Below, one piece after another: positions 1 through 39,803 of a stretch of 39,803 nucleotides of DNA; position 1 is the stretch's first letter; every line of letters starts with the position of its first letter. The DNA is taken from the IMG/VR virus record IMGVR_UViG_3300010332_000004, positions 1 through 39,803 of that record; one strand, written 5' to 3'. The notes beneath the pieces are model-generated. The model did no database searches. It was not told the DNA's origin and was given only the letters and a program-made list of their open reading frames with translations. The position numbers were made by a program, and so were the translations under genes. The DNA is from a virus.

Positions 1-2
1 AC

Positions 3-227
3 ATACAGCTCAATCCAGCTAATAAAGAGCTCTATGTAACAATGCCTCTGCAAGGCCTTCATATTGAGTCCATCTCTTACGATGACGGTGAGCTCATCAT
101 TCAGTATAAATGCAGCAACGGCAAGAGACACTGGAAAGTCATTCCGTTAGCTTCAAAGATTAAGCAGATTAAGAGCTACACTTTCAAGAATGGAATCCTC
201 GACATAGTAATGGAAGTGGAAACATGA
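3..227 (+). CDS. C-terminal part of an Hsp20/CS-fold-like small protein (5' truncated by window edge)
   Basis: The reading frame is open to the left edge of the window: in-frame codons for IQLNPANKELYVT precede the first ATG at 42, so the gene probably starts outside. The visible 74 residues are beta-rich. A strand pair like 'ELYVTMPLQG' followed by 'DDGELIIQYKCSNGK', and a C-terminal segment 'YTFKNGILDIVMEVE', resemble the end of an alpha-crystallin/Hsp20 or CS domain, where 'ykNGvL.i.lp' is the last conserved strand. The stop overlaps the next start as ATGA, so the two are translationally coupled. A role as a small chaperone-like protein is a fold-level guess; no cofactor or catalytic residue is visible. 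Confidence 0.6.
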   Translation: MQLNPANKELYVTMPLQGLHIESISYDDGELIIQYKCSNGKRHWKVIPLASKIKQIKSYTFKNGILDIVMEVET

Positions 228-655
228 GCTGGCTCTTACTGGTCTATGTATTTCCACTCGCTTGGCTCTTAGGCTTTCTATTGCACGAGTTCTGTCATTG
301 TCTTGAGGCTATAAGACAAGGCTCTGAACAGTGCTCAATAAAGATCTGGAAATTTGCTGCCATACCATCATTCTTTGCTGACGCTGAGCAAGTAAAGAAC
401 GAAGACTTGTTCAAGCTTGCTGGTGGATTGTATTCAGGACTGCTATTGCTTCCGTTAGCAATCATTGGCCTCTACACTTGCAAAGTGATTGGCTTCTCTT
501 TTCTAACTGTCTCAGTAGCCAACCTCGTCTATTCAGTCTATGAATACAAGCTTCTGTGGAAAATAGACTTTGAGCTGTATATGATCGGTCACTATCTGCT
601 CTATCTATCTATCATCGTGCTGATGTTTGCCTTCTGGTTCTTGGTGATTCTATGA
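224..655 (+). CDS. Membrane HExxH zinc metallopeptidase-like protein (M50/DUF3267-like)
   Basis: This 143-residue protein has about four hydrophobic segments. The first carries 'LLHEFCH' (His21, Glu22, His25), the HExxH zinc site of gluzincin-like peptidases, placed inside a membrane helix as in site-2-type intramembrane proteases. A later 'NLVYSVYEYK' lies where a third metal ligand would be expected, but no clear Asp or His ligand pattern can be assigned. At 143 residues it is short for M50 peptidases and closer to minimal DUF3267-type membrane zincins. It is coupled by ATGA overlaps to genes on both sides. A role in processing a host or viral membrane protein is inferred. Confidence 0.6.
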   Translation: MSWLLLVYVFPLAWLLGFLLHEFCHCLEAIRQGSEQCSIKIWKFAAIPSFFADAEQVKNEDLFKLAGGLYSGLLLLPLAIIGLYTCKVIGFSFLTVSVANLVYSVYEYKLLWKIDFELYMIGHYLLYLSIIVLMFAFWFLVIL

Positions 656-1515
656 TCGTGATATTAGCAGACAGCCTCAGATATGACTTTGCTGTTGAAT
701 ATCTAAAGGGCGTATTTCCTGAAGAGTCATGGTCTTCATTTGAGGCAGTAGAGACCTTCACAGCACCAGTTCTAGCTTCCGTTGTGACCGGCAAGCCTCC
801 AGAGGTTCATGGTGTTAAATGGTGGACTGATGAGCTAAATCCAGAAGCCTGCGATGACCTTCTCTTCGATCACTTTGAATCCTATGTGACCATCAGCAGA
901 CTCATAGGCAATGGACCTAAATGGCTTCCACCGTCCAGAAGAATCAAATTCAATTTCCTACAGCCAATAGAGTGGAATGCTGTCAGTAATAATGACGATG
1001 ACGTCTTGGAATACGTTGGCAGAAAGTGGTCTATCGCAACCAATGAATGGTGGGATTTGATTTTCTATCACAGCTGGCTCACTCATGGGCCATGGGGCAT
1101 TGACTGTTACGGGCCTGCTGAACTACCTTGCATAAAGAACTGCGATAGACTGATGGCAAGGCTATCACGAGAAGAGCTCAGAAACTGGTATAAAGTTGGT
1201 GTCTTAGATTTCAAGACCAGACTGATGGCCTTTAAGAACATTTCAAACAATCTCGAAACGGTCATTGTCTTTGCTGACCATGGTGAGCTGTTGAAAGATG
1301 ATGAAGTCTTGACTGGTCATTTCAAAGGAGCCACTCATCCAGCTATTAAACAGGTTCCAATCTGGATAAACAGAAAAGTTCAGATACCTGAAGACATCTC
1401 TCACACAAAGCTCAAAGACTTCATCATCGAAATGTATAAGAAATTTGAGTTGGACAATTCTGAATATCAGGAGGCGAAAGAGAAGATATGTTCCCAAAAG
1501 CGGATTTCCAGATGA
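652..1515 (+). CDS. Alkaline phosphatase/sulfatase-superfamily metalloenzyme (copy 1)
   Basis: This 287-residue protein has the metal-binding skeleton of the alkaline phosphatase superfamily. There is an N-terminal 'ILADSLRYD' (Asp7, Asp12), a Thr-containing segment 'FTAPVLASVVTGKPPEVHGV' at about 36-55 where the nucleophile normally sits, 'VIVFADHGELL' at 204-214 (Asp209, His210), and a further 'TGHFKGATHP' (His223, His229). The formylglycine signature C/S-x-P-x-R of true sulfatases is absent, so it is more likely a phosphoesterase or phosphotransferase. It starts on an ATGA overlap with the membrane peptidase. A second, shorter member lies at 2572-3291, flanking the CysD-like gene. The family call is firm; the substrate is unknown. 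Confidence 0.75.
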   Translation: MIVILADSLRYDFAVEYLKGVFPEESWSSFEAVETFTAPVLASVVTGKPPEVHGVKWWTDELNPEACDDLLFDHFESYVTISRLIGNGPKWLPPSRRIKFNFLQPIEWNAVSNNDDDVLEYVGRKWSIATNEWWDLIFYHSWLTHGPWGIDCYGPAELPCIKNCDRLMARLSREELRNWYKVGVLDFKTRLMAFKNISNNLETVIVFADHGELLKDDEVLTGHFKGATHPAIKQVPIWINRKVQIPEDISHTKLKDFIIEMYKKFELDNSEYQEAKEKICSQKRISR

Positions 1516-1628
1516 TGATGCTGCTCTTCAAATTCAAAAGACTGCTAGACATGGCGAGAATTGTGAGAAAGAAAAGAGCTGAATTCTATGCGAGGTTGAA
1601 AGCATGGCGGATCTTGATCCTCTTTTAA
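1512..1628 (+). CDS. Small basic 38-residue protein bridging two genes
   Basis: The gap between the phosphatase-like gene and the CysD-like gene is filled by a frame starting ATGATGATG at 1512, overlapping the upstream stop as ATGA and running 25 nt into the next gene. The peptide begins MMMLLFKFKRLLDMARIV and is rich in Lys and Arg with an amphipathic pattern. Support is positional only: many starts in this operon are coupled by ATGA in the same way, and otherwise this would be one of the few gaps in a tightly packed operon. No family is recognised. It may simply be a translational bridge that carries ribosomes to the CysD-like start. Confidence 0.35.
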   Translation: MMMLLFKFKRLLDMARIVRKKRAEFYARLKAWRILILF

Positions 1629-2461
1629 AATCACTTGAGCAGAAGTCCATTTATGTCCTACGTGAGGCTAAGGCTCAGTTTAAGAATCCAGCTCTGCTCT
1701 GCTCATTTGGCAAAGACAGCACTACGTTGGTTCATATTACAAGTAAAGCTTTCCCAAAATTTCCATTTCCAGTGCTTCATCTGGATACAGAGCTCAAGTT
1801 TTCTGAGATATACGAATTCAGAGACAAGCTTCAGAAGATTTATGGCTTTGAGCTCATAATAGCGAAGAATGAAGAGGGCATCAGAACCACCTCTCCAGAG
1901 AAAGACAGATTTGAATGCTGCATGAAGAGGAAGACAGAAGCTCTGAAAATGGCAATCAAAGAATACGGCTTTGATGCTCTCATATTGGCAATCAGAAGGG
2001 ATGAGCTGCCTGAAAGAGGCATAGAGAGGTATTTCTCACCTCGCAAAGAAGGCAAATGGGAAGTATTAAGACCAAAGAAGCCAGAAGAGGAAGGAGATGC
2101 TCCATTTGAATATCTACAAGACGCTGAATTCGATGGCTGGTACCTCTTTGCAGCAGACTGGTCGGATCCTCGCATAGATCATTACAGAGTGCATCCAATG
2201 CTTCATTGGACTGAATTGGATGTTTGGCGGTATATTAAGGCAGAAAATATTCCAGTTAATCCACTTTATTTCTCATCTGGAGGCATCAGGTTTAGATCGT
2301 TAGGATGTAAGCCCTGTGTAACTCCAATAGAGTCCACGGCGAGAACTGTTGATGAGATCATAGAGGAAATCAAGCAATTCAAAGGCTATGGCGAAAGAGC
2401 TGGAAGAGCTCAGGACAAAGAAAAGCTAATGAGGAGGTTGAGGGCACTTGGCTACATGTGA
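1604..2461 (+). CDS. cysD: CysD-like ATP-pyrophosphatase (ATP sulfurylase small subunit / PAPS-reductase superfamily)
   Basis: This 285-residue protein follows CysD almost end to end. It has the PP-loop 'SFGKDS' (34-39), 'FPFPVLHLDTELKFSEIYEFRD' (53-74), 'KRKTEALK', 'ILAIRRDE', 'HWTELDVWRYI..ENIPVNPLYF', and the C-terminal 'RFRSLGCKPC' (229-238) with 'ESTARTVDEIIEEI'. CysD with its GTPase partner CysN makes adenosine 5'-phosphosulfate from ATP and sulfate; related enzymes reduce PAPS or transfer sulfur to DNA or tRNA. No CysN and no sulfotransferase is in this window, so it may pair with a host subunit or have been repurposed. The Cys pair in LGCKPC replaces the usual LGCYPLTG-type sequence. 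It sits between two phosphatase-superfamily genes and upstream of glycosyltransferases, which hints at sulfated or modified surface glycans. Confidence 0.8.
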   Translation: MADLDPLLKSLEQKSIYVLREAKAQFKNPALLCSFGKDSTTLVHITSKAFPKFPFPVLHLDTELKFSEIYEFRDKLQKIYGFELIIAKNEEGIRTTSPEKDRFECCMKRKTEALKMAIKEYGFDALILAIRRDELPERGIERYFSPRKEGKWEVLRPKKPEEEGDAPFEYLQDAEFDGWYLFAADWSDPRIDHYRVHPMLHWTELDVWRYIKAENIPVNPLYFSSGGIRFRSLGCKPCVTPIESTARTVDEIIEEIKQFKGYGERAGRAQDKEKLMRRLRALGYM

Positions 2462-2571
2462 GTCAGCTATTTTTATAGAACACAAATTTAAAAACGATCT
2501 GAGCGAGTTTTTCGACCTCACACGACTAATACATCGTCCTCAGTCAAAAACTTTGATCAGAGGCCAAATAT
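2462..2571 (+). promoter_or_regulatory. Intergenic promoter region with a TATA-like element
   Basis: This is the only sizeable gap in the left operon. It contains 'CTATTTTTATAG' near 2467-2478 and an AT-rich run, then the element ACACGACTAATACATCG at 2520-2536. The latter matches the TATA-containing repeats at 10362, 10455 and 21463. Its AT core lies about 40 nt before the GTG at 2572, the distance seen for the candidate promoters of the structural genes. I read it as a secondary promoter that starts the downstream half of the operon. Transcription from it is not demonstrated. Confidence 0.45.
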
Positions 2572-3291
2572 GTGCGTATTTCGGCTATTATTTCAGAGGT
2601 GTTGAACGTGCAAATAGAGCTGATTGAGAAGAAGCCGTGGCAGACTCTCATTATACTCGATGCCTGTAGATATGATGTGCTCGTTGAGCTCAATCCATTT
2701 CCATACACGAGATTTGCTGTTCTAAAGACAGAAGCCCATAACACTCCAACATTCTATAGGCTTCTTCCGCAACTAAAGGACGTGACTCTTGTTACCGCCA
2801 ATCCAACCCCTTTCTTCATAAATACAGACAAGAAATTCAAAGAAGCAATACTGACAAGAAGCATCATACCACATGATAATATTCGAGAAGCCCTCGAGAT
2901 TAATGGAAGAGTAATGCTGCATCTGATTCCACCGCATGTACCTCCTCTCTTTGAGTATGGCAGAATGCTATGGGAGCGATTTCTGTCAATGAAAAATTAT
3001 GAGGCTAATGAGAATGCAAGAAGTCTGAAAAGACACTTTGGGCCTATTGGAATAGAAGGGGAGTTCTATAAATGGTTGGAGTGGAAAGGCATCTCAGCTA
3101 AAGCCATCTATTCACTGAATCTGTTGGAAGGCTTAAAGGCTATTGGCTGTTATTTTGAGGAATTCGAAAGACCACTGGTGATAACAGCCGATCACGGTGA
3201 GCTTTTGGGTGAAGGTAATTATTGGGGCCATCCAGAAAATGTGAATCATCCAATACTAAAGACTGTGCCGTGGATATGGATAGAAAAGTAA
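2572..3291 (+). CDS. Alkaline phosphatase/sulfatase-superfamily metalloenzyme (copy 2)
   Basis: This 239-residue relative of the 652-1515 protein has 'LIILDACRYDVL' (Asp30, Asp35) as the first metal motif, 'HNTPTFYRLLP' near the expected nucleophile Thr, and 'LVITADHGELLGEG' (Asp207, His208) with 'WGHPENVNHPILKTVPWIW' as the C-terminal metal site. The formylglycine sulfatase signature is missing. The GTG at 2572 has GAGG about 9 nt upstream; a second GTG at 2608 is preceded by AGAGGTG and would shorten the protein by 12 residues without touching the motifs. The glycosyltransferase gene that follows begins inside its last codons. Possible roles are removal or transfer of phosphate, phosphoethanolamine or sulfate on a glycan. 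The substrate is unknown. Confidence 0.72.
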   Translation: MRISAIISEVLNVQIELIEKKPWQTLIILDACRYDVLVELNPFPYTRFAVLKTEAHNTPTFYRLLPQLKDVTLVTANPTPFFINTDKKFKEAILTRSIIPHDNIREALEINGRVMLHLIPPHVPPLFEYGRMLWERFLSMKNYEANENARSLKRHFGPIGIEGEFYKWLEWKGISAKAIYSLNLLEGLKAIGCYFEEFERPLVITADHGELLGEGNYWGHPENVNHPILKTVPWIWIEK

Positions 3292-4340
3292 GTGTCATAA
3301 TCAAATCGAATCGCTCCTCAAAGCACACTAGTCTAGATTTTTGGGTGAAGAACGCCAGCCGGAGTCATCCTTTATTTGATGGAGGCTTTAGACAGCTAGC
3401 GGAATATGCATTCGAAGATGCAAGAGATTTTATTGAGCCCACTCTTCGAACTTTGGCAGCTCAAACTTTTAAAGACTTCGAGCTAGTCTTAGTACACAGA
3501 AAGCCAGAGGTCATAAGAAATACAGTCGCTGAATATACAGATTCGCTGTCTATAAAGCTTGTTTCCGAGAAGTATTCAATATGGCATGATCTAAGTGAAG
3601 AATACTGCACCATAAACAATGCGATTAATACCGGTATCATCTGGGCTGATGGTGAACTTTTAATTAGTGCTGATGACTGCTCTCTTTGGCCCCAAAATCT
3701 AATAGAAGAATTTTGGCAGCTCTGGAATAAGCAGGAGATCTATGGCGTGCCTAAGGCCATTAAATTCACACCAACAAATGAGGGCAAACCTACAGACAGA
3801 TGGTTAAAGAGAGATTTCATTCAGGGAATATTGCGTGAAGAGACTCTCTATGATTATCCACCCGGCTCTATTTGGATGACAACCTATGGCTACTGCTTCT
3901 CCGTTTCATTAACAGAAGCCCTGTTGATTAATGGATTCGATGAAAGCCTTGACGGAGCAATGCATGGTGATGATGGCGACTTTGGTGAAAGGCTCAGTTG
4001 CATCAGTCCTCACAAACGAATAGTAATGAAGACACCAATCTATTTCTTCGGCCATAGCTATAAAAATGTGAGAGACTATAGACTTATCAGGGACAATCGG
4101 AAGTTTAAAGAGTTCATAGGCCAAAGGCCTTATCCGCCTCAGAGAATAATCGCTAATGTTTGGCGTCCTACTAAAGAGATGTGTGAACGCTATAAAGAAT
4201 GGCATCTACGACAATACGGCAGCATAGACGAAAACTTTGACAAGTGCTGCGATGTTCCGATGTTTAGTCTAAGAGCTCTTCGTCGTATAAGACAGAAGCA
4301 TCCTGAAGGAAACGATTTAATAGGCTGGAGGATAATATGA
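3276..4340 (+). CDS. GT-A family (GT2-like) glycosyltransferase
   Basis: The likely start is the ATG at 3276, giving MDRKVSVIIKSNRSS and a 16-nt overlap with the preceding gene; upstream in-frame starts lie deeper inside that gene. In this 354-residue protein, 'IEPTLRTLAAQTFKDFELVLVHRKP' matches the first beta-alpha-beta unit of GT2 enzymes, 'ADGELLISADDCSLWPQNLI' gives the DXD-type metal/nucleotide-sugar site (about Asp133-Asp134), and 'GFDESLDGAMHGDDGDFGERL' is the acceptor-side acidic motif. It has no membrane anchor, so it acts in the cytoplasm. Its stop overlaps the radical-SAM gene as ATGA. Modification of a viral or host surface glycan is inferred; donor and acceptor are unknown. Confidence 0.75.
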   Translation: MDRKVSVIIKSNRSSKHTSLDFWVKNASRSHPLFDGGFRQLAEYAFEDARDFIEPTLRTLAAQTFKDFELVLVHRKPEVIRNTVAEYTDSLSIKLVSEKYSIWHDLSEEYCTINNAINTGIIWADGELLISADDCSLWPQNLIEEFWQLWNKQEIYGVPKAIKFTPTNEGKPTDRWLKRDFIQGILREETLYDYPPGSIWMTTYGYCFSVSLTEALLINGFDESLDGAMHGDDGDFGERLSCISPHKRIVMKTPIYFFGHSYKNVRDYRLIRDNRKFKEFIGQRPYPPQRIIANVWRPTKEMCERYKEWHLRQYGSIDENFDKCCDVPMFSLRALRRIRQKHPEGNDLIGWRII

Positions 4341-5245
4341 AGTTCGTGCAAATACAGACCACGTCTTACTGCAATGCTCGCTGTATCATTTGCCCGTATA
4401 AAGATTCGTGGATGATCAAGAATCCCGGAGTCATGAGCGATGAGCTCTTTGAGAAAATATTGAGAGAGCTTACAGAATGGGAAAGTGAACTCAACAGAGG
4501 AAAGCTCTGTCCCTATTTAATGAATGAGCCCTTCTGTGATAAGAAGCTGGAGGACAGAGTTGCTCTCATCAGAGAATATCTGCCATCAGTTCCTATTGAG
4601 ATATCAACAAACGCTGAGCTTGCAACCAAGCAAAGAATTGAGAAATTAGAAGAATCACTAGCCGGCACTCCACATGTCTATTGGATCAGTAGACATGGCA
4701 TCACAGACGAGGAGATTAAGCGAAATATGTCAATCGATCCACAGAGATCAGAGCGAAATATTCTAGATCTCATAGAGGTTGTAGATGGCCAAGCTCCGAT
4801 AGTGATTAAGGGCTTTCTTTATTCCTTCGATATGAAGATCGCCATCTCTAAGCCAGCTAAATTCGTGAGGATCTGGAAGAGAAAGATCTCTGATCTGAAT
4901 GCTAGGACTGACAATGTCATAGTGAAGGCTCTGTCATTCCACGACAGAAGCGGTAATGTAAATATAGAGGGCTGGAACAAGCTGAAGACTGTAAGGCGTA
5001 TTGGCCCGAGAAATAGATTCTATTGTCCAAGAGTCGATCAATGGCTTCACATACTCTGGAATGGAGATTTGGTCCTCTGTTGTAATGACTACCATCATGA
5101 AACAGTCTTCGGAAATCTTTCTTCCAACACTATAAAAGAGGTATTGGCATCCGAAGCCTATAAGACGCTGAAAAAGAAAGTCTTAGGCGAGATAGAGACT
5201 GAGCCCGATTTCATCTGTAATAGATGCACTAGAATAGGTGGCTAA
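4337..5245 (+). CDS. Radical SAM enzyme with SPASM-type C-terminal cluster
   Basis: This 302-residue protein carries the canonical CxxxCxxC at Cys12-Cys16-Cys19 ('YCNARCIICPY'), which binds the 4Fe-4S cluster that cleaves S-adenosylmethionine. The C-terminal half has a SPASM-like cysteine set: 'FYCPRVDQW', 'GDLVLCCNDY' and 'ICNRCTRIGG', with the typical 'GNL....I.EVL.SEAYKTL' linker. SPASM enzymes modify peptides, sugars or nucleosides through auxiliary iron-sulfur clusters. Its place between two glycosyltransferases, with ATGA coupling on the left and an almost immediate start on the right, suggests a sugar or peptide substrate in the same pathway. Oxygen-sensitive chemistry fits an anaerobic host. 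Confidence 0.85.
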   Translation: MKFVQIQTTSYCNARCIICPYKDSWMIKNPGVMSDELFEKILRELTEWESELNRGKLCPYLMNEPFCDKKLEDRVALIREYLPSVPIEISTNAELATKQRIEKLEESLAGTPHVYWISRHGITDEEIKRNMSIDPQRSERNILDLIEVVDGQAPIVIKGFLYSFDMKIAISKPAKFVRIWKRKISDLNARTDNVIVKALSFHDRSGNVNIEGWNKLKTVRRIGPRNRFYCPRVDQWLHILWNGDLVLCCNDYHHETVFGNLSSNTIKEVLASEAYKTLKKKVLGEIETEPDFICNRCTRIGG

Positions 5246-5246
5246 G

Positions 5247-6128
5247 ATGCTCGAAAAGATCACAGCCATTGTTAAGACCTTCATGAGGCCTGAGAAATTT
5301 AAAGTTACTTTGCAATATCTTCAGAAAGCTGGAATTAAGCAGGTGGTAGTAGCCTATGACGGTCCAGATCATCTGTTGTTTGCTCATAAAGCCACAATCG
5401 AAGAATTTTCTGATGAATTTGACAGGCTAGAATTTCTGCGATATCCATTTAACATAGGCCTGTCCTACTGCAGAAATAGAATGATAGAGCGAGTGGACAC
5501 GGAGTTCATATTGCAGCTAGATGATGATCAATACATCCCGAAAGGTGTGGAACAAGCCCTCAATATTTTCCGTAAGCCAAAGATTGGTGGAGTAGGTTTT
5601 GGCTGGATCATGCCTGATAAATTCAACATTGACGCTCATGATATCGAAATCATCAACGGCTATTATGTAAGAAGCATGAGGATGCCAAAGAAAATTGAAT
5701 TCATAGACGGTCATGCTTTCGTTTATCCATTCGATTTTATTCCGAACTCTGCCATCTTCAGAAAGGCTGTCTTTGATGATGTTAAATGGGACGAGAACTA
5801 CATCATTAACAGAGAGCACGAAGATTATTTCCTCGAGCATAAGAAACTAGGTAAATGGCAGTGGGCAATAGACCTCAGCTATTGGATTTATCACGATCTA
5901 GGTGGTGGAAAGGAATTTACTGATTGGCGAAAGGGTAGAGAAGCCAGAAGAGCGATGAGATACTTCAGAAAGAAATGGCAATTGAAAGGAATAGCTGGCA
6001 TGCCAAGAGCTCTTACAAAACTAATTGATTCAGCAGCTTATCTCGGCTTTGCACTGAAGCGAATGGAATACTGGAAGAAAAGAGCAAAAGCTGATAATAT
6101 AGCAGAAGAAGAGCTCTTTCACTATTGA
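5247..6128 (+). CDS. GT2-like glycosyltransferase with DDD motif
   Basis: The start ATG at 5247 follows GGTGG with 5 nt spacing; an in-frame GTG at 5238 would add three residues. The protein (about 293 residues) begins 'MLEKITAIVKTFMRPEKFKVTLQYL', a typical GT2 opening, followed by 'YPFNIGLSYCRNRMIERV' and 'FILQLDDDQYIPKG', whose Asp triad (about 92-94) binds the metal and nucleotide-sugar. The C-terminal part ('WDENYIINREHEDYFLEHKK') contains the acceptor-loop acidic residues, then a basic tail. This resembles family-2 enzymes of O-antigen or S-layer glycan synthesis. With the radical-SAM protein and the first glycosyltransferase it forms a probable glycan-building trio. Confidence 0.78.
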   Translation: MLEKITAIVKTFMRPEKFKVTLQYLQKAGIKQVVVAYDGPDHLLFAHKATIEEFSDEFDRLEFLRYPFNIGLSYCRNRMIERVDTEFILQLDDDQYIPKGVEQALNIFRKPKIGGVGFGWIMPDKFNIDAHDIEIINGYYVRSMRMPKKIEFIDGHAFVYPFDFIPNSAIFRKAVFDDVKWDENYIINREHEDYFLEHKKLGKWQWAIDLSYWIYHDLGGGKEFTDWRKGREARRAMRYFRKKWQLKGIAGMPRALTKLIDSAAYLGFALKRMEYWKKRAKADNIAEEELFHY

Positions 6129-6129
6129 A

Positions 6130-6318
6130 ATGAGGGTTAAGAGAGCGGTGGTCAAATCCATATCATGGAGGCTACTAGGCATAGCTATGCTCATCATTAT
6201 CAGCTTTATGGTGACAGGCAGTTGGTATGAAACAGCTATCATCGCTTTTATCTTCCATGCTCTTAGAACTGTTCTCTATGTCTTCCATGAGCTTCTATGG
6301 GAGAAAATATGGCCGTAG
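6130..6318 (+). CDS. DUF2061 small membrane protein
   Basis: This 62-residue protein matches the DUF2061 pattern: 'RAVVKSISWRLLGIAMLIIISFMVTGSW' (first membrane helix), then 'AFIFHALRTVLYVFHELLWEKIWP' (second helix with the conserved LY..HE..W). Family members are uncharacterised inner-membrane proteins that often lie beside sulfur-assimilation genes such as cysC and cysH, which fits the CysD-like gene upstream. It begins one base after the preceding stop. The family is recognised with confidence; its role in sulfate or sulfonate handling remains a guess. Confidence 0.75.
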   Translation: MRVKRAVVKSISWRLLGIAMLIIISFMVTGSWYETAIIAFIFHALRTVLYVFHELLWEKIWP

Positions 6319-6326
6319 GTGGTGAC

Positions 6327-6515
6327 ATGAGGATTAGAATAGATGATCGTAAGGCCATCGTCAGATTTGCGTCAGATGAAGAACGAAAGAAATTTCTGAA
6401 TGTTCTAATGGAAGTATGGGAGAAGCTCGGCATGCCATTAGTGGTCAGAAACAAAGGGCATGTTAAATTTGAAATAACTCCAAAGAGGCTGAAGGAGTAT
6501 GAGCAAGAAATATGA
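6327..6515 (+). CDS. Small hypothetical protein upstream of nrdD
   Basis: The start ATG at 6327 follows AGGTGGTGAC, a good ribosome binding site; an upstream ATG at 6297 lies inside the DUF2061 gene. The 62-residue product 'MRIRIDDRKAIVRFASDEE...' is charged and shows a beta-alpha-beta-like pattern, ending 'RLKEYEQEI'. It overlaps the nrdD start by 17 nt, so it is co-translated with the reductase. No family is recognised and no catalytic motif is visible. It may be a nucleotide-metabolism accessory because of its position, but nothing in the residues proves this. Confidence 0.6.
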   Translation: MRIRIDDRKAIVRFASDEERKKFLNVLMEVWEKLGMPLVVRNKGHVKFEITPKRLKEYEQEI

Positions 6516-8568
6516 TCCTACGGACCTGGCAGTCTACGTTAGAACTAGTCACGAAGAACTTCAGAAGTGGGATCGAAATAAAATAGCAGAGGCTTTAGTG
6601 AGAGAGACATCGATTTCAAAAGAAGCAGCAGCAATAATAGCTTGTGAGGTTGAGAAGACAATAAAGAGCTTAGGCCTAAAGAACCTCACGACGACCCTCA
6701 TTAGAGAGCTCACGAATGCAAAGCTCATTGAATATGGCTTAGAGCATATAGCTAAACAGCACTGCAGATTAGGTGTTCCAGTATATGACGTCGGTCAGAT
6801 TATAAAGAAGCCAAACAAAGAGAACGCCAATGTTCCTCATGGACCAGAAGCAACTAATCTCACGCTAGCAGAAAGCATAAAGAAAGAATACGCTTTGCTC
6901 AAAGTGTTCTCAAAAGACGTCTCAAGAGCTCATGTAACAGGAGCACTTCATTTACATGACCTTGGAATGATAGACAGGCCCTACTGCTCCGGTCAGAACA
7001 TCGACTACATAAAGAAATTTGGGCTTAATCTGCCTAATGCAGCGTCAATAGCAAAGCCAGCTAAGCATCCAGAAGTTCTCATTGGTCAGCTCATTAAATT
7101 CTCTGCAGCTCTGCAAGGTCATTTTGCAGGAGCTATTGGATGGGATGCAGTCAATCTTTTCTTAGCACCATATTTAGTCGGAGTTGATGATAAGAGAATG
7201 AAGCAGCTAGCCCAAATACTCGTTTATGAATTCGCTCAGCAAGCAGTAGCGAGAGGAGGCCAAAGCATATTCAGTGATTTAAACATCTATTGGGAATGCC
7301 CATCTCATTTTGAGGATGTTCCAGCAATAGGACCGGGAGGTAAATTCACGGGCAATACTTATGCTGATTACATTGAGGAGTCAAAGAGGTTTGCTAACGC
7401 TCTATTTGAGGTCTATTTAGAAGGTGATGCATTAGGAAGGCCGTTCTTCTTTCCCAAACCAAATGTTCACATCACAGAAAAGTTCTGGAATGAGCCTGAC
7501 CACGAAGAGTTCCTCTATCTCATCAGCAAAGTAGCAGCTGAGAAAGGCAACACCTACTTCATCTTTGACAGACATGGCACAGCTAAAGTATCAGAATGCT
7601 GCAGACTTGCATTCCTCCTCAATGAGAAGGACTTAGAGGATGCTAAAGAGCCGTGGAAGATGAGATACTCTGCAATGCAGAATGTTACTATTAATCTGCC
7701 GAGAATAGCTTATGAGGCTAATGGTGATGACGACAAGCTCTTTGAAATATTAGCAGACAGAATGAGGCTTGCAGCTAAGGCTCATGTGCAGAAGAGGCAA
7801 TTCTTAGAAAAGTTGCTTAAGCTCGGAAAGAATGGCCCATTAGCTTTGCTCACAATAGACTATGACGGAGAGCCATATTACAGACTTCACAGAGCAACCC
7901 ATCTCTTTGGCATACTCGGCCTTAATGAAATGGTTCAGTATCACACGGGACAAGAGCTACATGAATCAGATGATGCATTCTACTTCGGGCTAAGAGTTAT
8001 AGCTCAGATGAGAAAACTAGCAGATGAGCTGATGGCAGAGCACGATAGCAAATTAATCTTTGTCTTAGAGCAGACACCAGCAGAATTCGCTGCCTATAGG
8101 CTCGCTAAATTAGATCTCAAGAACTTCCCAAAAGAAGCTGCTAAAGTGGTCAAGGGCAATATAAAGACTGATGAGGTCTATTACACCAACTCGACTTATC
8201 TCAACATCTCAGCTCCAATAGATCCAATTGAGAGAGTGCAGAAGGAAGGAGTGTTCCATCCATTAATAGAGGCTGGAGCATTAACTCATGTATGGCTTGG
8301 TGAATCCAAACCAGATCCCGCCTCAATAGCCTCATTTGTAAAGAAAACCTTCGACAAGACTCAGAATTCACAGATTGCATTCTCTCCAGAATTTACATCC
8401 TGCCTGTCATGTGGTAAAGTTTCAAGAGGACTGAAAGACCAGTGCCCATACTGTGGCTCAAAGGACGTAGAAGGCATCACGAGAGTAACCGGCTTCTTCT
8501 CAAAGATTACATCGTGGAACAAAGGCAAATTAGGCGAGCTTAAAGACCGCTACAGAGTGAGACTATGA
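6499..8568 (+). CDS. nrdD: Anaerobic (class III) ribonucleoside-triphosphate reductase
   Basis: This 689-residue protein has full NrdD architecture. An N-terminal ATP-cone-like regulatory region (about 10-90) is followed by the ten-stranded barrel with 'LHLHDLGMIDRPYCSGQNI', 'YEFAQQAVARGGQSIFSDLNIYW' and 'FFPKPNVHI'. The C-terminus has a four-cysteine zinc site ('CLSCGKVSRGLKDQCPYCG') and the glycyl-radical loop 'RVTGFFSK' with Gly665, followed by 'WNKGKLGELKDRYRV'. It reduces NTPs to dNTPs without oxygen after the glycyl radical is made by the activase encoded immediately downstream (ATGA overlap). Several tailed phages carry NrdD/NrdG to supply dNTPs for replication. Its presence indicates an anaerobic host. 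Confidence 0.97.
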   Translation: MSKKYDPTDLAVYVRTSHEELQKWDRNKIAEALVRETSISKEAAAIIACEVEKTIKSLGLKNLTTTLIRELTNAKLIEYGLEHIAKQHCRLGVPVYDVGQIIKKPNKENANVPHGPEATNLTLAESIKKEYALLKVFSKDVSRAHVTGALHLHDLGMIDRPYCSGQNIDYIKKFGLNLPNAASIAKPAKHPEVLIGQLIKFSAALQGHFAGAIGWDAVNLFLAPYLVGVDDKRMKQLAQILVYEFAQQAVARGGQSIFSDLNIYWECPSHFEDVPAIGPGGKFTGNTYADYIEESKRFANALFEVYLEGDALGRPFFFPKPNVHITEKFWNEPDHEEFLYLISKVAAEKGNTYFIFDRHGTAKVSECCRLAFLLNEKDLEDAKEPWKMRYSAMQNVTINLPRIAYEANGDDDKLFEILADRMRLAAKAHVQKRQFLEKLLKLGKNGPLALLTIDYDGEPYYRLHRATHLFGILGLNEMVQYHTGQELHESDDAFYFGLRVIAQMRKLADELMAEHDSKLIFVLEQTPAEFAAYRLAKLDLKNFPKEAAKVVKGNIKTDEVYYTNSTYLNISAPIDPIERVQKEGVFHPLIEAGALTHVWLGESKPDPASIASFVKKTFDKTQNSQIAFSPEFTSCLSCGKVSRGLKDQCPYCGSKDVEGITRVTGFFSKITSWNKGKLGELKDRYRVRL

Positions 8569-9257
8569 AGATTAAAGGCTTTCTCACCACTTCTTTTTCT
8601 GATTGGGATGGTAAAGTATCTTCAGTGATCTTTCTACCACGCTGTAATTTCAGATGCCCAATGTGTCATAATCATCAGCTCGTATCGAATCCCGATAGCT
8701 TGCCAACGGTCAGAAAGAAAGATATTGTTAAATGGCTCACAGCTAAAAGAGATTTTATAGACGGCGTTGTTGTAACAGGAGGTGAGCCTACAGTTCATAA
8801 AGATCTTGAGGATCTGCTGAAAGAATTGAAGGATTTGGGCTTTGATGTAAAGCTCGATACTAATGGCAGTCATCCACTCATTCTAGAATACCTCATTGAA
8901 CAGGAGCTAATAGACTACATCGCAATGGACATTAAGGCACCGCTAGATCCACAGAAATATTCAGAGCTTGCTGGCGTCAAAGTCGACATCAGAAAGATAG
9001 GCCAGAGCATAGGCGTCATTATGAGCTTTGGCATAGACTATGAATTCAGAACTACAGTGCCACCAACACTCACTAAACAAGACGTCTTCAATATAGCCCG
9101 TGAGATAGAAGGAGCAAAGAAATACGTCCTACAAAGGTTCATACCAGACAATGCACTCAGTCCTGAATATCGTAAACTCAAGCCTTATACTGAGGATCAG
9201 CTCAAAGAAATGGCTGAAATATGTAGGCTTGTGTTAAAGAATGTGAAGGTGAGGTGA
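8565..9257 (+). CDS. nrdG: Anaerobic ribonucleotide reductase activating protein (radical SAM)
   Basis: This 230-residue protein has the CxxxCxxC cluster site at Cys27-Cys31-Cys34 ('RCNFRCPMCHN'), 'VVVTGGEPTVHKDLEDLL' (the GGEP SAM-binding motif) and 'VKLDTNGSHPLILEYLI', typical of the anaerobic NrdG/PflA class. It uses a 4Fe-4S cluster and SAM to form the glycyl radical on NrdD Gly665. Its start overlaps the nrdD stop as ATGA, which fixes the partner. It is longer than E. coli NrdG and closer to the archaeal form (sometimes labelled pyruvate formate-lyase activase-like). Confidence 0.93.
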   Translation: MKIKGFLTTSFSDWDGKVSSVIFLPRCNFRCPMCHNHQLVSNPDSLPTVRKKDIVKWLTAKRDFIDGVVVTGGEPTVHKDLEDLLKELKDLGFDVKLDTNGSHPLILEYLIEQELIDYIAMDIKAPLDPQKYSELAGVKVDIRKIGQSIGVIMSFGIDYEFRTTVPPTLTKQDVFNIAREIEGAKKYVLQRFIPDNALSPEYRKLKPYTEDQLKEMAEICRLVLKNVKVR

Positions 9258-9262
9258 AGGCT

Positions 9263-9412
9263 ATGTGGTGGAGAGGTAGAGGTTTGAGATTTCCATTTTG
9301 GCCACCTGCAGGCTGGAGATGCGGTCCAGTATTCTGGTCTGAAATAATGACTAAGCTAGAGGAGCTAGAACAGAGAATAGAAGCATTAGAGAAGAAGCTG
9401 GAGGAGAAATAA
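9263..9412 (+). CDS. Small Trp/Arg-rich protein with C-terminal coiled coil (DUF5320-like)
   Basis: A 49-residue frame lies between nrdG and the peptidase-like gene. Its ATG at 9263 follows GAGGTGAAGGCT, a good ribosome binding site. The N-terminus 'MWWRGRGLRFPFWPP' is rich in Trp, Arg and Gly. The C-terminus 'TKLEELEQRIEALEKKLEEK' is an uninterrupted heptad coiled coil. This two-part layout resembles DUF5320-type small proteins common in anaerobic archaea and bacteria, whose function is unknown. The stop lies two bases before the next start. Confidence 0.7.
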   Translation: MWWRGRGLRFPFWPPAGWRCGPVFWSEIMTKLEELEQRIEALEKKLEEK

Positions 9413-9413
9413 T

Positions 9414-9923
9414 ATGGACGAGGAAATAAAGATCTTTGCACTTCTGTTGGCATGTATAGCTTCTTCAGCCTTCTTCGTTGGCTTGGGAGTCGGAGCCTTT
9501 ATAAAACCAGCGTATGTTCCACCAACTGATATTCCGAAAGTCGAGCTATACGGACCAGTTCATGCATTTACTCTTGCGTGGAAAGCACCGCCAGCTGAAG
9601 AAATAGAATTCAGAGACTGCTATTATTATCTCATTACGCTAGATGACATGAGGAAGCTGCTTGAATGGGACAAGACGGATCAAAGAGAATGGGTTGCGGA
9701 AGAATATGACTGCGATGACTTCGCCTATGATCTGTGGAGAAACATAGCCCGTCATTACCACATTGCTCTTGGCGTCATTGGCGTTGAACTACCAGATGGA
9801 ACTCTTCACATGATGAACATTTTCTTCAGTGCAGAAGGTCAAGTCTATGTCATTGAGCCACAGACCGATGAGATCATTCCGATATCAGAGTTCGATGGTG
9901 TAATATTGGATGTTGAAATGTGA
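9414..9923 (+). CDS. Membrane-anchored papain/transglutaminase-like cysteine peptidase
   Basis: This 169-residue protein begins with a membrane anchor or signal segment (about 7-30, 'FALLLACIASSAFFVGLGV'), so the rest is probably outside the membrane. The soluble part has the Cys-His-acid layout of transglutaminase/papain-fold enzymes: 'EEYDCDDFAYDLW' (Cys100), 'DGTLHMMNIFF' (His132, Asn135) and 'YVIEPQTDEI' (148-150), with the spacing seen in agglutinin C-terminal-like peptidases. Such enzymes cut or cross-link peptides. A role against the archaeal envelope or S-layer during exit, or in virion protein processing, is possible. It is adjacent to, not inside, the structural module. Confidence 0.6.
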   Translation: MDEEIKIFALLLACIASSAFFVGLGVGAFIKPAYVPPTDIPKVELYGPVHAFTLAWKAPPAEEIEFRDCYYYLITLDDMRKLLEWDKTDQREWVAEEYDCDDFAYDLWRNIARHYHIALGVIGVELPDGTLHMMNIFFSAEGQVYVIEPQTDEIIPISEFDGVILDVEM

Positions 9924-9948
9924 TGAGGAAAAGCGGAGGTGATGATTA

Positions 9949-10263
9949 ATGACGAGTCTGAGCATAGAAGAAGTGGTTCCATTAGAGGACCTGTCAAAGA
10001 TAAAGAAATTGCCCGTCAGAGAATGCAGAGACCTCTCAGCATACGAAAAAGAGACGATAATTCTCTTCAATAAAGAGCAGAAGGAGGCGGAGATCAGCAC
10101 ATGGGCAAGAGATCAGATACTCTATCTACGAAAACTCAGCTGCTTCAAACCAACCAAAGGATGGGTCACAAAAGACGGAAAGTTCTTAGTCGGATTAGAG
10201 GGCAAAGTGCCGAAAGAAGCAATATCGGTGGGAAGACGCCAAATGAATGTTGAGCTGTTCTGA
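9949..10263 (+). CDS. Small conserved phage-type hypothetical protein
   Basis: The ATG at 9949 is preceded by GGAGGTGAT with 5 nt spacing, the strongest ribosome binding site in this operon. The 104-residue product has a central 'YEKETIILFNKEQKEAEIST' followed by a helix 'RDQILYLRKLSC' and a C-terminal 'GWVTKDGKFLVGLEGKVPKEAISVGRR'. The 'ETxIxFNxxEKEAxIxT' pattern recurs, from memory, in small uncharacterised phage and prophage proteins; no function is known to me. It is the last gene of the plus-strand operon and ends 12 bp before a long hairpin. Confidence 0.65.
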   Translation: MTSLSIEEVVPLEDLSKIKKLPVRECRDLSAYEKETIILFNKEQKEAEISTWARDQILYLRKLSCFKPTKGWVTKDGKFLVGLEGKVPKEAISVGRRQMNVELF

Positions 10264-10274
10264 GATGCGTATTT

Positions 10275-10332
10275 GGCCAAGGAGGAAGGAATCGTGCTAT
10301 TTATTGACAATACGATTTTCTCCTCCTTGGCC
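10275..10332 (+). terminator. Long hairpin after the plus-strand operon (terminator or operator)
   Basis: The 21-nt arms at 10275-10295 and 10312-10332 pair with only three mismatches, and their outer 12 bp (GGCCAAGGAGGA / TCCTCCTTGGCC) are perfect. The loop is 16 nt. The right arm is followed by a pyrimidine-rich stretch (TTTGTCTTAATTTTC) on the plus strand. It sits 12 bp after the last plus-strand gene, which suits transcript termination. However, the same CCAAGG core recurs at 10414-10423 and 10507-10517, so the arms may also be protein-binding sites. Confidence 0.6.
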
Positions 10333-10361
10333 TTTGTCTTAATTTTCAGCTAAAAATCGTT

Positions 10362-10405
10362 GACAAGACTTATAATATTTGTCGACTGCATGGACGTGAA
10401 AGTTC
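10362..10405 (+). repeat. 44-bp promoter-like unit A
   Basis: The left block GACAAGACTTATAATATT (10362-10379) is followed by a 15-bp spacer and CGTGAAAGTTC (10395-10405). Compared with unit B, 16 of 18 left-block and 11 of 11 right-block positions are identical, and the spacer length is the same although its sequence has diverged. The AT core looks like an archaeal TATA box; the right block lies about where transcription would begin. Read on the plus strand, a transcript would run toward and antisense to the tail-fibre genes, or end as a short RNA. Confidence 0.6.
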
Positions 10406-10454
10406 TGTAAACAGCCAAGGAGACCTCATCGCTGATTTTCACGTGAATTACTGC

Positions 10455-10498
10455 GACACGACTTATTATATTCACCGCCTCATTTGCCGTGAAAGTTC
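10455..10498 (+). repeat. 44-bp promoter-like unit B
   Basis: The left block GACACGACTTATTATATT (10455-10472), 15-bp spacer and CGTGAAAGTTC (10488-10498) repeat unit A exactly 93 bp downstream in the same orientation. The two units lie between CCAAGG cores of opposite orientation, at 10414 and 10507. Conservation of both blocks with a diverged spacer suggests selection on the two ends and their distance, as expected for a TATA box and a start-site element. Confidence 0.6.
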
Positions 10499-10574
10499 GA
10501 AAAATCTCTTCCTTGGCAAATTCATATTGTCAAAGAGTGACACGATTCTTTTCTCCAAGACGAAATAACGCAGT

Positions 10575-10937
10575 TTAGACGGTTGAACCCGAAATATAGC
10601 CCGTGATTTTGACGAGGAATGTGTTGGCTCTGGTGATCTTCTCTGAGTAGTTCTTTACGTAGATTGTCTTTGCTGAGTGCATTTTGGCTAATTGACTGCC
10701 AGCTATTGGTTCAACTCTTATTGTATTTGAGCCAAAGCTGGTGTCATAATAGACTGGTCTGCCTAATAGTCTGTAAAGCTCAGCTACTGCTCCGGGCCTG
10801 ATATTATTTCTGAGCTTGTCACGCTCTTCTTTTGTGAGATGCATTTCGATGACCAGTGCATAGTCTTCTTGATCCCATCTGCTGCAGTAAGTGTCAAAAT
10901 AGGCAGACCCGGAGTAGTAGATCCTGAGATCTTTCAT
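10575..10937 (-). CDS. Tail-fibre C-terminal-domain paralogue
   Basis: This 120-residue protein aligns along most of its length with the last ~110 residues of the fibre encoded immediately upstream. Shared features include 'YCSRWDQEDY' versus 'WCSRWDEDNW', 'RPGAVAELYRLLGRP' versus 'TPGAVAELYNILGEP', and 'YDTSF' versus 'WDTTF'. It starts on an ATGA overlap with the fibre gene, so the two products are made together. It may be a free copy of the fibre tip, a cap, or an alternative receptor-binding subunit. It is the last gene of the minus-strand operon. The duplication is visible directly; the receptor role is inferred. Confidence 0.75.
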   Translation of the reverse strand: MKDLRIYYSGSAYFDTYCSRWDQEDYALVIEMHLTKEERDKLRNNIRPGAVAELYRLLGRPVYYDTSFGSNTIRVEPIAGSQLAKMHSAKTIYVKNYSEKITRANTFLVKITGYISGSTV

Positions 10938-13900
10938 AGTTTAACGAGGTCTAATTTGATGTAGAACTTATTGGGCGTTAACATTCTCTCTTTGTATGAC
11001 TTGACAGCTACTTTGACTGGATCCCTAAGCTGAGCTATTGGTCTGGTCTTATTTGGATAGAGGAAGAGTGTATTGCCTGATGTGAAGGTGGTGTCCCAGT
11101 ATTTGGGCTCACCAAGAATATTATAGAGCTCTGCTACTGCTCCCGGTGTAGTGTTCTGAATGAGAAGGTCTCTTTGCCATTTGTCAGAAACTATTTCTAC
11201 TGTCGCACGCCAGTTGTCTTCATCCCATCTGGAGCACCATACATAGAGCTCACGTCTGATAGTTGGGATGAAGATTGTGAGGTTTTCAGCTAATTGTTTA
11301 ATGACTGCTGATTGCTTTATGAGGGCTCCTCTGATGACCAATAGATCGTGATAAAGCTTGCGTTCATAAGTGGCTTGTAAGAGGGATGAAGAAGTGAGCT
11401 TCTTTGTGAGAATGAAGGCTAGTAGTGTGTTGGTGTAATAGCTGAGCTGTTGACGATAGATCAATGAGGTGTCGAGAGTTGTAGAACGGAAGAATCCTTT
11501 CGTGAGGTTAGCCGAAAGTACCGATTGAAGCTCTTTTGTGAGCCAAAGCAAAGTATCAGCGGTGTGGGATCTTGAGTAGACAGCAGCGAAGAATGCACTG
11601 AGCTCAGTCGATTTAGTTTGAATGAGATAGAGTATGCTGTTGAGTTTGCTTACTTTCTGGAGAAGCTGTCTTTCTAATAAAGAAGTCTGAGTGGTTGATT
11701 TGGCCTGAGTCTTGAGCAAATGAGATTGAAGAATCAAGTGTCTTAGATTGGCTGAAGACAGCATGGTGGAGATGTCAGTTGTCAAAGACTGAACCTTCAA
11801 TAAATCGGCTGAGAGAGGTACGATTAGCTCTTTCGTGATCTGTAATAATGAGTCTATGAGGCTGGAGAGCTCTGATCTCTTCGAGATGAAAGCGTTAATA
11901 TCTGCTTTTGCTCTTTGCAGTTTCTTGAGCAAGGAGTCTGTTCTAGCCATAAGCTTCTGCAGACCACTTAGTATGGAACCTACTTCGGTGCTCTTAACGC
12001 CGAGTAGTTTGATAAGAGCTGAGAGATCTGAGGAAAGCTGGCTTGTTGATTGGAGCAGAGAAGTAATGTCCTGAAGTAGCCTCTGAGCTTTCCTTAAATC
12101 GACATCGAAAATTTGAGAAAGGTGTCTTCTAGAAGCCAAAAAGCTATCCAAATTGGATGATAATAGTCTAGTGATCTCGATGAGAGACGAGAGAGAGAAA
12201 TTAAGTATTTGGGCTTTCTTCAGTTGAACCGTCGATAAAAGAGATTGGAAGCGATGTAACATCAGCGAGACATCAATATCCGCACTGGATATATAAGTGG
12301 CCTGAGTTATTGAATCGAATAAGACTGCCTTTAATAATTTGGCCTCTAAAAGGCTAGTAGCTGATAGGCTTTTTGTATATACAGCAACACCAGTTTGAAC
12401 CCAAGGACCGGTAGAGCTGATAGATGGCTCTGGATCAGCGTATTTACAAACAGCTATCCAATCAACGTAGATATGAGGTGTAAATCCGCTATTTGCCCAA
12501 CCGGATCCTGTATAAATATAAACATATCCAGCCTCACTTGGAATATAACTGGTGACTTCGTAGGTTCCTGGAGGAGCTATAACTATTGTTTTATCAGACC
12601 GCTTAATTACGGTGATCTGGCCTGGCTCGGTCCAATCTGGAATATCCACCATCGCTGTGCCGTCAGAATTGGTGTTGTATGCATTTGGATTATCGGAGGA
12701 ATTATCAGTGCCAGAGCCGGTTCCCTCTCTGTATCCACAAGCATTCGAAGAGCATATCCTATCAAAGCTATCAATATTCGAGCCTGCAAATGCAATATTG
12801 ACTGTTTTTCCGTTTCTCACAGTGCAACCGGTAACACGTGCAATGATTTTATGGTTGAAGCCAAAAGTGGAGGAGCTGCGAATGCAATACGCCACCCAAT
12901 TGCTGCTGCTGTGTGCTCCGTCATCACCATATAATTTAAACTGGGAGTTCTCGATGATATAATAACAGTTACCTTTGCCTCCCGGCCCACCTTCTTTAAC
13001 TTCCCATTTATTAGCATCAACCTCAGTGTCATCAAAGTGATCAAAGAGTAAAAAGGTCTCATCACCATCGCTGTATAGAATTTCGTTCTTGCAGCCTACG
13101 AACATATATATTTTATCAGTTGTGGATGAAGGTAGCTTAATCCAAATAGTGGCCTGAGTCGAGTCATAAGATTCAAACCACTGAGGAAGCTGAGTATCGT
13201 ATGTAAATTTTGTGGAGGTGCCGAATCGTATATCATAAGGAAAGTTTTCGCAGTGGTTATCACAGTAGATGATCTTATTAGCGGGGTCATCATTTCCTTC
13301 GCCCGCATAAACGGTTAATTTAATTTGATATTCACTAACGAAGTTAGTGATATCAATCTCCTTTCGCCATTTATATTCACCAAGTAAGAGGGATTCAAGG
13401 TGGTAGGAGCGGGTTACCGTCCCAATGAAAACCCATGGCCCAAAACTGCTCCAAGAAGGCTCTGTGCCGGTAGTGTACTTCAGAAGGCATACAATCTTGA
13501 TAGCCCATTTCCCTTGCCAAGTGTTTATGCGGAATTTACAATAGTCTAAGGCTGTTGTGTCGGTTGGTGTGCCAGAGAGAATTTTTTTATTAGTCTGATC
13601 GTAATCCCATTTTTCATTTTCAATGTAGTCTCCTTTAACTCTTAGCAGCCACCATCTATCCTTGTCCGAGTATTCAAGATCAACATTTTCACTAGTTACT
13701 GTTTCAATACCGGATGCGGAAGTTTTCTTCACCAATTTATGTGGTGGATCTGCATAGTTGGACCAATTATGCCCGGAATAATTATTGTCGTCTTTGTAAT
13801 GATAGTTACCATCAGTTCGACCCTCTGCCTGACCTGCAACTCCGAGAGCATTATGCTTGAAAAGAGAACGAAATTCTGTTTTTGTAGTTCCGTAAACAAC

Positions 13901-14401
13901 AGAAGAGGTTAAATCAAGCTCCGCTATTCCACTGTGATTATCATTCCCGTCACCTAAACGTAGATAATTATTTTCATAGGCATAATAGCCAGAAAACGAC
14001 CACTCTGAATTATTGGTAGGATCGTCATAATACATATCAATGAAATAGTCGAAAGTGTCGCTGCCATCGCTGTAAATATCAGCATAGGAGTTGCCAACAA
14101 ACATATAAAACGTATCATTCGAGGGGCAGCGAACCCAAATATAGGCAACAGTAGCTGTATAATATTCAATAAACTGGCCGAGTTGTGTTGCAGAGGCAGG
14201 ATCATCAGTAGTGCCAAAGCGAATATCGTCGGGAAAACTTCTGCAGTGATTGTCACAGTAGATTATACCGTCAGCAGCGTTATCTGTACCCTCCCCAGCA
14301 TAAACTGTAAGCTTCAGTTGATAACCATCGCTAACGTTGTCTGGATCAGAAATCTGAATCTCTTTCCGATATTCCCAGCCGTCTTGAGGATTCAGGGCCA
14401 T
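10934..14401 (-). CDS. Tail fibre / receptor-binding protein with two DUF2341 domains
   Basis: This 1155-residue protein has two DUF2341-type beta domains, beginning near residue 8 ('GWEYRKEIQISD') and near 340 ('YKWRKEIDITNF'). Each has the family's 'DIRFGT....L..ie.y....A.IWV..P......YMFVGN...YSDG..TF' series. After each lies a beta-rich lectin-like segment; the second, with 'FDHFDDTEVDANKWEVKEGG', resembles a concanavalin/LamG fold. Residues about 690-1040 are a degenerate helical repeat of short Leu/Ser/Thr-rich units, probably the fibre shaft. The last ~110 residues match the next gene. DUF2341 proteins are common in archaeal surface proteins and viral fibres. Host recognition at the tail tip is the likely role. 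Confidence 0.85.
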   Translation of the reverse strand: MALNPQDGWEYRKEIQISDPDNVSDGYQLKLTVYAGEGTDNAADGIIYCDNHCRSFPDDIRFGTTDDPASATQLGQFIEYYTATVAYIWVRCPSNDTFYMFVGNSYADIYSDGSDTFDYFIDMYYDDPTNNSEWSFSGYYAYENNYLRLGDGNDNHSGIAELDLTSSVVYGTTKTEFRSLFKHNALGVAGQAEGRTDGNYHYKDDNNYSGHNWSNYADPPHKLVKKTSASGIETVTSENVDLEYSDKDRWWLLRVKGDYIENEKWDYDQTNKKILSGTPTDTTALDYCKFRINTWQGKWAIKIVCLLKYTTGTEPSWSSFGPWVFIGTVTRSYHLESLLLGEYKWRKEIDITNFVSEYQIKLTVYAGEGNDDPANKIIYCDNHCENFPYDIRFGTSTKFTYDTQLPQWFESYDSTQATIWIKLPSSTTDKIYMFVGCKNEILYSDGDETFLLFDHFDDTEVDANKWEVKEGGPGGKGNCYYIIENSQFKLYGDDGAHSSSNWVAYCIRSSSTFGFNHKIIARVTGCTVRNGKTVNIAFAGSNIDSFDRICSSNACGYREGTGSGTDNSSDNPNAYNTNSDGTAMVDIPDWTEPGQITVIKRSDKTIVIAPPGTYEVTSYIPSEAGYVYIYTGSGWANSGFTPHIYVDWIAVCKYADPEPSISSTGPWVQTGVAVYTKSLSATSLLEAKLLKAVLFDSITQATYISSADIDVSLMLHRFQSLLSTVQLKKAQILNFSLSSLIEITRLLSSNLDSFLASRRHLSQIFDVDLRKAQRLLQDITSLLQSTSQLSSDLSALIKLLGVKSTEVGSILSGLQKLMARTDSLLKKLQRAKADINAFISKRSELSSLIDSLLQITKELIVPLSADLLKVQSLTTDISTMLSSANLRHLILQSHLLKTQAKSTTQTSLLERQLLQKVSKLNSILYLIQTKSTELSAFFAAVYSRSHTADTLLWLTKELQSVLSANLTKGFFRSTTLDTSLIYRQQLSYYTNTLLAFILTKKLTSSSLLQATYERKLYHDLLVIRGALIKQSAVIKQLAENLTIFIPTIRRELYVWCSRWDEDNWRATVEIVSDKWQRDLLIQNTTPGAVAELYNILGEPKYWDTTFTSGNTLFLYPNKTRPIAQLRDPVKVAVKSYKERMLTPNKFYIKLDLVKL

Positions 14402-14405
14402 TACT

Positions 14406-14837
14406 TTAAAATATCCTTATATCCCACGAGCCATCAGACTTTTGAGCAACAACCATTTTCTTTTCGATTAACTGATTGTTTTCTATGGCCCAAGCTTTGA
14501 GAATTGCCCTCTTCTTTCCCTCATCTATCGATTCTATTGTCCAGTGAACTATTTGGCCCTTTGAGACTATTTCGCTTTCAATCTTCTCGTCCATTATCTG
14601 TGTCCAGCTTTTCGAAGTTGTCTGCCTTGGTATTGGATTCTCAGAATACCAGAAAGCATTGCCGTACTGATCTTTGTAAATATGAAGCCTCTTGTATCTG
14701 ACTGCCTCTGTTGTCTTATCCATGTACCACAAGTCATATTCATGGATTTTGTTGCCTGCTGTAGTACCTCTGTATTCCAGCAACACAACATCATAGTGCT
14801 TCCTCACTTCATCCAATAGCTGCTTTATATCTGCCAT
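14406..14837 (-). CDS. Small tail-tip-associated hypothetical protein
   Basis: This 143-residue protein starts at an ATG preceded by GGAGGTGATGAGAT and ends four bases before the fibre gene. It is mixed alpha/beta with 'KQLLDEVRKHYDVVLLEYRG', 'YDLWYMDKTTEAVRYKRLHIYKD' and a C-terminal 'IESIDEGKKRAILKAWAIENNQLIEKKMVVAQKSDGSW'. No family is recognised. Its place between hub and fibre suggests a baseplate or fibre-attachment protein, or a fibre chaperone. Confidence 0.65.
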   Translation of the reverse strand: MADIKQLLDEVRKHYDVVLLEYRGTTAGNKIHEYDLWYMDKTTEAVRYKRLHIYKDQYGNAFWYSENPIPRQTTSKSWTQIMDEKIESEIVSKGQIVHWTIESIDEGKKRAILKAWAIENNQLIEKKMVVAQKSDGSWDIRIF

Positions 14838-14856
14838 ATCTCATCACCTCCATGTC

Positions 14857-17262
14857 TCACATTTCCTCAACTTTCTTTTCTAAACGTGCAACTTTAGCTG
14901 CAATATCATATTCATGAGAGGTAAACTGAATGCGTGTTCTGAAGCCTCTATTGTCAATGATGTGGGTAAAGGCTCTGACGTCAAACTGGCCTGAGAGACC
15001 ATAGCTGGGCAGATTTAGTTTGAGGATGCTGGAGAGATCAATATCAACATTGCCTAAGATAGTCACATTGCCTTTAGCTTTCACTTCAGAATACTGCTCG
15101 ACTAACGCCTTTGCCTTTTGCAAAGCTAGCTCTGCGGAAGTGATAGAGGAATCAGTGATTTTCTTGAATCGTATGCCATATTTGTTGATTGAGTCCTGAT
15201 CGTAATAGACGCCGGTAACAGATTCTTTGTCGAAAGCAACATAATAAGAAATGTTGCGTTGAGAGGACCCAACCTGATGCCAAGTACTGCCTGAATCCCA
15301 AGACTCGAGAACGGTATAGCCCTCATTAGTATCCGCAGAATAGTAGTAAAGCCAATGCATTGGGCTGTATTCTGGATGATGAGCATCAGAAGTTAATATG
15401 AGCCAGTGTCTGATTAGCGGATAATCGATCCTTAGCTTCTCTCCGCCGTATTCTTTCCACGGTGTATAGTCCGGTGGATAAGGCAGGTCATCGACTGTGA
15501 TGGCAATGTCATCAGAGAATGTTATCTTTGGAAGACGGAAGCAAGGACGAAAGGAACCAACACAGATAGGCTCAGCACCGGGATATTCAGTTCCAGTCTG
15601 CTGCCACCAGTAATAAACATCCGGGTATTTGATGTAAGGGCTTTTAGCTGGATCCTCTGTGTAGAGATAGTATTTGTAGTCATACCAATCATAGTGGCCA
15701 ACATAAGTTATACGATCCGGTAGTAATTGACTGCTGGCGATATATTCAGTGCCAGCATCATTCCAGACATAAACCCAAGTGTTAATATAGCAGCCATTCT
15801 TGATCCAATCATCGGAAAATACAGCAAAGAAGGGAACTTGATCTCTGAAGCTGAGCTCAGCGGTTGCTGAGCCTGAAAGAACAAATCGAGCTCCGGATAT
15901 CCAGAAGCGATAGGATTCATCTTGGCTCCAATAAGCCCATTCTCGCCATATTGTACCCGAAGAAACGTAGGGCTTGCCAAAGGAATAATACGACTTGTAG
16001 TATTCGATATAGTGGGAATCATCTCTATAGAAGACAAGCGAATATTTCTCACCCTTTGCGAGATATAAGGGCTTTTTGAATTCAACAATGCAATCAACCG
16101 CACCGGAAGCTTCAGTTGAAATGTTTACAGAGCCAGATGTTAAGACAGTGTTACCCGGCTTTCCATCAGCAGTTTGATCACGAATTTCCATCCACAGTTT
16201 GAAATTAGCAGCAGAAGGAACGTAGATCTTCACACCTGCTTTGTATGCTGTAGCGGAAGGAACTGTCCAAGTGAAGGTTTGGCCATAGTAAATATCATCT
16301 TCGGTTTGCATGTCGGGACCAAAGACTTGACTAGGATCCGATTGTTCCACTGGAATAGAGGATATAGCCAAACGGAGTCTACCGAAGGAATCTGCCTCGG
16401 TGTTGTTTAGAATATAGTCCCACTCCCAATCGAGATATTCCGTCTTAGGCTCTTCAGGTCTGATTTGAATTCTCAATGGCTCTAATTCAAGAGTAGGAGG
16501 CCTGTGGAGATAAAATTTGAAAGCTTTGATCCTCTGTTGACCTGATAAACCAACAATAGGCGAAGCATAATGATAGCCACCAATGATGTTGCCGGAATAA
16601 TCAGTAGCAGGCTCAATCTGCTTCACCGGCGAAAATGTCTCCATTCCCTTCACTATGCAATAATTGACTAGCTCCTCGTCACTTTCCTCCCAATTAATCT
16701 GCAGAACATCATTTTCATTGACAGAGAAACTGGTGCCACCTGTGAGAGAAGAAGGATGATAGTAGTAGACTGTATCGCCTTCCAAATAGAATCGCCTATT
16801 ATCGAGCTCTGTTAATTTTCTGAGTGCATCACCCACTGTCATATAGCGAAGATCTACTGTTTGGATCGGTCCTCTATTCTCAACGGTCTGAATACTGAAG
16901 GGTGTATAAGTTTCTATGACCTTCTTCGCTATATTTGTGGTGTGATCAGTGTAGATTGCGTTGTCGTCAGTGATGCGAGTCCAAAGCTGATAAGTCGAAC
17001 CAATAGCTTGGCATTCAAATCCTCTTGAGCCAGCAATAAGAGGCTTTATTCTGCAGATATTGCCCTCAAAGACTTTCTTGCCTTTTATTTTGACGAGGAT
17101 TGGATCGTTGATGTTGAGCTGAACATCTTTTGTGAAGCTGAACCTCATAGTCTGATAATAGCGGTCATCGGAATAAGACACTTCTAATCTATGCACTCGA
17201 TCTTTAGGCGTGAGAGTGATAGCATCAGCCTGACCTGATCTGATGTAGATTTCAAATGTCAT
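14857..17262 (-). CDS. Baseplate hub / tail-tip protein (gpD/gp27-like N-terminus)
   Basis: This 801-residue protein begins with a hub-like region: 'VHRLEVSYSDDRYYQTMRFSFTKDVQLNINDPILVKI' and 'FEGNICRIKPLIAGSRGFECQAIGSTYQLW', then 'TVGDALRKLTELDNRRFYLEGDTVYYY', the order seen in phage late-control gpD/gp27 hubs and siphovirus Tal proteins. The middle (about 300-470) is a beta-sandwich-like insert with 'YYGQTFTWTVPSATAYKAGVKIYV', possibly carbohydrate-binding. The end returns to the hub pattern and finishes with a short coiled coil (VARLEKKVEEM). It starts on ATGA with the tape measure, which places it as the tail-tip hub. Confidence 0.82.
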   Translation of the reverse strand: MTFEIYIRSGQADAITLTPKDRVHRLEVSYSDDRYYQTMRFSFTKDVQLNINDPILVKIKGKKVFEGNICRIKPLIAGSRGFECQAIGSTYQLWTRITDDNAIYTDHTTNIAKKVIETYTPFSIQTVENRGPIQTVDLRYMTVGDALRKLTELDNRRFYLEGDTVYYYHPSSLTGGTSFSVNENDVLQINWEESDEELVNYCIVKGMETFSPVKQIEPATDYSGNIIGGYHYASPIVGLSGQQRIKAFKFYLHRPPTLELEPLRIQIRPEEPKTEYLDWEWDYILNNTEADSFGRLRLAISSIPVEQSDPSQVFGPDMQTEDDIYYGQTFTWTVPSATAYKAGVKIYVPSAANFKLWMEIRDQTADGKPGNTVLTSGSVNISTEASGAVDCIVEFKKPLYLAKGEKYSLVFYRDDSHYIEYYKSYYSFGKPYVSSGTIWREWAYWSQDESYRFWISGARFVLSGSATAELSFRDQVPFFAVFSDDWIKNGCYINTWVYVWNDAGTEYIASSQLLPDRITYVGHYDWYDYKYYLYTEDPAKSPYIKYPDVYYWWQQTGTEYPGAEPICVGSFRPCFRLPKITFSDDIAITVDDLPYPPDYTPWKEYGGEKLRIDYPLIRHWLILTSDAHHPEYSPMHWLYYYSADTNEGYTVLESWDSGSTWHQVGSSQRNISYYVAFDKESVTGVYYDQDSINKYGIRFKKITDSSITSAELALQKAKALVEQYSEVKAKGNVTILGNVDIDLSSILKLNLPSYGLSGQFDVRAFTHIIDNRGFRTRIQFTSHEYDIAAKVARLEKKVEEM

Positions 17263-20200
17263 GGTGCAGCAGCTCTTGCTCTATATTTGAGCTCTTCGGT
17301 GAATTCCTCTACATTCCTCACACCTTCTACAATGATCGGGCCTGTAATGACTATCTCCTCAGTTGTATAGTTGTAAGTTGGAGCAGGACCAGCATAAAGG
17401 CCGTATTCAGCACGAGGCATCATTGGCATATAGCGAGCTAATAATTCAAGAGCTCTCCTCGGATTATAAAGAGGAATTACCAGCTCAGGACCTCTTTCGC
17501 CCAATAGAGCGATAGTAGGACCTGTTACAAGGCCTCCACGCTGAAGACCGAAGATATTCTTAATAGCACCGGTTATTGCGTTCCAAATGCCTGTGAAGAC
17601 TCCACCTAATGCTCTGCCAATTTGACTGAAGACAGTGGAAAACCAGAAATAGAGCTTCCAGAAGGCATTCTTGAGAATATTAAGAGTTCCTACCGCTATT
17701 GCAACCCAAGCTGGTAGTCTGCCGGTTAATATGCCTTGGAAACTCCAGAAAGTTAACATTGCGTTCCTAACAGCATTAATAAGCCATGTAAAGGCACTAC
17801 TAAGTCCACCTGTTGATCTTTGAGCAGTAGCCGTTGCAGAAGGCACGTCGGTTCTTAATTTAGATGCAAGAATGAAGAGTGTTGAATTAAGCATGCTGAT
17901 CATGAGGTTATTCGCCGCTATTTGTCTTGAAAGCTGAGCTGCACTTCTTGAGAATGTCTCTGCTCCTTTTGCAACTCCTTCTTCTATAAGCTTAACACGA
18001 TCTAGCTGCTCGTAAAGAGGACCTAGAGGCAGACCAGATATCGCTCCTGTTAGGCCATAATACTTCTCATTGAGGACAGCAATTGTAGCTGCAGTCACTA
18101 ATTGCTGATCAGAAATGTCACTCCATTTAGTATAGTGGGTACCAAGCAGTTTATTAACAGCTTGAAGCAATAGAGCATGATCGCTTTGCACATCTTTTAA
18201 TATTCCTAGCCTCTGACAAAGCAATGCAAACTTCTCAGCTGTTGACAATGATTCAGTTCCTTCAGCCTGAATAGCCAACCAGAGCAACCAGACTGTCTCA
18301 CCAACATCTCTCATAGTGTCTTTTAGGCTCACAAGAGCTGCTTCATGCTCTTTCTCTGCCTCCCTCACCTCTGTATTGAGGCTCGCAAGAGAGTAATAAG
18401 CCTCAGCTACTTCTGCTGAAGCCAATTTATTCTCAACTAACTGAGCTGCAAGAGGACCAATAACCGAATAAAGTGATTGTGCAGCAGCTCTGTATTCATA
18501 GACTGCTTCAGCATATTCAATGACTGCTCTTGCATCCTCAGGTGTTAAGAACGCTGGAGGAGCTGGAACTGCTCTGCCTTCTTCTCTCGCTCTCACATAG
18601 GCCTCCACAAAGTCAGTAACCAAGTCTACCTGCTCAGGCAACAGCCTATTTAATACGCCACTGAATGCCACCTGAGCTTTCATCATTCTGCCGTATGCAA
18701 GCTCTAGTTCTTTCTTGCCCTCGATCATGCCTTCTGTGACTATGGCCTCTTTAGTCATCGCTTCCCATAGCTCCCTCGTTTTGTCTGCAAAGCTCTTTCT
18801 CAGTCTGTAGATCTTCTCCTCAAGATCAAGAACCTTAGATTCAGCTTCTGCTAGCTTTCTGAATTTTGCTGCCAATATATCCTCATGCTTTGCACCGATA
18901 GTTCTCAAGGCATCTAATTCTGCCTCAAGTTTGAGATTAGCTTTAATAGCACGCTCTCTTAGCGTGAGGAGCTGAATCATCGTTCGAGCTGTATCAGCTA
19001 TCCTTCTCTCAACCGGAGAAAGCTGGCCATAAAGCTTCTGTAGCTGTTCATTATAACGAGCTTGATCCACTAGAAGATCCGCTCTTTCCGATTCGAGGTT
19101 TCTTAAATCAAGAGTAATGGACTTTAGCCTCTCTAAGGCCGAAGCTGCCTCTTTTGAGCTTGCACCATAGGCAGTAACGGCATCATTGTATTCCTCTTGT
19201 GCATCCCGTAAATTATTCACAAGCTCTCGTCTGCGTTCATCTATCGCAGCTAATTTAGCCTCTGTCTCCTCTGCATCCATTAAGAGACGGATATATTTAT
19301 CGAGATTCTTACTGAGATCAGCAAGACCAGCGAGATATTTCGACGTGAGCTTGGCTGCATATTCTTCTTTCTCAGTGTATTCAGTTCTTGCTTTTACTAG
19401 GCTCTCATACATCTCAGCAGTTGCTTTGCCAGCTGCTTTAGCCTCTTCCCATGCTGCTTTGGTCTTCGCATACTCCTCTTTTGCCTTAGCAGCTTCTTCC
19501 CAAGCCTCTCTCACCTCTCTTAGCATTCCGAGAGTTGATCTGAATCTTCTTAAGAGTTTAGCTTCCTCAGATTCAACCAGTCCTATAGCTTGAGCAAAGC
19601 TTCTTAGTGCTCCTGATATCTTATCCCAAAAGACTGCCACAACAGTAGTTACAGCCATAAGAGCCCAACCAATAGGTCCTATTGTCGCTAAGAATGCCTT
19701 AAAGGCTCCTCTTGCTATGAGAGCTGCAGATGCTAGCACTCCAAAGCCAACCGTTAAGGCTTTAATATGAGGTGCAGCGTCTTTAAGTACTGTTGCAAGC
19801 AGCATCATGACGGTGGTAAGCGGAAGAGCTCCAAGAGCAACTAAGCGTAAATTAGTAAAGAGCGAGAATGCAAGATGAGATGCAATATTCATGCTTTCTG
19901 CAGCTGCAGTTATAGAAGCTGCAAAGGAAGGAATCAAGCCCGCTAATACTCTGAAGATTCCATACGCAGCTAGCAAAGATGTTGTGAAATTAATTATAAC
20001 CCCAATAGCAAGACCGCCAGCTTCACCAACTCCAGCAAATGCCTGAGTCAAGACTACTAATGGCGAAAGCAAACCTTTAATAGCTGGAAGAAGATAGCTG
20101 CGAATAGCATCTGCCAATCCGCTTATTACGGGCACAAGGAATTTCCCAAGCGAAATATAGAAATCAGTGACTGCAATCTTTAATCTCTGCAATGCACCCC

Positions 20201-21404
20201 AGAAAGTATTCATTTGCTTCTCTGCAAGCTTCTCTGTCAATCCTCCGACTGTTTTAAGATGCTCTGCAAGCATTGCTACGCTATCCGCATTCTCGACTAA
20301 TGTGACTGCTGCAGCTGCTGTTCTGGCTCTGAACATCGCTGAGGCTTCTGCAGCACCAAATCCAGCTGCTCTGAGTTTATAGAGGATTTCGACTAGACTA
20401 TGGGTTCTTGGATCAAGATCAGAGATCGACAAACCAAGGCTGTCCAATGCTTTCTCTGCTTCTCTCGTCGGCTTAAGTAATTTAGTGAAAATCATATTGA
20501 GCCTTTGACCGGCTTGTGATCCCTCATAACCTCTGTCTACGAGTGTAGCAAGAGCTGCTGTAACTTCAGTTAGCGGAATATTTAATGCACCAGCTATTTG
20601 ACCACAGTATTTAAGACCCTCTGCAAGACGTTCTGCTCTGAGGAACGACTTCGTAATAGCTCCCATGAAGATATCTACAATCTCTCTTGTGTCCTCGAAT
20701 GTCAAGCCAAATGATTTCATCGTTTTAAGAGCCATTTCTGTAGCGTAGTTGAGATCAACTTGAGCTGCTGCAGCAAATTGAAGAATTGGTAAGAGCTCTC
20801 TTTCTGTAATCTTAGTCAAATCATAACCAGCTGATGCCACTGAATAAAGAGCTTCTGCTACTTCAGTAGCTGAGTAAACTGACTCCTTCGCCAAAGTTCT
20901 AGCTAATGCAGCTACACGCTCCCTTGTCTCATCGAAAGCAGCTCCAAAGTAACCAGCTACAGATGTTGCCTCTGTTGTTACTCGTGAGAATTCTGAAATA
21001 GTGTCAATAGCCTCCTGCAATGCCCATAGAGTTCTCATTACGATTTGTACACCGATCGTGAAGGTCAAATAGTGCTCTATCTTTCTGGATAATGACTCTG
21101 TCCAACTTGCAAATCTAATGAGTTCTTTGCGAGCTTCTCTAGTCTTAACCCGAAGCGGTCTTCCTGTCTCAAGCCAGTGGAAATGTGCTCTCCAATCCTC
21201 AGATGCTCTGCCGAGGATTCTATTAATCTGAGCTGCTGATGCCTGAAAGCCTCTTACGAGATTGGTTTTAAGAGCAGCTCCGATATTCTTTTTGAAGGCA
21301 TCAACGAAAGTCTTACCACTGGCTCTGAGTTTAGCAAACGCTGGTGCAAAGTTGATGTCGAATTCTGCATATATACGGCCTACGTTGCCGGGTCCAGCAG
21401 GCAT
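17259..21404 (-). CDS. Tail tape measure protein
   Basis: This 1381-residue protein sets tail length and is ejected with DNA. Residues about 160-400 match the phage TMP core domain ('LAKESVYSATEVAEALYSVASAGYD', 'ALNIPLTEVTAALATLVDRGYEGSQAGQRLNMIF'). Several hydrophobic helices follow (about 415-600), then long Lys/Glu/Ala coiled coils (about 620-1000) and the terminal 'QRGGLVTGPTIALLGERGPELVIPL' typical of tape measures. At about 0.15 nm per residue the tail could reach roughly 200 nm. The start lies after a 138-bp gap with a candidate TATA box at 21436-21450. Confidence 0.95.
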   Translation of the reverse strand: MPAGPGNVGRIYAEFDINFAPAFAKLRASGKTFVDAFKKNIGAALKTNLVRGFQASAAQINRILGRASEDWRAHFHWLETGRPLRVKTREARKELIRFASWTESLSRKIEHYLTFTIGVQIVMRTLWALQEAIDTISEFSRVTTEATSVAGYFGAAFDETRERVAALARTLAKESVYSATEVAEALYSVASAGYDLTKITERELLPILQFAAAAQVDLNYATEMALKTMKSFGLTFEDTREIVDIFMGAITKSFLRAERLAEGLKYCGQIAGALNIPLTEVTAALATLVDRGYEGSQAGQRLNMIFTKLLKPTREAEKALDSLGLSISDLDPRTHSLVEILYKLRAAGFGAAEASAMFRARTAAAAVTLVENADSVAMLAEHLKTVGGLTEKLAEKQMNTFWGALQRLKIAVTDFYISLGKFLVPVISGLADAIRSYLLPAIKGLLSPLVVLTQAFAGVGEAGGLAIGVIINFTTSLLAAYGIFRVLAGLIPSFAASITAAAESMNIASHLAFSLFTNLRLVALGALPLTTVMMLLATVLKDAAPHIKALTVGFGVLASAALIARGAFKAFLATIGPIGWALMAVTTVVAVFWDKISGALRSFAQAIGLVESEEAKLLRRFRSTLGMLREVREAWEEAAKAKEEYAKTKAAWEEAKAAGKATAEMYESLVKARTEYTEKEEYAAKLTSKYLAGLADLSKNLDKYIRLLMDAEETEAKLAAIDERRRELVNNLRDAQEEYNDAVTAYGASSKEAASALERLKSITLDLRNLESERADLLVDQARYNEQLQKLYGQLSPVERRIADTARTMIQLLTLRERAIKANLKLEAELDALRTIGAKHEDILAAKFRKLAEAESKVLDLEEKIYRLRKSFADKTRELWEAMTKEAIVTEGMIEGKKELELAYGRMMKAQVAFSGVLNRLLPEQVDLVTDFVEAYVRAREEGRAVPAPPAFLTPEDARAVIEYAEAVYEYRAAAQSLYSVIGPLAAQLVENKLASAEVAEAYYSLASLNTEVREAEKEHEAALVSLKDTMRDVGETVWLLWLAIQAEGTESLSTAEKFALLCQRLGILKDVQSDHALLLQAVNKLLGTHYTKWSDISDQQLVTAATIAVLNEKYYGLTGAISGLPLGPLYEQLDRVKLIEEGVAKGAETFSRSAAQLSRQIAANNLMISMLNSTLFILASKLRTDVPSATATAQRSTGGLSSAFTWLINAVRNAMLTFWSFQGILTGRLPAWVAIAVGTLNILKNAFWKLYFWFSTVFSQIGRALGGVFTGIWNAITGAIKNIFGLQRGGLVTGPTIALLGERGPELVIPLYNPRRALELLARYMPMMPRAEYGLYAGPAPTYNYTTEEIVITGPIIVEGVRNVEEFTEELKYRARAAAP

Positions 21405-21542
21405 GGTCAGTATTTTTTATTCAACGCCTTTGTAAAATTCGTATAATCAACGGAAACGTGAAGACAAGACTAATAACATTAACCACCACAGAAAACAGCA
21501 TCAGAGGGCGTCTAAATGCGTGTTAACAGCGGTTTCAGAACA
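21405..21542. promoter_or_regulatory. Intergenic region upstream of tape measure with promoter candidates on both strands
   Basis: On the minus strand TTGATTATACGAATT (21436-21450) lies 31 nt before the tape-measure ATG and can serve as its TATA box. On the plus strand GACAAGACTAATAACATT (21463-21480), preceded by AACGTGAA, matches the left block of the 10362 and 10455 units, so an antisense transcript is also possible. No small gene is seen in these 138 bp. The gap separates the tape measure from the zinc-ribbon gene in an otherwise nearly gapless operon. Confidence 0.5.
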
Positions 21543-22193
21543 TCATTCAACAGCAAACCTCACATCACCATCTCCATTAACAAAGACGAGGAATTTCTTT
21601 CTCTGACCGTTTACTTCCATCTCAAAGCCTACTGCATACTCTCTGTCTCTCCACTCCAATGAATACTGATTGCTAGTAACTTTGATGAGCTGCAGATAGC
21701 CTCCGCATTCTTTACAATGACCTCTGCCTCCTTTCTCTGGTGGAGTGTCATCGGTTTCAGATAGTGAGTTGTATTTCATGAGGCAGTCCTTGCATTGGTA
21801 GTAGTCATGAGCTCCACAATGAGGGCATACTGGTGATTTGTAGTATTTGTCGCCTACGAATTTAGTGGCGTAGAATGGTCTGCCACAGTTATTGCACTTG
21901 TGATATTCCTCTTGAGTGATGTAGTTTCTCATAAAGACTAGTGGCTTTGCTCCCTCTGGAACTTGAACTTTGACTATTGGCAATAGAGGATTTGAAGTTG
22001 CTTTCTCACCTCTCTCATTTAGTTTCTCTGCTAAGTCTGGTGGTATCGGGAACCAGCCTATTTCTTTGACCTTACTGCTATCGATGACCGTAATAGGAAA
22101 GGATACGCCCGTGTTGAAATCATACTGCTCCTGAACAGAGCCGTCTTTATAGAACACACGCCAGAAATAATAGAGAGGTGGAGCGGTATCCAT
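21543..22193 (-). CDS. Multi-zinc-ribbon protein next to the tape measure
   Basis: This 216-residue protein has four CxxC pairs in a central block: 'CNNCGRPF', 'CPHCGAH', 'CKDCLMK' and 'CKECGGY', enough for two zinc ribbons. The N-terminal part ('LYYFWRVFYKDGSVQEQYDFNTG') and C-terminal part ('EYAVGFEMEVNGQRKKFLVFVNGDGD') are beta-rich. AGGTGA precedes the ATG by 6 nt, and a TATA-like ATTTGTATATG lies 25 nt upstream. A protein of this kind between tail chaperones and tape measure is not part of the standard siphovirus order. It could be a tail-assembly factor, a virion component or a regulator. Confidence 0.7.
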   Translation of the reverse strand: MDTAPPLYYFWRVFYKDGSVQEQYDFNTGVSFPITVIDSSKVKEIGWFPIPPDLAEKLNERGEKATSNPLLPIVKVQVPEGAKPLVFMRNYITQEEYHKCNNCGRPFYATKFVGDKYYKSPVCPHCGAHDYYQCKDCLMKYNSLSETDDTPPEKGGRGHCKECGGYLQLIKVTSNQYSLEWRDREYAVGFEMEVNGQRKKFLVFVNGDGDVRFAVE

Positions 22194-22207
22194 AATGCTT
22201 CACCTGA

Positions 22208-22840
22208 TTATGCTTCGTCATATACAAATGTTGCAGTCTTATCTGGCTTAAGACCTGGAGTTGCTCCACTTCCAACTAACAATTGAGTCACAACTATATA
22301 TGACTTGCCGGTCTGTCCTGAACCGACTACTTGTCCACTCTGAACCATCAATGCAGAGCTCTGTGAGCTGAAGTGAGTAATGCTCATTTTCTTACCAGCA
22401 GTTCCACTGTAGTAAGTGTGATGAGTCTCTAATGGATCGCCAGTAACTCCTTCAGTTCCAGTTGCCTGACAATATGAGCTTTGTGGGCAGCCTTGGGAGT
22501 ATTTTCTGCAGTCCTCAACTGAATTTGAAGATACTCCGACTATGAGATCTCCACCAGCTCCTAATTCCCAATCATCGTGTGGTGATGTTGACCAAGTCTG
22601 ATAGTACCTGACGTTCTTAATGTAGGTGCTTGGTCCGCTTACTATGTCTAAGCAATGGCTCTTCCAGTATGATCTGTTGATTGAACCTGAAGTAGTTGGA
22701 ATCGGTATCGGATACTGAGTGGAATCACTGTCTGCTATATCCGCTGTGTAGTATCTACTACCGCTTGTGGTGTCTTTGTAGGTGTAAGTTGGAGAGGATG
22801 CAGGTCCTGTAATCTCTTTTATATGAACCGTAGCGACCAT
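22208..22840 (-). CDS. Ser/Thr/Tyr-rich Cys-containing hypothetical tail-region protein
   Basis: The likely start is the ATG at 22840 (a TTG at 22849 would add three residues); neither has a clear ribosome binding site. The product, about 210 residues, is rich in Ser, Thr, Gly and Tyr with few charges and looks all-beta. It has a clustered cysteine segment ('EDCRKYSQGCPQSSYCQ') suited to disulfides or metal. It ends 'GLKPDKTATFVYDEA'. No family is recognised. Composition and position between tail chaperones and tape measure suggest an exposed virion protein such as a tail-tube decoration or minor tail protein. Confidence 0.65.
   Translation of the reverse strand: MVATVHIKEITGPASSPTYTYKDTTSGSRYYTADIADSDSTQYPIPIPTTSGSINRSYWKSHCLDIVSGPSTYIKNVRYYQTWSTSPHDDWELGAGGDLIVGVSSNSVEDCRKYSQGCPQSSYCQATGTEGVTGDPLETHHTYYSGTAGKKMSITHFSSQSSALMVQSGQVVGSGQTGKSYIVVTQLLVGSGATPGLKPDKTATFVYDEA
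22219..22229 (-). promoter_or_regulatory. TATA-like element before the zinc-ribbon gene
   Basis: ATTTGTATATG lies 25 nt before the ATG at 22193, inside the end of the upstream gene. It is TATA-like and at a plausible distance, but its sequence is only loosely related to the capsid-gene elements. Confidence 0.35.
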
Positions 22841-22867
22841 AACAACCAATTCAATATGTCTTGAACA

Positions 22868-23083
22868 TCAGACACGTCTTGCACGAGCTCTTGCCTTTGC
22901 ACGTTTGAGTTCTTGTTCATGTTTCTTCAATGCCTCCAGTTCTTTCTTCTTCCTCCACAGAATACAATATTCGAGGAAAGCAACACCATCAGGATCCTTA
23001 CGTCTTAGCTCACCAATTTCTTTAGGCGTTTTACCAAGCAATTTACAGAGCTCAAACTCTAATTGGCCTAAGCCGCTATCCAC
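22868..23083 (-). CDS. Tail assembly chaperone, T-type partner
   Basis: This 71-residue protein, 'MDSGLGQLEFELCKLLGKTPKEIGELRRKDPDG...', has a helix-turn-helix-like front and a highly basic coiled C-terminus (KRAKARARARRV). It begins at a GTG inside the last codons of the upstream gene (the stop of that gene lies within GTGGATAG). It is in the +1 frame relative to it and the frame stays open for about 17 codons upstream. Short overlapping frames before the tape measure are the hallmark of the G/GT chaperone pair that loads tape measure into the tube. It may be made by reinitiation or as a frameshift fusion. Confidence 0.6.
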   Translation of the reverse strand: MDSGLGQLEFELCKLLGKTPKEIGELRRKDPDGVAFLEYCILWRKKKELEALKKHEQELKRAKARARARRV

Positions 23084-23582
23084 GAAAGGATTCCAACTCT
23101 TTCTTTGACAGGCCAGTTGGTTGTTGAGCAGCAGCTATTAGCTCATTGAGAAAGTTCTGAAGGGCATTCCACGAGATCTTCTCAGACCAGAATTTCTCAT
23201 CTAAGCTCTTGTCAATGCATAATGATGCTGCCATCTTCGGAAGCTCTTTATAGACCTCTTTTAGCTGCTTGAGGCTCTCTTTGTCTGTTGGATTGTTCAT
23301 TGTACTTGCAGCTACAATCATCTCTATGAGCTTCATCATCTCTTTGTGAGTCGGTCTTCTCGCCAATATAGTTCTCTTTGTCTCTGGGCTTGTCTCAAAG
23401 GTAACTCTAATGATGTCTTCTTTATAGTCTCTTTCAAGCTTTTCACGGGTTGCCAACTGCTGAAGGAATTCGAGTCCCTTCTTCTGCTCTGTTTGCTTTA
23501 GCTGCTGCTCAAATTTCTTCCAATCCTCTTCAGTTGGAAATTTCCTTTGTTGAGCTTCGGGCTTGGCTTTCTCTTCTGCCAT
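23076..23582 (-). CDS. Tail assembly chaperone, G-type
   Basis: This 168-residue, mostly helical, charged protein starts at an ATG preceded by GGGAGGTGATCACTC. The region around 'IIRVTFETSPETKRTILARRPTHKEMMKLIEMI' fits the conserved core of siphovirus/HK97-type tail assembly chaperones. The following 'SLCIDKSLDEKFWSEKISWNALQNFLNELIAAAQ' resembles the GpG C-terminal helices. It lies between tail tube and tape measure, the invariant location of these chaperones. A TATA-like CTCAATGTTATTT is 22 nt upstream. Confidence 0.7.
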   Translation of the reverse strand: MAEEKAKPEAQQRKFPTEEDWKKFEQQLKQTEQKKGLEFLQQLATREKLERDYKEDIIRVTFETSPETKRTILARRPTHKEMMKLIEMIVAASTMNNPTDKESLKQLKEVYKELPKMAASLCIDKSLDEKFWSEKISWNALQNFLNELIAAAQQPTGLSKKELESFRG

Positions 23583-23604
23583 GAGTGATCACCTCCCTCA
23601 AAGG

Positions 23605-23617
23605 AAATAACATTGAG
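23605..23617 (-). promoter_or_regulatory. TATA-like element before the tail chaperone gene
   Basis: CTCAATGTTATTT shares its first eight bases with the decoration-gene element, but ends 22 nt rather than 30 nt before the ATG at 23582. It is a weaker member of the series. Confidence 0.35.
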
Positions 23618-23638
23618 AACAGAAACAGGATTATGTGA

Positions 23639-24091
23639 TTAATCGTGAATCTTAACTCCAGCGTTACCAATAGGCTCTGCCGTTACATTGTGTGGATCCA
23701 AGACTACGAAGTCAACACTGCCCTCTGTAACTGTATTGGCATCACCGACGCTGATATCGAAACCCGTGATAAGACCGCTTGCAAAGTAGAATCTCAATGA
23801 TTTGTCTCCTGCACAGCCAGATATAGACACCGTTGTGCCATTTAAGAGGCTCTCTAAGAGGACTCCCGCTGCATCTGGTGCGAGTTTCGTAGCTGTGAGG
23901 CTCCCTTCAACTGTCAAGGAACCTGCCTGATGATAGTTACCCTTCTCTCCGACAAGCTCTGTTTCGATAGTATCCCTGCTGAGTGTTATTGTGAAATCTG
24001 AGAGACCAAGTGTGCTGTGAGTCTTGCCTGCAATTGTTATTCTTGCATTCTCACCCGTATAGGTCTCAGGCATTACTCCAGCCATACTCAT
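23639..24091 (-). CDS. Tail tube protein paralogue 2
   Basis: This 150-residue beta-rich protein aligns along its length with the gene just upstream: 'GLSDFTITLSRDTIETELVGEKGN' versus 'GISDFSLTFSRDVVEQELVGQPGN', 'GSLTVEGSLTATK' versus 'GAITIEGSLTNCK', 'FDISVGDANTVTEGSVDFVVLDPHNVT' versus 'YEVSFGDASTITEASIDFRVLDPYNVT'. Tail tube subunits of siphoviruses have this two-sheet fold and position before the chaperones. It starts on an ATGA overlap. Either both copies form the tube as hetero-rings or one is a specialised tip or neck ring. Confidence 0.8.
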   Translation of the reverse strand: MSMAGVMPETYTGENARITIAGKTHSTLGLSDFTITLSRDTIETELVGEKGNYHQAGSLTVEGSLTATKLAPDAAGVLLESLLNGTTVSISGCAGDKSLRFYFASGLITGFDISVGDANTVTEGSVDFVVLDPHNVTAEPIGNAGVKIHD

Positions 24092-24531
24092 GCATCAGAT
24101 ATATGGCCGGCAGTATACGTCACGTTGTATGGATCGAGGACTCTGAAGTCTATACTCGCCTCTGTGATAGTTGATGCATCTCCGAAGCTTACTTCATAGC
24201 TCGTTACTTGTGCTGAAACGAAATAGAAGCTGAGGCTGCCTGTTCCTAAGCTGCCTGATATGATTATTTTCTTTGCGTTTACTATGCTGTCAAGAGCATC
24301 CCAGTTACCGCTTGCAGCAAATTTGCAGTTTGTGAGACTTCCTTCAATTGTTATTGCTCCCGGCCTTCTGAGATTACCCGGCTGGCCTACGAGCTCCTGT
24401 TCTACGACGTCTCTGCTGAATGTAAGGCTGAAGTCAGATATGCCCCAAACTGTTACCCCTTTCTCTCCGAGCTTTGATGCATCAGTGCTTATGAAGATCT
24501 TTGCCTCCTTTCCGGTTATTATTCCTGCCAT
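24088..24531 (-). CDS. Tail tube protein paralogue 1 (probable major copy)
   Basis: This 147-residue protein, 'MAGIITGKEAKIFISTDASKLG...', is the first of two paralogous tube proteins. GAGGTG lies just before the ATG, and a TATA-like CTTAATATATGTT sits exactly 30 nt upstream (24562-24574), the same spacing as for the capsid gene. A dedicated promoter suits a protein needed in high copy. The repeated beta-hairpin pattern 'DFSLTFSRDVVEQELVGQPG' and 'SIDFRVLDPYNV' is typical of lambda gpV/HK97 gp6-like tubes. Confidence 0.82.
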   Translation of the reverse strand: MAGIITGKEAKIFISTDASKLGEKGVTVWGISDFSLTFSRDVVEQELVGQPGNLRRPGAITIEGSLTNCKFAASGNWDALDSIVNAKKIIISGSLGTGSLSFYFVSAQVTSYEVSFGDASTITEASIDFRVLDPYNVTYTAGHISDA

Positions 24532-24555
24532 ACCACCTCACAATATCCGGCCACA

Positions 24556-24939
24556 TCACTCAACATATATTAAGCGTGTAAACCGTAAGGTCTTGCGATG
24601 ACATCTAATGAGAGTATCATAGGTTTCAAGATCACCAACTTTCTGATAGCCAAGCTGAAGCATTCTTGAGGTTATCGCATCACCAATCTCAACTACTTCT
24701 TGCACACTCTTTCTACCAATCACATCGATTTGAATCGTGGTCTCAACAGCTCTTCTGTTATTGTAAGCGAAGCCCAACTGACCTCTATCACGCTCTGCAA
24801 CAGTTGTGATATACACTGATGGAAATGACACCAGTGCTTCTTGCCAACCAACTCTGATATCATCAACTGCAACTTTACTGGTGATGTTGGGATCGGAACA
24901 AAGTGAATCTCTAACCTCTTTGAGTATTTGAAAGCTCAT
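24556..24939 (-). CDS. Tail terminator / tail completion protein
   Basis: This 127-residue alpha/beta protein begins 'MSFQILKEVRDSLCSDPNI', then 'VSFPSVYITTVAERDRGQ', 'RRAVETTIQIDVIGRKSVQEVVEIGDAITSRMLQLGY'. This is the helix-strand-strand-helix pattern of lambda gpU/SPP1 gp17-like tail terminators, which cap the tube and dock on the head. It lies between the gp10-like and tube genes, the usual place. The start overlaps the upstream stop as ATGA. Confidence 0.75.
   Translation of the reverse strand: MSFQILKEVRDSLCSDPNITSKVAVDDIRVGWQEALVSFPSVYITTVAERDRGQLGFAYNNRRAVETTIQIDVIGRKSVQEVVEIGDAITSRMLQLGYQKVGDLETYDTLIRCHRKTLRFTRLIYVE
24562..24574 (-). promoter_or_regulatory. TATA-like promoter element of the tail tube gene
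   Basis: CTTAATATATGTT, the best TATA box of this series, ends exactly 30 nt before the tube ATG at 24531. It overlaps the last codons of the terminator gene, so conservation there is not explained by an empty gap. Confidence 0.55.
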
Positions 24940-25436
24940 AGATATGCAGCTATTCGTCTCTTCACTTCCACAGGAAACTTATCACGCCAATCGGAGAGAG
25001 TCTGAGCGAGAAATGCCTTCTTAGCCTGACCGCTAACTTGTCTTTTCTTCACTACTCCGAAATAGAGCGAATCAAATACGAGATATGGTCTTTGCTTCGG
25101 TCTGATGGGCTCAGCAGGTATAGTCCCAAACTCGACAGCAGCTGCATGCTCGCTGTTATTCTCAACTCTTAGTGTGGCGTAGTCGCCTTTGATTTCTATT
25201 GCATAAGACCAAGCATCCTCAATGGGTGTGTGAATCCATTCAGGAGCTGATTTTCTCATAAACTGCGGTGGAGAAGCCCCCAACATTAGGCTTTTTCTCA
25301 AGTTATCATTGGCGTCTTTGATGATTTCATCGGCAACTTCTGACATGGCTCTCTTTGTAGCAACAAGCACACGACCGATGAATTGCTCCACTTCTCTTGC
25401 ATATTCAGCCTGGTTACGCCATTTAATACGAAGCAT
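24936..25436 (-). CDS. HK97 gp10-like neck / minor tail protein
   Basis: This 166-residue protein has a helical front ('QFIGRVLVATKRAMSEVADEIIKDANDNLRKS'), then the conserved 'NNSEHAAAVEFGTIP' and 'RPYLVFDSLYFG' motifs of the HK97 gp10/gp16.5-type neck family. In that family 'A..vEfGt' is the diagnostic core. Such proteins help join head and tail. It overlaps the head-closure gene by 14 nt and the terminator gene by 4 nt. Confidence 0.82.
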   Translation of the reverse strand: MLRIKWRNQAEYAREVEQFIGRVLVATKRAMSEVADEIIKDANDNLRKSLMLGASPPQFMRKSAPEWIHTPIEDAWSYAIEIKGDYATLRVENNSEHAAAVEFGTIPAEPIRPKQRPYLVFDSLYFGVVKKRQVSGQAKKAFLAQTLSDWRDKFPVEVKRRIAAYL

Positions 25437-25749
25437 ATTCGCTTGCTAATAGCTTCTTATAGAGATGACTGGAGTCCCAGAGGACCTCGTGAACATAATA
25501 GGTCTGGTTCTCGTATTGAATGCGATCACCTTTCACTATGTTGGCGGAGTAAGGCACGTAGATTTTGTAAGTGACATGCGGGAATCTACCTGCATAGGTC
25601 ATACGCTCTTCATCAGTGAGCGGCATCACACGGGCTTTAATGCCAGAGGGATCTAATGAGCCTGATACAACCCATTCACCTAAAGCATTTTGTGAGGAAG
25701 TAAGCCTGAATTTGTAAATAGTCTGATCGAGCAAAGACTCAAAGCTCAT
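25423..25749 (-). CDS. Head-tail joining / head closure protein
   Basis: This 108-residue beta-barrel-type protein begins 'LLDQTIYKFRLTSSQNALGEW' and continues 'IKARVMPLTDEERMTYAGRFPHVTYKIYVPYSANIVKGDRIQYENQTYYVHEV', the standard pattern of SPP1 gp16/HK97 gp9-type closure proteins (Phage_H_T_join). It binds the connector below the portal and stops DNA leaking. It is coupled by ATGA to the adaptor gene. Confidence 0.82.
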   Translation of the reverse strand: MSFESLLDQTIYKFRLTSSQNALGEWVVSGSLDPSGIKARVMPLTDEERMTYAGRFPHVTYKIYVPYSANIVKGDRIQYENQTYYVHEVLWDSSHLYKKLLASEYASY

Positions 25750-26159
25750 AACAATCCCTTATTTGCCTTATCGATGCGGATGAATCTTCTGCCAGCCTTC
25801 ATCTTCAACATTGAAAGAGCCATATCACGCCAAATGGCATAAGCATTGTATGGAATCTTGCCATAACGATCGGATATTCTGTATGAGTAATCACCCAACT
25901 TTTCTGTCACTAAGACGTTGTATTTCCTTGAAATCTTTGGATTCTGAACTATCTGAGAGGCAACGAGGAGTAATGCAGGTATCCTCACATCGTCTTTAGA
26001 TGGTGTAGAGCCCTGAAAGAACACAGTGATTATGTAAGTCTCAACCGCTTCAATCTTTAAGAGCAGCTCCTTTGATGAAATATCATCTGTCGTGAGTGGC
26101 GGTGAGAAGAAATTACGCACTTCCTCCTCTGTTACAAACTTAGGTGTGTAGTCAGTCAT
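25746..26159 (-). CDS. Head-tail connector adaptor protein
   Basis: This 137-residue, mainly helical protein, 'FVTEEEVRNFFSPPLTTDDISSKELLLKIEAVETYIITVFFQG', followed by 'RIPALLLVASQIVQN' and a C-terminal helical 'YNAYAIWRDMALSMLKMKAG', follows the layout of gp6/gp15-type adaptors that sit on the portal. Its position between capsid and closure genes is canonical. The sequence match is moderate, so the call leans on gene order. Confidence 0.7.
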   Translation of the reverse strand: MTDYTPKFVTEEEVRNFFSPPLTTDDISSKELLLKIEAVETYIITVFFQGSTPSKDDVRIPALLLVASQIVQNPKISRKYNVLVTEKLGDYSYRISDRYGKIPYNAYAIWRDMALSMLKMKAGRRFIRIDKANKGLL

Positions 26160-26403
26160 CTACCTCAGGCCTAACTTTTCTGATATCCAACATCTGTCTT
26201 TCTCTAACAGAGACGTCAAGCGGGAATGGATACTGCCAAACCTGATAGGTCTTCGGATTGTATCTTCCACCGCCCTGTGATCCACTAATTTCGAGATCGT
26301 CCCAAAGCTCCGGATCGACTAGATTTCTATCCATCAATGCAACGTTACGCATTTCCTCAACTTTCTTTCTCATCCATTGTTGTCTTCCAGCACCGTGGAT
26401 CAT
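26152..26403 (-). CDS. Small hypothetical protein downstream of capsid gene
   Basis: The ATG at 26403 is chosen; a GTG at 26412 would add three residues and neither has a clear ribosome binding site. The product (about 83 residues) starts 'MIHGAGRQQWMRKKVEEMRNVALMDRN', with an acidic middle 'DPELWDDLEISG' and ends 'RERQMLDIRKVRPEVDD'. It overlaps the adaptor gene by 8 nt. No family is recognised. It may be a short head or connector component. Confidence 0.55.
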   Translation of the reverse strand: MIHGAGRQQWMRKKVEEMRNVALMDRNLVDPELWDDLEISGSQGGGRYNPKTYQVWQYPFPLDVSVRERQMLDIRKVRPEVDD

Positions 26404-26479
26404 ATCAATCACGGAGAAATATTAAGAGCGAGAAGGACATTGAAACATTCAACATGGTGATTGTGTGAGTTAATTAGCC

Positions 26480-27454
26480 TCACTTGGCAAGGATCCTTAC
26501 TCCAGCGTCATCTCTGAGTACACCGACTCCGAACCTCATCTTTGCTGTTATGCCGACTAAGTCGTGTATTGGATCCTCATACTGCTCGATTGTTATGTCG
26601 TCCCTCATTACTATGACTGCAGTGTTCTGGCTGTCAAGTACTAATGCATAGTAGTGGTTGTCAGCATCAGTTCCATCCCAGTATACTCCAGAGTTTGGCT
26701 CAGCGGTTACACTGAGCGTCCAAGGCTTGAGACCGAGTAGCCTTGGTATCGCTCCTTCTCTGAGTGGTGCTTCAGTTCCTGCATAGCAGACGTAGACTAA
26801 GTTGCTGTCCTGTAGGAGCTGAGCTTCTGCCATTGGGTGCGTAATGAGCGTGTCTGGCATCCAGTTCTTTGCTTTGACAGCTCCTACTGCTTTTGCGATG
26901 TCAGTAACTGCGAGGTGAGTGCCGGCTGGATCAATGTCGGATATTCCATCCAATTCCTTGAGCAATGTTGTGAGAACTACTCTGTTGAGCGTGTTCTCAA
27001 GCCTGAAACCTGCCTTTCTGATCTCGTGCTCTATGATGTTGAAGAGGCAATCATCAACCATCTCTTTGGTTATGAGTGGTCTGGTTGCATATTTCTTTAC
27101 CTCAACGTCAATCTTTGAATAGTCTTCCTGCCCAACTGGTATCTCTGCACCCTCAGCTACTTCTGATGCATAGGTTCCAGCTGCTCCTGCAATGAACCTA
27201 ACTGCATAGCTCTTGGTCTTCTGTATTGGAAATACCTCTCTTACGCATCTTGCTGGCTCTGCTCCCTCATAGACTTTCTTGATGACCTCCTCCTGTAAGA
27301 GCGTTGTCTCACTTATATCCTCTGCCTGTAAGAGCTCTTTGACTGCCCTCTCACCGACTATTTTCTTGAATGCCTCTGAGTCGAGCATCCTCTTCCTCTC
27401 TGCATTCCCTGCAAATGCGTATTCTAAGAGTTTAACAAACCTGCTCTCTGCCAT
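26480..27454 (-). CDS. HK97-fold major capsid protein
   Basis: The ATG at 27454 gives MAESRFVKLLEYAFAG (about 324 residues); an upstream ATG/TTG frame to 27475 lacks a better site. The sequence shows the HK97-fold order: an N-terminal helical arm, 'EGAEPARCVREVFPIQKTKSYAVRFIAGAAGTYASEVAEGAEIPVGQEDYSKIDVEVKKYATR' (N-arm to E-loop), the spine helix 'EMVDDCLFNIIEHEIRKAGFRLENTLNRVVL', and A-domain 'NWMPDTLITHPMAEAQLL...LLGLKPW'. No large delta domain is evident, consistent with a separate scaffold in the 530-residue protease protein. A TATA-like CTCGATGTATGTT lies 30 nt before the ATG. Confidence 0.92.
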   Translation of the reverse strand: MAESRFVKLLEYAFAGNAERKRMLDSEAFKKIVGERAVKELLQAEDISETTLLQEEVIKKVYEGAEPARCVREVFPIQKTKSYAVRFIAGAAGTYASEVAEGAEIPVGQEDYSKIDVEVKKYATRPLITKEMVDDCLFNIIEHEIRKAGFRLENTLNRVVLTTLLKELDGISDIDPAGTHLAVTDIAKAVGAVKAKNWMPDTLITHPMAEAQLLQDSNLVYVCYAGTEAPLREGAIPRLLGLKPWTLSVTAEPNSGVYWDGTDADNHYYALVLDSQNTAVIVMRDDITIEQYEDPIHDLVGITAKMRFGVGVLRDDAGVRILAK

Positions 27455-27484
27455 ACCAATCACACACAATATCAATTACATGCC

Positions 27485-27497
27485 AACATACATCGAG
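27485..27497 (-). promoter_or_regulatory. TATA-like promoter element of the capsid gene
   Basis: CTCGATGTATGTT on the minus strand ends 30 nt before the capsid ATG at 27454. It matches elements 31 nt before the decoration gene and 30 nt before the first tail tube gene. The fixed spacing of a TATA-like box to the start codon predicts a leader of about ten nucleotides. Confidence 0.5.
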
Positions 27498-27508
27498 TAA
27501 CACTGAGA

Positions 27509-27874
27509 CTATATGAGCAATACCTTCCCTTCACCCGGAAGGCTGGATGGTGCTTCTAAGAGTATTGCCATGACCCTTCCAGTTCCATTGACGTCGAGGT
27601 AACCATAGCTGTATTTGAGCTGAGCTCCTACTGTATCGGAACCCGTTCCAGATATCATTGCCCTAACGATGTTGCCTGGGCCCCAAACCATTACGTATTC
27701 TCCATCTTCTGCATCGTAAGCTGCGATTCCTATTCCATTGGCGGAGTTGTTCGCTGGAACTCCAACTGTCATCTCACCCATTGGAACTACTGCTTGCCCT
27801 GCGGATATTGAACCGGAAGCTTTGAATGAATACATCCCGCCTTCCGGTTGTATTTCAATCGGCTGTGTTACCAT
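27509..27874 (-). CDS. DUF2190-like capsid decoration/stabilisation protein
   Basis: This 121-residue beta-rich protein, 'GSISAGQAVVPMGEMTVGVPANNSANGIGIAAYDAEDGEYVMVWGPGNIVRAMISGTGSDTVGAQL', has the Gly-rich 'G.A.....GE.V.V...G' pattern of the DUF2190 family found next to capsid genes. It would bind the outer shell. AGGTGA precedes the ATG and a TATA-like CTCAATGTATGTT lies 31 nt upstream, so like the capsid protein it probably has its own promoter. Confidence 0.78.
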   Translation of the reverse strand: MVTQPIEIQPEGGMYSFKASGSISAGQAVVPMGEMTVGVPANNSANGIGIAAYDAEDGEYVMVWGPGNIVRAMISGTGSDTVGAQLKYSYGYLDVNGTGRVMAILLEAPSSLPGEGKVLLI

Positions 27875-27905
27875 ACTTCACCTGAAATATTTCAAGCAAA
27901 TAGTG

Positions 27906-27918
27906 AACATACATTGAG
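27906..27918 (-). promoter_or_regulatory. TATA-like promoter element of the decoration gene
   Basis: CTCAATGTATGTT differs at one position from the capsid element and ends 31 nt before the ATG at 27874. It lies in the short gap after the protease-fusion gene. Confidence 0.5.
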
Positions 27919-27920
27919 CC

Positions 27921-29513
27921 TTACCACTCTTTGAACTTTACCTCTCCACCATCAATTATGATCTCTGGCTCATCATGAGCTGCTGCTTCCTCCTCTGCAA
28001 CCTTGGTTTCTGGCTCCTTCTCTGCCTTCTCAAGAGCTGCTATCCTCTCTTCAAGGGCCTTAATTGCATCCTCTTTGGCTTTTACTGCAACTTTTACGTC
28101 TTTGAGCTCATTGATTGCGTCTTTAAGAGCCTTAAGTTCCTCTTTGATTTCCTTCATTTCATCCTCTGCCATCTGAGTTGGATATGGATACTGCGTTGGG
28201 TATGGATATTTCGTTGGATATGGATACCTTGTTGGGAATGGATACGGATATGGATACCTGCCTGCCCTTCTGAGGTTTGCAAGCATTGTCAATACTGTGT
28301 CCAATTTGCTCTGAACCTTCTTCGGACAATCCTCGTATATCTCCTGAAGGACTGCAGTGATTGCGTCTACAAGTCCTGCCTTCTCCTTCTCCTCTGGATT
28401 CTCCTCGGATTTCTCCTCTGCATTTTCCTCTTCAGATTTCTTCTCGCCGAATGCCTCCTGTATTACTTTTTCAAGAGCCTCGAGCCTCCTCTCAATCGCC
28501 TCAACCTTTGCCTCTATGTTAGTTTCCTCTTCTGTCTTTTCTTCAGTGACCTCAACCATCTCGTCTGTCATATCTCCTTCCTTATCTTTCACATTTGAAC
28601 ATTTCTCGAGAACAATGAAGCCACTCTTGTCGTTAACTGGATTCTTGCATACAGAGACTTCGAAGATATTGATTTTGTCAATGACATTGTAGCACTGAGA
28701 CTCGTTGCATTCCTGATGTTGTTTGATTATCTCACCTGCGATAGAAAAACCGTTATATTCACCTTCGAGGATTTTCTCCCAAACTTTATTGGCGATGTCG
28801 AGATCCTGCCTGATCTCAGCAATTATGAAGAGACCTTTGTCATCTACATGCGTCTTAAGGCCTTTGTATTCTGGCAGAATCTTTCCGATTTGGACGTTGT
28901 TATGAGTAAGCATGAGATTTGCATAGCTCGGATCATTGAGAAGAGTCTTGATACCTTCCTTGAGAGCAGATATCGGAATTATATCACCTGATTTATCAAG
29001 CTTTACATAGGAGGCGTAGCCAGCAATGATTCTTCTACCAGCCTTTGAAATGATCTTGAATGAACCGCCTAAATGAACAGGCTCTCTCTCACCCATTCTA
29101 ACCACCTGTGGATTTGGAATTGGCATCATGGTGTCTTCGTAGATTGGCACATAGCACGTGAAGGGACCGGTATTAGTGTAGTGAATGTGAACATAGCGAG
29201 CAACTTCGTCGTAAGGAACCTTAAGAATGTCAGCAAACATCCTGTAGATTCTGAAGTCGAAAGCCATCTTCTGCTGCGGAGACCAATCCTCACCTCTGAC
29301 AACGATATCAATATCATTGTTCGACTCACCGTGGTTAGCAAGCGATCCGACTATGAATGCAACAGGCTTTCTAACCGAGAAAGGCTTAAGCTTTGGAAGT
29401 ATATCGGAAAGTTTGATCTTCTTCTTTAGATGACCTCTTCCACTGGGCGGAATTGGTGCATACTCCAATTCAAGACCTTTACGAGTAAGTCTCTTAAGCT
29501 CCTCAGGATTCAT
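27921..29513 (-). CDS. Nucleotidyltransferase-prohead protease-scaffold fusion
   Basis: This 530-residue protein has four parts. Residues about 45-125 carry a nucleotidyltransferase signature, 'FIVGSLANHGESNNDIDIVV' (Gly56-Ser57, Asp67, Asp69), the G-S-x9-D-x-D core of the Pol-beta/MNT superfamily. Residues about 148-302 resemble XkdF/S78-type prohead proteases: 'AGYASYVKLDKSGDIIP', 'LMLTHNN' (His204), 'NGFSIAGE' (Ser257) and 'INIFEVSVCKNPVN'. Residues 315-415 are acidic coiled coil like a scaffold. Residues 420-446 hold repeated YPYPT units, then another coiled coil. Protease fused to scaffold just upstream of capsid is normal; the N-terminal transferase domain is not. It overlaps the XhlA-like gene as ATGA. 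Confidence 0.8.
   Translation of the reverse strand: MNPEELKRLTRKGLELEYAPIPPSGRGHLKKKIKLSDILPKLKPFSVRKPVAFIVGSLANHGESNNDIDIVVRGEDWSPQQKMAFDFRIYRMFADILKVPYDEVARYVHIHYTNTGPFTCYVPIYEDTMMPIPNPQVVRMGEREPVHLGGSFKIISKAGRRIIAGYASYVKLDKSGDIIPISALKEGIKTLLNDPSYANLMLTHNNVQIGKILPEYKGLKTHVDDKGLFIIAEIRQDLDIANKVWEKILEGEYNGFSIAGEIIKQHQECNESQCYNVIDKINIFEVSVCKNPVNDKSGFIVLEKCSNVKDKEGDMTDEMVEVTEEKTEEETNIEAKVEAIERRLEALEKVIQEAFGEKKSEEENAEEKSEENPEEKEKAGLVDAITAVLQEIYEDCPKKVQSKLDTVLTMLANLRRAGRYPYPYPFPTRYPYPTKYPYPTQYPYPTQMAEDEMKEIKEELKALKDAINELKDVKVAVKAKEDAIKALEERIAALEKAEKEPETKVAEEEAAAHDEPEIIIDGGEVKFKEW
28164..28256 (-). repeat. Short tandem coding repeat (YPYPT units) in the protease-scaffold gene
   Basis: The plus strand shows repeated TTGGATATGGATA-type units about 18 bp apart, encoding YPYPT on the minus strand (residues about 420-446 of the fusion protein). 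It is a Pro/Tyr-rich hinge between two coiled coils. Copy number could vary by slippage. Confidence 0.7.
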
Positions 29514-29746
29514 ATTAGCTTAAGCAATGCGGTGAACAACATAGCAACGAGAGAGCAAATTGCAGTTGTAACCCACCAATAAAGTTTAACCTTTGTTTCA
29601 ACGGCAACTAAACGCTCCCTCAGATCTTTCACTTCGCTCCTCAAGCTCTTGATTGATTCTGCCAATTGGTCGTCGGACTTATTCAAGGCCTCTAATGCAG
29701 CTAATATCTTGCCGAATAGCTCTGCCATAGTCTCTTTGTCGAGCAT
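29510..29746 (-). CDS. XhlA-like coiled-coil membrane protein
   Basis: This 78-residue protein has a coiled coil (about 15-52, 'LAESIKSLRSEVKDLRERLVAVETKV') and one C-terminal membrane helix ('YWWVTTAICSLVAMLFTALL'). This is the layout of hemolysin XhlA-family proteins, which cooperate with holins in host lysis. It is placed inside the head module just before the protease gene, far from a normal lysis cassette. It could act with the holin-like protein at 38651-38893. Confidence 0.7.
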   Translation of the reverse strand: MLDKETMAELFGKILAALEALNKSDDQLAESIKSLRSEVKDLRERLVAVETKVKLYWWVTTAICSLVAMLFTALLKLI

Positions 29747-29755
29747 ACTCTACCA

Positions 29756-29821
29756 CTAATCTTTGAGGATCTCCTTCAGGAGCTCACGTATGTCCTGAAG
29801 GATCTCCTCCACTCCGTTCAT
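29756..29821 (-). CDS. 21-residue amphipathic helix peptide
   Basis: A 22-codon frame with ATG at 29821 is preceded by GAGGTGGCAC, one of the better ribosome binding sites here. The peptide MNGVEEILQDIRELLKEILKD is a single amphipathic helix made of two similar halves (EEILQDI, LKEIL). The DNA contains a 9-bp inverted repeat (CCTTCAGGA 29773-29781 / TCCTGAAGG 29793-29801) and a duplicated AGGATCTCCT. It lies between the PE-like and XhlA-like genes. It could be a real micropeptide, a leader, or a hairpin whose coding is incidental. Confidence 0.45.
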   Translation of the reverse strand: MNGVEEILQDIRELLKEILKD

Positions 29822-29842
29822 GTGCCACCTCTTCTATTCATG

Positions 29843-30868
29843 TCAACATCCCAACTTTTCTTTGAACCTCTGAATTGATTCCTCTCTATATGCTTCACGA
29901 CCGAATTTCTCAAGATCCTCTGCAGGAATCGGCCAATAATGACCAGTGTCGCAGTGTTTAATCGAGTCCATTGGATACGGATCCTTCGTAGCCTTCCATA
30001 CCCACCATCTCTTTGCTTTGCCTTGTTTAAAGCATCTGATTATGAAGCGACCATTAAAGAGCTCTTTGTTCCTCTTTGGCAAATCATCTTGTGGATAGAG
30101 GAAGTATTCGTGAAGATCGCCTCTCTGAACTCCAGCTTTAGCTTGGCCAAGCCAAATACAGCACATAAAGGCGTCTTTGTAGGGCGTGGCTCCTACATCA
30201 CCAGCCTCAATTATATAGCTGTAGTCGAAGAGTACGTATTTCTCAATTTCCTTTGCATCCTTAGGATCAATGATGGGTTCGTCTTTCTCTGCCTTAAGGG
30301 CTTTTGTAGGCCTCTCCTCCGGTTCTAAAGCAGATGGTTTCACTATGGCCAATCCCTTCGATACATTCCCAGTTCTCGGATCATGTCTACCAATTAGCGT
30401 GTCAAAGTAGTCTGGTATCTCATTCTGAGTTATTACCCATTGAACGAAAGCCTGCTTAAACTTCATTCTGAGGTCAACGTGAATAGAATGGCCCTGAATG
30501 AGCTCAGCAAACGAAAGCTTACCGCTTCTGTATTTCTTTGTATCATCGGGATCGAGACCACGAATATGCATCTGAGCCCAAGCGAAAGCTTCTCCATAAT
30601 CAACGTAAAGGATCTCAGGCAATGGCTGAAGTGGCTTCGCTATCTCTTCGTAAACCTCTTCTGGTATTGCTTTCTTTTGAAGCCACTCACAAACGTCTTT
30701 CTTTGTTATTGCTTTAAGAAGTACTTCGATTTGAGCTGGCAGCGGTAGATGCTTAAAGAGCTCAGAATGATAGATAAGCGTTGCATCATAGCGATCTATA
30801 GGCTCAAGTGATTTAATATCATCAACGTAAATGACTCTTCCGTCTTGGCTCACTAATTTAAAAGGCAT
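29843..30868 (-). CDS. LigD 3'-phosphoesterase (PE)-like protein
   Basis: The ATG at 30868 follows AAGGAG by 7 nt and overlaps the ATP-grasp stop by 11 nt, so I prefer it to the frame start at 30901. The 341-residue product shows 'FAELIQGHSIHVDLRMKF' (His127, His130, Asp132, Arg134) and 'FVQWVITQN', comparable to the 'Q.H....LHYDLRLE...SWA' core of LigD phosphoesterase domains. Later come 'IIEAGDVGATPYKD', 'DLHEYFL' (His253), 'FNGRFIIRC' and 'WWVWKATKDPYP', consistent with that beta-barrel family. Spacing between the first two histidines is shorter than in LigD. PE domains remove 3'-phosphates and ribonucleotides to make ends ligatable. The adjacent DNA ligase supports the call, which remains moderate. 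Confidence 0.5.
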   Translation of the reverse strand: MPFKLVSQDGRVIYVDDIKSLEPIDRYDATLIYHSELFKHLPLPAQIEVLLKAITKKDVCEWLQKKAIPEEVYEEIAKPLQPLPEILYVDYGEAFAWAQMHIRGLDPDDTKKYRSGKLSFAELIQGHSIHVDLRMKFKQAFVQWVITQNEIPDYFDTLIGRHDPRTGNVSKGLAIVKPSALEPEERPTKALKAEKDEPIIDPKDAKEIEKYVLFDYSYIIEAGDVGATPYKDAFMCCIWLGQAKAGVQRGDLHEYFLYPQDDLPKRNKELFNGRFIIRCFKQGKAKRWWVWKATKDPYPMDSIKHCDTGHYWPIPAEDLEKFGREAYREESIQRFKEKLGC

Positions 30869-32234
30869 AGCCAAACTCCTTAGCTTTATCGAGAAAGACA
30901 TTCAAATAGCTTGCAAACTCTCTGCCTTGAACATAGATGTTCTGCATATCGAATGATTCCGCTCGCTTAATTGCATCAGAAATGGCTGCGGATAGCGAAT
31001 TTCCAGCTGAAACGGCCACTGCAACCACGGGATCACCCGGCACATACCAATCTTCTTCCAAACGAACTGCCTTTCGATACGCAATCCACTCCGGTTCAGC
31101 TGAGTGGTGAATTATCCTCCACGAATCTGTATCGTCAGTATAGACGCCTATCTGCACTGAATACCTGCCTTTTAATCGTGGAGCCTCAATTTCTCCTCTT
31201 GCAAGACTCAAGAGCATTGAATCAAAGTTCTCAATGACCTTGGGATAGGCATAGGAGCAAATGTAAGGAAAGCGAGGAGTTACATCTGTGACACGCAATA
31301 CGCCATCATAGAAGCCTTCTAAACAGAAGAGGCCGTAATATCCATTCCTTGCAAGCCAAGGTTCGAATTTTTCCAACGTAGTGAACCAAACACTGTCCTC
31401 GATTTTATTGAATTTCGTGGCATTTCCACAGCCTTTCATCTCAATTGTGTCGGCAACTATTGGCAGGAACTCCCTTCCATTGAAGAATGCATCAACACCA
31501 ACCTCAATGCCCTTCAATTCCTCCTCTAAGACGAACTCAAGTTCGCTACCGAAGACGGGAAAACCGCCTTTTGATAGTAGAGTTCTAGCCTCCTCAGGAT
31601 CATCTGTCCCAAATGTTTCGATATCTCCACGCATTCTGTTGATTTTCACATACAATTTACGCTTTGCTTGGGCTATAGCTTTAATGACTTCTTCGACTCC
31701 TTTGATAACTTTGCCGTCTGGAACATTTATATCCAAGCGTTTCATAACCTTTCTGGCGTAAACACGATCAAGCTCTAAGCGTTCTGACTTACCATCAGCT
31801 CCGATGACATAATAATCCTTTGATCTCAGCCAGTCTGCCAAGTGCCCAAAACCGGAATCAGTGAAGATTACATACTCTGCTCCAAGTTCAAGGCCTTCAC
31901 CCCAATCCCAAATTTTCTGAATTTCCTCAAAGCCGTAACCACTCACCTCATCTCTTAGACGTGGATAAGGCTGTCCATGAACTATGGCATAATAGACGAG
32001 ATGACCTGCTGCACCAAGAGCAAGGGCAAGTTCCAAAGCAAGATTCGTATCAACTACTAACACTGTCTCTTGAGCAGGAGAAGGATCAGTTGCTTTGTAG
32101 TAATAGCAGCCATCTTTCTTGAAAATATGCTTGTCCTTTAGGACAGAGCCATCTACAATCTTTGCTTTCTTCCATGCAGATTCATTGAGCAAGTAAAGCG
32201 AATTATCTTTAAGACTCCTAACTTTCAGCTGCAT
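30858..32234 (-). CDS. ATP-grasp enzyme, PurD-like
   Basis: This 458-residue protein has an N-terminal Rossmann-like segment ('ETVLVVDTNLALELALALGAAGHLVYYAI'), then a pre-ATP-grasp/PurD-like region ('ADGKSERLELDRVYARKVMKRLDINVPDG'). The ATP-grasp core follows: 'KLYVKINRMRGDIETFGTDD', 'VLEEELKGIEVGVDAFFNG' and 'NGYYGLFCLEGFYDGVLRVTDVTPRFPYICSYAYP' with metal-binding acidic residues. ATP-grasp enzymes join a carboxylate to an amine or thiol through an acyl phosphate. No purine-synthesis gene is nearby, so glycinamide-ribotide synthesis is unlikely; ligation of an amino acid, peptide or nucleotide-linked amine is more probable. The start overlaps the ligase stop by 10 nt. Confidence 0.72.
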   Translation of the reverse strand: MQLKVRSLKDNSLYLLNESAWKKAKIVDGSVLKDKHIFKKDGCYYYKATDPSPAQETVLVVDTNLALELALALGAAGHLVYYAIVHGQPYPRLRDEVSGYGFEEIQKIWDWGEGLELGAEYVIFTDSGFGHLADWLRSKDYYVIGADGKSERLELDRVYARKVMKRLDINVPDGKVIKGVEEVIKAIAQAKRKLYVKINRMRGDIETFGTDDPEEARTLLSKGGFPVFGSELEFVLEEELKGIEVGVDAFFNGREFLPIVADTIEMKGCGNATKFNKIEDSVWFTTLEKFEPWLARNGYYGLFCLEGFYDGVLRVTDVTPRFPYICSYAYPKVIENFDSMLLSLARGEIEAPRLKGRYSVQIGVYTDDTDSWRIIHHSAEPEWIAYRKAVRLEEDWYVPGDPVVAVAVSAGNSLSAAISDAIKRAESFDMQNIYVQGREFASYLNVFLDKAKEFGYAF

Positions 32235-34981
32235 AGAACGTCTTCCACTACGAAGACATCATCATTAAGAACCAGCAAATCACCTTTCTTTGGTGTTGCC
32301 TTTTCTATTTCGAGCCTCTCTCTCAAATGACGGAGCTCTTCAATTGGCATTCTAACCGGCTCCATGGATGCGAGCTTATCTATTGTTTCGATCGAATCCG
32401 TGACGTGCTTCTCTGGAATTGGCTCGAGCACTCTGCCAATGTAGAAACTGTAGCGAGGATACCTCGGATCTTCTGGATTATCGTACTTTAAGACCTCTTC
32501 GGCTGCTATACGAATGATGTCGCCTATCTCAATAGGTGTTTCTTCTTTATGATTGTCTGATTTGCCCATGTAAGCAACGAAATAAACGTCATCTCGATCA
32601 AGGTACTCAGCACATTCTTTGCCTTCCGCTATCACTTCCTTGCCCTTCATACAGTAGACTTTGCCATACCAATCCTTTGTACCGACTTCCAGATATGCTC
32701 TTGCAAAGTCCTTTGGAATATCGTAGCCTAAACGATAGTTATAGACGTCTTTGGTTCCCTTTACAAGTTTCTTGCCAATGACTCTTAGATCCAGCTCGTG
32801 GTAGAATTTCACTTTCATCCAGCCTTTATTCTGGCCTTCTTCGTATGGCCAATCTAACCTCTTAAGCATTACTCCTTCAGCACAGAATTTCGGCCTGCCA
32901 TTCTTGGCTTCTCTAATGATTTCAGCAGCCCTCATTATGCATTTGATATCAGAGCCTTTGCAGATATAACCATCGGCTTTCTTATCAAACGTGGTTGCAA
33001 CACGCTCAATCCAGATGTGATCTGTTTCTTTCAAACGGGAAAGATATTCAAGACGCTCGTGAAGTGGCTGATCTCTGATATCAAGACCCTCAAAGAACAT
33101 AACATCGAAGACCGCAATGACTGCAAACGGTTCCAATTCCTCGCCAGATAGCTTTGAATTGATAAGAGCATTCGCAACCGTTCTGTGAAACATCTCTTTC
33201 TTCTCGGGATTATACGCCAAGAATTCTGCATCAAGTATTGTGTTATTCGGAAAGCTTTCTTCCATTTCTCGAATTATTCCCGGAATACGCTTTGTGACAT
33301 TTGGATCTTTCTCTTTGACGTCCTCAGGATTAACAAATGCAAAGCCTTTGCCTCTAATCTTTCCGACAGTTAGCCTTAAGCCATCCCATTTACAATCCAC
33401 CAAGAGGTTAACTTGATCCCAACCAATTGCTTTCAATTCCTCTTCAAGCTCTTGGAAATATCCTCTGTAGTAAGGCTTGGTGTTTGAATACCAACCGGGC
33501 TTGAGCTTTGCCTTCTCTTCCTCTTCACTCTTCGTCTTAATTATCTCCTTTCGCTTTTCATCCCATTCCTTTGCTTCTTCGAGAGTGCTTGGAGGTTTAC
33601 TCTTCATGTATTTTTCTGCCTCTTTATAGCATTGCCAAAATGATGATTCCTTGGCTTTCTTCGGATCTTTACCGGTGTAAGCTTTGTAAAGATCTTCGTC
33701 AAACGGTGGAATTAACGGGAAGTAGACGGAACGAAGCGTATCAACGATCTTAGCGAAATAGCGATAAACATCATCGAGAGTCCATTCACCCCATCTCTCT
33801 CCTCTCTTCAATCGTGGATACGCCGAATTCCCGAGATAGCGAAGATCCGCAATTAATTGCCTCCATCTTTCCTCTGGATGAGCAAGATCATAATCGATGC
33901 CTTCAGAACGGAACTCCTCAAGATGAAGCTTCTCAATAGTGCAATACTGCTCAATATCTTTAACGAACGTCTGAATGCCCTGTGGAAGATTGACGGCTAT
34001 CTTTTCCTCAAAGGGCTTAAACGCTAGGACTTCGTAGCAATATAGTGGAAAGCTCCAATGCCACTTTTCAACTTCGTCTGGAGTTACCAAATGATATGGT
34101 GCAAGCAGTAAGAATTCACGCCAAGAGCGAATTATCTCCGGTTCGCCGACAACAATGATTCCGTAGGCGTAGTCATTGTCGCAAAGAACAAATTGTTTAT
34201 GAGCGATATCGAATTTTCTGCTCTTGAGGATCATTGTCTTCTCGCCGGCTGCAATCAGCTCAGCATGAGGCTTCACGAGATACATACCGTCCATTTTCTC
34301 GATGATTGCCTTTGCTGTTATCTCAACTTCACTTCCATCGGTTAAAATTTCGCCACCCCAAGGCTTAAGCTCTTCAAGGATCTTTTTCTTATGCCTCATG
34401 AGTGAAGTGCGATAGTTAGTGAGATAAATTTTTCTCGGATTAAGCTCTTTGGCAAGCTCTATAAGATCTTTGAAGGTTGCCTTATGATCATCAGGCTTTG
34501 GAGTTTCATACTCACCAACACCGATCACCCAAGCACATCCGTTCATTAAGAGCTTTTCTCTCTTACCAAGGCGTATGAATTCTGGGATGACTACTAAACC
34601 TTTCTTGCCAGTTCCGAATTTGAATGCAACCGCAGGTTTGCCAACCATTTCGGGAATGCTTATGAGCTTGATCGGAAGGCCGTCGATTTTAATTGGCTTT
34701 TCGGGTGCCTTCCACTTCGCATCAGGAACGAGCGTTTTCATTATGGACACAACTGCTCTCGTTGAAACTACCGGAACATCTGGATATTTCTTGATATAGT
34801 GCTTGAGATATCTCCAATGATCCGCATCCGGTGAAGAGAGCAGGATCAAATCAACTGGCTCAGTGTATTTCACAGCTGGATCTATCCAAACTTTCTTGCC
34901 TTTGTGTTCAATGATGAGAGAAAAATGCTTCTTGCCCTTTAAGCCCCAAGACGCCCAAGATCCAAGGCTGATTATCTTCAT
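32225..34981 (-). CDS. Metallo-beta-lactamase fold / ASCH-like / ATP-dependent DNA ligase fusion
   Basis: This 918-residue protein has an N-terminal metallo-beta-lactamase fold (about 1-215) whose metal motif is degenerate: 'LLSSPDADHW' at 47-56 keeps Asp-His but lacks the two histidines of HxHxDH. Residues about 228-345 resemble an ASCH/PUA-like nucleic-acid-binding domain ('MYLVKPHAELIAAGEKTMILKSR', 'GIIVVGEPEII', 'LPQGIQTFV'). Residues about 500-800 are an ATP-dependent ligase: motif I 'DCKWDGLRL' (Lys531), motif III 'LDAEF' (583-587), IIIa 'FDVMFFEG' (625-632), IV 'AEGVMLK' (701-707) and V 'WMKVKF' (721-726), then an OB-like end. All catalytic ligase motifs are present, so sealing of nicks is expected. 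It is ATGA-coupled to the HIT-like gene. Confidence 0.85.
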   Translation of the reverse strand: MKIISLGSWASWGLKGKKHFSLIIEHKGKKVWIDPAVKYTEPVDLILLSSPDADHWRYLKHYIKKYPDVPVVSTRAVVSIMKTLVPDAKWKAPEKPIKIDGLPIKLISIPEMVGKPAVAFKFGTGKKGLVVIPEFIRLGKREKLLMNGCAWVIGVGEYETPKPDDHKATFKDLIELAKELNPRKIYLTNYRTSLMRHKKKILEELKPWGGEILTDGSEVEITAKAIIEKMDGMYLVKPHAELIAAGEKTMILKSRKFDIAHKQFVLCDNDYAYGIIVVGEPEIIRSWREFLLLAPYHLVTPDEVEKWHWSFPLYCYEVLAFKPFEEKIAVNLPQGIQTFVKDIEQYCTIEKLHLEEFRSEGIDYDLAHPEERWRQLIADLRYLGNSAYPRLKRGERWGEWTLDDVYRYFAKIVDTLRSVYFPLIPPFDEDLYKAYTGKDPKKAKESSFWQCYKEAEKYMKSKPPSTLEEAKEWDEKRKEIIKTKSEEEEKAKLKPGWYSNTKPYYRGYFQELEEELKAIGWDQVNLLVDCKWDGLRLTVGKIRGKGFAFVNPEDVKEKDPNVTKRIPGIIREMEESFPNNTILDAEFLAYNPEKKEMFHRTVANALINSKLSGEELEPFAVIAVFDVMFFEGLDIRDQPLHERLEYLSRLKETDHIWIERVATTFDKKADGYICKGSDIKCIMRAAEIIREAKNGRPKFCAEGVMLKRLDWPYEEGQNKGWMKVKFYHELDLRVIGKKLVKGTKDVYNYRLGYDIPKDFARAYLEVGTKDWYGKVYCMKGKEVIAEGKECAEYLDRDDVYFVAYMGKSDNHKEETPIEIGDIIRIAAEEVLKYDNPEDPRYPRYSFYIGRVLEPIPEKHVTDSIETIDKLASMEPVRMPIEELRHLRERLEIEKATPKKGDLLVLNDDVFVVEDVLCS

Positions 34982-35334
34982 TTCTTCAGCCTCAGATCCG
35001 GTAAAGTCCGTGGATCACGAGCCATACATTCAACGTAAGCGTGGAAATGATCTGGAATGTAAGAACGATCTATACGAAGGAAGATGCCTTGGCCAAATAA
35101 CTTTCTCGCATGATAAAGCATGTGGCCCCAGCGAGTCTTATCAACCGCTGGAATATGCTCTGATGCTACCACAACAGGCCTATGCCTCTTTGGGCAATCG
35201 ATGATAATCAAAGAACGATCGCCAATCAGATCCGGCTCTGGATAATAAAGCTTGGTGATTGGAAATTTTTTCTTTATGATCTCGCAGAATGGGCAATCGT
35301 CTACTAAGATTGGCCTATCGTAAATATCAGTCAT
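34978..35334 (-). CDS. HIT-like nucleotide-binding protein
   Basis: The ATG at 35334 gives MTDIYDRPILVDDCPFCEII (118 residues); a GTG at 35355 would add seven. The Cys pair 'CPFC' (14, 17), 'HRPVVVASEHIP' (51-62) and 'DHFHAYVE' (His96, His98) follow the HIT order, though the third His of HxHxH is Tyr100. HIT proteins hydrolyse or transfer nucleoside monophosphates; aprataxin, a HIT enzyme, removes AMP left on DNA by failed ligation. The next gene is a DNA ligase, coupled by ATGA, which makes an aprataxin-like role attractive but unproven. It overlaps the protease gene by 8 nt. Confidence 0.6.
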   Translation of the reverse strand: MTDIYDRPILVDDCPFCEIIKKKFPITKLYYPEPDLIGDRSLIIIDCPKRHRPVVVASEHIPAVDKTRWGHMLYHARKLFGQGIFLRIDRSYIPDHFHAYVECMARDPRTLPDLRLKK

Positions 35335-35815
35335 CTTTGATTTTCGCCTCCTCACACGCAGGCTCAGTTACAACCGCACAGCCAATGAATTCGATTTCCT
35401 CAACCTCAAACGCCTTCTCTTTATAGTTGTAGCTATCGATTGTTGCAACTTCAGCGGAAAGTGAATTCACTAAGCCGTTGTCGATGAGATTAATGACGTC
35501 TCTGCCCGCTGAAGTGTATGGAAAGATGTAAAGATCAGCTTTGACAGCGTTGTCTTCCCATCTCGGATTCTCAACGTAGCCTATACGATGGAGAACCGAA
35601 TGGGAATGATCCACATTGAGATAGTTGGATGACCAATTCGTAGCGTATTTCCTTAATACATCAGCCCTCCAGATGACCCAATCCTTCGTGACACGGTCAG
35701 CGTATCTGCCGGGTGTTAGAATCGTAGCTCCTCTGTAAATCTTTGCTGCAGTGCTCTTAGACTTAACTGCTGCATCAAATCTGAATGGAATATCAATCCA
35801 TCTCTTCTTCATCAT
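35327..35815 (-). CDS. Prohead protease-like protein (XkdF/S78-like)
   Basis: The ATG at 35815 is 6 nt after GGTGG; another ATG at 35821 lies directly on that site. The product (about 162 residues) contains 'YRGATILTPGRYADRVTKDW', 'NYLNVDHSHSVLHRIGYVENPRWEDNAVKADLYIFPYTSAGRDVINLIDNGLVNSLSAEV' and 'EFIGCAVVTEPAC', the His/Ser order of phage capsid-maturation proteases (His in VDHSHS, Ser in NSLSAEV). It follows the portal directly, the classical position. A second protease-like domain exists in the 27921-29513 protein. Confidence 0.75.
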   Translation of the reverse strand: MMKKRWIDIPFRFDAAVKSKSTAAKIYRGATILTPGRYADRVTKDWVIWRADVLRKYATNWSSNYLNVDHSHSVLHRIGYVENPRWEDNAVKADLYIFPYTSAGRDVINLIDNGLVNSLSAEVATIDSYNYKEKAFEVEEIEFIGCAVVTEPACEEAKIKDD

Positions 35816-37052
35816 CTTCATCCACCTTTACGCTTTTGAGTTTGGCTTCCGCTTCAGCTATCTCTTCTTCAGATAATGGTGGGAAGCCAAACATCCTCCT
35901 AACCTCGTTGATTGTAAATGGCTTGACTTCGCCTCTGTAAGCACGAAGCAAACTTCCAAGCCACTTTGCCTTCATCGCCTCATCCTCGTCCGTTACGCTT
36001 CTGAAGATCACTCTAGGTTCCTCATTTTCAAAGCCTTCACCAACTAAGAACGGTTTGAAGATTTCCCTCTCCAGGAATCTTGAGAGCTTGAGTTGGAATG
36101 ATTTAATCATCCTCTCATACATCAACGCCTTTACTCTTGCTGTTGCTTCCGTTGAGCCTCTGCCAAGACCGAGGGCTTCCTCGGGGCAAAGCAAACCGAC
36201 AACAAGCTGAGATTGGAAGTAGTTGAAATAATCCTCGACGCCTTTGATTCCTTTCTCGTCGATTGTGTCGATCTTAATGAGCCATGGAACAATGATTTCA
36301 TTCTTCTCGGAGATATTCCTCAACTCACGCTTAATTTCCTCAAAGACGCTATCGGGAATATTCTCCGTAACGCCTTCTGAGCCTACTGAAACAATATACT
36401 TCGGAGTTCCGTGTCTGATGATAGCGTTTGCAATCGCTTTATCAGTTCTGACTTTACGCTTTAACGTGTCGATATTTGGTTGAATCAGCGAGACACCGTA
36501 TGGGCTATCGGGCTGAGGAAAGAATCTGAAGTGAGCAATGTACTTCGGATCGATCAATTCAGACGGTTGGCCGTTGATGATCTGACGGTAGCCTTGAATT
36601 CTTCCATATTCGTCGTATTCGATTGTCATAGTGATTGGATTCACAACCTTGATGTTAAGAAGTTTTGTCTCGGACTTATTGTAGATTCGCTCGAGGAAGG
36701 CATCGCCAAAGACGAGACAGTAAATGGTGGCATCCAAAAGCTTGCTGTCAAGATCGGTTCTGCGTCTGAATTCTTCAATAGCCTGATGGGCTTCAGGTGA
36801 AATGCCGTAGACCTCAAAGCCTGACATCACTGTGTTCCACGCTGTATAATTGATTGCTGCAAAGATCGTGTTTTCCTGAGTGTAGTATTTCCAAAGATTG
36901 CGGAGATTCGTTGGAGTCCTTTCCCAAGCTGTGAAAGAGAATGAAAGATCAACAGACGTAGATTTGATCAAAGTCCTTGGTCTGCCTTCCTCGTCTGTGA
37001 AGAATCTCCTCCTTCTGAAGAGGTTTGCTAAGCTACGGAGATTAAACCTCAT
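35793..37052 (-). CDS. Portal protein
   Basis: This 419-residue protein shows the portal pattern: 'TPTNLRNLWKYYTQENTIFAAINYTAWNTVMSGFEV' at the front, 'LLDATIYCLVFGDAFLERIYN', 'PKYIAHFRFFPQPDSPYGVSLIQPNIDTLKRK' in the clip/wing region, and 'EEALGLGRGSTEATARVKALMYERMIKSFQLKLSRFLEREIFKPFL' as stem and crown helices. It forms the dodecameric DNA channel at one capsid vertex. It is ATGA-coupled to the Alba gene and ends with an acidic tail (DEDDEEEMD). Confidence 0.95.
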   Translation of the reverse strand: MRFNLRSLANLFRRRRFFTDEEGRPRTLIKSTSVDLSFSFTAWERTPTNLRNLWKYYTQENTIFAAINYTAWNTVMSGFEVYGISPEAHQAIEEFRRRTDLDSKLLDATIYCLVFGDAFLERIYNKSETKLLNIKVVNPITMTIEYDEYGRIQGYRQIINGQPSELIDPKYIAHFRFFPQPDSPYGVSLIQPNIDTLKRKVRTDKAIANAIIRHGTPKYIVSVGSEGVTENIPDSVFEEIKRELRNISEKNEIIVPWLIKIDTIDEKGIKGVEDYFNYFQSQLVVGLLCPEEALGLGRGSTEATARVKALMYERMIKSFQLKLSRFLEREIFKPFLVGEGFENEEPRVIFRSVTDEDEAMKAKWLGSLLRAYRGEVKPFTINEVRRMFGFPPLSEEEIAEAEAKLKSVKVDEDDEEEMD

Positions 37053-37294
37053 GCTGTCTCTTTAATCTCGATTTCAATAACACTCACTTGCCTGTTATCA
37101 AACGAAACAGAATCGAGCTTCACATTCACTTCGGGCTTCTTTAAATATCTCTTCACTATCTCTTCGATATCAACAGCCTTCTTGATGAAACGACCTCTTG
37201 CTGCAATTTTCACATACTTATCACGTTGGATCGCAGTAAGACATGCAGTGATATACCTGCTCAATTCCTTATCGCCTATCAAGACTGTATTCAT
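37049..37294 (-). CDS. alba: Alba-family DNA/RNA-binding protein
   Basis: The ATG at 37294 lies 8 nt after GGAGG and is preferred over GTG/ATG codons at 37303 and 37300 that fall inside the binding site. The 81-residue product matches Alba along its length: 'VLIGDKELSRYITACLTAIQRDKYVKIAARGRFIKKAVDIEEIVKRYL' then 'VNVKLDSVSFDNRQVSVIEIEIKET'. Alba dimers coat archaeal DNA or RNA. Encoding it between terminase and portal suggests a role in packaging, in compacting the viral genome, or in protecting ends. It strongly supports an archaeal host. Confidence 0.88.
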   Translation of the reverse strand: MNTVLIGDKELSRYITACLTAIQRDKYVKIAARGRFIKKAVDIEEIVKRYLKKPEVNVKLDSVSFDNRQVSVIEIEIKETA

Positions 37295-37299
37295 CTGCA

Positions 37300-38679
37300 T
37301 CACCTCCCTTCAATTTTTTCGACTTTAAGCAGTTTGTTAATGGAGAGGACCTTCATGGCTTCGTTCCAATCAAACTTTTGTGAATGAGATGCCTCGAGTG
37401 CAAAGGCAAGTGCATCAATGCAGTCGTCGTTCTTTCCTCTCGGGAAGGCTAACAGCTCGTCAATCAAATCAACCTGATCTTCCTTCAAGAAGATACGACC
37501 AGTCTCAAACAACACAGAAAGTCTCTCAACACGGGATGCTTTATCGCCAGTAAACTTTAATGGCACTATCGGAAGGGTTGTGGTCCTTCTCAGCTCATCA
37601 GTAATAAGCTTTTGCATTGCGTTGGCTTCAATTCCAATCTTTGACGGTTGCCATTTCGCATACATTTCCTTGATGAGATCGAACTGACGGAATAATGTTG
37701 CCTTCGTTCTGAGAAGATCAAGAACGTAAACATCACCGTTATCTGCTATTCCAATTACGCAGATCACGAAATAGTCACTCGTTTGGGATGCTGCTGCCAT
37801 ATCAACGCCCATGTAACGTCTTAGATTCTGTGGAGCTTCATCGTAATATCGGATCCAATCCCATTTGATCACTGCATCTTCAGGACTGATGAACTCATTT
37901 TGATACTGCATAGCGAATCTTGCTCTTCCGATCTGGTTACGAATTGAAACGAGCGTTTCATACGGAAAACGTTCCGGCCATAAAACGATCTTCTTCTCCT
38001 CGTCGATGATTGCTCTGTAAACCTTCGATTTAAACATTGGCTTTTGCATCAGCCATGCGTGGATGTCAGCCTGATGCCAACGAGTTCCGATGTCAATAAT
38101 TTGACCGTCAGGCAGAAGCATTGGCAAGAGAATTTGGCTGTACCATTCCTCAAGCTGTCTTCTGCGATGCTCAGTTCGGGAGTTTTGATAATCCGTGATA
38201 TCATCGAGAACGATTAAATCGTAGTGACCTGAGATCATTTTCGAGTCGACACCAAGCACTTCAAGCGTTGGCTCTTTGTGGGCAATGCCTGATTGACCTG
38301 CTCTCTTCACTCTGATTTGATTCCTGCTCCATTCACCAGTTCCTCTCTGCTCACCAAACAAATCAATCAGCTTCTCATTGTGCTCAAGATGATACTGAAT
38401 GAAAGTCATCATCTCGTTGGCTTTGTTCTGATTGATCGTTACGATGAGGATTCTGATGTCAGGATCACGAACAATTCGCCAAATGATGTAGCCACCAACG
38501 ATAGTTGTCTTGCCAAATCCACGAGGTGCAAGCAGGACACAGAAACGGTTCTTCTCAAAGAATCTCAACCACTCCTCGTGAAACCATTTAACCTCTAATC
38601 CGAGAATGTCTCTGCAGAATGCAACCGGATCATTCGCATAGTAAAGCAGTTTAAGAGCTTCCTTCGCCTTCGTCTTCAT
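37300..38679 (-). CDS. terL: Terminase large subunit
   Basis: The ATG at 38679 follows GGTGA by 8 nt; an ATG at 38697 would add six residues. This ~459-residue packaging motor has Walker A 'LLAPRGFGKTT' and 'RILIVTINQNKA' in the ATPase half, Walker B 'HYDLIVLDDIT', coupling motif 'IIDIGTRWHQ', and the nuclease half with 'YMGVDMAAASQTSDYFVICVIGI' and 'GKNDDCIDALAFALE' acidic metal sites. It cuts concatemers and pumps DNA into the prohead. It overlaps the holin-like gene and ends inside the Alba ribosome binding site. Confidence 0.96.
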   Translation of the reverse strand: MKTKAKEALKLLYYANDPVAFCRDILGLEVKWFHEEWLRFFEKNRFCVLLAPRGFGKTTIVGGYIIWRIVRDPDIRILIVTINQNKANEMMTFIQYHLEHNEKLIDLFGEQRGTGEWSRNQIRVKRAGQSGIAHKEPTLEVLGVDSKMISGHYDLIVLDDITDYQNSRTEHRRRQLEEWYSQILLPMLLPDGQIIDIGTRWHQADIHAWLMQKPMFKSKVYRAIIDEEKKIVLWPERFPYETLVSIRNQIGRARFAMQYQNEFISPEDAVIKWDWIRYYDEAPQNLRRYMGVDMAAASQTSDYFVICVIGIADNGDVYVLDLLRTKATLFRQFDLIKEMYAKWQPSKIGIEANAMQKLITDELRRTTTLPIVPLKFTGDKASRVERLSVLFETGRIFLKEDQVDLIDELLAFPRGKNDDCIDALAFALEASHSQKFDWNEAMKVLSINKLLKVEKIEGR

Positions 38680-38893
38680 CGCTGTCTTCACCGTCATTTC
38701 TATGCTTTAAGTAGTTCTGCAATGCCCTCAAGAACGCAATTATACATCCAGTCCAGATTGCATACTCAGGTGGAAACTCAGTAACCTCAAGAAAATCGAT
38801 CGTATAAGCTATTGCAGCAGTCGCAAGAGCAAAGCCAAGGCCCTCTAAGAACTTACGAAGAGTGATCTTCCAATCAAATCCTCCCTCACTCAT
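38651..38893 (-). CDS. Holin-like two-helix membrane protein
   Basis: This 80-residue protein has two membrane segments ('LEGLGFALATAAIAYTIDFLEV' and 'YAIWTGCIIAFLRALQNYLKH') and an acidic C-terminus (DGEDSDEDEGEGSS). This is typical of small phage holins that open the membrane at the end of infection. It lies between terS and terL, overlapping both neighbours, and so would be expressed with packaging genes. Lysis function is inferred from topology only. Confidence 0.65.
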   Translation of the reverse strand: MSEGGFDWKITLRKFLEGLGFALATAAIAYTIDFLEVTEFPPEYAIWTGCIIAFLRALQNYLKHRNDGEDSDEDEGEGSS

Positions 38894-39458
38894 GCAATTC
38901 CTCCAATACTTTTCTCGCTACTCGAGATCTACATTCCGGACAGAGTTCCTTCGAGAACGCTAGCAGTAAGTTCTTTACGTTGATTTCCTGCTTGTAGGAG
39001 ATCTGAATCACGGGCTTAATCTGTCTCTCAGCGTATTGAACAAGCGATACAAGGTTCTTTCTCATCTGTTCGATGTTGGCTCTTTGCTCACGAAGGTACT
39101 CTAATAGGTCTTGAGTTTCACCAGACTTCGCTGCTTCCTCAATCAATTCATCGAGAAGCTGGTCCCTTGCCTCCATTTTGTATATCAGCGACTGCATCTT
39201 TCTGCGGAATTCCTTGTAAATCTCTTCGATCAATTCCTCTTCAGACTTGCCATTCTTCATTGCCTCTTCGATTTCTGCTCTTCTCAGCGATTCGAGATAT
39301 CTCGCTACTGCCATTCTGGAAAAGTTCTTGAGCTCTGGATACATCTCGCCGTAGGTCTCTCTGATGTATTTGGCTATCGCTGATGCACTCTTGCCCTCTT
39401 CCTTCATCGATTTGATAATGCTTTCCAATCCATACTTCTTGATTTTCGACACATTCAT
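38886..39458 (-). CDS. terS: Terminase small subunit-like DNA-binding protein
   Basis: The ATG at 39458 is 10 nt after GGAGG and is preferred to the frame start at 39512. The product (190 residues) has an N-terminal helix-turn-helix-like region ('LESIIKSMKEEGKSASAIAKYIRETYG...NFSRMAVARYLESLRR'), a long coiled coil (about 60-140) for oligomerisation, and a C-terminal 'CPECRSRVARKVLEELHE' with a CxxC pair. This order and its place before terL fit TerS, which recognises the packaging site. A perfect 16-bp palindrome lies just upstream. Confidence 0.75.
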   Translation of the reverse strand: MNVSKIKKYGLESIIKSMKEEGKSASAIAKYIRETYGEMYPELKNFSRMAVARYLESLRRAEIEEAMKNGKSEEELIEEIYKEFRRKMQSLIYKMEARDQLLDELIEEAAKSGETQDLLEYLREQRANIEQMRKNLVSLVQYAERQIKPVIQISYKQEINVKNLLLAFSKELCPECRSRVARKVLEELHE

Positions 39459-39473
39459 GTTATCAATCCCTCC

Positions 39474-39489
39474 ACCTGTCCGGACAGGT
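39474..39489. promoter_or_regulatory. Perfect 16-bp palindrome upstream of terS
   Basis: The sequence ACCTGTCCGGACAGGT is its own reverse complement. It lies 16 bp before the terS start, with its inner edge touching the GGTGGAGGG ribosome binding site. Such a position suits an operator for a dimeric repressor, possibly TerS itself, or a packaging recognition site. It lies in the divergent region between terS and the small plus-strand gene. Confidence 0.6.
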
Positions 39490-39512
39490 CCCGGCCATAG
39501 CTTTCGCCACAC

Positions 39513-39631
39513 CCTTCAGTTCACAAACTGCTCTCCACTTTAATAATATTGCAGTCGTAAAACGCTTATTGTATTTAAATGTTTCGTTAGTCAGCCGGCC
39601 GAAATGAATTAATTCTGTGGAGGTGATAGAC
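39513..39631. promoter_or_regulatory. Divergent promoter region
   Basis: The region holds GTATTTAAATG (TATA-like core 39572-39580), about 50-60 bp before the plus-strand small gene, and AATATTATTAAAG (minus-strand reading, about 39538-39550), which could serve the structural operon. CCGGCC occurs at both ends (near 39491 and 39595). GGAGGTGAT at 39619-39627 is the ribosome binding site of the plus-strand gene. No gene is seen inside. Confidence 0.5.
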
Positions 39632-39772
39632 TTGCCGAGGAGATATCTACCACGATTTCCACTCTTTGATCTCACGCCAATAATCTTTCTGCTGCTGTTA
39701 ATTGTCTTTCCACTCGGAGCTCTCGCCCTGCTGTTCTTGTGGATCTTATGTGGACCAGTGGCTGAACACTAA
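39632..39772 (+). CDS. Small membrane protein with TTG start
   Basis: A 46-residue frame starts at TTG 39632, 4 nt after a perfect GGAGGTGAT. The product has a basic front (MPRRYLPRF), one long hydrophobic stretch (about 15-42, 'PIIFLLLLIVFPLGALALLF') and a short tail ending AEH. The strong ribosome binding site decides in favour of this non-ATG start over the antisense frame at 39463-39675. It is the first gene of a rightward unit divergent from the structural operon. Function unknown; a membrane or lysis-related role is possible. Confidence 0.6.
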   Translation: MPRRYLPRFPLFDLTPIIFLLLLIVFPLGALALLFLWILCGPVAEH

Positions 39773-39803
39773 TTCCGTGCACTGAGCAATAATTGACTAA
39801 GTC

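Follow-up and report, generated by a model that had tools for sequence, protein, structure and literature searches.

A putative LigD-like DNA end-healing and sealing gene set among the head genes of an environmental tailed virus

Why would a tailed virus keep enzymes that heal and seal nucleic-acid ends among the genes that build its head? This question is raised by a virus record from an environmental metagenome (IMGVR_UViG_3300010332_000004), whose 39,803 bases are referred to here as the window. From the letters of the sequence, the original prediction had read four genes as encoding a HIT-like protein, an MBL/ASCH-like/ligase fusion (LIG), a PurD-like ATP-grasp enzyme and a LigD-PE-like protein. 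It had placed them, co-directional and overlapping, between portal/protease 1 and protease 2/capsid, with which the ORF coordinates agree (Table 1).

Layout of the head operon

As identified by Pfam and PHROGs searches, the window holds a Caudoviricetes head module in the order TerL, portal, prohead protease and HK97 capsid. All ORFs of the block and of the head lie on the minus strand, along which TerL is followed by an 84-aa protein, portal, the S78 protease 1, HIT, LIG, ATP-grasp and PE, with overlaps of 4–44 nt between neighbouring genes and zero gaps from TerL to PE. At a distance of 96 nt beyond PE, a small coiled-coil protein, protease 2, another small protein and the HK97-fold capsid complete the arrangement. 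Protease 1 retains its candidate catalytic His and Ser in an alignment with its relatives. Most relatives encode the small coiled-coil protein (29510–29746) at this position too, flanked by PE and protease 2.

Elsewhere in the window, two adjoining genes (23639–24091 and 24088–24531) cross-match in relatives and look like a duplicated tail-tube-like pair. On the plus strand, two GT2-like glycosyltransferases are clustered with a SPASM radical-SAM protein (2572–6128). The window also contains a PAPS reductase-like gene (1604–2461) and NrdD/NrdG (6499–9257), auxiliary genes that have likewise been reported from ANME-1 viruses (PMC9894754).

Table 1. Features of the block and of the neighbouring head genes, with positions in the window.
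Feature	Position	Strand	Evidence or context
Terminase large subunit TerL	37300..38697	-	PHROG_38 E=1e-102; Pfam Terminase_6C
Portal protein	35793..37052	-	PHROG_9232 E=3e-21; Portal_Mu
Protease 1, compact S78-type prohead protease	35327..35821	-	Peptidase_S78 E=3e-4
HIT-superfamily protein	34978..35355	-	PDB profile matches; alignment A6
HIT motif HFHAY, third His replaced by Tyr	35035..35049	-	alignment A6
LIG, MBL-ASCH-ligase protein, 918 aa	32225..34981	-	Pfam DNA_ligase_A_M E=7e-16; Foldseek; PDB matches
MBL motif site SPDADH (canonical HxHxDH lost)	34817..34834	-	alignment A2
Ligase motif I KWDG (K531)	33380..33391	-	alignments
ATP-grasp, PurD-like, accessory	30858..32234	-	GARS_A E=4e-6
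PE, LigD-type 3'-phosphoesterase, 352 aa	29843..30901	-	AlphaFold model with Foldseek/VIA
PE motif HxDxR (H141, D143, R145)	30467..30481	-	alignments
Small coiled-coil protein, hydrophobic C-terminal helix	29510..29746	-	between PE and protease 2
Protease 2: N-terminal NTase, S78 prohead protease, coiled-coil scaffold-like tail	27921..29513	-	Peptidase_S78 E=4e-11
NTase motif GSLANHGESNNDID	29307..29348	-	alignment A4
HK97-fold major capsid protein	26480..27475	-	Phage_capsid E=2e-9

The enzymes of the block

LIG is composed of a degenerate MBL domain (residues 1–220), a part that resembles ASCH domains in sequence only, a helical WQCY domain, an ATP-dependent DNA ligase (about 500–740) and a C-terminus that likewise resembles OB domains in sequence only. 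The best solved matches of the ligase part in a PDB search are DNA ligases, and the ligase motifs KWDG (I), DxE (III), EG (IV) and KxK (V) are invariant in alignments of the window's lineage. The RNA_ligase profile scores weaker than the DNA ligase profile on these ligase domains by many orders of magnitude. The AlphaFold model of LIG is poor across the ligase region (mean pLDDT 51.5) and was therefore considered for the MBL domain alone; this domain adopts the MBL fold (Foldseek E=1e-11) and matches PhnP-type and Apyc1 structures, among others. In the alignment, the canonical HxHxDH has become SxDxDH and the His of motif 5 an Asn, so that most metal ligands are gone; a relative-type protein in contig L064 carries an intact motif, HLHPDH. 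Since the metal site is degenerate, an active nuclease role of the MBL domain is unlikely in the window's lineage.

The identity of PE had to come from structure comparison because the PDB sequence-profile search gave chance matches only; Pfam and PHROGs returned no match at all. An AlphaFold model of the protein (likely start ATG 30868) was built on ten sequences and reached a mean pLDDT of 72. With this model, LigD phosphoesterases occupy ranks 1 to 3 in Foldseek (E 0.0065 to 0.043), and the best six PDB matches in VIA are all LigD PE, with Z of 5.8–7.5 over 113–124 residues and a next match at 3.1, while BFVD gave no convincing match. A middling Z proves little by itself; the clear gap to the next match, an alignment that spans the full domain and the motifs are all concordant with a PE fold and support this assignment of the model. 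To our knowledge, the PE beta-barrel fold has been described as confined to the LigD 3'-phosphoesterase clade. Six catalytic residues are known for the Methanocella PE, i. e. H40, H46, D48, R50, H82 and Y86, of which H40, H46 and D48 form the metal site and R50 the phosphate site (PMC4797286). H112, H141, D143 and R145 of the window's PE are the counterparts of H40, H46, D48 and R50 and are invariant across its lineage, with a longer stretch between the first and second His than in LigD. No clear counterparts of H82 and Y86, i. e. of two of the six catalytic residues, were found in the sequence alignment.

For the HIT protein, whose likely start is an internal ATG at 35334 that agrees with the start in relatives, a PDB profile search retrieved HIT proteins with borderline significance (E=0.0046 and 0.03). 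Its zinc ligands C21, C24, H67 and H103 match CxxC-type HIT proteins in the CxxC, the His after it and the triad's first His. The triad itself reads HxHxY in the window, HxHxH (HWHAH) in L013, L014 and L039, and HxCxH in L021. Apart from the window, only L002 and L005 among the related contigs have the ATP-grasp gene.

A further, NTase-like domain lies at the N-terminus of protease 2. It has zero Pfam matches and carries the NTase motif GSx9DID, the key residues of which are invariant or nearly so; in addition, residues 19–126 are homologous to the N-terminus of an NTase-ligase-PE protein of the virus ANMV-1 (E=1e-14). Judging from its fusions to ligase or protease elsewhere, the NTase belongs to the conserved set.

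Much of what had been read from the letters was thus borne out. The HIT-like protein is supported by its borderline PDB matches and by the conserved CxxC, H and HxH, the LigD-PE-like protein by its fold (Foldseek, VIA) and metal-site motif, and the NTase domain foreseen on the large gene after PE by its motif and the ANMV-1 homology, with the refinement that this gene is protease 2. Two proposals stood in part. The MBL/ASCH-like/ligase fusion has intact ligase motifs and an MBL fold, but the suggested nuclease has mostly lost its metal ligands; likewise, the ATP-grasp protein is PurD-like as proposed, yet with three contigs it is not a member of a conserved set.

Conservation and recurrence

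In the window's lineage, 13 related contigs were found; several of the contigs compared are fragments. In every relative that spans the region (L002, L004, L006, L007, L008, L013, L014 and L021), HIT, LIG and PE occupy the interval from portal/protease 1 to protease 2, and the position of HIT is kept in all relatives. LIG and PE form a single ORF in L006, L013, L014 and L021, the MBL part is a gene of its own in L021, and LIG and ATP-grasp share one frame in L005. Such joining and splitting of genes argues strongly for a joint action of ligase and PE. With pN of 0.09–0.23, similar to portal and TerL, HIT, LIG and PE are under purifying selection; saturation of the synonymous sites mostly precludes a dN/dS ratio. 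Recurrence and purifying selection together exclude chance as the source of the block, and HIT-LIG-PE recurs as a unit in all 8 spanning contigs of related viruses.

Several of these genes carry intein-like in-frame insertions, namely LIG in L007 (5582–9295) and TerL, PE and protease 2 in L014 (3862–6294, 8565–12455 and 12860–15676), where PE and protease 2 have LAGLIDADG/Hint matches. The host is likely archaeal. Genome bins of relatives name Thermoplasmata and Planctomycetota and are too inconsistent for use, and short DNA matches occur in three genomes, none of them within CRISPR-like repeat arrays.

Beyond this lineage, ligase and PE recur in several other arrangements. ANMV-1, which of 50,697 phage records was the only one to match both ligase and PE, encodes an NTase-ligase-PE protein (AJP62006) directly after the portal; the scan returned no close viral relatives of this protein, and its record reads 'ATP-dependent DNA ligase' only, leaving PE, NTase and the head link unannotated. 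A longer architecture, NTase-methyltransferase-ligase-PE-XkdF protease, was found in 11 contigs, some of which end inside it. It is mostly a single polypeptide, is spread over two or more frames in L051 and L054, and is placed between portal/MuF and scaffold/capsid. In L047, for example, the order is TerL, portal, MuF, polyprotein, scaffold and capsid, the last of these being a PHROG_1623 'virion structural protein' that is named capsid by position. The PE motif is present in these polyproteins as well, and ANMV-1 has M in place of R. In L039, a HIT gene lies immediately upstream of the polyprotein; beside both, a MuF protein with a C-terminal ADP-ribosyltransferase domain is encoded (5308–6108). 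Other contigs show NTase-ligase-PE followed by a protein that by eye, and without a profile match, is like protease 1 (L068), TerL and portal followed by an ASCH-MBL-ligase-PE protein of 1144 aa (L064), and NTase-PE-XkdF without ligase in a TerL-portal-MuF-capsid cluster (L065, 9990–12005). The L065 locus is provirus-like, and the genome in which it lies belongs to the same phylum as the Thermoplasmata bin. In the polyprotein ligases of L039, L047, L054 and L056, the motif III Glu is replaced (DASM/DSSM/DCSM/DSSL vs DxE), and these ligases may be impaired or of different chemistry.

TerL, portal and protease belong to different families in the various viruses with ligase and PE, so that the association either dates back far or formed more than once. 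Outside the related viruses, ligase and PE hence recur in rearranged form and with other terminases, portals and proteases. As far as sequences can tell, the fusion to prohead proteases elsewhere makes the link to the head stronger than gene order by itself would.

Possible function and site of action

With a PE fold, an intact ligase, HIT and overlapping genes, the view of an end-healing and sealing set within the head operon has gained support. On balance, the block probably encodes a LigD-like module which heals and seals DNA ends, is expressed late along with the head proteins, is tied to the prohead and acts on viral DNA. PE would trim or dephosphorylate damaged 3' ends that carry a 3'-phosphate or a 3'-ribonucleotide, the ligase would seal nicks or joined ends, and the NTase on protease 2 could add nucleotides or modify ends in another way. 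HIT might clear nucleotide adducts such as 5'-AMP from failed ligation, for which aprataxin provides only an analogy. Against this reading stand the replacement of the motif III Glu in the polyprotein ligases and the loss of the ligase in L065, which suggest that sealing is not always needed.

Prohead proteases of tailed phages work inside the prohead, which makes it probable that an enzyme joined to one becomes part of the prohead too. Via its fusion to protease 2, this probably applies to the NTase of the window. Within the lineage of the window, neither ligase nor PE is joined to a protease; by analogy with the fusions in other viruses, we infer that they enter proheads as well. The substrate would be the virus's own DNA, either nicks and ends at packaging or the freshly injected genome, if the enzymes travel in the head. 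Tentatively, we place action after delivery into the next host, with ends or nicks healed or sealed before gene expression, slightly ahead of action during packaging; taken singly, each is less likely than not.

How far do other explanations account for the same genes? They could form an ordinary viral ligase set for replication or recombination, whose late-operon place beside the head genes is functionally meaningless. Each virus record, contigs of 69 and 89 kb included, contains one ATP ligase, a finding that speaks for the preferred reading and equally makes a use in replication possible, and late operons do carry unrelated genes, as the ATP-grasp gene that comes and goes illustrates. This explanation is nevertheless unlikely, given that these enzymes also occupy the portal-to-capsid interval of viruses whose terminases, portals and proteases belong to other families, and that they are joined to prohead proteases there. 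Still less can be said for the proposal, offered as an alternative in the original prediction, that ATP-grasp and NTase covalently tag a head protein: the operon holds both genes, but most relatives lack ATP-grasp and the ligase and PE would be left without a role, which makes it very improbable.

A virion-delivered kit for RNA repair or counter-defence, in which HIT, NTase, methyltransferase, PE and ligase mend host or viral RNA after cleavage by anti-viral nucleases or destroy nucleotide signals, draws on several of the same observations. LigD PE proteins act on 3'-ribonucleotides too, and the PhnP-type and Apyc1 structures among the matches of the MBL model would suit the destruction of signals. 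Furthermore, jumbo phages pair RNA ligases with NTases and end-healing enzymes (PMC7824862). Against this stand the scores of the ligase, which are those of a DNA ligase, and the degenerate metal site of the window's MBL domain, and we regard such a kit as improbable, slightly more so than the replication set. The reading we prefer is thus still that of a prohead-linked module for healing and sealing DNA ends.

Among known systems, this module invites comparison with archaeo-prokaryotic NHEJ, as represented by LigD and, in Methanocella paludicola, by individual Pol, PE and Lig proteins. In both, ligase and PE are neighbours or fused, the PE fold is common and a nucleotide-adding enzyme is found alongside. 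In contrast to these systems, the viral genes lie among head genes and, in other viruses, are fused to prohead proteases, PE shows no recognisable counterpart of two catalytic residues in the alignment, and a Pol-beta-type NTase takes the place of a LigD-type primase-polymerase. No AEP primase-polymerase was among the Pfam matches of the 29 window proteins scanned, in a record that may not cover the whole virus. Ku (PF02735) was found in none of 19 virus records, several of them fragments, and end joining would hence need another bridging factor. The mycobacteriophages Omega and Corndog are tailed phages with LigD-type end joining in infection, for which, in the account of Pitcher 2006 cited in PMC7719229, they encode Ku and borrow the host LigD, whereas the viruses described here encode ligase and PE, with no Ku found.

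Precedent for enzymes that travel in virions is provided by virion-packaged multidomain, or polyvalent, proteins (T4 Alt, P1 DdrB, N4 vRNAP and MuF fusions; PMC5512222), which are likewise multidomain, encoded beside virion genes, linked to peptidases and predicted head passengers. The word 'ligase' is absent from this survey, and delivery of the enzymes described here is a prediction from gene order and prohead-protease fusion. A further parallel is gp18 of Arthrobacter phage Salgado, in which an XkdF prohead protease encoded close to the portal likewise carries a nucleic-acid end enzyme; there, the enzyme is from a different superfamily and without a ligase domain. The gene (L024, 5293–6414) is annotated as 'RNA ligase' and actually encodes a 2H phosphoesterase-XkdF protease fusion.

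The component enzymes are of known kinds. A ligase-PE module within the head operon and joined to prohead proteases was not found in the literature searched, and searches on LigD or XkdF with phage heads and on ANMV-1 with ligase gave nothing relevant; as coverage was incomplete, this is weak evidence that the combination is unreported. A bolder version of the preferred reading, which we advance as a speculation, would see a Ku-free and self-contained LigD-like machine that enters the prohead via the maturation protease, is delivered with the genome and heals and seals ends before viral expression, in several groups of tailed viruses that are largely archaeal.

For the protein families concerned, the analysis suggests what a PE family missed by Pfam and PHROGs is likely to do and adds new ligase-PE architectures for study. 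If the proposed role is true, head assembly and DNA end repair, so far regarded as separate processes, would become linked, and the survival of nicked or open-ended viral genomes through packaging and entry would become testable. In the bolder version, the block would represent a virion-borne DNA repair system that has hitherto not been described.
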